The position numbers were made by a program, and so were the translations under genes. Source: Bryoerythrophyllum caledonicum (Eukaryota; Streptophyta; Bryopsida; Pottiales; Pottiaceae). Taken from it: 64,000 nt of DNA. Shown piece by piece: positions 1 to 64,000 of the stretch. Under the pieces are notes generated by a model that did not search any database, was not told the DNA's origin, and was given only the letters and a program-made list of their open reading frames with translations. Position 1 is the stretch's first letter. Every line of letters starts with the position of its first letter. The stretch is taken from NCBI GenBank assembly GCA_963971425.1, contig OZ020520.1, positions 5,064,553 through 5,128,552 on the forward strand, read 5' to 3'.

Positions 1-267
1 TTGTTGACATTAGCGCTCTTCTAAAGGGCCCCGTAAATGTATATTAAGGGAACCATAAAAAGGGTAGCCGACATCGGCGCCCCTCTAGAAGACCCTTTAA
101 ATTTATGTTAAGCAAACCTCCGAATAGGCAGCCGACATTGGCGATCCTCTACAGGACCTCTTAAATGTATCCTAAAGAAACCTCTAAAAGGGCAGCCGAC
201 ATTGGCGATCCTCTACAAGACCTCTTAAATGTATCCTAAGGAAACCTCTAAAAGGGCAACCGACATT
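1..267 (+). repeat. 64-bp tandem repeat, about four units
   Basis: The motif GCCGACATTGGC or a variant starts at 67, 131, 195 and 259, and a degenerate copy starts at 3, giving a 64-bp period. Each unit continues with CCTCTACAGGACC, a TTAAATGTAT block and GAAACCTC. Related units in opposite orientation occur in the right arm (about 495-720). Confidence 0.85.
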
Positions 268-762
268 GGCTGCCTCTAGAATGTGTAACATGCTCTGGAA
301 AATTTGAAGATATTTCCGAAATGGTACTACACTTTATTATTGGACATTGTACGGATGAGTTATCAATGGATGAAGTTTGGAATCTCATAACTTCATCGAC
401 AAATAATTCATTCGTATAATGTCCAATAATAAATTGTAGTACCATTTTGAAAATATTTTCAAATTTTCCAGAGCGTGTTGCATATTCTAGAGGCAGCCGA
501 TGTCGGCTGACCTTTTTGAGGTTCCCTTATTATTCATTGAAGAGGTCTTGTAGAAGGATGCCGATGTCGGCTATCTTTTTGGAGGTTTCCATAATATAAA
601 TTTAAGGGGTCCTCTAAGAAGTCGCCAATGTTGGCTGCCCTATTGGAGGTTTCCTTCATATACATTTAAAAGGTCATCTTTGTCGGCTCCGATGTCGGCT
701 GCTCTTTTAGAAGTTTCCTTGATATACATTTAAGGAGGGCTTTTGAAGGGCAATGTTGTCTC
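1..762. repeat. Foldback structure: inverted arms built from a tandem repeat
   Basis: Positions 1-350 and about 412-762 are imperfect reverse complements with a loop of about 60 bp centred near 381. The best matched part pairs 268-355 with 415-495. It covers a block containing CTCTAGAATGTGTAACATGC in the left arm and its near-complement in the right arm. The loop holds a smaller hairpin, ATGAAGTT with AACTTCAT. Both arms repeat the palindromic core GCCGACATCGGC. The structure directly precedes the MULE-like transposase remnant, so it may be the long terminal repeat of that element, but the left end lies outside the window. Confidence 0.75.
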
Positions 763-1043
763 CACAGCTCCTTTTGCCTCCACCTACAGTTCCTTTGTGT
801 GAAAAAAACTCTGGAAAGCTTTCAGACCAGTCAAATTCGTTGAGCATGGTCGGCCTGCAACATAACGTCTTGAGGTCAATCCGAGGAAAGGAAAAGACAA
901 TTCTAGCATCAAACTCTCGACATATCATCACTTACACCGAGAATTGGATATTGCTGAGAGGATTACTATGCGCCTGTAAAACATCTTCTTCGGCAATTGC
1001 CCTTTCTGTTGCTTCTTTGCCTTCACCTACGAAGGCGACGGCC

Positions 1044-4000
1044 ATGGCGAAGAGGGCAGCCGAGAAGGAGTACCTAGGAGAATTACTATTATGCCCAGAA
1101 GGTGTTCCTCAGAAGGTTCTTCCATTTAATGAATTCATTTCAGTTCTGGACAAGTTCAAGCAGATGTCCTCCCCAAATATTTGGAATGAAGTGACCACTT
1201 TCCGATACTTGCAACGATTTGGAGTTATGGACAGTATAACGAAGTTGAGGGGCTCTAGTAGCTGGGCATTCATCTAGGAGAACCGCTTTCCTGGACAAGG
1301 AACAGAGACGGAGAAAGTTTTTATTTTCAAGATGTCCGAGGTTGGTCCTGGATGCGGGGTTGATTTAGTAAAGCGAATGCAACCTGGAGGCGATTTGGAA
1401 GAGGCGTGGATGATGTTTGACCACGTGAAACGCGTTAAGGAGTGGACGACCATGGCATGTCATGTTTACGATTCGACATTCTGTTGTGTTATGACAGTTG
1501 TTGTGTGCGATATGGAGTCAGAGGACGTTGATGCCCAAAAACTTTTCTGGAAGAGTCTCAATAATGTTGCAAAGAGGCATGGTATCTATGACTCAAATTT
1601 TAAAGGATTCATGGCGGACAGCACTCAGGCAAATTGGAATACGGTGCGTATTTTGTACGGTTCGGGCGACCCCGCAGTGCCAATGGACAATCGCGAGAGG
1701 ACTTGCCTATTTCATTGGATGCAATCACTCGAAAAGCACACTAAGGCAGACATTATGGCCGACCTTCAGGACCAACACCGCCGTCTCTACAAGTTGTACA
1801 AGGACTCCATCTCTTTGGAAGATGCCCACAGTCGATATTTGGCAATCCGAGCATGGTGGTTGTCTTCTGGTGCCGCAACAGAGGAGGCACTTCCAAGACT
1901 TGACTTGTGGCTTGCATTCTGACATTTCAAATACCGGCTATGGGGCAGATTCATGCAGCTAGTAAATCCTTTAGAATCATGTTTCTTTATATATCTTTAT
2001 TTTAAAAAGTGTTGATGGGCTTTAGCAGTGTACATTGCTTTGTACTCGGTTAGTTCATTTTACATTCTACAGTACTAAAACCTGCGTCGTTAATTCCTTT
2101 CACCAAATTCTAGTAGTGTGCCTGGCAACGTCAGTCTTACAATCTATTCTATACAAAATTAAACCTTTTCATTCTTCGTTGCCGGTATATTTATGTTCAC
2201 AATTCATTAATTTTTATTGATTGTTTTTTATATTTCCCGATTTTTTCCATCTTCTTTCCATTTCTTTTGATTTTTCCCCTTTCATTTTTTTTTCTTCTTT
2301 TCTTTTCTTTTGGGCAGTTCCGGCTCCCCCAGGCTTTTTTCTATCCTTATTATAGGTCGCCGATATCGGCTGCCCTTCCACAGTAATACGATTGGAATCG
2401 TCTGTTTAAGGAACTGAATGTAGCCGACATCGCTTGCTCACATGAGCAACGAAGTGCTTGTCTTTCATTCGTATCGGCGACGAAGGTGTCTGTTCTTGAC
2501 CAGTCTCGAGGCGTTGTCGCCATTGCCCTTTGCTGAACCACGTCTTCCCTTGCAGTGTTGTTATCACTTTGAGTCTTTGAGTGCACTTCGAACTCCAGTT
2601 GCCAAATCATGCCTACTGAATCTTTCTCATTGCACGATCTGTCCGACTTCGAACTTGCAGGAATGCGCTCGTGTAATTTAGCCGAGACAGTCCACAACAA
2701 TTGGCTGCAACAGTCCGGCAAAAGAGGGAACGATCTCTATGTCGCCGTTGTTGATGACATGGTCCGCGTATTCATGCAGGTTGTTGCCTACTATCAGTTT
2801 CTTAAGGGTGAAAGCCCGGAACTGGTCTTGACAAGGAGGAACTCCGACTCCGTACTACCCATCGAACCGCTCAGTGCACTGAGAATACTACAGTTCTTCA
2901 AGCAACTTTCGCCACAATGCCAGGTGCAACAGAATTTTGCACACGAGATCCTCACCTAGAAGGTGAAGAAGAATTTGTTTCCTTGAAACGGAAAGCAGAT
3001 CTTCTTCCAGGCTCTAAATTTGATTCCCACCGCCCTGACAAGATTAGTGTCTTCTGTCCATGACTTAGGAGACGAAGGAATAATCCAAAGATTGGTGATC
3101 TCACAGCTGACAACTCTGATTTGCTGTCTGAAATGAGGCATGCTCTAGCTGAGGTTCATTCGTCTAAAACTCCGGCTACTTTGCCTCCTATGCAGCATGT
3201 TAAATTGGTTCAGGAGATTGTTTGCGACGAGAGGCAGTGGCACATTGCAAGGCTTCGGAAGACCTCGGAAAAAGCTTGTTTTGCCATGCATGGCAGAAAG
3301 AGATGTGTTACAAATATTGTACAGAGCGGGCGACCTACGGCTGCTCCAACTTATAGTGGCCTCATGGACAATTACAAGAAGACCAGAATGGAGAAAATGC
3401 AGTTCTTCCTTTGCAAAGATGATATCCATTGTTGTGTCCACAGCCCTCGACGGCCGTGGGTTGTTTCTAAACCCCCTGTCCCAGACGTATGGCCGGTGAA
3501 GATGGGCACTAATCTTAGCAAGTTGGAGATATTTGCTCTCGAGTGCGGCGGCTTTAGACTTGCAGAGCGAGTTGAGATGTCTCCTCAAAAGCTGTTTGGC
3601 GAAGGCGATTCCATGGACCTCGCGAACTACCCTCCTCTTCCCAATCCTTTGGACCACCCAACTACGAGATTCGGAAAGCCCATCCGTAGGAATCTTAAAG
3701 CTCCTACTACTAAACACCACAACAGTTGTGCCTCTGCACTATCCGTAGCTGCAAAGATCAGTGATATCCTTATGGTACCGCCTCCTACTCTTGGCTGTAT
3801 AATTACTTTATAGTCTAGTAGCATTTCTAAGGTTTCACAGTATATATTGACGATTGGTTGGTTCCCATCATGTGATTGTCCATCCTTCACGGAGATGTTG
3901 AAGAAGTCACTAGGTAAGCGTGGTGCTTGGACCTACTGCAAGCACCTATACTACATCTTTACCATAGTATGTGGATTCGACCACGACCTAGATGTTTTCA

Positions 4001-4077
4001 TGCACGGTCCTAGTTTCACTTGGAATGAGATAAAACGAGTCCTTCAGATTCTGCTTCTAAAACACTATGGTGCTTAA
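1044..4077 (+). pseudogene. Mutator-like (MULE) transposase with SWIM zinc finger, decayed
   Basis: This is a DNA-transposon gene of the MULE-related type. From 1044 one frame reads through a region ending in SSSWAFI, then KMSEVGPGCGVDLVKRMQPG and HVYDSTFCCVMTVVVCDMES, up to RAWWLSSGAATEEALPRLD; I recall this pattern from transposase-like proteins of plants. The C-terminal part (3847-4077) has the SWIM zinc-finger pattern: CDC followed by CKH. The coding sequence is broken. There are in-frame stops at 1275 (probably a Trp codon changed to TAG), 1920 (context LAF-stop-HFKYRLWG, probably Trp to TGA), 3061 and 3811. The frame shifts near 2950. About 640 bp between 1962 and 2600 do not read through. 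The frames used are 0, then 2 (2609-2959), then 1 (2956-4077). The 1044 ATG is only a provisional start. Confidence 0.75.
1963..2600. other. Non-coding interruption inside the MULE remnant
   Basis: Coding similarity stops near 1962 and resumes near 2600. The stretch is AT-rich with T-rich runs (2220-2320). It contains GCCGATATCGGC at 2359-2370, the same palindromic core as the foldback arms. It could be an intron or an insertion of a foldback-related sequence. No splice sites stand out enough to decide. Confidence 0.4.
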
Positions 4078-7000
4078 ATGTGCTTTTGATCCGTTTGTCA
4101 ATTTTATTTTATTAATATGAAAATTGTGGTGAGACTGAAAGGGCCACTTGAATATTTTATTTATGCGTAGTTTCTTCTGTTTTACATGGAAATGACGGGA
4201 AGATGGCTGTGTAGTGCACATAGGTTCTACACTTGTCGAGTTGTTTTGGGTTTCGGTGTTAGGCTCTCTGCACCTCTCAACCATCACTATCACACCCTCT
4301 AACACTGAGATGCCCTAAGTCGATCTCCTTCATACTTCCCCTAAACCGTAGTTCTATCGTAAACTCACTCTTTCAAACTCCTACACCATCACCTTGTACC
4401 TCTCCGTGCCCCTTACCATTTCCCCATACGAGGCCCTTATCTATACTTGACATTGTCCCTCCATAAGAGTCCTTTTCACGGTCATTTCCCTTTATCCACC
4501 TCAGTTATGTGCCCGCAACCAACTTTCTGTCCGCTCTCTATCTCCACACATTCAACTATATTTCTCCCTTATCTTGTTAGTCATAGAAATCATATTTTCT
4601 CATTATTGGACAACCTTATCACCACGGTCATAGGCCTTCCTCCTGTTGACTAGCACCTTTTTTTCACATGAAGTCCATCTACTATTTATGAATATTTTGA
4701 TAGGTCCAATGTTTAAGCCACCTAATCCACGGTAATAGGGCCTTAGACGTACTATATTTAGTACTTTATTCTTGTTACAAAAATCACAAACTTTTACTTT
4801 TTCTACGTAATCTTATCTTTTTTGCACTCTACGCTCGCAAACCAAGGTTCACCGCTCTCCGCTCGCGACTCTACGCTCGTAAAATAGCCTCGTCCATCAG
4901 TGATAGTCCTTGTATCTAGTTCAATTTTTTATATTAAAAAAATTAACTTTTAACTCATGTTTTGAGACTCCCTAAGAAAATCATACTTGTTACATTTTTA
5001 GTCGATTGGCTCTTATTTAATCTATCTAAATAGTGGGGTATGATAGCCAAAGAGTAGAAGATCATATATAGCTCTTTAAAATATAAAAATGCTATTATAA
5101 GTTCACATAATGAGTACAAACATGTGATGGTGAATTGAGATTGTACAAAAAATTTATGTTTGTACTCGTATTAAGGCTTTTTTTTATACAATGAATATTT
5201 TGATTCTTAATCTTCAATATATGCAAGATGTAGGACTATGCCTACTTATTTTTTCCTCCAAAATATAAAAGAATCTAGTCTAAAATTTAGTCCAAACTTG
5301 TACCATACCTTGAATTGTGCATGGGACAAGAAATCGTACAAGTGTAGTGTGCGACCACCCCAAGTGACAATTTCTTTGAGAATCTACAATAAACCACATC
5401 TCCTATCAATCTAATTAGAATGAAATGGACATGACAAAAGATCAACCACGTACGCTCATGATCAAAGTTCAACTCACCCCTCCTTTCTCCAAAGAAGATG
5501 ATTTTTTTTTGTCTCCAAGTGGAGACCAAGTTGGCTAAGGCCCTGAGGACTTGTGAAGTTCTTCGAGAAGTTGGTGAAGGTGTGGACCTAGATGTGGATG
5601 TCGATCTAACTACTGGCGCATACGATTCTCCAAGTCCAAAACGTATGGACAACGTTATTGTTGGGCACAATTGACGTACTCATGTTGCGGGGTAGAGGAA
5701 TCCAACCATTATGTTACCGATTAGTATATCACCCAAGTACCTAAACATTGCTCTAGTGTAGCATGCTGGCTTCTTCAAGGCCTCTTAAAGAAGCAATGCA
5801 CAATGAAGATCATCCAAAAAAATAAAGGCCACTATATATCCCATATACACCGGAAAGTGTATGAACTATCACATTGGTAGAATCTAGGGAAATGGATTCT
5901 ATTTCTACCTCGACGATGTTCACCATTGTGTATTGAGCTCTTGCAAAAGCGGGTTTTTACTTGCTCGAACAACATCCCATAAACATGCCATGTTAAGAGG
6001 CACCAATCTCAAGCGGTTGGTGATCATTGCCCTCAAGCCCGTTGGTTTCTAGCTTCCAGAAAAGCGAGAAATGTCTTTCCACCAACACTCCTAATCAACC
6101 AATTTTCACGGTGTTGGCCTTGTTGCATTTCTAGTTCTAGAGGATGCTGACAAGCATTCCACGTTCTCGTTCACCAAAGTGGTAAAACGTCGTTCCGGCC
6201 GGCCAATTGCTGCCGGACTTCATCAATGGGCGTCCATTCTTACGGTGAAGGCACTGATTTGAATGCGCCCAATGTTAACCTTCACCATATTGACTGCATT
6301 GTAGATCTTTAGGTTGACTCCTCTACTACCCATGCCTTGGAGCATTGTTACGTTTAACTCAATTCCGGCTTGTGCATGTCCGGACTTGTTTCAATGTAGG
6401 CAAAAGTAGACTCAACTTCAAGGAACTTATATCCGTAGTTAGAGCAATTATGTTGTAGAAGCTTGCTTGAAATTTAGTAGGCAGACAAGAACTATGGACG
6501 TTGCTATAACATTGATCGTATACAACTGGCTAATATTGTTGTGATTTGTCTTTCCTTGTATCATGTTCGCATATGTTTTTTGAATCATATTTCTATAGAT
6601 TCAATGGTGATGCCACTTCACAAATGTGGCGTTGTGTATATGTCTCCCGTTTCATTCGTTCCAACTTTCACAATCCCACCTCAATTATCATCCGACGGAG
6701 AAACCCAGAGACAAAAAGGATTTTCATTTACATTCGCAAGAAGGGGGAATTTGTGACATTTTCCACGGTAGTCGAACACGTATTTTTCCAAATTTTATAG
6801 TTTATCTTTGAAATTCCAATGATTTAAAAATCATTTACATTCCTCACAAGGGAGAATGAGTAAAATGTTCTACGGAAATAGGTCCATATATTTTCCAAAT
6901 TTAGAGAGTCTACATTTTAAAAAACTAGTTTTAAAAATACAAATTAGAAATTTTTGTCTATATTTTTTTATTAAATGCTAATTTTAGGTCTTTCTTTTTT

Positions 7001-8963
7001 CCTCACCGCTCATCGCGAACGCTTTTCGATCGCTCACACAATCTTGTCATTGCCTTCATTCCCTCCTGCAATCACAACCCTGTGATCACAACCTCCTCAC
7101 TAGCGTAAGTCTGCATGGATCCTCACACAAATCAAGGGCACCTCCGATTTTCAACTCCGGAGCGTGGACAATTTGCGATGCTTTCTAATGTTAGGATTTC
7201 ATCCTTGAACTTAATGTTGTTGACACTCCGCTCATTTCTCAAAGGTTCTGATCACATCCTAAACTCCATCACACAGAATATCAATTACGCACTAGAATAC
7301 AATGTAATTATCCAACGTTGAATTTCTTTGAATTCACAAGAGAAAGCATGAGGGACAAGCCTCCCTTCATTGGCTTTTAGGAAAGCAAAGAGATGAACAT
7401 GGATAACCGCTAGTGTAACCGTTTCTGTGAGAAACCGTCACTTCCAAGTCTGTGTCATGAAGTCCCGCGTTACGACAATATCGTAACACTTCCATATACT
7501 ACAGCTAAAAGTTTTATATTTTTGCAAATGATGGATTGTCTTCCTGAAAAAGAGCAAACGTCTGTTAAGCAAGTCTCACTTATTGTAGATAAAAATGTTA
7601 TTCTTTTATTGCGTCCACCTTGTCTTTGATATAATTTACAGTGCCTCGCCGGTAATATGACCAAAGCGGTATTTGATTCACTCTGTAAATGAAGGTTGCA
7701 TATCCCATGTATCATGTGTTCATTCACAAATTGCATAAATAATTAAAACAAAATCGCTTGTACTGTGTTAATGAGAAATTGATTTTCTTTATCGTTGTTA
7801 CCAAATTCAATACCACTTTACGAAGATAATTTTTTCCAAATACAAATAAGGGTGCTTGAACTCACATCTACTTCCCAACAACCTACTATAGATCGCTTTA
7901 TACATACTGTGAGACCAATCCTAGACACCACAACAATAATTCATAACTTTGAAAACACACGTCCATCCCAACGTATAAGAATAGACACAATTGAATCAAA
8001 ATTTCATGATTTCGGTTTATATATCATTAATTTCATTTACAACCATACAAGATTCAACAATATGATCACATCTTAGTGGCTACAAAAAGATCTACTTGCA
8101 TCTGCGCACCTACCACGTACAATTGAATAATATCCCTCTAGTTGGAAACAATGCAATGTGGTAAAAGAGCATGTCCATTTTAGACATCTTCCCCGTGCTC
8201 TCCTCCGCCTTTTCCACTCCACCTTGAACCAATTTAGGACAAACTTCACGCTCTTTGCAGAAATAGAACAAACATTTCAAAAAACATAGCACATTGGAAA
8301 GAAGTCATATGTTACTCCAATCCCCCTCATAATTTGCAAGCCAATTCAATAAAATGAAATGCACTTCCTCTCCATTTTCGTACTTGGTCGTCATTTTCTT
8401 CTCCCTTACGCTACAGTGCAATGTTGTTCAAGAATATTAAAAAAATCACTCAAAGATTTTGTATTTAGATTAAATGGTCAAGAAAAGACTCACATCTCAA
8501 AGAAGGTGTAGTTAATACTTGATCCTCTATAACTCCAATAAGAAGCATTGTCAATGGCCAATCTACTATCATTGGTCCCGTCGACTAGTTTCTATTCCTA
8601 AAAAGGCAGTCACTTCGTCATCTTCTCCATTTTGCTTTCCATGCATGCATTGTCGCATCTACGGTTCTACCTTCCTCATGATACAATGCAAGAAGTTGTT
8701 CATTCTCGAACCGTTTACTTTGTAATAACCTTTATCATTACCAAAATTGCATTTAATTTTTTTATGTTTTGATTCATGTGCTCAGTCTTTTGTTTAACTC
8801 CTCACTTTCATATTGATAAGTAATTGTCCTGCTCTTGTAATCCAATTTTACTCTCGTTTCACACATTAGTATTGTATCTCTTTGTTTTAAATAGTGTATG
8901 TTTTCCTTTTCCCTATTTTTAATCCTGGAGCTCTATTATGTTTTGTGCAGTATCTATGAAATG
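4078..8963. other. AT-rich stretch without a supportable gene
   Basis: I see no ORF here with recognisable domains. The longest (5287-5670, minus) is rich in Ser, Thr and Arg and unrecognised. A stretch near 5450-6400 has coding-like composition on the plus strand but many stops, so it may be an old element too decayed to name. Two C-rich, TACGCTCGC-like patches near 4820-4890 and 7000-7040 resemble each other weakly. Confidence 0.4.
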
Positions 8964-9269
8964 TTATTGTATGTGTTGCTCAACAGTGGTGTATTTTCGT
9001 ACACATGGTTTGCCCTTCTTTTTGCAGGATGTGCATGGACATACAATCCAAAAAAAAATTCTTTGAAAACCCAAAGTCTCGATGGGGTCAATGCTAGCCC
9101 TCCTACGGCCAAAGGTTGGATTGTCTTGATCTCGTGCAGCCTCCATCTCCTCTACTATAGCTTCATCGACATCAATACTTTTGTATTGCTTTGGATCAAA
9201 ATATTTTCTCTTGAATCCATGATCTGTCATTAAGCAAAGTCCAACATAAACAGATGAGGATAATATCAT
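8964..9269 (-). pseudogene. Possible CACTA-type transposase-associated domain fragment
   Basis: The minus-strand reading contains a Cys cluster, VCPCTSCKKKGKPC, followed by a VEQHI-like stretch. The transposase-associated domain of plant CACTA (En/Spm) elements has a CPC-x2-C ... V-x2-HL pattern, and that is the only basis for the name. The rest of the 101-residue reading is unrecognised and no CACTA ends are visible nearby. It could equally be an unrelated zinc-binding scrap. Confidence 0.25.
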
Positions 9270-9512
9270 AGAGTATTTTTAAATGGAAAGAAAGCTTCTT
9301 AATCGTATTAAATGGAAAATATAGATGTAGATAAATGCAATAATTGTTAAAAATATATATTTGCATACAACATTGAAGTTATGTTTAAGTATTGAATGGA
9401 GAGCTAAGAACTGAAGCCATAGGTGATGGTTGTTAATGGTGAAAGGGAATTTATTAACATTATATGCTTCACTTCACATTCAGTAGAGTAGCTTGAATTT
9501 ATTATTGATGTA

Positions 9513-10092
9513 CAATAGGGTGACATTCAAATTGGCCGTTTAGTAGTTCCAGGGATAGTGTCCTACACTGCTGCCAACTTTGACACCCTCCCCAAAGCTG
9601 AGAAATTGTTATTTTACCATGAAAATTTGGGGACAGCATCATCTTTATGTTGAAAACATGCATACCAAATTTCAAGTCCAGGAGACTTATACAAAAAAAC
9701 TTATGCAAGATCTACCAACATGGGATAGTTGTGAGAAAAGTGTCACATCTGCCAACTTTGACACCCTCCCAAGAATTGAGGAAATTTTTTTTGCCCATGA
9801 AATTTTTGGAGAAAAAACATTTTTATGTTGTTTGCATGTGTGGAAAATTTCAAGTCCAAAAGACCCATACAAAAAATAATATTCCAAATCTACCAACATG
9901 TGTAGTTTTGAGAAACAAAGGGGAAAACCATCTTACTACTTCCAACTTTGACGCCCTCCTTAGGATTGAGTTTTTGTTGATACATAATGAAATTTTTGGC
10001 ACAAGATCATCTCTACGCTAGTAACATGTGGGATAAATTTCAAAGCCAAAAGACATACATAAAAAAAGTTATTCCATATCTATCAACATGTG
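9513..10092 (+). repeat. Left terminal inverted repeat of Tc1-like copy 1
   Basis: The arm is built from about three subrepeats of roughly 185 bp. Each carries the complement of GAGGGTGTCAAAGTTGG and a CCAACATG-containing block. The first 90 bp also hold an imperfect hairpin: GGGTGACATTCAAATTGGC faces GCCAACTTTGACACCC. Long ORFs in this arm are by-products of the repeat. Confidence 0.85.
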
Positions 10093-10494
10093 TAACTATG
10101 ATAAACAATTTGAAGGTCATATTGAAAATGTCAAAATATCTTTGACACCTCATGCTTTTTCATTGAACTCAATCATGTGAGTAAGCCACCAAACATAAAT
10201 GCTTCTCAAAAAGATCAATAACATCTAAATGAAGAAGTGAAGAGGTGTTCCATGCAGAAGAATCCACTTGGCCATAAAGTATGCATTAGACACATGACAA
10301 AAAATTTCTTCTAAATATCTATTGAACACTACGTAAAGGGAATGGTGTGTGTGATTTGTGATAGACTGAATGTTGAGACAATCCTCAAAACAAAGAGTGT
10401 TGTATTGTGGGATGCATGAGTGTTGATTCACATTGGGCATACATGATGAGTGATTAAGAGCAAAACGATTTTTCATGTATGCATATGGGCTTGT

Positions 10495-10690
10495 GTTTTG
10501 GCAACCCTTCTCTCTCCTCTCTGCTCCAGTGCCTTGGCTCCCTTCTCTCCCCCTTGCTCTGCTCGAGCCCTGTTCTCCTTCCTTTGCCAATTGTCACGTG
10601 TCAATCCTGCAACCCCCTTTGCTCTGCTCTAGCCCCTTGGCCCCCTTCTCTCCCCCTTGCTCTGCTCTAACCCCTACTCTACTGCTGTAG
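10495..10690 (+). repeat. C-rich duplicated segment upstream of the Tc1 transposase
   Basis: A pyrimidine-rich stretch containing CCCTTCTCTCCCCCTTGCTC occurs twice, about 110 bp apart, between the left arm and the transposase start. The corresponding place in the second copy lacks it, so it was added in this copy. It occupies the likely promoter region. Confidence 0.6.
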
Positions 10691-10715
10691 CTAGCATCAC
10701 GCACTATATAAGTTT

Positions 10716-11726
10716 ATGATGGCAATTTCAAATGAAATTCGTGCTTGCATCATAGGTTTGAGTGAGGGAGGATTTACAGGAGTTTAAATTGCAGCTACTA
10801 ATGGAGTTCCTATTAGAACAGTTACAAGGTTAGTAAAAACATTTAGAGAAGATGGAACCTACAAGCGCAAACCTTGCGGTGGAAGTCACGCTAAAAAGCT
10901 TAGTGATAGAGATGTTCGTAGTATTGTGCATTACTCAAAAATTCATCGTTGCTCTTCACTCTCAGAGATTACCAATGCATGTCCTACTCAAGTGTGTAGA
11001 CGTACTATTCAAAGGGTCTTACATAAAAATGGCATTTTTAGTCGAATTGCAGTCAAAAAACCTTTTTTGACACCTCGTCACATGTCTCAACGATTAGCTT
11101 TTGCTCAGAAGTACCGTGGATGGAGTGCAAAAGAGTGGGAGCGTGTTGTTTGGACAGATGAATCTACTTTTGAAATTGGAAAAAATTCTCGGCAAATTCA
11201 TGTTTGGAGAAGTGCATGCGAGCGTTATTCATCAAGTTGTCTAGCTCCTACTTTTAAAAGTGGAAGGACTTCTTTAATGATTTGGGGCGCATTTGCCGGA
11301 GGACAAAAGTCAGAACTTGTCTTTATGCCTAAAGGTCAACGTTCTGCTAAGGATTTTATAGAAGTGGTTTACAATGCCAAATTGGTTCATTTCATGGGTC
11401 AAATTCCACAAGGAGTGCTTATGGAAGATGGGGCACCCGTCCATAGGAGCAAAATATGTGAAGAATGGAGACAAAGCCACCTTCTCGAAAAGCTCAACTG
11501 GCCTGCAAACTCTCCCGATCTCAATCCAATCGAGAACGTTTGGAGGATGTTAAAAGATGTTGTGCAACATGGCAAACAATGCCCTAGAAGCTTAGATGTG
11601 TTGAAGGTAGTTCTTGAAAGAGAGTGGAAGTTAGTCAATGGTACAAAGCTCCTTCAACTATGTCATTCTATGCCCTCTAGGTTACTAGCAGTAATTGACG
11701 CTAATGGAGGACATACACGTTGGTAG
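10716..11726 (+). pseudogene. Tc1-like transposase (DD34E), one in-frame stop
   Basis: This enzyme cuts and pastes the surrounding element through a DDE catalytic site. Reading from the ATG at 10716 gives an N-terminal helix-turn-helix region (EIRACIIGLSEGG ... GVPIRTVTRLVKTF). The DDE_3-type catalytic domain follows: the first Asp in VVWTDES, the second in MEDGAPVH and the Glu in SPDLNPIENVW. The last two are separated by 34 residues, the classic Tc1 spacing. A TAA at 10785-10787 interrupts the N-terminal region. The second copy (22481-23496) reads the neighbouring codons differently and has its own stop one codon earlier. The ancestral reading there was therefore probably Gly-Val-Gln. Downstream of the stop the frame is open to the end (about 313 codons), so this copy has only one visible lesion. 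Confidence 0.85.
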
Positions 11727-12293
11727 ATATGGAATAACTTTTTTTATGTATGTCTTTTGGCTTTGAAATTTCTCTCACATGTTACCAGCGTAGAGATGAT
11801 CTTGTGCCAAAAATTTCACTATGTATCAACAAAAACTCAATCCTAAGGAGGGCGTCAAAGTTGGAAGTAGTAAAATGGTTTTCCCCTTTGTTTCTCAAAA
11901 CTACACATGTTGGTAGATTTGGAATATTATTTTTTGTATGGGTCTTTTGGACTTGAAATTTTCCACACATGCAAACAACATAAAAATGTTTTTTCTCCAA
12001 AAATTTCATGGGCAAAAAAAATTTCCTCAATTCTTGGGAGGGTGTCAAAGTTGGCAGATGTGACACTTTTCTCACAACTATCCCATGTTGGTAGATCTTG
12101 CATAAGTTTTTTTGTATAAGTCTCCTGGACTTGAAATTTGGTATGCATGTTTTCAACATAAAGATGATGCTGTCCCCAAATTTTCATGGTAAAATAACAA
12201 TTTCTCAGCTTTGGGGAGGGTGTCAAAGTTGGCAGCAGTGTAGGACACTATCCCTGGAACTACTAAACGGCCAATTCGAATGTCACCCTATTG
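11715..12293 (-). repeat. Right terminal inverted repeat of Tc1-like copy 1
   Basis: This is the reverse complement of 9513-10092 with few differences. GAGGGTGTCAAAGTTGG or variants occur near 11847, 12040 and 12217. The transposase stop codon (11724-11726) lies just inside the arm, so the last codons of the transposase are part of the repeat. Confidence 0.85.
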
Positions 12294-12489
12294 TACATAG
12301 TGGATATGTGGCATAGTAATTACTGTGATGAGTTAACAAGCAACGTAGTTTGTGAGTTAATTACCTTGCAGACAAAAATCGGTTGGGATTCACCCTTGCA
12401 CATTTTTGGTTGCTTTTCTAAAGTAGAGCTGTAGGTGACAAAAGTTTCCAGATTAATTTACAAGGAACGTTGAAATTTTTGGGGGTCTG

Positions 12490-13014
12490 GTGGAAGGTAC
12501 AATGACCAAGGAGAGGAATAGAAGGAAGAAGGAGAGAGCAAGGAGAGAGGCTAAAGAGAGACAAACAGACCCGGTGAATACACGAAGCCGGAGCAAGGTG
12601 TTGATTGTTGCAAAGACTTCGCAATGTGTCAAGCAACATGCGATGGAGACAACAAATTACGGAGGGGAGGGTGTGCAAGGACCGTCAAAGGCCCTTGCGG
12701 GATGTGGTCCGTTAAATTTGTTACTGACGCTTGATGGACGAGGCAAAATTACGGAGGATGTAGGAAGCAGCGCCACCGTTGATGTGCCAGACACTCGAGT
12801 TCTAAATATTCTAGAGACGCTCTACAACTTTGAGAAGTCGTGGACGATGTTGCAGACAACGTTTGCAAAGGACATGTTAGTTATTATAAAAACTAATGGA
12901 TTGGCAACATTGATAACACTAGGTTTAGAGAACAAGGGCATCGAAGTGACAGACTCAACTGCAGGAGTGGCTTGCGACAACACACCTGTAAGAAGAGCAC
13001 CGATGATGGAGTGA
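12490..13014 (+). other. Unassigned coding-like ORF, basic N-terminus
   Basis: This 174-codon open frame begins with a strongly basic stretch (RNRRKKERARREAKERQ) and continues with a mixed, plausible protein composition. The sequence after it (13020-13200) also looks protein-like but contains stops. I do not recognise any family. It could be the remains of an element ORF lying next to the Tc1 insertion, or an exon of an unknown gene. Confidence 0.3.
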
Positions 13015-13483
13015 CAAACAAAGGTGCCGATGGCGCTAAATACCTCAACAGCTGTGGAAGAAGTACGACAAGCAGCTAGGCTTAAAGGAGTTGCAAGGGG
13101 GAGTAAGGACGTAGCGACTCTAAAATTGTAAGCAAGTTCAAAGAAAAAGGCTCAAAGGGAGACTAAGAAGAAAATAATAGGGTGGAATATCGACTCCGAT
13201 GACCAATGAAGACTTCAAGCGGCGAAAGAAGGAAGACGCAAGGGCTTGCACGACGGGGCAGACAAAGAAGGTGGTAAGGGAAGATGGGAGCCGACGAGGG
13301 ATTGAGAAGGCGAAAGAAGCGGGAGTGAGGAGGTAGGTACCTGGTAGAGTGCAAAAAAGAAGAGAGCGCAAAGTGGAGTTACTCAAAAAGATAGTCCTGA
13401 ATCCGAGTATGAATCTTCTTGGAGACATAGCAGACATTCACTTTCTGTGGATATAGCACAGTACCGGAGAAGAGACAGGAAAG

Positions 13484-14856
13484 GTGCCAAAAAAACAAGT
13501 TTGGAGTCAGATGGCTACCACGTCAATCAAAGTAGTAGACACCATGGGTGACTCTCAAGAATCATGGAGGCGACGGGTGCGGGTCCCGAAGTGCGAGGTG
13601 AATGATGTCGGCCATTTGTTCGGAGCGTTTTGGGAGTACATGCAACTTGTGGTATTTGAAAGGGCACTGTATGTCTTTTCCTGGCATGTGGATTGAAACA
13701 AGTAGTGTGGTAAACTTAAAGGGAAATTCATAATGTGGCTGCAACAAAAATTTCGAAGGCCGTGGGATACCATATGTGTAATGAAGGAAATTGGCAACAA
13801 TTTGTGGAAGAAGCAAAATTGGCTGAAGAGGAGATTTTGGATTTTGAAGGATCCAAAGTTCATGCACAAGCCACCGGGTTGCTCTCAAGAATTGTTGCAT
13901 CATGTATAGGAGGATCTATTGAACATGATGAAGAACAAGAAATCGTTGAAATATAAGGTTGTTGTTGATTCACGCATGAATAAGGTTGGATATTCTCATA
14001 GGAGTAGTAGAGCAGGGTACTTGGAGGTCGTTTCCAAATTTGTAAGTTTCTCTCACACGTTGTGTTTGATTGATCTACATAAGTAAGTATGAAAACGTTG
14101 GACTGTATGAAAAAGCCTTGCAGCAATGGCTGGAATTCTAGAACAAGGAACGTTTGTATTTGCATCTTATACAAGTACTTGAAGTTGTAGAATATCACTT
14201 AATACTTGCTTCATTTATGGACTGGTTGTTGATGATGCGGTTGAGTTTTGCATTCCGTGTGTGTAGGTTTCCAAAGTCTAAGCGCTATAGTGAAGTGATT
14301 GGAGTTTCAGTTGCGGATGTTTGGATGTAGATACCGCTACAGTTGGTATTGTTCAAGTGCGTTTGTTTTTCCAAAGCACGGAGAAATACGTACTGAGTGA
14401 GAGAAGACAAAAGTTAGGATTGAAGCTCAACGTTATTCACATTGTCTTGTTTGATTGTTTTAGGCCTCTCTTTAGTCCAAATAGTGTATATCTTGTAATT
14501 CTCTGAAATCGTTTTACAACATAGCGGAAAAGAAGGATCATATTGATGCATAAATGTTAGATTTCTAATGTTGTCATATTGAGGTATTCATTATCATTTT
14601 CTAGATTCACAGTTATATCGAGAAGGATGCAGTTTGTTTGTAATGTTTTGTTCTAATAGTATTCACCCTAAATTTGGATGTAGAGAAGAATCAATTTGGA
14701 CGAACTCCTATGAACAAGGAAGTTGAGTATGCATGCAGACATTCTTATAAAGGTTTGGAGAGTAAGATTCTAAAGGAGTTGGGGAGAAGGAACGATGACA
14801 TCAACAATGAAGACCATGAGGAAGACGGCAAGGACGGTTCCGAGAGCATTGATTAG
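13484..14856 (+). other. Unassigned coding-like fragments
   Basis: Short open frames lie at 13484-13696, 13735-13956 (acidic C-terminus, GSIEHDEEQEIVEI) and 14674-14856 (acidic, ending NNEDHEEDGKDGSESID). They are on the same strand as 12490-13014 and may all come from one decayed gene, possibly with introns. No domain is recognisable. From 14857 to 16207 I see nothing further. Confidence 0.25.
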
Positions 14857-16207
14857 GATCTTGGGGAGACATCTTTAGGTGAAGGGGAGAGCTCTAACCA
14901 TACATGGTACTCATCATTGAGCCATTTTGACCCCGAGAGTAGTCGGACTGATTTTTTATTCAAGTTCCCATTGAAAGGCATCAATGACGGATTTCCGCTA
15001 AGGGAGGGCGCAAGAAATAGCTAAGGAATATTGAAGGAAAGTGTGATTGCTATGGATTCAGAACGAGAAAGTATAATTTGGTTTAGGTGTTGATCTTAGG
15101 CTGATAGGACTAGAGGGGAAGTGAAGCATGTGCTATGATCGTCTAGTGTCACGTATTTTTGTTTTTTTCGAATTTGTAGGCAAACACACGGATTCATTAG
15201 GGATGATGCTACGGCGATGGAATAAATTATTGTAAATATAAAGGCAAGGCACAACTATATCAATAATGTATTCTTTTTTAAAATATTGATCACCTGTTGT
15301 TGCAAAATTACACATATATTTTAATGTTGCATACGGTTGACATGTAGTGCATCAAGGATAACTGTGAGAATACCTACGTGATTGTAAATTCTGCAGGTGC
15401 AGGTGAAAATGGTATTTCTTCAGAATACCTTTAATAAGCACATATTCATTTAATAAAGAAGAAAATAGTTGTAAAGGCATTCATCCCATAATCAGAAAAG
15501 TTGCCGCTAAAGCAACGATATATGCCAAGGGGCAATCTTGGTAAAACTAGGTAAAAGTAGAAATGAATTCTATTGTGCTAGAGGGTAATAGTATTATCGG
15601 AAGATAAATTGTCACCGTGGAGGTACCACGTCAAAAGTGACCCGTAGGAAGGGTGACCATCCATGGGCCGGCGTGGACTAGTTGCCATAATGGATATGGC
15701 AAGGTGGACAACACACTGTGGATGTAGATAGCTGCGCTGCCACATTAGATTTTCGAGCATGACACAATTCGAGAACGTCCTTGTAGGTGTTACCATCATA
15801 TGCACATTAAACACCTCTCCATGCGTTTACCTTCATAATGATGTTTGAGCCAACTCTCTAACAAGGTTTGAAGGAATTTCATATGGACAATTTTAGTGTA
15901 GTTAACAACGGTGCAAATGTTGCTACACCACAATTTTTCTTGTAGTGTGCAAATTTGGATGATATTTTTGGGACTATTTAATTGCTTAAATGGTTAGACT
16001 TGAGTAGTGACGTGGAAACAATCTTTGTAATTTTCCAAAGTATCAATGTTGCCCAAGAAGACAAATCTTTTTTGTGTTACATTAGACAACACTTTGCAAT
16101 CCTAGCCGGTTCCGAATATTGTCCCAACCATTGCAACATATTGTAACACCATATTTTGCTACAGAGCTCCCAACTTTCCCGTGATTTTCCTTTGTGAATC
16201 ATCCTTC
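14857..16207. other. No gene seen
   Basis: This is AT-rich sequence with only short ORFs and no recognised repeat. It ends at the left terminal repeat of the large element. Confidence 0.4.
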
Positions 16208-16238
16208 AACACGCAATTAAGCAATTATGCACTTGGCC
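16208..16238 (+). repeat. Left terminal inverted repeat of large element A
   Basis: It starts AACACGCAATTAAGC and ends CACTTGGCC. It is followed by AAGTGC, which extends a small palindrome (GCACTTGGCCAAGTGC). It is preceded by CTTC. It is identical over 31 bases to the complement of 27437-27467 and to 56943-56973. Confidence 0.8.
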
Positions 16239-16805
16239 AAGTGCACTGGTTGCTGGTAGAAAGCCGCAAGTTATTTGCTCATAACTTTTTTTTAAATCAA
16301 AATTTGGCAAAAGTTTAGTATGTTTTTTGTCAAATTTTTTTGGTGTTTGTCGTGTCATACCTTGGCATCTTCATGTTCATATCAGTAATATATTTTTTAC
16401 ATTTGCTACCTTTTTTTAGAAAATATATGATATCTAATCTAGTTTACAAATCCTGCTACAAAATTATAATCATATGCCCAAAGAGATTATAAATTTGTTA
16501 TGAGTTAATATAGGATTTTAGAGTAGTGCACTACAAATACAATGTGTAAGAGATACAAAAATATATATGCAATTTGTGTAGACACTGTAAAGTACCTCAC
16601 TGTATTTTATAATGCAAAAACATACATAATCAAGCAATTCCACACTATTGCTGAGGAATTCTAAAATCAAACATATCATATGGACCACCTCATATATAAA
16701 TATATACCACCCACCGAACGATAGACACATCTCAAACTGCATTATACTAACGTACTTGTCACCTAAACTGCGTGCATGCTCTACTATAGTATATAGCTCC
16801 AGGGC

Positions 16806-19800
16806 TTAGAGCTCATCTTCTGGCGGAACGACTCTCTCCACGTGTCCAATGGCGCTACCTACCATAGCGGACAGTTCATGATCCTCCACTGGATGATCTC
16901 CCACATCTTCGATGCCAATGGACGCACACTCAACATATCGGTAATTGCCAGAAACACCCTACCGCGTATGCCTTACCCTATCATCATTGTAGAAAAAGCC
17001 ATCCTCTAGATTGAAGGACATCTCTCGCTCTAAGGAGAAGGCCCTCTGAAATACAATGATGTCCTCAGATACGCTAGATCTTGGAACGGAAGGCAAACCT
17101 GGTCCGGTATGACTTTGAGTACCTCCGAAAGTCTCTTGTGTCTCCGATACAGGCTCTGATTGAGAAGGCATCGAAGTCTGTGGAATCCTCCTCTGCACCG
17201 TAAAAAATTCCAAAGAATCCAATTCTTCTTCCTCCATCTCCAACCTAGGACCATCAAATGTACGCCCCCCTCCTGCCCCTGCCGCCAAACCAACATCCAC
17301 TACACCGGTATCTTGCATCCTCTCTGTAGGTGTTGTAGACGTCTCCCTAAAGAATCTCCCACCGCCCGCTGCGTTGATGGAATCCTCTCTCTTGGAAGAA
17401 ACTGGTTCACTCCATCTTCATTGGCGTTTGAACCACTGCGAGATGAGAAATCTTCAGTGGTACCTGAACGTGGCAATCTCTCATGTAAACCACGTCCATC
17501 CTCATTGTCGTCTTCATTCTCCACTCCACTAATCGCCTCTTCGGTCTCAACTACGATGTTGCAACCAGTACTTGTTCCACCAGTCCTGACCAACAGTTGT
17601 CCTTGGAAATTGTCGGACAACTCATTGTGCATGAATGAAACTCTGTCTGTACAATCGTCAATGATGAAAACCTCAGATCCCTGGAAATCTCCTTCAAGGA
17701 TCGTGGGAATGGCCGTAGATATGTTACACACCACTAAACCCCAACCACGGCGCAAGTATGAGCCCACTAGTCTTGCCAGCTCTGATGGAGATCTCTCAAG
17801 TGAATCAACTACAGAGGGTTGGCGTGCTTCACTCCAGTGATCCAAGAAAACAAGAGGAAGTGGAACATCTCCAGAAACGTAGTTCGGACCAGGAGAAGTA
17901 CCCACAGGGTGCTGCATACAAATCACAACATCGCCAATCGGTTGTACTATTTGCTCCAGACGCCCATTCTCTGTAAAATCGAGAGCATAGGGATTAACGG
18001 AGTTTGGATCAAATGCCAAACATCCACATCGCATAGTACATCCCTCTGGAAGCTTCACCTTCGTGAAAAACTCTTCGTTGGCATACATGGCCGCTGGTAA
18101 CAAGAAGGTGACGTTTCATCGTTCAATATTTGCCATCAATAATGCCAGCTGTGCAAAAACTGCAGATAATTGGGCGTCTCCCCAATGACCATCTCCATGC
18201 CTCCCACCGCCACGTCGACAATCAATCACCCACAAATATGGTTTCCCCAACTCTATATAGTCGGTGCGGAATAACCCTCTTCTACACCGAAACGGAAGAA
18301 GATTCTCTGTGTCGCTCTAGCCTGGCCTCTTGACTTCTATCTGCCATTCCCAATTAGCAGTAGCCAGTCCTCCCACATCTACGGACAGTCCAATGCAATG
18401 TCACCATAATGAAACCTGATGGAATGGGGGGATGAGGTAGCCTATGTCTTCTAGTTTAGACACCTTCCTCCGCACATGACCAGTCCAAGTTTTTTTCGTG
18501 GCAGCATTCAAAAGCTTCCCAAACATATCAAGTTGTGCGTTACTCCTCGGAAAATACTTCCCTATACAGATACGAAAGAAATCCTCCATGGAATTAGGTG
18601 TACTTTCCTTGTTCTCCACCATCAACCAACGGATGGAATTCATCACAGCTTCTCGTCTCTGATATCGGTCAACCACACCGGCAATCGTACGAGGATGTGG
18701 ATTCTTGTCTTTTACACCGTCAAAGTAATATGCTTGACGTGGTCTTACTCCATCTTCTCCCACCGGCTTCGCTGTAGTAGACTTTGCCAACCGAAGTTAA
18801 TATGGATTCGGAACCCTACCTAACGGCCTCAACCAATTCTGAGTCATCTCCTTTCTTGTTGGTCGTACGTCCACATTTGGATCCAGCTCTTTCTTCCTCG
18901 CCATATCCTTCCACTTGTCCTCTTCCTCCTTGTTGTAAAAGAGAATGCCGTCTTCATAGTCCTTGCATACTTGAATGATAGCTTCCAAGCAGTCATTGCT
19001 CGGATTCCATGCATGATTGGTCAGGTCCTCTATGTTTTTGGCCAACTTATGCACTCCACTTGCCGCACTCACCAAAGCAACAGCCCTACGTGCATCGTTC
19101 ACACGTAGTGTGCTATCAGGCCTCCCGTATAGATCCCAAATCTGACGAATCTTCCTCCATGGTAGAATATGACTGTCTCTGGAACTCTGCCACGTTGATC
19201 CGCGCAGGCTTCTCAATGTAAAAGCGACGATCATCATATACCACAAAAGAGGCCTCCCGCCGCTCGAACGTGTCCGGATACTCATTTAAAGGCATAGTAA
19301 CATCTCTCCACTGCTGCTGTGCAAACTTACAAGCTACTACTATGTGTTGCCCATCCACCGGTTCCCAAATGATATGATCTTGAAGCCAAGAATACTGCGA
19401 TCCCATCGTACCCTGTGTAGAAGCACTCCTGTGTGCAATGAATATGCGCTCAAACTCTCGTGCGGTTCCTACCAACGGAAATGGCAGCTCCTCCTTCTCA
19501 ATGACACCATCATCGGCGATAGTATGCACGATGTATCTGATCGGTCGAAGTACCAATCTACTCACCCGACTCGCAGATACTGGGTCTCTTAAGCAGTTAA
19601 ATACTTCTCTGACCATCTTTTGTGATAAAACCCGGTGGTTCGTTTCCGGGTCCTCCACAGAGACAATGCGGTCTATGTGTGCCTTAAACACAAAATTCCC
19701 CCACACTGATCCTTTCGCAATCTCCTCCGTTGTAGGCACTGGTGCTTTTAAATACATTGAAGTTGGAAGATCCTATGGTATCTCCGCATTCTCTTCAAAA

Positions 19801-20704
19801 TCCTCTGGTATACTATCTAGAAGGTTGTGAAAATCTTCTTCCTCCGGCGCCATGGCTGACAAATCAGCTAAATCTCCCGGTGTAGATGTAGGGGCTCTAC
19901 GATGACCATCAGACGTCCTGAGCCCTGACCTAGGAATCCTGCCACCCGATCTTGCACTTCTCCCAATCAACCTCCTCCCGCTTGGATCCAAACTTGATGG
20001 GCTTTCTCTGAACCAGAAGTTATATCACTTTCAACACGCCGTGGCCTCTTCGTAGGACGTCTACTCGTTAATGGAGGATTCGGTAATGTCTGTACCTCAG
20101 AAGTTGTGCTGGAATGTTGGCCTCCACTTCCCCTCTCCCCCTCCAGTGGTCGCCAATCCAATTGCAATGGCTCAGCAAGAACTCGATAAACTTCTGTTTC
20201 TTCTGGTTCCGCTAGTGGAGCTTGAGTTGTCGCACGTGATGGGTCCCTCTCCCGAAATGCTTCATATCTAATATGTTCCTCCATAATCTTCTTAGCCTTC
20301 AGCACCATCTCCGATGATAATGCTAAACAGGATAAGACGTTGTTGTGTCTAGTAGTACGTACGGCAAGAGAGATGTTTAACCAAAACGTCTGCAATGATT
20401 TGAGGAATTTCACTTGACCTGGATTTTGAAGAAGATTCAAAGGTACAGGTGCCAAAAGCAACTTCTTCGAAACAGAAGTCTTCACCTCCGATTGACCTGC
20501 ACCCACCGCGCAAGTAACGTATACCATATCATCACGTCGAAGAGTGATTGCTTGGATTTTGCCAAAACTCTTCCCCAACGCCGATGTACGCTTTCCCAAC
20601 TCAAAGGGATAATCCGTCACCCATAAGAAGGCGCTCGACTGATCCACTTCTGCAATCCACCAGCCGTGGCTCTCCCAGATTCTATCAATATTTGGTGGTG
20701 CCAT
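16806..20704 (-). pseudogene. ParB-like / DNA-methyltransferase-like fusion protein, copy A (broken)
   Basis: The reading starts at ATG 20704 (MAPPNIDRIWESHGWW) and ends at TAA 16806-16808 (PPEDEL), roughly 1300 residues across several frames with at least six interruptions, some of which could be introns. In order: an N-terminal domain of about 200 residues without a recognised fold; a Pro/Arg-rich linker; a ParB/sulfiredoxin-like domain (about 19690-19235) with VDGQHIVVACK matching the DGxHR-type motif; a middle helical region; a methyltransferase-like region (about 18340-17590); and an acidic tail. The methyltransferase-like part follows the beta-class order: YLWVIDCRRGG at the DPPY position, then a PIGDVVICMQH strand, then SPSELARLVGSYL and GSEVFIIDD at the positions before and after motif I. 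The canonical DPPY and FxGxG motifs are absent. ParB-methyltransferase fusions are known from phages and bacterial mobile DNA. Function here is unknown. Copy B (57550-61506) supports the domain order. Confidence 0.5.
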
Positions 20705-20929
20705 AACGCAACACTCAAAAAACCTGTATATCATTACAAAACAATAGTCACTATTAGTATGGAATAAGAATTTTTGAACCACCACTCATTGCACAATATT
20801 TTTGAACATGCAACACCCCTTGTCTACCTCTAAAAACTTTTGCACTACACAAGATCTAAATCCAATACCATCGTGTTAAGCATATTGTTAGTTCTTTGGT
20901 GAAATAGCATATTCATCCAAGTCAATTAT

Positions 20930-21500
20930 TTTCACACATTGTCACACATTTTTGAGGAGAATACCAAAAAACTTCTACCTTTCCACATAAAACTTTGAGA
21001 TCTTCGTATGATTCACTTTTGATTTTTTCTACGGCATTATGTGATGTAAACCTTCGTATTGACCATTTGGATTCTCATTCAAACGATATCAAGTTCACAA
21101 AAAAACATAACGTGAATTGTGAATTTTTGAACCCCCACTCATTGCACAATTTTTTTGAATATGCTACACCCCTTTTCTAACTCTAAAAATTGGTATGTAG
21201 CAAATTAACATCATGCTTAACATTATGGTAATTAATTGAGACATTTTATAGTGCAAAAATGTGACACCAATTGAAATCAAAGACTGCTGATCCAGAAAAC
21301 GCAGGGAAGAAAATGAGCATTTTCACTACTTCAAACATTATAATCTTTCAATCCGTGCGGTGAAACTTTATGAAATTTTGTGAGCATATTACTTAATTAG
21401 TCATCATTCAGATCCTACGGTTAAAACTAAAAAAAAACATTATTTGCAGAGGCTTTCTAATTGCACAAAAACAAGCAATTTTAACGAAATTTGGGTTCGA
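20930..21500 (+). repeat. Dispersed repeat R1, copy 1
   Basis: This block of about 570 bp contains CACACATT, AACGTGAATT, CACTCATTGCACAA, CATCATGCTTAACATTATGG and TTTCAATCCGTGCGGT landmarks. Related copies lie near 30745-31335, 49325-49905 and 63745-64000 in the same orientation, and near 51595-52070 inverted. It shows no ORF. Confidence 0.75.
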
Positions 21501-21529
21501 TATTCTCCACATCATTTATGGACCAAGGT

Positions 21530-21890
21530 ACTTGGGGTATCAATATCTAGGGTATCACGACCAGGGTATGAGTTCCTTCGTACCACAACCGGTTATCAAC
21601 CGGTGTATCAAATTAGGGTTTGGATTAGGGTTTGGATTAGGGTTTGGATTTCAGGGTATCAATAAGGATATCAATCCATTGCTCAAGTGGGTAGTCCTAG
21701 GAGGGGTGTGCGCGCGCATACCCCTGGTAGAAGTTGTGAGGGAGGCTGTGAGTGAGAAGGTAGGGTTAGGAGGAGAGAGACAATGTGTGGGAGGTGTGAG
21801 GAGATGTGTGGGAGATGTGTGGGAGAGATGGTGTGCGGGGAAGGTGTGAGGGAGGGGAGGGAAGTTGAAGGAGGTGTGAGGGAAGTTGTG
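21530..21890. repeat. GGTATC-rich and TTAGGG-containing low-complexity stretch
   Basis: Repeated GGTATC words (21533-21680) enclose three copies of ATTAGGGTTTGG (about 21617-21655). A G/A/T-rich tract follows up to the gap. A similar GGTAT-rich, then GA-rich succession occurs in copy B of the large element (about 62560-62890), so this is probably the middle of the element family. Confidence 0.55.
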
Positions 21891-22090
21891 NNNNNNNNNN
21901 NNNNNNNNNNNNNNNNNNNNNNNNNNNNNNNNNNNNNNNNNNNNNNNNNNNNNNNNNNNNNNNNNNNNNNNNNNNNNNNNNNNNNNNNNNNNNNNNNNNN
22001 NNNNNNNNNNNNNNNNNNNNNNNNNNNNNNNNNNNNNNNNNNNNNNNNNNNNNNNNNNNNNNNNNNNNNNNNNNNNNNNNNNNNNNNNNN
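21891..22090. other. Assembly gap (200 N)
   Basis: There are exactly 200 undetermined bases. The sequence after the gap pairs with position 24783 of the right arm of the second Tc1-like copy. About 547 bp of the left arm should therefore lie inside, and the true gap is probably larger than 200 bp. Confidence 0.95.
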
Positions 22091-22480
22091 CAAAAGAAGA
22101 TATTCAAAATCTACTAACATGGGGGTTAGTTGTGAGAAAAGTTTCACAGCTACCCACTTTGACACCCTCCAAGAATTCAAAAAATTTATTTGTCCATGAA
22201 ATTTTGGGTATGAAGTCACCTTCACGTCAAATACAAGTGTGGAAAATTTCAAAATCCAAAAGATTTACACAAAAAACATATACCAAGTCTACCAACATGT
22301 ATTGTTGTGACAAACAAAGGGGAAAGTTTACCACTACTTCCAACTTCAACACCCTTCCTAGGATTGAGTTTTTGTTGATACATAATGAAATTTTGGCCAC
22401 AAGATCATCTCTATATTGGTAACATATGAGATAGATTTCAAAGCCAAAAGATGTATATACAAAAAAAAATTATTCCATAT

Positions 22481-23496
22481 CTACCAACGTGTATGTCCTC
22501 CATTAGCATCAATCACCGCTTGTAACCTTGAGGGCATAGAATGACATAGTTGAAGGAGCTTTGTACCACTAACCAAATTCCACTCTTTTTCAAGAACTAC
22601 CTTCATCACTTCTAAGTTTCTAGGGCATTCCTTGCCATGTTGCACAACATCTTTTAGCATCCTCCAGACATTCTCGATTGGATTGAGATCGGGAGAGTTT
22701 GCAGGCCAATTGAGCTTTTCGAGTTGGTGGGTTTGTCTCCATTCTTCACATGTTTTGCTACGATGAACAGATGCACCATCTTCCATTAGCACTCCTTCTG
22801 GAAGTCTACTCAAGAAATGAATCAATTCGCCATTGTAGACCACTTCAACAAAATCTTTAGTAGAACGTTGAGTTTTTGGCATAAAGACAAGTTGTGACTT
22901 TTGTCCTCCAGCAAATGCACCCCAAATCATCAAAGATGTCCGTCCACTTTTCCAAGTTGTAAAGTAGGAACTATACAACTTGATGAATAACGCTCATATG
23001 CACTTCTCCAAACATGAATTTGCCGAGAACTTTTTCCAATCTCAAAAGTAGATTCATCTGTCCAAACAATACGCTCCCACTCTTTTGGACTCCATCCATG
23101 GTACTTCTGAGCAAAAGCTAACCGTTGAGACATGTGATGGGATGTCAAGAAAGGTTTTTTGACTGCAATTTGACTATAAATACCACTTTTATGTAATACC
23201 CTTTGAATAGTACGTCTACACACTTGAGTACGGCACATATTAGTAATCTCTGAGACCGAGGAACGATGATGAGTTTTTGCATAACGCACAATATTATTCA
23301 CATCTCTCTCACTAAGTTTTTTAGCGTGACTTCCACCGCAAGGTTTGCGCTTATAGGTTCCATCTTCTTTAAACGTTTTTACTAACCTCTGAACTATTCT
23401 AACAGAAACTCCAGTAATGGCTGCAATTTGAACTCATGTATTTCCTCCCTCACTCAAACCTAAAATGCGAGCACGGATTTCATCTGAAATTGCCAT
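22481..23496 (-). pseudogene. Tc1-like transposase, copy 2, frameshifted
   Basis: It is closely related to the transposase at 10716-11726. The reading starts MAISDEIRARILGLSEGG at 23496. An in-frame TGA follows within the N-terminal helix-turn-helix region (Gly codon in copy 1). An extra 8 bp near 22950, compared with copy 1 (CCTACTTTACAACTTGG against CCTACTTTTAAAAG), shifts the frame in the catalytic domain. The DDE residues themselves remain: WTDES, MEDGASVH and SPDLNPIENVW. This copy cannot make a full enzyme but could respond to transposase from another copy. Confidence 0.85.
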
Positions 23497-23840
23497 TATA
23501 GACTATTTTTTATGATGTTGATACAATACTAAATGCTCTTCAATAAGTAATCAATATAACACTCAACCTATGGCAATTGGATTATATAATTCAGTAAACA
23601 CAAAGGACTCAGCTTATGGCATGTGCACTAAATCAATCAATCAACAACATAACACTCACATTGGCATGTGCATTAGGTGATAACCATGGCATGTGCATTA
23701 GATGATAACCATGGCATGTGCATCAATTGAGTGAACCAAAAAATACTCTTGGACATACTCATGCCACATGTGATTCGTCAACACTCAGTAAACTAGTCAA
23801 CAACACTCAAAAAATATATATATATATCCACTCAATAAAT

Positions 23841-23936
23841 CAGCCCATATGTGATATGCCCACTCAATGGATCAGCCCATATGTGATATGCCCACTCAAT
23901 GGATCAGCCCATATGTGATTTGTCTACTCAATCAGT
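23841..23936 (+). repeat. 32-bp tandem repeat, three units
   Basis: CAGCCCATATGTGATATG starts at 23841, 23873 and 23905. The third unit drifts at its end. It lies inside Tc1-like copy 2. Confidence 0.85.
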
Positions 23937-23968
23937 CAACAACACTCAACCCATATCTAATATGTCCA

Positions 23969-24090
23969 CTCAATACCATCTCAACATTCACTCTCAATAC
24001 CATCTCAACATTCACTCTCAATACCATCTCAACATTCACTCTCAATACCATCTCAACATTCACTCTCAATACCATCTCAACATTCACTCT
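23969..24090 (+). repeat. 24-bp tandem repeat, five units
   Basis: CTCAATACCATCTCAACATT starts at 23969, 23993, 24017, 24041 and 24065. In Tc1-like copy 1 the same place has a single ancestral unit, so the array arose by expansion inside copy 2. Confidence 0.9.
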
Positions 24091-24379
24091 ATTACAAATC
24101 ACATGACAAAATACACACAACATTTCCTTTACATAGTGCTCAACAGATATTTGGAGGAGAAAACTCGTCATACGTGCATAATGCACACCAAACCTTATGA
24201 CAAGTGGATTCTTCTACACAAAACAACTCTGCAATTCTACATGTAGATTTCATTGATCTTTTCAAGATGCATTTATGTTTGGTAGCTTAGTCACATGAAT
24301 AAAATCAATGAAGAGTACGAGGTATCAAAGATAATTTGACATTCTCAATATGCCCCTTCAATATAGTTTCTCATTGTTA

Positions 24380-25330
24380 CAAACATTGGTAGATATGGAA
24401 TAATTTTTTTTTGTATATACATCTTTTGGCTTTGAAATCTATCTCATATGTTACCAATATAGAGATGATCTTGTGGCCAAAATTTCATTATGTATCAACA
24501 AAAACTCAATCCTAGGAAGGGTGTTGAAGTTGGAAGTAGTGGTAAACTTTCCCCTTTGTTTGTCACAACAATACATGTTGGTAGACTTGGTATATGTTTT
24601 TTGTGTAAATCTTTTGGATTTTGAAATTTTCCACACTTGTATTTGACGTGAAGGTGACTTCATACCCAAAATTTCATGGACAAATAAATTTTTTTGAATT
24701 CTTGGAGGGTGTCAAAGTGGGTAGCTGTGAAACTTTTCTCACAACTAACCCCCATGTTAGTAGATTTTGAATATCTTCTTTTGAATACATTTTTTGGCCT
24801 TGAAAATTTTCCCACATGTTATCAACATAAAAGTTACCATGTGTCAAAAATTTCATGTTGAAATAACAAACCCTCAATCCTAGGGAGGGTGTCAAAGTTG
24901 GAAGTAGTAAAATGGTTTTTCCCTTTTTTTCTCACAATTACACATGTTGGTAGATTTGGGATGTGAATTTTTTTGTGCATTTTTTGGACTTGAAAATTTC
25001 CACACATGTAATCAACATAAAGGTGTTCTCACTCCAAAAATTCCATGGGAAAAAAAAATTTCCTCAATCCTTGGGATGGTGTCAAAGTTGGCGGTTGAGA
25101 AACTTTTCTCACAGCTACCCCATGGTGGTTAATTTTTAATATCTTTTGTTTTATAAGTCCTCTGGACTTGAAATTTGGTATGCATGTTTTTAACATAGAG
25201 GTGATGATGTTCCCAAAATTTCAGGGTAAAAGAACAATTTTTCAACCCTGTGGAGGGCGTCAAAGTTGGCAGCAGTGTGGGACACCATCCCTGGAATTGT
25301 CCAAACGCCAATTTGAATGTCACTGTACTG
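24380..25330 (-). repeat. Right terminal inverted repeat of Tc1-like copy 2
   Basis: Variants of GGAGGGTGTCAAAGTTGG lie near 24516, 24703, 24884, 25076 and 25253, spacing 177-192 bp, so the arm holds about five subrepeats. The matching left arm is visible only from 22091 to about 22490. Confidence 0.8.
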
Positions 25331-25332
25331 TA

Positions 25333-26898
25333 CATGGGATTGGTTTATATTGCGATGTGTGGTTTGGGGCTCACCACAAACACGATAGCAATCAAGTCGT
25401 GAGTACATTGTTGTACGTGATTGGAGATGTGCTGCGGAGGAGGGGCTTTTTGCCACCAACACTGCGAATTCAGGCCGACAACTGCACGCGTGAGAACAAA
25501 AACATTTATATGTTTGCTCTATGTGCTACATTGGTGGGATTGGGGTTTTTTCAGGAGGTGGAACTATCTTTTCTTATAGTGGGCCATACCCACGATGATA
25601 TTGATCAACGCTTCAGTTGTATATCAAATACGTTGAAGAGGTCGGACGTCGACTCGTTGAAGAAAATGATTAGTCTTATAGAACGAGGAACATCTCCTAC
25701 AGAGGCATTTGTTAGCGCCCGGCTGCTAGAGAATGTATGGGATTGGAAATTGTTCATAATTCCTCACTTATTGACAGGTCAGGATTCATTGGTGGGCATA
25801 ACATTTCCGCACCACATGCGATTCTATATGGACAATCGAGAAGGAACTCGTGAGGTTCGAGTACAACACAAGCATTATTGCAAGGATCCATGGGGACTGG
25901 AGGCAGGGACGAAAAGTTTGAGGTCGTTGCCAAATAGGGATGAACGACCATCGTTTGCGGAAGTATTTGCAGCGGACGAACGGGAGTTGAAGGCGTTGGA
26001 TGACTTCATTGCATATAAACAAAAGTGCATTCAAAGGTTGCAGCATGAGGACAAGAATCGTGAGGCAAAAGTAGAGGCTGAAAGATTGAAACTATATTTA
26101 GCTCAATTTCCACACAAAGATCGTAGCAATGAGCATCGTACCTCACCATTTTGGCCTTCAGAGTTCTCCAACACCGGACCTACAGGGAGCGCATCTTTGG
26201 ATGTAATGGATGGTGCAAGTGAAGAAAACCGCGAGGTAGATGTAGTAGAGCAGGTAGTGGCCATGCTTCCAAATGCCGAGGCTCGAGGATACTTTGGTCC
26301 TCGTAGAGGAAGACCCTCTAATCAAGCAGTGCGTAGGGTACAACAAACAGAGCACACCTATGTTGAGGAACGCGCCGAAGAAGGACCAATGTATGATGAT
26401 AATCACGACCCATTTCCACCATTTAAGCCACAATCTGATATCCTTTGTGGACAGTTTGTAGCCTTGAGTGTTGATCGAGCAGAGATAGAAGGCGGTGTAC
26501 CATTCTATGTGGGGAAAGTGATTGAGGAAGGAAAAAACCGATGGAGACTTAAGATAAAGGTTTGTTGGTATTGGCCCATCATCCAAAGGGGGGTTGTTGA
26601 TGGACATGGGTCTTCTGCACAACGGTATGCAAATTGCATGGATTCATTCTGGGAGCCATCTGGGGAGAGCCATAGTTGGGTAGAGAAAGATGCATGCATT
26701 TTTTCATGGGTAGACACATTGGAAAGAACCATGTCCGGGGCCAGCGGGTGGAGAAAGCGCAATGTATTTGGAGTGCAGGTTGAAAGCAAGATTCGCATTC
26801 TTCAATCGGCAAAGGCTCACATCCTACAATATATTGCAATGCAAACCAAAGCTATCGATGACGACCGTTTGCAAGCAGCCCTAAATTCTATGGAGTAG
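25333..26898 (+). CDS. DUF7869-like transposase-like protein with AT-hook-like and BAH-like parts (5' truncated)
   Basis: The open frame runs uninterrupted for about 520 codons after the end of the Tc1-like insertion. It begins GLYCDVWFGAHHKHDSNQ. The family core follows: RIQADNCTRENKN, then VELSFLIVGHTHDDIDQRFS. I associate this pattern with DUF7869-type, RNase H-like transposase domains; the Asp of ADNC and the HDDID cluster are the likely catalytic residues. Further on there is an AT-hook-like PRRGRPSNQ. Near 26428-26580 a BAH-like module has FVALSVDRAE, PFYVGKVIEE and KVCWYWP. The protein would act on DNA in the nucleus, and its place next to the right terminal repeat makes it the best candidate transposase of the large element. 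The N-terminal part is missing. The frame continues upstream into the Tc1-like arm from 25180, which is accidental or chimeric. The 3' side up to the terminal repeat shows no other gene. Confidence 0.6.
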   Translation, partial: HGIGLYCDVWFGAHHKHDSNQVVSTLLYVIGDVLRRRGFLPPTLRIQADNCTRENKNIYMFALCATLVGLGFFQEVELSFLIVGHTHDDIDQRFSCISNTLKRSDVDSLKKMISLIERGTSPTEAFVSARLLENVWDWKLFIIPHLLTGQDSLVGITFPHHMRFYMDNREGTREVRVQHKHYCKDPWGLEAGTKSLRSLPNRDERPSFAEVFAADERELKALDDFIAYKQKCIQRLQHEDKNREAKVEAERLKLYLAQFPHKDRSNEHRTSPFWPSEFSNTGPTGSASLDVMDGASEENREVDVVEQVVAMLPNAEARGYFGPRRGRPSNQAVRRVQQTEHTYVEERAEEGPMYDDNHDPFPPFKPQSDILCGQFVALSVDRAEIEGGVPFYVGKVIEEGKNRWRLKIKVCWYWPIIQRGVVDGHGSSAQRYANCMDSFWEPSGESHSWVEKDACIFSWVDTLERTMSGASGWRKRNVFGVQVESKIRILQSAKAHILQYIAMQTKAIDDDRLQAALNSME

Positions 26899-27436
26899 AT
26901 AGTGTGCCTTTTTTAGGGTATACTAGTTGTGTATGGTAATTGATAAATAGTGTATGTGTAAGAGTGGTATATTCTAAGGGTGATCTAAGACGTTATGTCA
27001 TTAATCCTTTAGAGTAAAGTTGTATTTAATATTGGTGCTAAGTCCAATTGTTGAGGCATCTATATTTAGTTTTCACCATTGTATGCATTATGTAGTACGT
27101 AGAATATCTTTTAATCAATTGCCAACCCTTGCATAAAGTATGTTTTTTTGGATTACGCCTGTTTATATACTACAATCCTTCAAATCTATCTTTGAAATAT
27201 TGTGAAACTATATTAAATACATATTTATCTAGTATTAACAAGGGGCCACCACAAATTAGTTGAAAATGCCAAAAAATCGCTTCCAATATGAACAACCATG
27301 ATTGTACGTAATATTGTTGCAGAAGCTCAATTTTTTTTTTCTTTGGAAAACATTTTTTTTCTTTGATTTTTTTTTTTTTCAATTTTGCCACTTTTGTTCG
27401 CAATGGCCGCCATTGTACCCAAGTGCACTTTTAAAT

Positions 27437-27467
27437 GGCCAAGTGCATAATTGCTTAATTGCGTGTT
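27437..27467 (-). repeat. Right terminal inverted repeat of large element A
   Basis: It reads GGCCAAGTGCATAATTGC and on to GCGTGTT, the exact complement of the left end. It is followed by CTTC, matching the four bases before the left end. It lies about 540 bp beyond the stop codon of the DUF7869-like gene. Confidence 0.8.
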
Positions 27468-27602
27468 CTTCTTGTTTGTTAGCAACTTCGTCCGCACAAC
27501 ATTAAAAGATGGTGGGATTTATATTGGCATTCGGATGTGGGTAGTCTCATAAATTGCATGTGTACAGGCAAGATGCTTAATAATATTGAATTGTATGTGG
27601 CG

Positions 27603-27845
27603 CCATGGCCTTTGTGCAGTGGTTTGGGTCATGGGACAATGGTCAGGTGGTTGTGAGTTCAGGTGCCAATGTTGAAGTCATGCCTACCATCATAGTTCAT
27701 CCAATTCTGGTGGGGTCTCAAGACCTTGTTGTAGAGTACCCACAAGGCCCTTGGGGTGGATGACATGTTGGTTGTTTGTAAGGCACATAGAAAAAAATTG
27801 TAGGGAGGCACTTTGTGTAGAAAAGTATTTACCATCAAATGGAAA
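27603..27845 (+). mobile_element. tRNA-derived SINE, copy 1
   Basis: The head reads GGCCTTTGTGCAGTGGTTTG and then GTTGTGAGTTCAGGTGCC, matching pol III A-box and B-box positions. The body continues with a GGTGGGGTCTCAAGACC segment. A second copy on the minus strand at 31668-31912 matches over about 240 bp. Similarity ends sharply at the head in both copies. It lies 136 bp outside the right end of the large element. Confidence 0.65.
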
Positions 27846-27869
27846 GTACTTCTATTGAATATGGATACA

Positions 27870-28275
27870 CTAAGGTGTTCCACTTTTTATGCCACAGTGT
27901 CCCATATTTGGAACAAATTTGTTTTTAAGATACCAATGAGGAAAATTGCGATACTGAACTTGGCGTAATGACTGACATTACTAATGGATCCTAGGGTCCA
28001 TGGGCAATTTGCCATTTGAAATCAATATTCAATAAAAATAATTAGAAACAATGAATTCAATAATTGAAAGCCATTTTTATTATACTTTCATTGGTTGGTA
28101 GAGGAAGCTAACAAGATTCTAAATATTGGCCTAATTTTCAATTTATTAGTTTGTCTTTGAATTAAATCTAAACTAAAAATTAGAAATTTTTAGTGTCACA
28201 ATGTACTCCCTCTCAAGTTTAGAGTTCCTAAAAAATTCATTGTAGAAGGGATTAAATTCAAAAATTAGGCCCACA
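27870..28275 (+). repeat. Dispersed repeat R3, copy 1
   Basis: It shares GTGTCCCATATTTGGAACAA, ACTAATGGATCCTAGGGT and TTTTTAGTGTCACAATGTAC with 56010-56395, same orientation. There is no ORF. One copy lies to the right of element A, the other to the left of element B. Confidence 0.75.
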
Positions 28276-29853
28276 TGTAGAAACAAATTCCTCCATCAAT
28301 CAACCAAAATGAAAAAAAACTTTCTTTTCAAATTTTTATTGAATTCTCCATTTTTGCCCAAAAGTGAATAACCTTAGCGTACTATGACCTTATTAAACTT
28401 TCCAATGTCTGGTGGCCATTGGCTTAGTGAAAAGAATGAACAAACACTATATTCACGCTACTCCCCTCTGGAGACAAGAATTCTTCTTCTTCTTGCAATG
28501 AGTTGTATGTTAGCTTCCTAAAAAACAATCGACCATATTCTATTCAACTTTTGTTGTATTGAGATATTGAAATCTTTGTTTAACAAGATTTAACGTACTT
28601 CTTGAGGTGTTGTATCTAGGGATATAGGATCGGATCCACGAGTGCTTTGCCAAATCTGCAATGATCATCTTTCTCATTCACGGATTGTAACAATAAGGAT
28701 TATGATTGGACTTCATCCTTAACATCCAAGTGTAGAGGTTCCTCGGTGACACCACCAATATGTTCTGGAACAATTCTTGCACAATCTTAAAACATTAACC
28801 TAATTTGAGGAGGCACCATCTTACACGTTGAAACATCACGTGTTCCACTTTGAGGAGAAAGATATCCCACGTGGGCCTACATCCTATCCGTTTGCTAAGA
28901 TATGGTGTGGAATACCACCAACATTTAACTTCTCGCATGGTAGAAATAAATCCCCACGGTCATAGTCGACTAAGCTAGAATGAAAAATTTGTCACAAAGT
29001 AGTTTCCAAGTGTTACTATAATTCTTATGCTTCTTCAATGCAAACTAGAGTTTGTTTACAATTTACGACCAAAGAATATCATTGTTGACTTACATACCAA
29101 TACGAATAATAATAAAAAATTGATCACATGATCTATGGTTTATATACAAGAGGTATATTTATATTCCAGTATATACTTGTCACAATTTCCAGATTTATAT
29201 AAATATATTTTTTGGCAAAGAATTTGTGCTTAGAATTCTATTTCTAGGTACACCTCAAATGCCTTAATTTCATAGACATTATCTTTGAAAAGATTAAATC
29301 AAGTAGTCCAAATGACTTATTTCAAAGAAAATCGCCTATTTTGTAGTTCATATAAAAACTAGGGAAAATGGTGATTTTTGGCAAAATATTTTTTTGCATT
29401 CTTAGAAAACCATACAAAACTAGGTGGGCCTTAAAAATATTCATAGAAACTCCATTATTTTATTTTATTTTCATAAAGCCCTAATTTTTCATGCCTTGGC
29501 ACATTGTGAATAATGTATAGACTATCTTTTATAATATGAATAGTCTGTAGTATGCTTATATATCTAGAAGAAAATAGATACGGCCAATGAATGTTGTCCA
29601 TGTATTTTTCAACACAAAGTCGAAGAAATCAACACCCAGTCCAAGATATCTTTAGTTTACCAAATATTTTATTGGCCATATATTCGTCGGATTTTCTCAG
29701 GGACGGTGGACGTTCAGCAACAATTATACAAAGGGCCTAAAACCAAATATACTAATTTTATATGTTTTATGCCTGCCTCCTAGGGATGGTTATGTATTGG
29801 GTGTTGCCCAAGTTCCATGTTTTGCTTTTCCTAAGCCCTAGAGATAAGATTAT
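28276..29853. other. No gene seen
   Basis: AT-rich sequence with short ORFs only. The stretch near 28430-28490 resembles 31540-31630 in inverted orientation (TAGTGAAAAGAATGAACAAA landmark). Confidence 0.4.
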
Positions 29854-29855
29854 TA

Positions 29856-30223
29856 CCGTAGGTGAACCTTTGGTCCGGCATAAATTAGTTAGAAAAGCCC
29901 ATGCCAAATTAAGAGGAGAATATTTTTTTGAAAATGCTAAAATTGTAAGAAATGTATATTTACAGATTTTGGCACATGGAGAGACATCAAAGGAGATTAA
30001 GGCTTGGAAAAGTCTTCATCCATGGCATTTCATGCATAAACACTTGGGTTTGGAATCCCAAGGTCTTGAGTTCAATCTCCATGGGTGCCAAAGTAAGCCA
30101 AATATAGTAGTCTTTGATTTCTTGCCAAACATAACATTATTATCATTTTGAATGCTGAATGTCACTTTTTCACTTTAATTAACTATTCGGTATTAAGGTG
30201 CCGAACCAAAGGTTCACCTACGG
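29856..30223 (+). mobile_element. Stowaway-like MITE with internal B-box-like motif, copy 1
   Basis: The 23-bp inverted ends start CCGTAGGTGAACCTTTGGT and are flanked by TA on both sides (29854-29855 and 30224-30225), as expected for a non-autonomous Tc1/mariner relative. The 368-bp interior has no transposase. It carries GGTCTTGAGTTCAATCTCC, similar to a pol III B-box. A diverged copy lies at 54821-55145. Confidence 0.75.
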
Positions 30224-30744
30224 TACTATCGCAGGATGCGTGAAGAGAGTTAGGGTTGTTTCTATTAGAAGGAATGGTGCCTTCAAGGGAAAATTTGAGG
30301 TAAACCATAAGGGTGAACAAGAAATTCTTGCTCTATCATGATAAGGTGGTGGACCTCAACTCAGACCGTGCTAAATTCTTGTGGCCTGTAGCATTCCCTT
30401 CTTTAAAGCCCAAGAGTCTGTTATTGGAACTCTAGAAGGTTTGAGCAGGTTATTATGGTGTCAATTTATAACATTTTTCTTTGAAATTCTTACCACAAAT
30501 GGACATTACTAAAAGCTTCATGTGAGTTAAATTTTTACCTCAATCCGACATTTAATGAAAAAGTTATACCATCTCAAAGAAAAATGTCCCAAGAGCGGGC
30601 ATGTTGGGCAACTCCAAAAACTTTACTATAACACTTCATCAAATTTGAGATTTTCAATAATAGGAAGTAATATTATTTCCTTTCATATTTTCAAAAAAAA
30701 ATATTGTCTGTAGTAAAAAAAATAGCACGTTAACTTTAGTCAAA

Positions 30745-31335
30745 CATTTTCACACATTGTCACACATTGTCACACATTGTCTGCATGGTACCAAAAAAAC
30801 TTTCTTCTTTTGCATATAAATCTTAATGATATTTCTATTTTTTACTATTTATTATTTTACAACAATATGTGGTGTGAACCTTCTTATTGACGGTTTGGAT
30901 TCTCATTCCAAAACATATTTAGGTCACAAAAAACTAAAACGTGAATTTGCACTTTTTGAACCTGCACTCCTTGCACAATTGTCTTGAATATGCTACAATC
31001 CTTCTCTACCTCTAAAAATTGATGTACAAGGAACTAACATCATGCTTAACATGATGGTAATAAAGTTGGACCATGTGTAGTGCAAACATTTGACAACAAG
31101 GAAGTCAAAGTCTACTGATATACCAACTCAAGGAAGAGAATGAGTTGTTTTCTCTATTTCGAACACAATAATCCTTTAATCTGTGGGATCAAAGTTTATG
31201 AAATTTTTTGAGTTCCTTACTTAATAAGTTTTAGTTGAAATCCTAGAGTTAAATGTAGTTTTTTTTTTGTTTTCCTCGTCACTCATTGCACTAGAACGAG
31301 TAGATTTGGAGTATTTGTTGAGGAAAAAATGCCTT
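30745..31335 (+). repeat. Dispersed repeat R1, copy 2
   Basis: It begins near CACACATTGTCACACATTG and contains CATCATGCTTAACATGATGG. Similarity to 20930-21500 and 49325-49905 is clear over more than 500 bp. There is no coding content. Confidence 0.75.
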
Positions 31336-31474
31336 GGGCCTTCAGGGCTTAAACTACACCACCAAGTTTAGAAAGGAGCTCCTTGCTTCCAGCAAATTGT
31401 CTCTTGACCTCGCTAATAAGTAGTGGAATGATATTTTATTGGCTAACTTCAGCTTTAATTTTAAAAAACATCTG

Positions 31475-31627
31475 GCATCTTTTTAGAAGAAAAACTCCGG
31501 TCTTTGAAGGAGACCGACGTGAATATAGTGTTTGTTCATTCTCTTCACTACATCCTTTTAGAAGAAGAACTCTGGTCTTTGAAGGAGACTAACGTGAATA
31601 TAGTATTTGTTCATTCTCTTCACTAAG
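31475..31627 (+). repeat. Tandem duplication of about 76 bp
   Basis: Two adjacent copies share TTTTTAGAAGAAAAACTC, GGTCTTTGAAGGAGAC and GTTCATTCTCTTCACTA with few differences. Confidence 0.8.
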
Positions 31628-31667
31628 CATATGGCCACGGGACATAGGCTAGTGTAATGGAACTACT

Positions 31668-31912
31668 CCATCCTCTCGAGGGTAAACACTTTTCTACACT
31701 AAGTGCTTCCCTACACTAATTGCCTTAGAGACAACCGACATGTCATCTCCCCAAAGGGCTTTGTGGGTCCCCATACAACGAGTCCTTGGGACCCCCCACC
31801 ATAATTGGTTGGACTATGGTGGTAGGCACCACGTTGGCAATAGGACTTGAACTCACAACCACCTCACCGATGTGCCATGACCCAAACCACTACACCAAGG
31901 CCGTGGTGCTTC
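31668..31912 (-). mobile_element. tRNA-derived SINE, copy 2
   Basis: On the minus strand the head reads GGCCTTGGTGTAGTGGTTTG (A-box TGGTGTAGTGG) and later GAGTTCAAGTCC (B-box like). It matches 27603-27845 through the body (GGTGGGGGGTCCCAAGGACT) to near GTGTTTACCC. Its pol III boxes are closer to consensus than those of copy 1. Confidence 0.7.
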
Positions 31913-31989
31913 ATCCTTTTAGAGCTTAAGTAGTAGCTTATTTGACACAAAGCAATTTCAATAAATGAGTGGAGAGCCAAAACCTTTAA

Positions 31990-32216
31990 TGATGTTCAAA
32001 TTGAGGGTCTAGTTTATTCTAGTGGTGTTGTTGAGACACGTTTCTACCGTTTTTTTATTTTGCTCTAAGACTCAAGAGGCGTGGAGATTCGCCTTGAATA
32101 TCCTCAATAGCAATGCTGGAAGAGTGGATAGTCATCATCAACAACTCTCATTTGCTGAGGGTATTGAAATTTGGATCATATGGATAGAAAGAAATGATGT
32201 GGTGTTTAACTTTTAA
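31990..32216 (+). pseudogene. LINE ORF2 C-terminal fragment
   Basis: The reading FCSKTQEAWRFALNILN followed by IEIWIIWIERNDVVFNF matches the zinc-binding and tail region after the reverse transcriptase of plant L1-type non-LTR elements, where AWRFALNIL and WTIWIERNDxVFN patterns are common. Only this tail remains; no reverse transcriptase or endonuclease is seen upstream. The frame of the segment just before it (VVETRFYRFF) is shifted. The LINE 3' sequence is probably continued by repeat R4 across the following MITE. Confidence 0.55.
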
Positions 32217-32309
32217 AGGCCTAACGACCATATGCGGGTCGTTTTGGCACAAGGACCTTTGTAGCAAGTGGTGCAGGCTGCCTCAAAGGAAAAAATACGC
32301 CATGACTTA

Positions 32310-32845
32310 GGGCCGCTTCACACTTGGTGGCCAAGTCAAGTGGCCGTCGATTTCCACCAATGAGATTGCTAGAATGGCCAAAGTCTGGACTTTGGGCCTT
32401 CACACTTGTGCCCAAACTCCAAAGGCCATTGTCCTACATGGCAACACTTTTTGGCTGTTTTGGCGCCAAAGCAACGGCCTCTCGAGCAAAACTTGGGTCG
32501 CCCATTATTGTGGACCCAAACTACAATCGAGAGTCCGTTTAAATTTTTTAATAAATAATCAATAACTGACAAGATCTAGACCGCTAAATGAAAGAGGCCA
32601 AATTTTTTGGCTGATTTTTTGGCTGATTTTTATTGGCTGATTTTGTTGGGTTGATTGTTTTTGGCGTAATGATATGGGGTTTGGACTTTGGACTTGGCCT
32701 TTGGGGCTTCACACCACGACCAGCCAAACCTTCACTCTATTTTATTTAATGTATTTTTTTGGCAAAAAGGTTTGGCATCTCGCCATAGTTTGGCCACTCA
32801 TTTTGACGGACGGTCACTTGACTTGGGCATAGTGTGAAGTGGCCC
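32310..32845. mobile_element. PIF/Harbinger-type (Tourist-like) MITE
   Basis: Inverted ends of about 36 bp start GGGCCGCTTCACACTTGG on the left and GGGCCACTTCACACTATG on the complementary right end, and share CCAAGTCAAGTG. TTA flanks both sides (32307-32309 and 32846-32848), the duplication typical of PIF/Harbinger elements. It is 536 bp long with no transposase. It appears to have landed between the LINE tail and repeat R4. Confidence 0.8.
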
Positions 32846-32854
32846 TTAGAGGAG

Positions 32855-33110
32855 GAAGATGGGCATCTATTGAGACCATGGCCATAACAATCGGTGCAGG
32901 CATTGGCAAGCTACAGTGCTCTCCGTGAAGTGAAATTGTAGATTTTTGTAGTGAAATGTACATAGTGCGTAGATGGCATTTTGCATGATCTAGAACAAAT
33001 GTAGATTCTCTCAGGTCAAAAAAGCACAAAACTAGAGTTGCATCGCAATCCATCCTCTTGAAGGTTATAGATCCAAATGCTAGACTCCCTAGGCTTCTCA
33101 ATAGGTTTGA
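32855..33110 (+). repeat. Dispersed repeat R4, copy 1
   Basis: It contains GAGGAAGATGGGCATCTATT, GCATTGGCAAGCTACA and TGCATGATCTAGAACA, shared with 33530-33710 and 48190-48395. Its position after the LINE tail suggests it could be LINE 3' sequence, but that is not shown. Confidence 0.6.
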
Positions 33111-33199
33111 TTCTCAGTGGACTTCTAAAGAGATATTTTGCTCTAGGGATGGTCTTAACTCTCAAACATCAGAAGGCGCTATTTAGTATTGATGGCCAT

Positions 33200-33370
33200 A
33201 ATATTCAACATGTATGGTGTTGTATTTGAACATGATAAGGTTTAGATATTGAAATGACCTCCAAATGAAAAATATTAGTTTAAAAATCTTCAATCCAAAG
33301 ATGTAAGTCTTGGTAAACTTGAATACATTTGTTTTATTCTACAAGGTAAAATACGTGCTTGTGTGTACGG
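33200..33370 (+). repeat. Dispersed repeat R2, copy 1
   Basis: It shares ATGTATGGTGTTGTATTTG, AGATATTGAAAT and ATCTTCAATCCAAA with 49960-50125 in the same orientation. Confidence 0.7.
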
Positions 33371-33529
33371 TGCCTGACTAACGTTTAACCCTTCAGTGTT
33401 GAGGTGGTTGTTATTAGGAACTTGATTCTCGTGCTTTCCGGAATATAGCTCCTTGTGTGTAAGTTAGATTCAATTTTTTCCTTGGAAACATATCTTGCAC
33501 TAGTTCATATGCTTCAAATGGAACAGCTC

Positions 33530-33710
33530 ATGGGCACACCGGTGCCAGCATTAGAGAGCTACAATGATTTTTGTGAAGTGGGGTCAACGTGAAATGTACA
33601 CTATGTGTAGATACTCTTGTGCATGATCTAATACACTCGTGGACTCTCCCATGCCATGTGAAGACCTCCGGCGTTAAAGGGTTAAGATCTCTTGGATGCA
33701 AAACCTTAGA
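33530..33710 (+). repeat. Dispersed repeat R4, copy 2
   Basis: GAGCTACAATGATTTTTGTG and TGCATGATCTAATACA match 48195-48395 and, less well, 32855-33110. Confidence 0.6.
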
Positions 33711-33859
33711 AGTTTCTTCTTTCTCTTACCTCGGTAGATTGTATTTTTTTTTCCTGTGCAATGGATTCATTGTTCCAGAAGAAAATGAAAAAGAAAAAGA
33801 AAGTTCAAGCTGCGATGTCCCATTTTCACATCAAATCACGCCTTCAGGAGGCTCATAAT

Positions 33860-35100
33860 GTTTATGAGATCTTACGAGTGCTTCGGAAAATAAGTTGTTC
33901 ACAGAAAGTACTTCTTCTCTGAAGTTTAGTGTCTTATGATCACGTCATCAAAGCAGACTTTTAGGAGGCTCATTTACAGCACAACTGTTATTATGGTCTG
34001 TATTCTATCCAGTACTACTTCGGAAAGTAAAAGCGAGTCCCTATGCTACACCCAACCCTGAAAATCCCTGTAGCTTCCCGACTAGGGAATGTGGGGAAAG
34101 ATAAAAAGCAAACGCACATGAGTGCAATAGAGGTGACTTTTGATCCCAATCTGGTCCTTGGAATCCCAGATTGGGACCCGCGTGATCAGATGGGTTCAAC
34201 CCGATAGACTAAAGGGGTTTAGGTCCAGGCCAAAATGGGGTCGTAAGCCACTCCATCGCACTCATGTGCGTTTGCTTAAAGTTGGGTCACTTCCACGTGT
34301 TGGCCCGTCTACGAATTTAACCCCTAAAGAACCAATGTTCCCTCGGGGGACATTTTGAGTTTGGGTAGGGTCCCACAATCTCAAATTTAGGTATGATTTT
34401 CTGAGGTTTTTATTGAATGGGCAACTTTTTAATAGCTACTTGTAAATATAGAAAGAAATTTGACCCACAGTTCAAAGTTACATTTTTTTTCCAGTACCAT
34501 ACACAAATAGTGCATTGGTTTACTATGACATACAACAAATAATGTGGAAAAGTTTAATTAATGATATATTTAATACAAAAAAAAAAAAAAACAAAAATCC
34601 TCTAGGAAAGGAATTTTTGCATCTCCCATATAGATTTTTGGATTTCCAAAATATGAGAAGGATATGATATATGCAAATCTTGAAGTGTATTGTTAATTCT
34701 CAGCTCATAGTTGCATTGCAAGATTTTTAAGGACATCTTCTACCCCTTTTCTACTTCTAAAATTTGGTGCACATGTGCCTAACATGATCTTTTTTGAGTT
34801 AAAATTAGAAAATCACTCATCGTAGTGCAAAAAGTTGGCCCAACTCTGTCATCCATGATGGGTCTAGTGTTGTATGGAAAGAGGCTCTAAGGGCAAAACT
34901 CCATACTACACCCGACTCGAGAAATCCCTGTAGCCTCCCGACTTGTGAACTAGAGAAAGAAAAAGTTAGGTCACTTCCATGTGGTTCCAGAACGTATGCT
35001 CATTATATCATTGATGCTTTTTGAGGAGTCTGATATGAACTACGTGGAAAGTAGTATAGTGGGAAGCCAAAAACGATGTTGGGCTTGCCGCAGAGGCTTG
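33860..35100. other. Intergenic, diverged repeats
   Basis: No gene seen. AATCCCTGTAGCTTCCCGAC (34060-34080) recurs with few changes at 34926-34945. The stretch 34690-34850 is related in inverted orientation to 51840-51990. Confidence 0.4.
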
Positions 35101-35111
35101 ACAACCCCAAC

Positions 35112-35375
35112 TTCTCGAATCTCAATATTTTGGTTGTATGAGGTATTCGAGAAGGGGGGTGAGATAAAACTTGGCCCCTATTTTATTTTTGGATGGGGGG
35201 CCTATTTACAGCAAATTGGTGGCCGCATATTCCAAATTTGCCCAAAAAAATCTTTGAAAAGCCTCTAGACCCCCTAAAATGAGAGAGCCAAAAAAAATGA
35301 GAGGGTGCCGCTAAGACGAGGACACACCTCCCCGAAATACCTCGTGCAACCAAAATATTGAGATCCCGACTTCTC
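35112..35375. repeat. Inverted repeat of about 50 bp, possible small MITE
   Basis: ATCTCAATATTTTGGTTG (35119-35136) and its complement (about 35350-35367) lie about 230 bp apart and extend into GAGGTATT on the inner side. The ends and any target duplication are not clear. Confidence 0.45.
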
Positions 35376-36176
35376 TCGAAACACCCATCCTTGGTATCCG
35401 GGTCCACTTTTTGGACCCGACCCCGCCATCGCTGACGGGTCGGGTGTTGCATGGATATAGACCCAGATCAGGCACTCGTCGGTTGTTCCTTGACATAGCT
35501 AGGATCTAGCTTCACCGTCTTGGATGAGTACCAAGGTGCAACTGGTGATGTATGTCTTCTGCAGGGCTGACGTTCGCACCCTCAGTTTGTAATCTAACAT
35601 CATGCACAGCATCTGATAATGACGCTGGAACCTTGCCTGCTTTGTCTCTGCTTGCAAACTTTCAACATGATGTATCAATATTACTGGTGTAAGACATCAT
35701 GGAGTACCTACTTTAGAGCAGTTAACAGTTCGCTTGTCCCTCCAGTGTAGAACTAGATTACATTTTGCACAAAGCGCACGTCTAAGCTCAGAGAGTCGGA
35801 GACAAAATGATGGGCGTCTAGACAAACCCACAGTTCACCTCCAAGTGTCCTTCTGCACTGAGTTTGTTCTGTTTGACAAAAATGACTTCATTGTAACAAC
35901 TAATGCCAGTATAAGTTGCTGGTGCTTAGAGCTTGTAAAAGTTAGTAAGAGGACCATCCAGGCACCCACATTAGAACAGCTTGTCAGATCATTGCACCAA
36001 GCAAGAACTGAGAATCATTAGCAAGAACTGAAGCACCACTAGCTGCATCATCAGGAGAATCGGTTACAGGTATAATTTTACGTCAGCTTTTCCGATACTA
36101 CAAAGCCGGCAGACACTAGGTCAGTACTACTGACATTCTGCATCACAGCAAAGCACCGCTTGAGATCGGTTTATCT

Positions 36177-36373
36177 TCTCAAGAAACTCACTGGTTTCAT
36201 GGCAATGCAGTAGTGTTCACACCTTGTCAAGGAAGCATTATTTTCTAGCTGGACATACGGATGGCCAGGATGTTTTCTTTCTGAAAACTCACTAGTTTCA
36301 TTGCAATGCAGCGGTATTACAAACCTTGTCAAGAAAGCACTACCTTCTAGCTAGACGTGCGGGTAGCCAGGCG
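36177..36373 (+). repeat. Tandem duplication of about 104 bp
   Basis: Two adjacent copies share AACTCACT, GTTTCAT, GCAATGCAG, CCTTGTCAAG and TTCTAGCT landmarks. Confidence 0.75.
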
Positions 36374-36412
36374 CAAGCTGAATGCACTCCTTCCATCAGT
36401 CTGACCTCGGGC

Positions 36413-36742
36413 TCAAACGATAATGATGTTCCCGGACTGGTCTAGAATCTGCTCATCTCTGGAGGTCAAAGTATTAGGGCAGGACTTATCAAAACTTGCC
36501 ACATTGCCAACATCGATCAGTGTCACCTGAACAGGCCACATTGTATCAAGCTTCAGGAATAGATACTTTTCAAAGTACTCAGACCTTACCTCCAAGCTCG
36601 AAAGTTGAAGGCAGTTTCTACCAGGAAACCTAATTGCAGAGCACACCCTCCGAAACGATTCCGGCGTCAACTTGCGCATATGATCCAGACACTTCAGTAT
36701 CAAAGTATGTTGACCTAGAAACTGCGGCGCACACAGCTTCAA
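36413..36742 (-). other. Orphan coding-like exon candidate
   Basis: The minus-strand open frame has normal protein composition: CLDHMRKLTPESFRRVCSAI, CLQLSSLEV, MWPVQVTLIDVGNVASF. A possible acceptor (CGCCGCAG) precedes FLGQHT, and a good donor (GAG then GTAAGG) follows SLE. I do not recognise the family, and no neighbouring exons are evident. It may be an exon of an unknown gene or a captured gene fragment. Confidence 0.3.
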
Positions 36743-37026
36743 CCATCAGGTCTCTTCGAAGTGAGTTGGAAACTGGTTCGTTACCGCAATGCTGACGTCG
36801 AGGTTCAGACTTTGAAACCCTGCTACAGTAGAAGAAGCAAGGTTCTTAGTGACGTATGATGAGATGGCCGCCGGCACACACTATTGAGCTTGTGCGCCCT
36901 GCAACCGATTTGCTAGGATGGATAGCCTAGCATGAGAATAATGTGGAAGAGTCAAGGTGACATCCAAAATGGTACTACAAAAATAGGAGCAGCTCACATT
37001 CTCACCTTTTTGACTGACAAGTTATA

Positions 37027-37104
37027 CTTGTAATAACTGTGTCTGGCTTCTAGTGTCAAAACGGACTTGTAATAACTGTCTCTGTCTTCTAGTGTCAGAA
37101 TGGA
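37027..37104 (+). repeat. 39-bp tandem duplication
   Basis: CTTGTAATAACTGT ... CTTCTAGTGTCA occurs twice, starting at about 37027 and 37066, with a few differences. Confidence 0.75.
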
Positions 37105-39640
37105 TCTGTGTTCAGAACTTTTGTTTCATGAGAATGGACTATCAAAGGTGACTCAGACTGTTTGTATAGATTTTTAAAGTTGAATTTGTACAATGTAGTT
37201 TAAATTTTTTAGTTCCGCACATTCATACATGATTTAAAGCTAATTTATTTGTTCATTGATACTAATAAAATATTAATCATTCTAACGTTGGAAAACTCAA
37301 CATTAACGCAATTTTCTAGACAATTTTCAATGTAATTCTCATGAGATTTAAACGCAAGTTTTGTTTAAGAAGCCTACAAACTGTCTGAGCAACTTTGATA
37401 GTCCACACTAACATAGAACAAACTCACCAAACACATATACATGAAACTCTTTGTCTTAATCCCATGTATAGTCATCAATTCAAGGAGTCAATAAACCTGA
37501 GCACCATAAAACAGAGTATAAGTATACACAACAACGTCATGAAAAAACCGTGACACCTTACTTAGTTTGACAAGAAAACAATGCAATGCACAACAACTTA
37601 GAAAGTTTGTTAGATCATAGACATGAATCACATTAAATTTGACAAACTTCATTCTGTGACCGGCTGCAAGTTTGCTAGATCAGATACAATCAACAAGTCA
37701 AAACCGTCTATCTCATCAACATGGACCTTTGATCATAACACGGTGAAGAAAGCTTACAGGGAGCAAATCAAACGCAGCTGCTGCAGCAAGGTGATGAGGT
37801 TTGGTGGAGCAGAATTAGGAGAAGAGACTGGAACGTCGTTGTCTGGAGGTGAAAGGAACTCGGGAAGGTGCCGCAAAGTCGTCGTACGTAGGCACTTGGA
37901 ATCTGCACCCGGCTGCGAGATACATGCCGGGAAAGCCTTCTCTAACCTTTCCCCGGGAACATTAATTTAATCTCTCTCCAGCAAGATTAACGGTCCATAT
38001 GAGAGGTGAGGCTCAGAAAATACTTTCCCAGCTGTCGTGAGCTCAACGGTTCGCCTACGACCTAGTCGCTTCTGAGAGGACCACCGCCTAAAAAGATCAA
38101 CTTTGGGCCCAATTATCAATAAGTGGTAAGCTGTGAGTAAGTTCTAGTGAGCAGTACCAGGTGAAATATCTGAAGCTGAAAGTTCTGGCAGTGATTAGTC
38201 TCCTCTATTCCTCGGGTGCAGATTAAATCTGAGAGTGCCAAGCGCTAGCTTGAATTTTCTGTGATGCATCATGCAGGTACTGGTTTCATGCAAGCAACCG
38301 AGCTTGTAGGGCCGAACTTACTATTATTGGGCCCCTGTTACAGCGGCCAGCTATACTGTTCACTTTATGAAGTGAAGACCAGAGTAGTTGGAAATTCTAC
38401 ATTAATTGAAATATACATGCAACCTTCGACTGGCACACACTTGCATGAATACCCGAGTCTCAAAACTTGATGTATACTAGTGTAGGTGATCCACAATACT
38501 TTTGAATCCCTGACCGCCATGTGGCATTCTCTGTCCATATGAAAAGCCTATGTGTTATTTTATGTTAACCACAGCGCTAGGTTTGGATAATCATTCCCGG
38601 GGTTCTGGATTGCTCCAAGTTGGAGCCGGAAACCAGAATATCTGCATCGAATCAGGAGCCAAGAGCTCCTCCACGTCTAGAAACTCAGCCGGATAACATG
38701 GAAAACGATGAGTATATTCGTAGAGCTGCCTGTTCACGAGCCCTCACCTCACCACCTGCCAAATGAGCGCATGGAAGCAAAGCTCGAATCTGATGAGCCA
38801 CATTCGGCCGCCGGCCTGCAAGCCTTATCATAGTGAAGCAAACAGTTCATCCTCATCTACACTCATCATTAAGGCTCAGCTCTCATTCATCCAAGCGTTA
38901 AGTAGCTTGCCTTGCATTAAACCCTTCCCACGAGACTGGGAACGTGGAAGAGTGGCCGCTAGAATAGGGCCCCGCAAGTGTCAGCAGTCAGACAGAATGA
39001 AGCCCGCTTTATCACCCAACTCCTCCCAGCTCCGAGGTGCGATATATTCGAGTGAGTTAATTATCCGGATCTCGCACACAATGTGTACTTTCTGCTAGTT
39101 GAACGCTCATCTGATCCTTCTTGGTGAACTGTAAGCTGCAAGGAAGTTTTGTAGCAACTAGCGCCTTGCCCCAGGTGGCTCTCCCTCCACAAAAACATAA
39201 TTCAAATGGAATGTGAGACGTTGCACTTGAGGCAGCCAACGGCAGCAGACTGTCACTAGAGGTGCGTAACGCCTGCCAAACGCTCGCCCTGGTTTCCGAG
39301 ACATGTACGTATAGAGTACAACGGTCGCATGTGCTACGTGATAGAGGAGGCGGTTTTATCCATTGAATATCGCGATTACGTCACAGCAGAGGTGTACTAT
39401 GGGCCAACAAAGCTGGCCACTGTTGCGCAGGTGACGACAGATGCGCGTGGGCTGGCGGGGGTCCGAAAATACCGTTCTAGCCTACACCGCTCTCTTTATT
39501 TAGTGTAAAGACAAGAATACTTGGGATTTCCAGAGGAGTTGGAAACTGCATGTACTCTTGATAGCGCACGCGCTTGCTAGAAAATGAAGACCCTCTCAAT
39601 ACTTGAGATGCTTGTGCTGGATCCACATTACTTTTCAATC
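37105..39640. other. No gene seen
   Basis: This is unique-looking sequence of moderate GC with only short ORFs. It may be the upstream region of the GRAS gene. Confidence 0.4.
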
Positions 39641-39644
39641 CACA

Positions 39645-39654
39645 CTATATAAAG
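39645..39654 (+). promoter_or_regulatory. TATA box, possible core promoter of the GRAS gene
   Basis: CTATATAAAG is followed about 35 bp later by a GC-rich, C/T-containing leader (39690-39795). CTCCAGGGTATGTATG near 39786-39800 resembles a splice donor. On the plus strand the next recognisable coding sequence is the GRAS gene at 42028, so this could be its promoter and first untranslated exon. The distance makes this tentative. Confidence 0.35.
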
Positions 39655-39799
39655 TGATCATTGCGGTACACGAGAGGGCTGCCGCCGGGCGGTATCTAGC
39701 GCGGCCGTGCCGTAGGGTGAGGCTCTCCTTTCTCCTCCCTGTTGTGTGTGCACAGCGCAGCTCGCCCCAGCCGCGGGGGCACCTGCTCCAGGGTATGTA

Positions 39800-42027
39800 T
39801 GCCTTCTTGGACGGAGCCCAGGTTCCACAACAGTAACAGGTTCGGATATCTTATTCTGGCCACCAAGTCTATGGCCGGCTGCATCATTCCGCCGCTGCTT
39901 TGCACCGTGTTGAAGTCCCATGGTTGTAGTTGGGACTAGTTGTTCTTAGGCATCATCGTACGAGTTCGACCGAGGTAGGGCACTTGTGCGGCGCGGCGGG
40001 GCGAAGCGAAGCGCGCTCTTGGGGTTTGTGGTGTGAATGGCCTCAGATCAGATCAAGTGGAGCTTATCACAGCACCTCGGGACTGGATATTGAAAGTGCA
40101 GAACGGAGGTAGACTTGTTATATACTTTGTTTCGGGTTTTTTAGGGCGCATTTGTTTCTGAGAGGACAGTGGGTGGCTCTAGGCGGAGCAGCTGGATGGA
40201 TGTTATTGTAGATTGGATTAGGAGGAATGTTAGCCTGCTTTCTTTCTCTTGGTTGCGCTTATCTTGACAGCCAGCGGAAGTGCGAGAACTTTTTTTTTCG
40301 GTTGTTGGGAGTCCAAGTTTGTCTAGGGAGAATTAGTCTTCTATGATTAATACCGGTCAGGTGCGTGGTTCTTAAGCAGATTGAGAGACACCACGAACCT
40401 GTGAAGATTGTGTGCAATGATCATGAGAATGATGAACTCCAGCTTTGATACAGAAGACTAAGAGGCTTACCAACAGTCTTGCAGCTGGTGTGATTCTACG
40501 GCATTCGGGAAGCTTGCACAACTCGGAAGCAGCGGCTTCAGGAGTGGCTATGGAAGATGCCAGGTGAGCAAATGTGCTAACCTTTCGAACAACTCATGTC
40601 GCAACAAATGTGATGTGTCCTCGGTGCGGAGTTTATATATTCCAAACTTTCTCAATCCATTCAGTTGGAGTCCATGTGAGTTACCGGTTTGAATCAAACC
40701 GAGCCAATTTTCAACCCAGTCATGATCTGTCACCTAATCAAGGTGGCACTTTCGCTGTCTGATAATCTTTTGCAACGTGCGTCTGATGTGACACATTTAG
40801 CTTGGGGCTGCCCACACCGGTCATTTGCATTGTCATCCTCAGACTAGTTGCCTCTTGTTTGAAGCAAGTTCAACTTAAGCTCCATGATTGTGACAAACAC
40901 TAGCAGTTATTGCATCTCATTGATCTAGCTTACATTGTAGTAGAAGGCTGCAGCATCGGGATACTAACTTTTGAATTTACGAAACCAGGCAATGATGTTC
41001 AGGTCGAGTCAAGTCATCTTAGAAATTGGTAGACGGTGCCTCCCCGAGATTCTGATGAGCGGCGTGCAATGGACTGGTCAGTGCTGCTGCTGGTCTTCAC
41101 TAGCCTCTAGTGGGTGCATGCAGGACCACCTCTGGATATGTTGCACAACATGAACAGACTGGAGAGGACGACACTGTACGTCGAGATCCGTGCATCCAAG
41201 CATTTCAAGGGCTAGCTGTTGTGTACATTGCGAGTGGGGTCAGCACGTACTACATTTCTAGTTGTGTGACAACGGTCTGGACTGAGAATCCCATTCTCAG
41301 CTTCCCATGTGACATGGAGCGCGTCTGCGCAAAGAAGAAACTTAAATAAACTGTGCAGGTGGAAATTAACCAGCTCCGACAATACTTCCACAACGGTCAT
41401 CTTTATTTTGGTGTTGACTGCAGCTGTCCAATCGTCAGGTACGGTGAGCCCTCATATCACTAGCTCTAGCACTTGAATCCATGTCAATTGTTGCCTGGGC
41501 CTCCGACGTGATGTTATCAATCTAGCCCACATGTGAGCATATTAAAGAAGCTGGCACTCTGCTGAATATTGAAGTGTCTTGAAGTTCATGTCCAAATTGA
41601 ACACTTGAAGGAATCACGTGACTGTCCCATTCTGTTAGCACCTGCTACTTAATGAACTCAGTCCACTGCTCGCAGCAGCCATTGTAGAGTTATTCACAAT
41701 ATTGGCAGTTTCTCGTGACTTACTTTGGCAGTTTCGTTACAGGCTTAAACCCACATTTTGGAAGCATAGAACTGCCAAAGTAATGAGTCTGACCTGCACC
41801 CATGTTCCTTATTATACCTTGAGATGATATACGTCCAGGTCGTTTTATACATGTGGCATTTTGAGGTAGCATTAGCTGCGTCGTGGTCAATACACGCTGA
41901 TGTTCAAGGCCGTGTATAAATTAGCAACATGTCCTAGAGTTCTTGGGGTCAGCGGAGGCAACACTGAGGTCGCGAGCTATGAGTCAGCTGCTTTTCCTTG
42001 AGTAATTCTCATTTGTGTCGATGCCAG
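39800..42027 (+). other. Presumed 5' region of the GRAS gene
   Basis: No confident exon. Open stretches at 40971-41153 and 41110-41349 are not recognised. An upstream coding or untranslated exon of the GRAS gene should lie here, because the exon at 42028 begins with a splice acceptor. Confidence 0.35.
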
Positions 42028-43577
42028 GTCTGCTGATTATTCTGAGGACGTGACCCCAGTCGAGAGGATCAGCTCTGCTCAGTTGCAAAGTTCACCAAGT
42101 GCTGCAGGAGCAGAAGAAAGCTACAGTTTTTATCACATGGTCAGTTCAGTACTTCCATTTGCAGCTTGACTTGTGTGGAATTGTGTCTAGGACATTGAGT
42201 TTGATATTCTGCCATTATATTTATTGTGCTGATGATGGACAGCAGGAGGAGAAAGCTGCGAAGCTTTCGGGGATGACGGCAGCGCGAGTCGAGGATCTGC
42301 TGATCCGCTGCGCCACCGCCATCGAGAACCGAAACGTGGCCTCCGCGCAACAAGCCGTGCACGAGCTGCAGCGCATCTCGTCCGTGGACGGCGAGCTCCC
42401 AAGCGAGCGCGTCACGGCCTACTTCCTGCGCGCGCTCATGATCCGCGCCGGCACCTTGCTGCAATCCAGCCAGAACCTGCCCCCCGAGCTCGACCTCGCC
42501 CAGTACATGCGCGACAATCCTCACCGTAAGCGTGTTCATCTCTCACAATTATCAGCTGCTGATGATCTCTCTCACAAAGGTCGAGCTGACATAAAATCTT
42601 GAGTGCTTCGCGCAGAAGTGCGATGGGGAGAGCGCGCGCTCGGATTCAACGACCTGACGCACCTGGTGGACATGACGCCGTTCTATCGGTTCGGGTACAT
42701 GGCGGCCAACGGCGCGATCCTGGACGCGTTCGAGGGGATGGACCGCGTGCACATCGTGGACTGCAGCACCTCGCACTGCATGCAATGGCCGACGCTGATC
42801 GACTCGCTGGCGGATCGCACGGACGGGCCGCCCCACGTGCGCCTCACGGTTTGCACCGCCGCGCTCCCCACACCGCCGCGCCTGCACCCGTCCTACGAGG
42901 AGGTGGGCCACCGCCTCATGCTCTGGGCGCGCGAGAAGGGCGTGCCCTTCGAGTTTCACATCCTCCCCCGGCCCCTGGAGAGCCTGTGCATCAGCGACGT
43001 GGCCCTTCGCGACGGGGAGGCGCTGGCGGTAAACTGCAGCCTGCGCTTGCACTACCTGAGCGACGAGACGAGCTGCAGCTCAGATCAGCTCTGCCCGCGC
43101 GACAAGTTCCTGCAGCTCGTGGCGTGCCTCAACCCCGCCGTGGTCACCGTCTACGAGGAGGACTGCGACGCGACCTCCAACGACCTGGTAGCGCGTCTCA
43201 AGGAGTCGTACAACCACGAGTGGATCCCGTTCGACTACCTCGCGACGTACGCGCATCACGGCCGGCGCGAGCACGAGCGCGACCTGGGGCTAAAGATTGA
43301 GAACCTGGTGGCGTGCGACGGCGCGCACCGGATCGAGCGCCTCGAGTCCCTGAACCAGTGGTCGCAGCGCTTCAGGAAGATGAACTTCCGAACACTGCGC
43401 ATCAGCGAGGACGTGATCACCGCGTTGCAGGAGATGGTCGGGGATTACGCCGGTGGTTGGGGCATGAAGCTCGAAGACGACATCCAGATTCTCCACTGGA
43501 AGGGCCATAGCCTCTCGTTCGCTTCGGCGTGGGCGCCTGCACCGCCGCCGATCAAACTCAGCTACTTGCACTACTAA
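42028..43577 (+). CDS. SCL32: GRAS transcriptional regulator, SCARECROW-LIKE 32 type
   Basis: GRAS proteins are plant nuclear regulators of transcription. Three exons are supported: 42028-42139 (SADYSEDVTPVERISS...), 42243-42525 and 42616-43577. Introns of 103 and 90 bp have GT-AG ends and keep the frame; the second joins DNPH to QVRWGERALGFND. The GRAS domain is nearly complete. The first leucine-rich region contains VEDLLIRCATAIENRNVASA. The VHIID motif appears as VHIVDCSTSHCMQWPTLIDS. PFDYLATYAHHGRREHE lies in the PFYRE region. The SAW end is GWGMKLEDDIQILHWKGHS followed by FASAW. The layout fits AtSCL32 (recalled, about 410 residues); the visible exons give about 450 residues. The true start codon lies upstream of 42028 and was not found. 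The large exon is very GC-rich, unlike the surrounding DNA. The gene converges with the DNA glycosylase 640 bp downstream. Confidence 0.85.
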
Positions 43578-44217
43578 ACCTGCTTTCCGTCAAGATTTTT
43601 GCCGCTCGAGTGCATTTTCTGTCCAATTTTTTTGTGCCATTTTTGCCCCATCTGTCCATGTTTCCCGGATCATTAGCCTCCGCGTTCTCGTCGGGGAAGT
43701 ATCTGCTGTGACAAGCTTTTTCCGGCCACAGTGAAATCTGCTCCCTCAGTTGCAACAACTCCTTACATTGTTTGGAATTCGGTCCCGGTGTATCACTGGT
43801 CTGAAAAACTATTATTCCGAAAATTATTCATGTACAGTTTCGAATTCACCTGAAAGTGGTGTTTCCATTTTCCCATACAGATCAGTGGTCAGCTCTCAAC
43901 TAGTCTCCACATGAAGTGTGATAGCAACTCAAGGATAACATGGCATCTGTGAACATCACAAAGAATTGAGTCCCAGAATTCTTACTTGTGAAACTTAGTC
44001 ACACGGAACAGCAGCGGTTGTAATCTCCAGAAGAAGCGATTTGAAACTACAACCGCTTCAAAAGAACTGTAAAAGTCAGTAAAGATCAAAACAATAAGCA
44101 ATCACTCTACAAGTCTCTAGTAATCAAACTTCGATGTGCCACTATCTTCGATCAACCGAAGCGCACATCGCTTGAATTCACGCTCCAATTCCAACACGGG
44201 CATCACCATCGCAGCAG

Positions 44218-45280
44218 TCAAGAAGTGGGCATCTTGACGTCCGCCATGCGCCAAAGGTACCACGACGCGAGAGTGCGATACGGCCGCCACGAGAGCGCGA
44301 ACTCCTCCATCTGGGCGGGCGTGGGTTGCTGCTGCAGGCCATACAGCTTCATGAAGCCTTTGCGAATGGCCAGGTCGCCGACGGGGAGGACATCCGGCTT
44401 GTGCAGGTAGAAGATCATGAACATGTGCGCCGACCAGACGCCGATGCCCTTCACGGCAGTCAAGGCCGTGACGAGATCGTCCTCGCTCATGACCATGAGC
44501 TTCTCGTCCGCCAGGAACCCCGACGTGAACTTCTCCGCCAAGTCGTGCAGATACGTCGCCTTGCGTCCTGAAATCCCCACCGCCCGCAACTCCTCCGCTG
44601 TGAGCGCAGCAATTCTCGCAGGCGTCACGGTCGACTCTGGCCCCTGGCAACAACACCCGAACAAACCCTAACTCTCAGCAATGGGACAACAATTGTGAGG
44701 CTTGAAACTTCTATCAAGACAGGAGAGTGAGCCATACGCCGCAGAGAGTGATAAGGCGGCCATAGATCGCGTTTGCGGCCTTCCCAGCGAGTTGCTGGTA
44801 CACGATGCTGCGAGCCAAGGCGGTGAAGCAGCTGCCGCTCTGCTCCCACACGGGGCAGCTGCCGTGCGACCCAATGACCTGCGCGAGCTTCGGGTCCGCT
44901 GCGACGAGGTGCTTGGTTGCCTCGGCAATTGCTTCCGCAGTCGAGAGGCTAATGCTCCACGACTCGCTCGAAATTGTAACTTTCTCTCGATCCGCGCCCT
45001 CTATTGTGACTGTTTCCGCAACGACGACGACGGCCTTCTTACTCGTCGTCTTCCGCGGCTTCTTCCCCAGCTCCACCGCCGCACCGTCAACCTCACGCTT
45101 CGCACTGGGCTTCTCCTCCTTCGCCGCCGCCTTCTTCACCTTGAACGTGATCTTGGAGTCCACCAGCTTCGCCGCAGCATTGGGTTGCACCGCCTTCGCA
45201 GCCCGGGATCGCAGCACGCGCCCCACCACCTCCTCGTTCAGCATCGCTCCTGACAACTTCACGGCATCCAAACGCGCCAT
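44218..45280 (-). CDS. DNA-3-methyladenine glycosylase, AlkA-like (HhH-GPD)
   Basis: This base-excision repair enzyme removes alkylated bases from nuclear or organellar DNA. Two exons: 45280-44738 and 44643-44218, with a 94-bp GT-AG intron. Splicing joins LITLCG to GPESTVTP without changing frame and gives about 322 residues. The N-terminal 90 residues are basic and low in complexity (KKAAAKEEKPSAKREV, KKPRKTTSKK), consistent with a nuclear or targeting extension. The catalytic part has VYQQLAGKAANAIYGR, the helix-hairpin-helix VKGIGVWSAHMFMIF and the conserved Asp in LPVGDLAIRKG, then WRPYRTLASWYLWR. All expected HhH-GPD elements are present. I chose ATG 45280 because the in-frame codon further upstream is GTG. 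It lies tail-to-tail with the GRAS gene and about 700 bp downstream of the prohibitin stop on the same strand. Confidence 0.9.
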
Positions 45281-45974
45281 CGGAACGCACGAATTCACTC
45301 CAACTCAGCTCCCATTCCACCTCCTCTCCACCTGCAAAATTCAGCTCCACACTAACGACGAAGACTCGTCAGGAGTTTCGTGGAGCATCTGCCGGTAACC
45401 ATAAAACTGTAGACCGCAGCTTCATCGTGAAGCTTCAGCATATAAATATCAATGGTGAGCATCTCTTTCTAGACTGAAGTCCAAGTCGGAATCGTTTCTC
45501 ACGCACGCTTGATTTATGTTCGGATTGGGCCATACTGATTGAGTCTGCATCAACGTCTACGATTCCTTGCCTGAGGTTGCAGAACTCGTGGTTGCAACTC
45601 AAGAGAATCACGACAATGTCTGTAGTGACTACTGAAATACCGTTATGAGTGCACAGAATCAAGCATAAGAAGCCCAGCTGCGGGGAAAAATCTGCGAGTA
45701 AATTAATGTGGCAACTTATGACAGTTCGACTAAAGATTCGAACCTAGTTCTATGGCTGTTTATGAACTAATTGATGGGACCACTTCGAAACTAGGGAGCA
45801 AAATACTCCAGAATTGATCTCATCGCCTGTACAATGCAGTCTTTATTCTTGATGGAATGGTAGGTGACTCCACTGTCTTCACCAAAACGCCGATTTCGCA
45901 CAAGAAGAAGTCTTATGGATTAACTTTGGGAGATCTGGAATGAATAGCTTGTTGTTCTTGCATCACTTTCTGGT

Positions 45975-47428
45975 TCAAAGTGGTGCCTTGAGACCGATTT
46001 CCTCCACACCCATGTCTTGCAAGTTGAGAAGCAAGGAATCGGCACTCAAGAAGACGCGGTTCTGAGAGGTGGAGATGGTGTTGGCGATTTCTCGGCTAGC
46101 CTCGATCTTTCGCAAGGTGATGAACGCTGGGTTGTTTGAAATGGCCTCGCCGATAAGCTGAGCACTCTTTGCCTCTCCCTGAAATTTGCAATAAAAAGGT
46201 TAAGAAGGAAAAACAGAGACTAAACAACCGTTGAACTACACACGCAAAACTGAAATGAGAGTTTAACGTACCTGAGCACGAATTATAGCGCTTCTCTTGT
46301 CTTGCTCTGCCTTCTCCACAACAAACTTGGCCCTCTCAGCATCCTGAGCAGCCACTTGCTTGGCTTCAATAGCGGCGGTGAACTCTCGCCCGAAGGTAAG
46401 GTTCGTGATCGACACGTCGTCCAAAGCAATGTTGAAGCTCGTCGCACGTTCCTGCAAAATTCTCCGGATCTCCCTGCTCACCACCTGTCAACCAAATGCA
46501 GAACACATCAGTCCCGAATGACCAAGGTGATGATCACATTCTTCGAGACTCAGGTCGAGAACTCAAGAAGCGCATGGAAATGGAAACCTCTGGCATTAAG
46601 CTGAAAACCTAGAATACGGGGAATGTTTCAGTAGCCAGAAGCAGAACGTCTTCCTTCTAACCCGAGCTTTAAAAGCCCTTCACAGCATTAAGAAATCCGA
46701 TATCTCTTCTAACACCCCCTGAAGTGTGATTGGAATGGAAAACAAAAAATTGAAGTAACCTAGTTCAAATGGTTGATTTCCAATCCCAAGAACGAAGCCA
46801 GTCTTGCAACTCTCACCTCCCGTTGTGTAATCAACTGGCTCGCGTTGTACTGCGCAACAACTGCCTTCAACGTCTCCTGAACAATGGAAGGCAACACTCT
46901 CTCGGCGTAATCCTGCCCCAGTGAGCGGTAGATCGTCGGCAGCTGATCCGCCATCGGCCGCGTCAACACCCGCAACGTAATCCTAACCTGGAAACAAAGA
47001 ACTCAGTCCACAAAAAAAACCACATCACGCAACCTTAAACCCTAAACCCCTCCCCAAGTTACCATCTGCAAATCCCGGCTTCCCGATGTGCTCTCCACGA
47101 TGTTAGGTCGCGCTCGGACATCGTAAATCACCGGCCTGTCGAACCACGGAATCATGAAATGCGTGCCCTCGGGGTACACCTGCGACCAAATCCCCGTCAA
47201 AACCTCGAACACGAACCGAAACGGCACCAAAACGGCGGCAATCCCACTCACCTTGTCCTTGACGCCGACGACGCGGTTGAAGACGATGGCCCGGTGGCCT
47301 CCCTCAACGTTGTAGAGCGAGTTGACGGCGCCGTAGACGCCCAGCCCGCCGATGAGCGCGAGCTTGGCGAGCGCGCCGGCCGGGCCCGCGTTGGGCATCT
47401 TCACGTTGCGTATGTTGTTGAGATTCAT
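45975..47428 (-). CDS. PHB2: Prohibitin, type II (mitochondrial)
   Basis: Prohibitins form ring complexes in the inner mitochondrial membrane. Five exons: 47428-47252, 47179-47063, 46987-46817, 46484-46272 and 46178-45975. All introns are GT-AG (72, 75, 332 and 93 bp) and lie between codons. The protein is about 293 residues, close to the 286-288 I recall for plants. It starts [16 protein letters not shown] hydrophobic anchor ([17 protein letters not shown]) follows, then [111 protein letters not shown] and [13 protein letters not shown]. The N-terminus and anchor resemble type II plant prohibitins (the Arabidopsis PHB1/2/6 group). The 72-bp first intron is open in frame, so an unspliced transcript would add 24 residues. 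It looks intact and under constraint. Confidence 0.93.
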
Positions 47429-47644
47429 GGCGGAATTGATGGTCGCCGCGACGAATTGATCGCCACGAGAAGAGCAGCAAGCCCCGCACACACGCCCGAG
47501 AACAACAGACGTGCACCGGACTTGCGCCCCGGAAGTTGGTTCCCTTGCACGGGTTTGCGGTGCCTTTCTTTGGCTTTCCCTCCAAGCAAACCACATTAAG
47601 CTCACGCACATGAGCCCCAACGATTGGCGGTGGGTCCCACTAAA

Positions 47645-48185
47645 CAAAAGGTAAATTTGGATAAAATTTTAAAAGTGTAATTTGGTTCCCAGTGTAAATG
47701 CGTTGGGAATGGAGGGAACATGTTGGAAACGGGGGAAATGTTGGGGAACACGGTGGAAACTCATTGGAAACGCGATGGGCATGTTGTGGTAATAATATGG
47801 TTAAAAAGGTAAATCAGAAGAGGATAACCAAATCCATATTAGATTTTACCATGGAACAGGTGTGGGCATGAAGAGCCTAACCCGAACTTTTAGGGACCAT
47901 ATGTGGAAGATGAAGCCCCATATGGTTGTCATGTGCATCTACTTATTGCTTTTCTTTAGTCTGTGTGCCTTGTAGGGGTGAGTGAAAAGTGTCTCCAAGA
48001 GAGACCGGTGTGAATAGAGTTTTCTTGAAAGTCCTTCTTGAAGATGAAAGAAAAGAGAAAGGTAGGGTGAGATTTAATCCTTAACCCTTTAAAGAGGAGT
48101 GACCATTTTTGGGTTGATTCGGCACAATAGTGTGGATTGCAAACGTTGCAGGCCACCTTCATGAAAGACTTCAACTATGATAGAG
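47645..48185. other. Upstream region of the prohibitin gene, no gene seen
   Basis: Near 47690-47800 a degenerate GGGAA/TTGGAAAC motif recurs several times. Nothing else is recognisable. Confidence 0.4.
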
Positions 48186-48189
48186 AGGT

Positions 48190-48395
48190 GGAGGAAGATG
48201 GGCATTTATTGAGACCAGTGGGATGAAAATTGTTGCGAGCATTGGGGAGCTACAATGATTTCCGTGCAGTGGGGTCGTGATGAAATGTACGTTGTGCGTA
48301 GATGTTGTTCTGCATGATCTAGAACACTTGGTGATTCTTGCAGGCTAAAAAAGCTCATTGGCCTTAAAGGGTTCAGTTCCCCTAAATAATAAACA
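48190..48395 (+). repeat. Dispersed repeat R4, copy 3
   Basis: GGAGGAAGATGGGCATTTAT, GAGCTACAATGATTTCCGTG and TGCATGATCTAGAACAC match the copies at 32855 and 33530. Confidence 0.65.
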
Positions 48396-49320
48396 TCGTG
48401 AGGTGGGTTTTTGCATATCTGAGGCACGTTCCCATGGTCACAAATCTAAAATGCTTGAAATTTTGTACAAGGATGCAAGAAGACAAGAGGTACAGTACAT
48501 GGGAATGTCATTTATATTCTCATCGGACTTGTAGAACAAAAGTTATGCCATCTTAGAGGAAAAACTTCTTGAATGTTGTGTCGTGCACAACCGCATCGTG
48601 CCAAGATAACATTGTGCTAATTAGGTGAGAGCGCACAGTCAGAGACAACTCGAGAGTGATGGTGACATAACCACCACCGTTACCTCTATAAAACAATAAA
48701 ACAATACACACTTACACACTATCAGCAATCCAGACTTAGGGAAAAGAAATAAATGACCCATAACCTCGTATACCAAGAAGTAGTAAGCCGTCTACAAGTA
48801 CCCCTTTACTAATAAACAAGTAGAACATACTCATAAACTACACATAGTCAAGTCAATGCGATTCTTAAAGAATGAGCGCATAATAACAATGAAGCTAAAG
48901 AAGTGCACGCACGCACGCACTCTCTCACTCCATCACGTGGGAGACTCAACTTGAGAAAGATGAGTCTCCCCACACTACACGTGGAGGTCATTTGGACTCC
49001 AAGTCCCAAATGAGGTGTCAAAAGACACCACCAAGGCCCTAAAAGTCAAAAGACTCTAATACTAACTCTAATTAATAACTAGAGCTAGAGTCTAGGTCTT
49101 CCTTGGGCCACTTAACCTCCTAGTTGGTTTATAACGCATAAACCAACCTCCACAAACCCTCCAACGCGCCGAACCTTACACCTGGCATCGGGCAATTCAT
49201 GAAACTTTTGCCATGACACTATTGAATGTGAGATTTTCAATACCATCAAGTAATATTGTCTCCTTTCATACTATCAGAAAACATTTCTTTTCTCTAGTGA
49301 AAGATAGCATTTTATGCCAA
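48396..49320. other. No gene seen
   Basis: Contains a short (CGCA)n run at about 48905-48921 and no supportable ORF. From 49215 on it resembles the sequence just left of R1 copy 2 (30640 region). Confidence 0.45.
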
Positions 49321-49324
49321 GTCA

Positions 49325-49905
49325 TACATTTTCACACATTGTCGGGCAAGGTACTAGAAAAACTTCATCATATCCACATAAAACTTAAAGATCTTTGTAT
49401 TTATCACTTTTTCTTTTTTTTCTCCTACAAGATTTGGTGGAAACCTTCTTATTGACAGTTAGGATTCTTGTTTTAAAAGATATTGAATTCACAAAAAAAC
49501 GAAACTTGAAATGGCACTTTTGAACCTCCACTCGTTGCATAGTTTTTCAAATATGGTGCACCCCTTTCCCACCTCTGAAAATTGGTGTACAAGGATCTAA
49601 TATCATGCTTGACATGATGGTAACAAATTTAGACCTTGTATAGTGCAAAATTTGACACCAAGTGAAGTCAAAGTGTGTTGATTCTACTCAACGCAGAGAA
49701 GAAAATGAACTTCTGTCTCAACTTCAAACACTATAATTTTTCAATCGGTGCAGTCAAATTTTATGAAATCTTGTGAGTATGTTACTTTCTAAGTCTTAAT
49801 TGAGATTCTATGGTTGAAAATGGAAATAAAAGTGTTTGTTTTCTTTCTTACTCTTAGCACTAGAATTAGCGGTCTTGAAGTGTTTTTGGTGAAAAAATTT
49901 GTCAA
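49325..49905 (+). repeat. Dispersed repeat R1, copy 3
   Basis: It matches 20930-21500 and 30745-31335 through CATCATGCTTGACATGATGG and the final GTGTTTTTGGTGAAAAAATT. Confidence 0.75.
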
Positions 49906-49959
49906 AGAAATTACAAGGTTTAAAGGATAACCATAAGAACAGTCCACTCGTGGCCGTAT

Positions 49960-50125
49960 TTCTACATGTATGGTGTCGTGTTTGAACATGATACGGTTCA
50001 GATATTGAAATCACCTCTAAATGAAAGATATTAGTTAACGAATCTTCAATCCAAAAGTGTAAGTCTTACTTAATTTTTATACATTTTTTGTATTCTATAG
50101 AGCAAAATATGTTCAAGTACATACA
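49960..50125 (+). repeat. Dispersed repeat R2, copy 2
   Basis: ATGTATGGTGTCGTGTTTG and AATCTTCAATCCAAAAG match 33200-33370. R2 follows R1 here, but is separated from it near 33 kb. Confidence 0.7.
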
Positions 50126-50731
50126 ATTTTCAACTCACATTTAAGGCTTAAATACAAAACAAACCAAAACAAACAAAAAAAAAACATGAGAAATTTCAAG
50201 CTCATTTTCCTTTATCAATGCAATGCATAAGTAGCAATGGCGATCAATGTTCGTGGGCCATAGTCAATGCAAGCTAAAGCTCCCTATAGTATTCCAAGTT
50301 CTCAACAAGTACTTTTCCCACACCTTTCCTAAGCTAAGTTACACTCTCTATGTGGTCCTAGTTTCTAACATAAGACCAGAAAGTAGGGGGTGACAACTAG
50401 GATCACTTCCTTTCACTTTTAGAAAAATTCTAATAAGTGATATTGTTGAGTTTTCTCTAGTGGTATAAAACTATTGTTAATTTAACAAGGTATGAATTTA
50501 CTGTATAAATTTGAGAATGGTGAGTCTCATGTGATCGTTTTGCAATGGAACATTTTTTTGAACTAAATAATGCTACTTTGACTTTGACTCCTCATCCCCT
50601 ACTTTCACTTTCACTTCTACTCCTATCCACATTTTCAATGTCAAGCTTGATTTGTTTTATTATTTTAGCATGAGAGGCTGGCCAAGTCCTAGTGGTGTTT
50701 TTGAAATCTCATACAACCTCTCATCAGGAAT

Positions 50732-50816
50732 GCTAGAATGTGAGCAGTGAGCAGTGAGCAGTGAGCAGTGAGCGGTGAGCAGTGAGCAGTGAGCGGTGAG
50801 TAGTGAGTAGTAAGCA
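50732..50816 (+). repeat. Heptamer array GTGAGCA, left member of an inverted pair
   Basis: After GCTAGAAT, eleven heptamers (GTGAGCA with variants GTGAGCG, GTGAGTA, GTAAGCA) run from 50740 to 50816. The complement, with the same leading GCTAGGAT, occurs at 53704-53753. Confidence 0.9.
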
Positions 50817-51092
50817 ATCTATTTTTTCCAGTTGGGCGCCCTATAACCACAGATTTGGGGTGATTTACAAGAAACAATTTTACATTGTGACCTATTTCTG
50901 TGGTATGAAAAAAGATCAGAATGGGAGAAAGTTGGATTAAAAAACCCCGAAATCAACTATTTGGAGGATATTTGGATGAATGTAGATAGATGGATGAATG
51001 TAGATAGATGAATGTAGATGAATGATTGCTCAACTTACAGTTAAAAAAAATATAGCAACTTCTAAAATATTAGTAAAAAAAGAAAAAAAGAA

Positions 51093-51431
51093 CCAACCGA
51101 GGGGTTCCTCGGTACCGAGGAGGGCCCTGAGGGCGAAACCACAAAAAACAAAAAAAACAAAAAAAACCAGCCAAAGTGCTCCTCGGTACCGAGAAGGGCC
51201 AATGAGGGCGAAAACAAAAAAAAAACAAAAAAACCAGCCGAACGGCTCCTCAATACCAAGGAGGGCCATGAGGGCCAAACCAAAAAAATACAAAAAAAAC
51301 AAAAACAAAAAAAAACCAGCCCAAAGGCTCCTCGGTACCGAGGAGGGTCATGAGCGCGAAAGCAAAAAAAAAAAAAAAAAAAAAAAACAGCCGAGGGGCT
51401 CTGCAATATCGAGGAGTGCCCTGAGGGCGAA

Positions 51432-51486
<55 letters not shown>

Positions 51487-51530
51487 GGCTGAGGGGCTTC
51501 TCGGTACCGAGGAGTGCCCTGAGGGCAAAA
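51093..51530 (+). repeat. Array of GGTACC-centred palindromes in poly-A context
   Basis: Six units carry CTCCTCGGTACCGAGGAG or diverged forms (centres near 51113, 51187, 51254, 51336, 51406 and 51505), followed by GGGCCCTGAGGGCGAAA and an A-run. Spacing is 67-99 bp. ORFs here are low-complexity Lys or Phe runs and not genes. Confidence 0.9.
51433..51485 (+). repeat. Poly-A tract
   Basis: About 50 uninterrupted A bases lie inside the palindrome array. Confidence 0.95.
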
Positions 51531-51594
51531 CCAAGGGAAACCAAAAAAAGAATACAGAATTTTTTTTTTTAAAATTATCGCCCATTAATCCGTA

Positions 51595-52070
51595 AAGGAC
51601 CAAGGCAATTTTTCCTCAAAAACACTCCAAAATTGCCATTTTCAACACATTCAACACTGAATGATACAAAATCAATTTTTTGAAACTTTAACTGTAGGAT
51701 CTTGTACTAGACTTGTATGAAAGTGTGGTAAAAAGTTTGGTAAGTTTGACCGCACGGATTGAAAGATATTAGCCTTTGAAGTGCGACATAATCTTTTTTT
51801 CAGGTCATACTATACACCTTCAACAAACTTCGACCACCTTCTATGGAAACTTTTTGCACTACGGGCCGTGATTTTATTGTGTTAACTTGAAAAGGATCAT
51901 GTTAGGCACATGTGCACCAAATTTTAGAAGTAGAAGAGGTGTAGAAGATGTCCTAAAAAATCCTGCAATACAACTATGTGCCGAGAATCAACAATACACT
52001 TTATATTTTGCATATATCACATCCTTCTCAATTATTTAAAATTCACAAATCCGTACAGTAGATGCAAAGA
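51595..52070 (-). repeat. Diverged R1-related repeat, inverted
   Basis: On the minus strand it reads TTTCAATCCGTGCGGTCAAA and a GGAGTGTTTTTGAGGAAAAA end, as in R1. The part 51840-51990 is the complement of 34690-34850. Confidence 0.6.
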
Positions 52071-52434
52071 TCTCGATTTCTTTTCCAAGAGGACATTTTC
52101 TTTCTTTTAAATGGACAAAAACTCGAATTTCTATTGAATTTAGAAGTTATTAAAGTTTGGTGACAGTATTTGTGATCTGTCACACTAAACTGCTGTACTA
52201 TTTGTATATGTAAGTGAAAATAAATTGTAACTTTTGAACTATAAGTCGGAATTCTACGAAATTTGTGTCTACGCAAAGCTAATCAAAAGTTGGTCATTCA
52301 CTAAAAAATCTCAGAGAATAATGCCTAGAATTGTGAACGTGGTACCTTATCCAAACTCAAAACGTCTCCCGAGGGGACATTGGTCCTTCAGGGGTTAAGA
52401 AAAATTCTCCTGAAGGGGTTATTTAAATTGCCCA

Positions 52435-52745
52435 TTTGGCACTTCAAACTTCTCCGTATATTTGAATACAAAAATTCTTGCTTTCACTACAATGTTACAT
52501 AGTTTTACAATTCTTGCTTCCACTACAATTTGAGTGAAGGGAAAAATGGCACCTTGGTACCAAAGTGCCCATTTGGCACTCCAAACTTTTATGAAATTTT
52601 GAACACTAAAATTCTTGCTTCCATTATAACTTTACATAGTTTGAGTGAGGGGAAAAATGGCACCTCGGTACCGAAGTGCCCATTTGGCACTCCAAAATTT
52701 TATGTAATTTTGAACACTAAAATTTTTGCTTCCACTATAATCTTC
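52435..52745 (+). repeat. 113-bp tandem repeat, about 2.5 units
   Basis: GGGAAAAATGGCACC, GGTACC, GTGCCCATTTGGCACT and AAATTCTTGCTTCCA recur with a period of about 113 bp. The unit includes the same GGTACC palindrome as the array at 51093-51530; another diverged copy lies near 53010-53030. Confidence 0.8.
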
Positions 52746-53703
52746 ATCGCAATGGAGCATTAGGCCAACGCAAAGCAAGGGTGAATTGCAAACACTTGTA
52801 TTATGTATACAGATTCTTGTGCAAGGCAAACTTGGAAGACGACAAGTAAATACATGCACCAAGTCTTAGTTTCAATGAAGTACAACTCCTACTCCGCAAT
52901 AGTAATCTCTAAGTTTTTCTTGTTTTGGTCATAGTAGTTATGGCAAGTTATTGCCTCATTTATAGTTTAACTTTGAAAACTACAGAAAACTTTGGAGGGC
53001 CAAAATGGCTCCTTGGTACCGAGGAACCCTTTTGGGCTTCACAAAAAACTTGTGAAGTTCAACGATTTTCACTTGTAGAAATAGTAGAATTTGTTGAAGA
53101 AAAATATTTTGAAACATGTTTTACCCATTGTTGGGAACGGGAAAAAAAATCAAATAAATTAGACAAAAAATTAAAATTAAAATGGGCTTAGTAGGCTCTT
53201 TGGCATAGAAGAACCTCTTTTGACTTCTTTAAAATCTTGTAGTTCAGTGATTCATCTTCATTCTTGAAAGGTATATTTTTTTATGCGGCATGAATTATGA
53301 AGCACTGTAAACTAACATAATTTTTGTTTCCCATTAAATTTCATGTCGCTCATAGAGAAATTCTCGTAAAACTAGATGAGATTTTGAAAGGATGCCCTAA
53401 ACTTCATTCATCCATAAACTCTGTCCATCCATGAAATATATCATCCAAACTTATTCATCCATTTAATGACAAGAAATAGTCAACTCCATATTAAAGTTTG
53501 GTTAGATTTGTCCCTAAAATTCAACATTTATTTTAATGTGAAGCAATTTTATAGCCCATTTGTAAGTGAAAAATCACAAAAGACATTTGTAAACCACGGT
53601 AATAGGTTGCAAAATTTTACTTTTTAAAGAAAATTCCAAATATTATTTATAGAAAATTCTTGTAATTAGAATATTCATGTCCATTTTTATCCTCCCTCCT
53701 CAC

Positions 53704-53753
53704 TGCTCACTGCTCACCGCTCACCGCTCACTGCTCACTGCTCACATCCTAGC
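53704..53753 (-). repeat. Heptamer array, right member of the inverted pair
   Basis: Six TGCTCAC or CGCTCAC heptamers run from 53704 to 53745 and are followed by ATCCTAGC, the complement of the sequence leading the left array. Together they frame about 3.0 kb without a gene. Confidence 0.9.
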
Positions 53754-54820
53754 GTCGTTGAACCTCTCATGATTGAAATTAATATTAGGTTCCATATCTA
53801 AAATTCTCTATGAAGATGCAAGAAGGTAGTAGCTAATGGGGGTAGCAAACCAAATATTTCCCGACCTCATCGTTCACTTTATTGAATCCAGATATTGTAA
53901 TGACACATTCCTACTTAACACCATTGAAAATAAAATTAATAAATATCAATTGCTCATAAACAATATAGTGTACAAGGATGAAAAGTCATGATAGGAGGGG
54001 CAAGAGCAACAATACAGATTTGATCTATAAACTTAATAGAAGAAATGTTTAAAATCCCACACAGTTGGGTAAGAAATGTCTTTATAATTATAAACACCAT
54101 AGCAACCGACATGCCATGTTCATCCTTCTCCATGAAAGATGGCTAGAAAACAATCAATCTTTACTGAAGATATAAAAATACTCTATAAAACCTACCAATG
54201 ATTACAACATACTTCAAACACACTTATTAAGGTTCCAATCACCTATAATGAGAAGGAAGGGGTAATATATTAATCCATATACTAATCCATGTCATGTGGA
54301 TATAAGAAGAAGAACTCTGGTCCTTGAGTAGGGCCGGAAGATGTGGATATAGATCTAGTGGTGGAATAAATTTACATTATATTTACAACAACTTCCTTTG
54401 GAGAACATGATTCTTCTTCTTAGCTACATGGGGTTTTTTTTCACTGGATCTACAAATACATTCAAAAAATATAAAGTAAATTCCACAATTTGAATGGTTC
54501 TTTGTTGATTTTACTACATCTTTATACTATATGTGAGACCTATTATATATAGCATCTAACATAGTACACTCTAAAGTTATAAAAATTACAACCTTCTAAA
54601 AGGAATAATTATATTTTTAATTTTTTTGAATTAAATGATAAATTTTTATATTAATCATTCAAAACTAATATCAAAATTATATATTAAACAATTTTAAAAT
54701 AATATTCTAATTATAATTTGATTTATTTTTAGGTCCAAATCTCTCTAATAAAGAATGGTACACATTTCATGAAGAAATAGTGTGAAGTTGGTTTTGCTAG
54801 AGGTCATCATTTCAAAATGA
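53754..54820. other. No gene seen
   Basis: Very AT-rich with short ORFs only. Confidence 0.45.
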
Positions 54821-55145
54821 CCATAGGTGAACCTCTACTTTGTTGATTATTAATTAGAAAAATGTTTGCCGAATTAAGTGGGAAAATATGTAATGAAATT
54901 GCCGAAACTAGAGAAACTCTATATTTATTGATTTTTTCACATTGGAAGACATCAAAGGGGAGTGGGGCTTGGAAAAGCCTCCCTTCAAGGTTGTGCATGC
55001 ATGAAGGCTTTGCTTTAGAACCCCGAGGTCTTGGGTTCGAGCCCCACGGTCATCAAATGTGCTAAATACAATAATAAGTGATTTCTTGCCGAAAATTTAT
55101 TTATTTTTATTTTGGACGCAGAACATGGCCTTTTTTCACCTACGG
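54821..55145 (+). mobile_element. Stowaway-like MITE with B-box-like motif, copy 2 (diverged)
   Basis: It starts CCATAGGTGAACCT and ends TTCACCTACGG. It shares GAAGACATCAAAGG, GGCTTGGAAAAG and GATTTCTTGCC with 29856-30223. It contains GGTTCGAGCCC (55034-55044), a perfect fit to the pol III B-box pattern GGTTCRANYCC. The flanking TA is no longer intact. Confidence 0.65.
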
Positions 55146-56005
55146 TGCCTATGTGTAAAAGAAAGCAACTCTTAAAATTGCATGAGTTAAAACCCGACCT
55201 CCAAAGCAAGCATCAAAAGTCAAGGACAATAAATCTCATTTTCTAATGAGATTTTTTAAACTTAACTTTGCAAGCAAGGGAAAAATGAGGGAGGACGATA
55301 CAATAATAAATGCACTTATTCTCATTGCTAGAACCTTAACAAAACAAAAAGTGTCAAGGAACTAGAAGAATGTCAGATCAAAGCTATAATAGAAGAAAAC
55401 AGTGTTGTCAGCACATACTTTAAGCTTGAACATGGACGACATGTAGGTTATGTAATATTAATATCTAAATGCGGCAATATACAATAAACGTGAGAAATAT
55501 ACGCAGAACTATACAGTAAATATGTAGAGTTTATCCCCCACTCCAAAAGTTTATGGAAGTATTGTCTTTAATGCCAAAGTTCTCACAAAGCGATGGTTGT
55601 TGATGTGAACTCAATACTAGCTAGCACAATAGCTTGCCATGGAAAACAGTCCAAAAGGAGGATATCCTAAAGAAGAATTTAATAGAATACTAGAAAAATC
55701 CATAAATAGAAGAATCATATGCACTATCCCCGAAGGATGTGGGGATCATCACCTGAAAAATTTGTCCAAGAGGCAAGAATGTATGTCAATACAATGTAAG
55801 CATTTACCGTCAAGGCACTAAGTAGTGAATTGTCCACCTTACGCTCTCAAATCATATAAATCAATGAAGTGGCTAAGGCAGAATTATCACCAAGGGATTC
55901 AAGCCCATCGAAAGCAACATAAATATGTCAAACAACATGAGACAAGGTCAAATTAAAGAAGGGCAACCACCGTCAAGTCATCACAAAGTACATACATGTA
56001 TAAGC
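55146..56005. other. No gene seen
   Basis: AT-rich, short ORFs only, none recognised. Confidence 0.45.
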
Positions 56006-56009
56006 ACAC

Positions 56010-56395
56010 TATGGTATCTCACTTTTGATGTCACAGTGTCCCATATTTGGAACAAATTTCTCTTAAAGGTGCCTAAATGAGGAAAATTTCATTATTGAAT
56101 TTGGTGGAATGATTGAAATTACTAATGGATCCTAGGGTTCAAGAACAATTTGGCATTTGTAATCAATATTAGTTTTATTCACTAAAATCACTAAAAATGG
56201 GGAATTCAATAAAAATTTGATTTAAAAAAATTCTGCAGGTAGGTCTAATTTTTGTTTGATTAGTTTGTCTTTGAAATAGTTCTAAACTCAAAATTATAAA
56301 TTTTTAGTGTCACAATGTACCTCCTCTCAATTTTAGTGTTCCTAAAAAAATCCTTGTAGAAGGAATTAGGCAACAAAAGAATTAGACATGTATAA
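56010..56395 (+). repeat. Dispersed repeat R3, copy 2
   Basis: Same landmarks as 27870-28275. It is followed by AT-rich sequence and a (TTC)n run near 56818-56840 before the left end of element B. Confidence 0.75.
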
Positions 56396-56942
56396 AAAAA
56401 TCAAGTTAACTTCTATGACCAATGTCACTAGATTTTTGGTACAATACATAGTCTCATATTCCCTTATGAAAGGGGGTTAAAATTACTTTTAGCTTGAGTT
56501 TGGTAACCACAAGGCTCTTCTACATTGAATAAAAATACCAATTGAGAGACCACAAAACTCTTCTAATGATCTAATAGCTGTAAAGAGTAGTATTATAAAT
56601 AAAAAGAAGAATACTTTATTGAAAACTTGTCATTTTTTGTAAAAAAAGGTCAATTGATTAAAAAAGGTAACTTAGTTTTGTAAAATTAAGGATAGATACC
56701 AAGAGTTTTAACCTCTTTTTTCAAAAAAAATATTATTATTAGCCATTAATAGCTCTCAATTCACTTAGAATTAGCTTAAAGAAGAAAAAGGTGGATAGAA
56801 TTCAAAGTACCTCTCCTTCTTCTTCTTCTTCTTCTTCTTCATTAAGGCGGTTGAAACTACTTCTAACTTGAATTAAAGACCACCAAGCTCTTCCATACTA
56901 GATAGGATATCACCACGAGGCTCTTCCACATCCAACAAGGAA

Positions 56943-56973
56943 AACACGCAATTAAGCAATTATGCACTTGGCC
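56943..56973 (+). repeat. Left terminal repeat of large element B
   Basis: It begins AACACGCAATTAAGCAATTA and ends CACTTGGCC. GGAA precedes it, so GGAA is the predicted flank at the unseen right end if the target duplication is 4 bp. Confidence 0.8.
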
Positions 56974-57549
56974 AAGTGCGCTAATTGGCGCTCAATAACA
57001 ACAAGATTTTGAGCGGAAATGTCTTTTGGAAGGAAAAAAAAATCCGACAATCCCTATTTTTTCTTTGCTATATTTTTGTGACAATTTCATTGAATATTGG
57101 TTTCTCAATGTGTACATAAGTAAATCATTTTCACCATTTCGGTAAGATTATGCATAATATATGATTACGGTATTTCATTTTTATTCCATTGACAATATTA
57201 CATTGACCATGTACTTACAAGAAACTATTCATATACAATTTGTTGCATGAAATAAATTTTATATGATTTTAAATAAATTTTAGTGTCGTGCTACAAATAC
57301 AATTTGTAGAAGATGTAATGATAAAGCACGCAATACAATGATGAAGTGTGAGGTTTAGAACTCTATATTTTTCATATATATAAAACCATACATGATATAA
57401 CTATTGAATACTACAAAGATCATATACTACAATCAAACAAACCGTCTCTAAAGCAAATATACCAATCACATTGTACTAGTCACCTAAACATCATGTATGC
57501 TTAGCTAAGGTATGACCTCAGAGTCTTCATCATCCTATAGCGATATTAC

Positions 57550-60500
57550 TCATGTAGCGTGTTCCATGGCAGTATTTACCATTACAGCCAACTCCTCTTC
57601 TCGCACCGGACTATCTCCAAGACTGAGTGATGTAGACTGTTCATATCTGTAGCCAGGGTCGCCGTGCTGCGTATGCCTTACGCCATCTGCATCATAATAG
57701 AAGCCATCTCTAAATGTCATCGGTGCAGTGAAGGTCTCCAGAAATTCAGCAACATCTTCTGGTTCGCTCTGTCTTGAAACAAATGGCAATATTGGTCCAG
57801 TGCCACCTTCAATACCTTCAACGCTCCCATGTGTCGCAGATCCAAGCTCTGATGGAGCAGGCCCCAAAGACTGTCCACCCTTATTCAACTCCAAAAAAAA
57901 CATGAGAGAATCGGTCGTACATTGCTCTGATTCTGACAACTGAGAAATGGATATGTTCATCCCATCTGTTGGTGCCTCTAAAGGAACATCCAGTACCCTG
58001 ATATCATCCCCCATTCCAATAGGTGTCTCATGTACACAAACTCCCACATGCAGCGGCGGCGTTGTTGGAACCATGTCTCTCATAGGTGCTCCCCCATCTT
58101 CACCTTCATCTTCCTCTTCATCATCCTCCTCGTCTTCCCCTTCTTCTGCTTCACTGCGAGTCGGGCGAGCGACTGTCAGGCGTGGATTCGTCCGTCCCAT
58201 ATTCACGTGGCAATCTTCGTTCAAATGGATGTAGAAATCCACATCATCGTCACCTTCCGTTCGTAAAGGAATCGCATCTTTGGTAGCATCCACACTAGTG
58301 GGAGCATTGTCCGTTCCATCGATGTTGTTAGACATCAACAAATGCCCTTGGAAGTTGTTGGACAATTCACCGTACAATAACGAAATCCTCTCGCTGCAAT
58401 CGTCAATGACAATGATCTCGGATCCCTGGAAATCCGAGTGTAGTATAGTCGGAATCGTTGTTGACATGTTACATATCACCAAACCCCAACCCCAAGGCAA
58501 GTACGAACCCACCAGTCTTGATAACTCAGATGGAGATCTCTTGAGAGCATCAACAACAGAAGGCTCTCGTACTTCACTACGGTTATCATCAAATAAAAGA
58601 GGAAGTGGACGGCGGTCAATAATAAAGTTCACCTCAACAGACAATCCAACTCGGTGTTGGAGACAAATAATGATATCGCCTATTGGTTCAACTGCTTGTT
58701 GTAAGAGCCCTCCCTCTATAAAGTTCAGAGGATGATCAACCGAGGTCTGACCAAACGCCCAACATCCACGCCAATGAGAGCAACCCTCCGAGAGCTTCAA
58801 CTTCGTAATCAACTCTTCGGTGGCGAACATGGCCGGTGGTAATAGGAAAATGACGTTCCATCGTTCGACGGTCGTCATCCATAACGCCAGTTGTGCGAAG
58901 ATTCTAGTGAATTGTTCATCTTCCCAATGACCGTTGCCATGCCTTCGACCGCCACGGCGACAATCAATAATCCACAGGTATGGCCGTGTCAACTCCGCAT
59001 ACTCTGAACGGAATAGTCCTCTTCTACACCGAATCAAAAGCGGATCCTGTGTGTCGTTCTGGCCTGGCCTCCGAACATCCAACTGCCACTCCCAATTGGC
59101 ACTGTTTGCAACTCCCTCACATACGGATGGTGCATTTTGGCCTTGCCCTTTTGTTGCAACAACCTAATAATGTACCTTGATAAAATGAGGGACGAGGTCG
59201 CTTATGTCTTTCAGCTTCGACACCTTCTCTCGCTGTGGCGCACCCCATTTGGTTCTTGTTTTGCTATCCAACAACTCGGCAAATTTGTCAAGTTGCTCCT
59301 TGCCTCCTGGCAAATATTTCCGTACAGATATACGGAAGAACTCTTCCATGGAATTCGGTGAAGAATCCTTGTTCTCTATCATCAACTAGCGAATGGTATT
59401 CATCACCGCTTCTCGTCTCATAATGCGCTCACATACACCGGCAAGGGTACCATGGATTTTGGTCTTTAACGCCGTTGAAGTAAAGTGCTTGACGAGGTCT
59501 ACGTCCATCCTTGCCTACTGGCTTAGCTGTACATGCCTTTGCAACCTCCAGATAGTACGAATCTGATAGTCTCCCAAGTGGCCTCAACCAATGCCCGATC
59601 ATCCACTTCCGCCTCGGTCAAACATCCGCATTCGGATCCAAGTTCTTCTTCAATGCCAAAGCCTTCCACCTTTTCTCCTCATCCTTGTTGTAAAACAGGA
59701 AGCCATTTCATAGTCCTTGGTGACTTGAAGGGCAGCTTCAAAGCACTCATTGTTGGGATTCGAAGCATGCTTGGTTAGATCCTCCATGATCTTTGTCAGT
59801 GTGGACATTGTAATCTTGTTGTCATCTCTGTGAGGCAGTTTCCGCACGGCACTTGCTGCACTCACCACTGCGATAGCCCTTCGTTCATCGTCCGCCCGGA
59901 CCGAGCTATCAGACCTACCATACAGATCCCATATCTATCGAAGCTTCACCAAATCCTCATTCATGGTGGAAAGTTGTTTTCTTTCCGACTCTGCATTATT
60001 GACATGTACTGACTTGTTAATGTAAAGTCGTCGATCATCGTACACAACAAAGGTAGCCTACCGCTCCTCAAACGTCTTCTGATACTCAGATAGAAGGATG
60101 TTGCCGCTCATGCACTACTCCTTCGCATACTTGCAAGCAGCTACGACGTGTTGCCCGTCCACAAGCTCCCAAATGATACGCTCTTGAAGCCAAGATAGTT
60201 GAGAGCCCGCACTACCGTATATAGAAGCACCCGCATGGCTTAAGAACATCCGTTCAAACTCTCGTGCTGCTCTAGTAACCGAGAAATCCACTCCCTCACG
60301 CTCAACCATGCCAGTGTCGGTAGTGATATCCACAAGGTACCGGATTGGACGAAGTACCAATTTACTCACTTCGGTCCTGTTCTGGGGATCTCGTAAGAAG
60401 TCATACACTTCTAATTTCCTCTTCTGTGACAGTACCCGATGGTTTGTCTCCAGATTCACCACTTCGACGATGCGGTCAATGTACGCCTTGAACACAATGT

Positions 60501-61506
60501 CGCCCTATATAGAACCTCTCGCAACTTCCTCCTTCGAAGGTACTGGTACTTTCAAATGCCTAGAAGTTGGAACGGTTGCTGGAATGTCTGCTTCCTCCTC
60601 CGAATCTCCCAATGACTGATAAGAAAAGTTGTGCAAATCGTCATCCATGGCCGACAAACTCACAGAGACACCCGCTGTAGATGTTGAGGATCTACGATGA
60701 GTTTCGGCTTGTCCAACTATTGATTCACGGCCCCTGCCACGAGATGGCCATGTTCTGCCCCGCGACGTCGATGCCCTGCCACGCGATGTCAAGGCTCTGC
60801 CACGCGATGTCTCCGAACGGCCATGCGACGGCCGTCCATCAAAATGTGGAGCTATGTTGCCGTCTTCACGTCGTGGCCGCTAAGATGGACGACCACTTGT
60901 TGGTGCACGAACACATGATGGTGGCAGTTCAGTGGACGGCCGCCAATCCAACTGTGTCGGCCTTGCTAACGCGCAATAAATGGGCTCGGTCTCCTCTGGA
61001 TCCGCTGGTAGACTTGCACGCTCAACACTTGTACGCTCTGGCTCCGTCCGCCGTAATGCCTCATACATGGTATGAACACTCATAAATCTTCTAGCGCGTG
61101 CCTCATCCTCTTCAAATAACGCCAAACATGCCAACACATACTCATGCCTAGCAGTGCGCACCGCAAGATCCGTGTTGAGCCAAAACGTCTGTAACGAGGT
61201 TATGTTATTCACCCGCCTTGAATTTTGAAGGAGATCTGTAGGAACAGGTGCTAGAAGCAACTTCTTTGAAAGAGAAGTCTTTGATGCCGTTTGGCCAACC
61301 CCCGGTACGCAAACTGCATAGACCATATCGTCTGGTCGAAGATTAATTGCTCGAAGTTTAGCGAAGGGCTTCCCCAATGCTGATGTGCGCATCCCTATTT
61401 GAAATGGATGTTCTGTGAGCCACAATATTGGCTTCGACGCCGCGTCTACTGCAATCCACCAACCATACTCCTCCCAGCGCCTTTCGATTGGAAGTGGTGG
61501 TGCCAT
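57550..61506 (-). pseudogene. ParB-like / DNA-methyltransferase-like fusion protein, copy B (broken)
   Basis: This is homologous to 16806-20704 along its whole length. It starts at ATG 61506 (MAPPLPIERRWEEYGWWI). The ParB-like domain (about 60495-60040) has NHRVLSQKRK, KLVLRPIRYLV and VDGQHVVAACKYA. The C-terminal 510-codon block (59082-57550) is uninterrupted and shows the methyltransferase-like fold: RPYLWIIDCRRGGRRHGNG, ARIFAQL-like helix FTRIFAQLALWM, WNVIFLLPPAMFATEEL, IGDIIICLQHRVG, then SPSELSRLVGSYLPWGWGLV and GSEIIVIDDCSERI. An acidic tract (EEGEDEEDDEEEDEGEDGG) and a tail with GVRHTQHGDPGYRYEQ follow. At least six interruptions occur upstream, some possibly introns. The DPPY and FxGxG motifs are again replaced, by DCRR and NMST, in agreement with copy A. 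Confidence 0.5.
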
Positions 61507-63740
61507 GATGTCACATACAAGAAACCTAATCATAATCACAATACATATACAATTGTCAATACGGTGTATGTTCATATACATCAATGCTTACACCTTCTAA
61601 GAAAAATACACAAAAGCATCATGTTACAACTCAAATGTGGCTTCCTTGACTTGTAAAGATAAACCCCTAATTTTTATGACTCTACAGAATGTCAATTTTA
61701 AAAATCATTAGTCCCATATTTTTTCTTTCCAACAACATGAAAACACACCTAAAAAGTTCAAATTCGAAGTCGAAATTCCAAAAAAAATATTATTTTGGAA
61801 GTTATAAACTCACTATTAAGTGAATCTGCGCAAATTATAGTTTTATCCATAAAAGATGAAAATCGTAGCACGGATGAAAACAGAGGATGATGAATCACAA
61901 CTGATGGAAAATCACAATGAATGAAATGCGTAAAAACAACGGATGAGGAGGCAAAAATACAGTGGATGAAAAGGCAAAAAATCAATGAATGAAATGCCAA
62001 TAAAGGGATGAAAACAATGGATGAAAACTTGCAGATGAAATGCCAAAAAAAAGGCTTCCGCCCAAAATCTGAAATTAATATGTAATTAAAGAATTAAGGA
62101 CTTGGCTAATTTCAGCAAATAAACCACAAAAATATGCCCGAATTTTTTTACAAATTTTTTACAATTTTTTTTGAATTTTTTTCAAATTTATCATATTTTC
62201 AAATTGGAATGGAAAGTAGGCTTCATAAACTTCATTTCATTATTTGGACTCAAAATCACAAAATATCATGTTAAGGACTCAAATTCAGATTTAGAGTTGG
62301 AGCTAGAATCTACAGAATCGGAAGAAATTCTGCAAATCTTCACTATGGTGATTTCAGGACCTTTGAGGATTTTTAGAAAAAAGAGAAAAAATAAAAAAAT
62401 CCGAAAAAAATTGGGATGATACCTCTAGATTCAATCTACAAGGGAAAAAAATTTCAACTTGTTTTGAATTGTTGAAAATTACTTATAGGCATTTCAGTTT
62501 CGTCCAAATCTATGGAAAAGAAACTCTTTTTTTTTTTTTTTTTTTTTTGGTACCCTTACAGCGATACAAGGTTTGACAGGGTATACGACTGGATCAGGGT
62601 ATGACGGGATATATGACTAAATAATGGGTATCAACAAACTCTGGAAGGGATATCAACCAAGAGCAACTGCATGATTAAGAGTCCCCTGCATACGCACGGG
62701 CCGTAAGAGAGTTGAGCCCGCTCAACATTGCCGACGCCGAACCCTAGCCCGCTCACACTGCCAACACCGCTCCGAATTCCACTACGCCGCTCTGACCCTA
62801 GCTGCTTTCATACTACTGACTTCGACACGCACAACACATGGAGGAGAGAAAAGGAGAGAGATGAGGGTGAAGTGAGGAGAGAGGACCAGTAGATTAGTTA
62901 GGACATTTGCAAGTTGGTAATGTTGCTTGCAAATTGGTGATGTAGCTTGTAGGTTTTTTGCACGTTGTTCACTCATTTACTCGCAGGTTGTACACTCGTA
63001 CCTTGTTCTTTAGGTGAAACCCTAAAACACCCAAGGAGAAATCCTAAGACACCCTAGGTGAAAACCTAAGACACACTAGTCGAAAGCTAAGGACCCCCGC
63101 GTATGCACCCCCGTGAGGTGAGAAGTCCAGCCATGAAAATGGCGGCGGCGCCGAAACTAGGGTTCCAAAAATTAGGGTTCCCAGATCGCCGACATAGTTT
63201 AGATAATTAGGGTTTTTAGATGTAGTGTCTCATGTTCTTCAATTAAGTAATGACCCAACCTTAAACCCTGAACTGAAGTTCACATGATAAAACGCAAACA
63301 AAATTAAATTATAAGTAGTTTAGAATGGTTGTGCACCTCAGTAGTTTAGAAAGGACGTGCTACTTTCCGCTTTGAACCTGCAATCACATAAAAACCAGTG
63401 AACAACATGATAGGATGAAGTAGAAATCTTGACCATCTAAAAACATCTAAAAACATGATATGTGGAGCTCACCTTTGGATGATCGTAAAAAAGAGACTCA
63501 CTATTATGAAATGGCTGCCTTATATGGATTTCTAAACTTTGTGGTTAACTACTCTACTTTTATACATATACGAAATATTACCTTCTTTTAAGAATATTAC
63601 CTTGTGGTCAAACACTCTACTATTATACATATAAAGAATATTATTTTATGGTCAAACAATCTACTTTTATACATATAAATATTACCGTCTTTTTTTTACC
63701 AAATTTTTTTTTTGTTTAGTGTAAAAAGTAAATTTTAACC
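61507..63740. other. Middle region of element B, no gene seen
   Basis: AT-rich from 61600 to 62550, then a T-run (62525-62550), a GGTAT-rich stretch and a more GC-rich segment with AGGGTT/AACCCT words (62740-63250). The open frame at 62171-62419 is not recognised. Confidence 0.4.
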
Positions 63741-63744
63741 CAAG

Positions 63745-64000
63745 TCGAACATTTTTAGACATTTGGGGGAAGGGGGAAAAAAACCTATTTTCTACATAAA
63801 AACTAGAGATCTTCAAAGTCTTTGCTATTATTATTTTTACCACAATATGTGGTGAAAACCTTGGTATCAACCGTTTGGATTATCAAACTATTCCATATTT
63901 GTGTTAAAAAAAAGGTAAAACGTGAATTGGTAATTTTTCATTTGTTTTCAATTAGACACCAAAATTAGATGCTTTGCCACTTTTTAGTTGTGGTAGTTTT
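63745..64000 (+). repeat. Dispersed repeat R1, copy 4 (cut by window end)
   Basis: CACAATATGTGGTG, CCGTTTGGATT and AACGTGAATTGG match R1 copies 1-3. In element A an R1 copy also lies between the two arms. Confidence 0.65.

Follow-up and report, generated by a model that had tools for sequence, protein, structure and literature searches.

In the brown alga Ectocarpus, the DNA transposon Sola1-1_Ec32 carries a gene for a 1,104-amino-acid ParB–methyltransferase protein on the strand opposite to its transposase (PMC12477816). The same paper cites a 2011 chapter and a 2025 Bostrychia genome paper for similar proteins in the transposons of green and red algae, and proposes that the algal ParB–methyltransferase proteins bind and modify their own transposon. 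Sola elements have a DDD transposase, 4-bp target-site duplications (TSDs) and terminal inverted repeats (TIRs) of 11–1,124 bp (PMC10741241); most are 2–9 kb in size and some exceed 15 kb, and the superfamily, including Sola1, occurs in the moss Physcomitrella (PMC9033089, PMC10741241). Among bacterial ParB-methylases, excerpts of one paper describe the protein Bce_0392 and report that the ParB part of a Bacillus ParB-methylase nicks DNA (PMC5512222). Fungal DNA transposons carrying TET/JBP genes likewise place a DNA-modification enzyme beside a transposase, but they differ in enzyme class (dioxygenase) and in superfamily (PMC12730594).

Here, we analyse a 64-kb stretch of DNA (the window) that contains two copies of a transposon with a comparable gene pair, A with both ends and B running past the window edge. 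Like Sola1-1_Ec32 as described in the available text, copy A is a large DNA transposon in which a long gene, read as ParB-like plus DNA methyltransferase, lies opposite the transposase strand. Sola1-1_Ec32 is 21.5 kb long and lives in a brown alga, whereas the window element is roughly 11 kb with a nested insertion in a plant-like host; its long gene has about 1,300 codons, a comparison made by description, and the catalytic motifs are absent from the window copies. Among the papers listed in searches of the open-access literature, PMC12477816 was the sole one found to describe this gene pair. The combination is already known in algal transposons, if little known, and here occurs apparently outside the algae. 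Copy A is best explained, with a probability of roughly 0.6, as a once-mobile Sola1-type cut-and-paste transposon with an accessory protein that derives from a ParB–methyltransferase and acts mainly in DNA binding.

Ends, copies and size of the transposon

Copy A is a real, now damaged DNA transposon (Table 1). It is bounded by a perfect inverted repeat, AACACGCAATTAAGCAATTATGCACTTGGCCA, whose two arms are identical at 32/32 positions; the earlier sequence-only reading had recognized these ends as identical and paired, at a length (31 bp) one base too short. With up to three mismatches allowed, AACACGCAATTAAGCAATTATGCACTTGGCCA occurs three times in the window, every time exactly, and 100 shuffled sequences yielded no match. 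The third exact end opens copy B, which continues past the window edge. CTTC stands directly outside both ends of copy A, as that reading had stated, and forms a 4-bp TSD, observed in one copy, at a chance of 1 in 256 for a given 4-bp match. Immediately beyond the elements, nine flanking bases on the right of A (27468–27476) and nine on the left of B (56934–56942) agree at seven positions in the same element-relative orientation, possibly reflecting a target-site preference.

Part of the left TIR of copy A forms, with the adjoining bases, an 18-bp palindrome, TGCACTTGGCCAAGTGCA (16228–16245), and a second TGCACTTGG lies 20 bp inward of the right TIR (27419–27427, minus strand). Copy A has two TGCACTTGG sites per end: those on the left form a palindrome, those on the right a direct repeat with 20-bp spacing. 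Copy B has one exact site and a partner with one mismatch. Because all five exact sites in the window sit at element ends, TGCACTTGG is a candidate binding site for either protein.

The two genes of copy A read outward from a shared centre, the left on the minus and the right on the plus strand, confirming the divergent arrangement noted before. The 'family' then proposed gains a second copy in B and is based on these two copies, with both ends and both genes visible in copy A alone. Both copies in the window are decaying. In the viral contigs searched, neither the exact 32-bp end nor either gene had relatives.

Table 1 Features of the transposon copies in the window
Feature	Position	Strand	Remarks
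Left target-site duplication, CTTC	16204–16207		Adjoins copy A end
Left terminal inverted repeat, copy A	16208–16239	+	32 bp
Left gene, copy A	16806–20704	−	About 1,300 codons from MAPPNIDR; about 4 in-frame stops, 5 frame shifts
Proposed methyltransferase-like region, copy A	17591–18358	−	ANWEWQ... to ...NFQGQLL; canonical motifs absent; no profile match
ParB/Srx-like region, copy A	19320–19691	−	Box VDGQHIVVACK; no profile match
Assembly gap	21891–22090		200 Ns
Nested Tc1-like element (DDE_3)	22091–25334 (end approximate)		Inserted in right gene; outer left part in N gap
Visible right gene, DUF7869 transposase candidate	25333–26895	+	PF25273; 521 codons open; 5′ part lost
Right terminal inverted repeat, copy A	27436–27467	−	32 bp
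Right target-site duplication, CTTC	27468–27471		Adjoins copy A end
Left terminal inverted repeat, copy B	56943–56974	+	Identical to copy A ends
Left gene, copy B	57550–61506	−	55% protein identity to A; about 8 in-frame stops, 4 frame shifts

The 11,260-bp span of copy A includes 200 Ns and a nested Tc1-like element; the visible arms of the latter show complementarity of 100% over 312 nt and 99% over 97 nt. The transposon proper is therefore at least 3.2 kb shorter, and the previous figure of 11 kb, although it describes a real element, is inflated by both. The nested insertion ends at about 25334, where the similarity of the right gene to DUF7869 begins, indicating that the insertion cut the right gene and that the gap has swallowed the beginning of this gene. 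A fuller Tc1-like sibling lies at 9508–12298, with 584-bp arms that are 99% complementary; its open frame of 312 codons matches DDE_3 (1.2e-16) and HTH_Tnp_Tc3_2 (3.8e-15).

Several other repeats are scattered through the window. A dispersed repeat occurs at 20892–21437, 30756–31253, 49290–49830 and 63778–63938, the other occurrences being 71–76% identical to that in copy A. Each transposon copy contains one, though not at the same distance from its left gene, and the remaining two are not accompanied by these ends. Another, about 84% identical and in the same orientation, is found 400 bp to the right of A (27867–28254) and about 575 bp to the left of B (56006–56368). The palindromic motif GCCGAYRTYGGC has 10 strand matches at 6 sites in 1–2430, clustered at 67–571 and 2359, against 0.03 expected; the open frames around it have no Pfam match above the cut-off, and the region resembles a further transposon, as yet unclassified, in which the motif forms subterminal repeats. 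GRAS proteins are linked to plants, and with a GRAS protein gene at 42603–43574 (E = 4.5e-79) the host is apparently a land plant or closely related to one.

The DUF7869 transposase candidate and the Sola assignment

The visible right gene matches the Pfam family DUF7869 at 155.1 bits (E = 2.2e-45; cut-off 26), bearing out the family named in the sequence-only reading; a search of open-access literature for DUF7869 gave no paper. In relatives, the aspartate motifs follow the order D...QxDN/G...GHTHxDID. The window protein retains the second and third as QADN and VGHTHDDID, and the first falls within the missing part. A search with a degenerate GHTHxDID pattern gave 30 loci (4 viral and 26 genome), three of which, all on genome contigs, had tblastn backing at E < 1e-3 (L039, 8e-19; L052, 2e-5; L055, 2e-5). 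L039 has HDKMD...QMDN...VGHTHDDID in a 963-amino-acid frame (DUF7869 E = 1.7e-42), and in L052 a single frame carries the three motifs together, ISDGM...QIDGG...VGHTHEDID (E = 6.8e-23). In L055, ISDGM is followed in a separate frame by QIDGG...VGHTHEDID, and the piece tested scores 16 bits, below the DUF7869 cut-off. The aspartates of these motifs would be the catalytic residues. The contig with the L039 frame is 4.3 kb long and carries the label of an uncultured Synechococcales cyanobacterium; the frame is there probably as eukaryotic contamination, otherwise through horizontal transfer. All three loci come from short contigs in bins of metagenomes or uncultured isolates and are probably eukaryotic contaminants.

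In a low-confidence model of the L039 protein (mean pLDDT 41), a strand stands just before the first aspartate and another ends at the second; next come a helix and a further strand, and the third aspartate cluster opens another helix. This is the order of RNase H-like transposases and makes an RNase H-type fold plausible, as far as a model of such low confidence allows. Of 163 PDB matches that Foldseek listed for this model at E ≤ 10, none reached E ≤ 0.001, and a PDB search with the right protein gave no match. Thus, of the earlier RNase H-like reading, the motif order and the modelled order of elements fit, whereas the structure comparison yields no significant match. The DUF7869 protein is likely the transposase of the element.

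The element resembles Sola, including the Sola1 of Physcomitrella, in its 4-bp TSD (one copy), its 32-bp TIR within the 11–1,124-bp range and its probable aspartate-type transposase, with two of three aspartates visible. It differs in that its span, nested insertion included, lies above the 2–9 kb of most Sola elements, and homology of DUF7869 to Sola transposases is putative. In these features, and in the long gene opposite the transposase, the element fits the published picture, whereas the ParB and methyltransferase tests described below do not. Large accessory genes are known from the EnSpm and KDZ superfamilies as well. It is conceivable, though unlikely, that the element belongs to one of these or to another DDE superfamily, or that DUF7869 constitutes a separate superfamily; this would be compatible with both readings of the left gene. 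The Sola assignment is based on TSD and TIR length, visible aspartates, host range and the accessory gene rather than on sequence comparison, and giant EnSpm elements with accessory genes in red algae are cited in PMC12477816. Against such a relabelling, a 4-bp TSD is a stated feature of Sola (PMC10741241), and the published ParB–methyltransferase gene on the opposite strand belongs to a Sola1 element (PMC12477816).

The left gene is probably old and under selection

The left gene is present in both copies, with its reading frame broken in each. Its end in copy A is either the TAA at 16808 or the TAG at 16961. The break counts in Table 1 refer to the body of the gene and exclude one frame shift where the alignment begins, two stops near the end of copy A and events at or past the likely stop of copy B (57552). 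A frame-aware alignment of A and B comprises 1,289 residue pairs at 55% identity, and blastn gives 68% identity over 2,397 columns and 67% over 509 columns for its two longest pieces. Compared in the coding frame, the copies have a dN of 0.335 and a dS of 1.193, and 18 of 1,289 codon pairs contain a stop; the other five frames have dN/dS values of 0.39–1.65 and 52–127 stop pairs, roughly three to seven times more. The lowest of these values (0.39) belongs to the reverse frame that shares its variable position with the coding frame. Differences at codon positions 1, 2 and 3 amount to 0.31, 0.25 and 0.48. The comparison shows that the left gene is under purifying selection, with a dN/dS of 0.28 that is rough because dS exceeds 1, near saturation, and the alignment was made at the protein level.

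As the ends are identical at 32/32 positions and the coding DNA at 67–68%, the elements were probably still mobile when most of this divergence accumulated. The left gene appears to be a long-standing component of the transposon, maintained by selection; its recent capture is rejected, since both copies carry it at a dS of about 1.2. Seven of the 12 in-body stops face CAG, TGG or CGA in the other copy, a weak indication of the decay expected of methylated DNA. Between 59166 and 60882 in copy B, all seven in-body stops outside a displaced stretch are TAG, two of which face TGG and two CAG in copy A, suggesting decay through cytosine deamination.

Tests of the ParB and methyltransferase readings

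The sequence-only reading had placed a ParB-like domain followed by a beta-class methyltransferase-like fold in the left protein. One element of this is visible: a GxH box followed after three residues by alanine (VDGQHIVVACK in A, VDGQHVVAACK in B) occurs once per copy at the same place. Profile searches do not confirm the two domains. Separate pieces of the left protein match no family in Pfam, PHROGs or NCBIfam above chance level, the read-through proteins have no Pfam match, and profiles of the ParB-like region, the methyltransferase-like region and both together match no PDB sequence. The predicted model of the left protein has a mean pLDDT of 29.9, too low for use. The proposed methyltransferase region has no relatives in the bacterial genomes searched, and tblastn of two window pieces against phages gave one match at E = 4 for one and none for the other.

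A ParB-methylase of Wolbachia phage WO (L002:28518–29741; 408 amino acids) served as reference. It matches N6_N4_Mtase at 1.9e-26 and ParB_N at 1.6e-5 (25.3 bits, against a cut-off of 26.3) and contains the methylase motifs CDPPY and DPFSGSG. A Wolbachia phage gene in another record (L001) proved not to encode a ParB-methylase, and a search of that record for ParB_N gave no match. The comparison set comprised 12 phage proteins, L002 and 11 taken from the 45 listed among 468 L002-similar phage records, and the Pfam scan within it covered L002 only. With bacterial and phage ParB-methylases (L002; Bce_0392 as excerpted in PMC5512222) the window proteins share the proposed order, ParB then beta-class methyltransferase, and the GxH box, but they have no significant similarity to L002 or its 11 relatives. 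All hhalign probabilities between window profiles and the 12 phage proteins are below 1%, the top one being a reversed control. In hmmsearch without filters, the best E values are 0.34–0.46 with negative bit scores; copy A is listed for the whole and methyltransferase models where reversed A is not, and for the ParB model the reversed form scores as high as copy A. Gapless motif scores over both copies together are not significant (p = 0.29–0.63). The lowest single-copy value (p = 0.036, motif IV in B) falls at an unrelated linker and is taken as chance, and the top-scoring X-I-II site in A and ParB box site in B fall where expected, but p values of 0.86 and 0.79 make them no evidence.

These null results fit a conserved accessory protein of other origin that resembles ParB and methyltransferases by chance, an explanation we nevertheless regard as doubtful. 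It leaves the VDGQH-x3-A-C-K box, ParB-like and kept in both copies, to coincidence, together with the match in architecture, strand and approximate size to the Sola1 ParB–methyltransferase gene as described in excerpts of PMC12477816. The ParB and methyltransferase labels are likely, because the published algal architecture and the sequence-only reading, made without tools, agree on two domains in the same order; the agreement is one of architecture, not of a sequence score.

Catalysis is another matter. DPPY-type motif IV, (D/N/S)PP(Y/F/W), and motif I, FxGxG, have no site in copy A and none in copy B, and their absence from both makes decay of a single copy an unlikely cause. In an alternative that follows the sequence-only reading, the left protein would be a working N6-adenine or N4-cytosine methyltransferase, guided by its ParB-like part, and would mark the element's own DNA so as to aid end recognition, block re-cutting or counter silencing. 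Such a role has been proposed in print for Sola1-1_Ec32 and its algal relatives (PMC12477816) and agrees with the purifying selection, which shows that the protein matters. It is improbable here, given that both motifs are missing and that the stretches placed at the expected catalytic motifs read IDCRRGG and VICNMSTTIPT or VVCNISTAIPT, against CDPPY and DPFSGSG in L002. The suggestion that methylation marks or protects the element's own ends is accordingly in doubt. The left protein is probably not a canonical methylase; as it lacks the classical methylation motifs, a helper function in DNA binding is more likely than active methylation. It may also nick DNA, as has been reported for the ParB part of a Bacillus ParB-methylase (PMC5512222).

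Implications for transposon-encoded ParB–methyltransferases

In the Sola1-type reading with a DNA-binding accessory protein, the DUF7869 protein would be a DDD transposase that recognizes the element ends, including the TGCACTTGG sites, and carries out both its excision and its insertion, the latter with a stagger of 4 bp. The accessory protein encoded by the left gene would descend from a ParB–methyltransferase, with its ParB/Srx-like part and a methyltransferase fold without the usual catalytic signature used mainly to bind the element's own DNA. Such binding would assist transposition or escape from silencing, rather than serve classical methylation. Much more tentatively, a plant DDD transposon lineage may have kept a ParB–methyltransferase under selection while its methylation chemistry was lost, so that the protein now acts as a recognition subunit for palindromic ends. 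If this is true, a domesticated methylase scaffold would be part of a transposition complex.

ParB–methyltransferase accessory proteins in eukaryotic transposons have been described as a possible novel class, and the excerpts of the literature examined hold no tested function for them. With a further, apparently streptophyte lineage, in which selection on the gene is measurable, the ends are conserved and the catalytic motifs are missing, it can be asked more sharply whether these proteins act on transposon DNA by methylation, by nicking or by binding alone.
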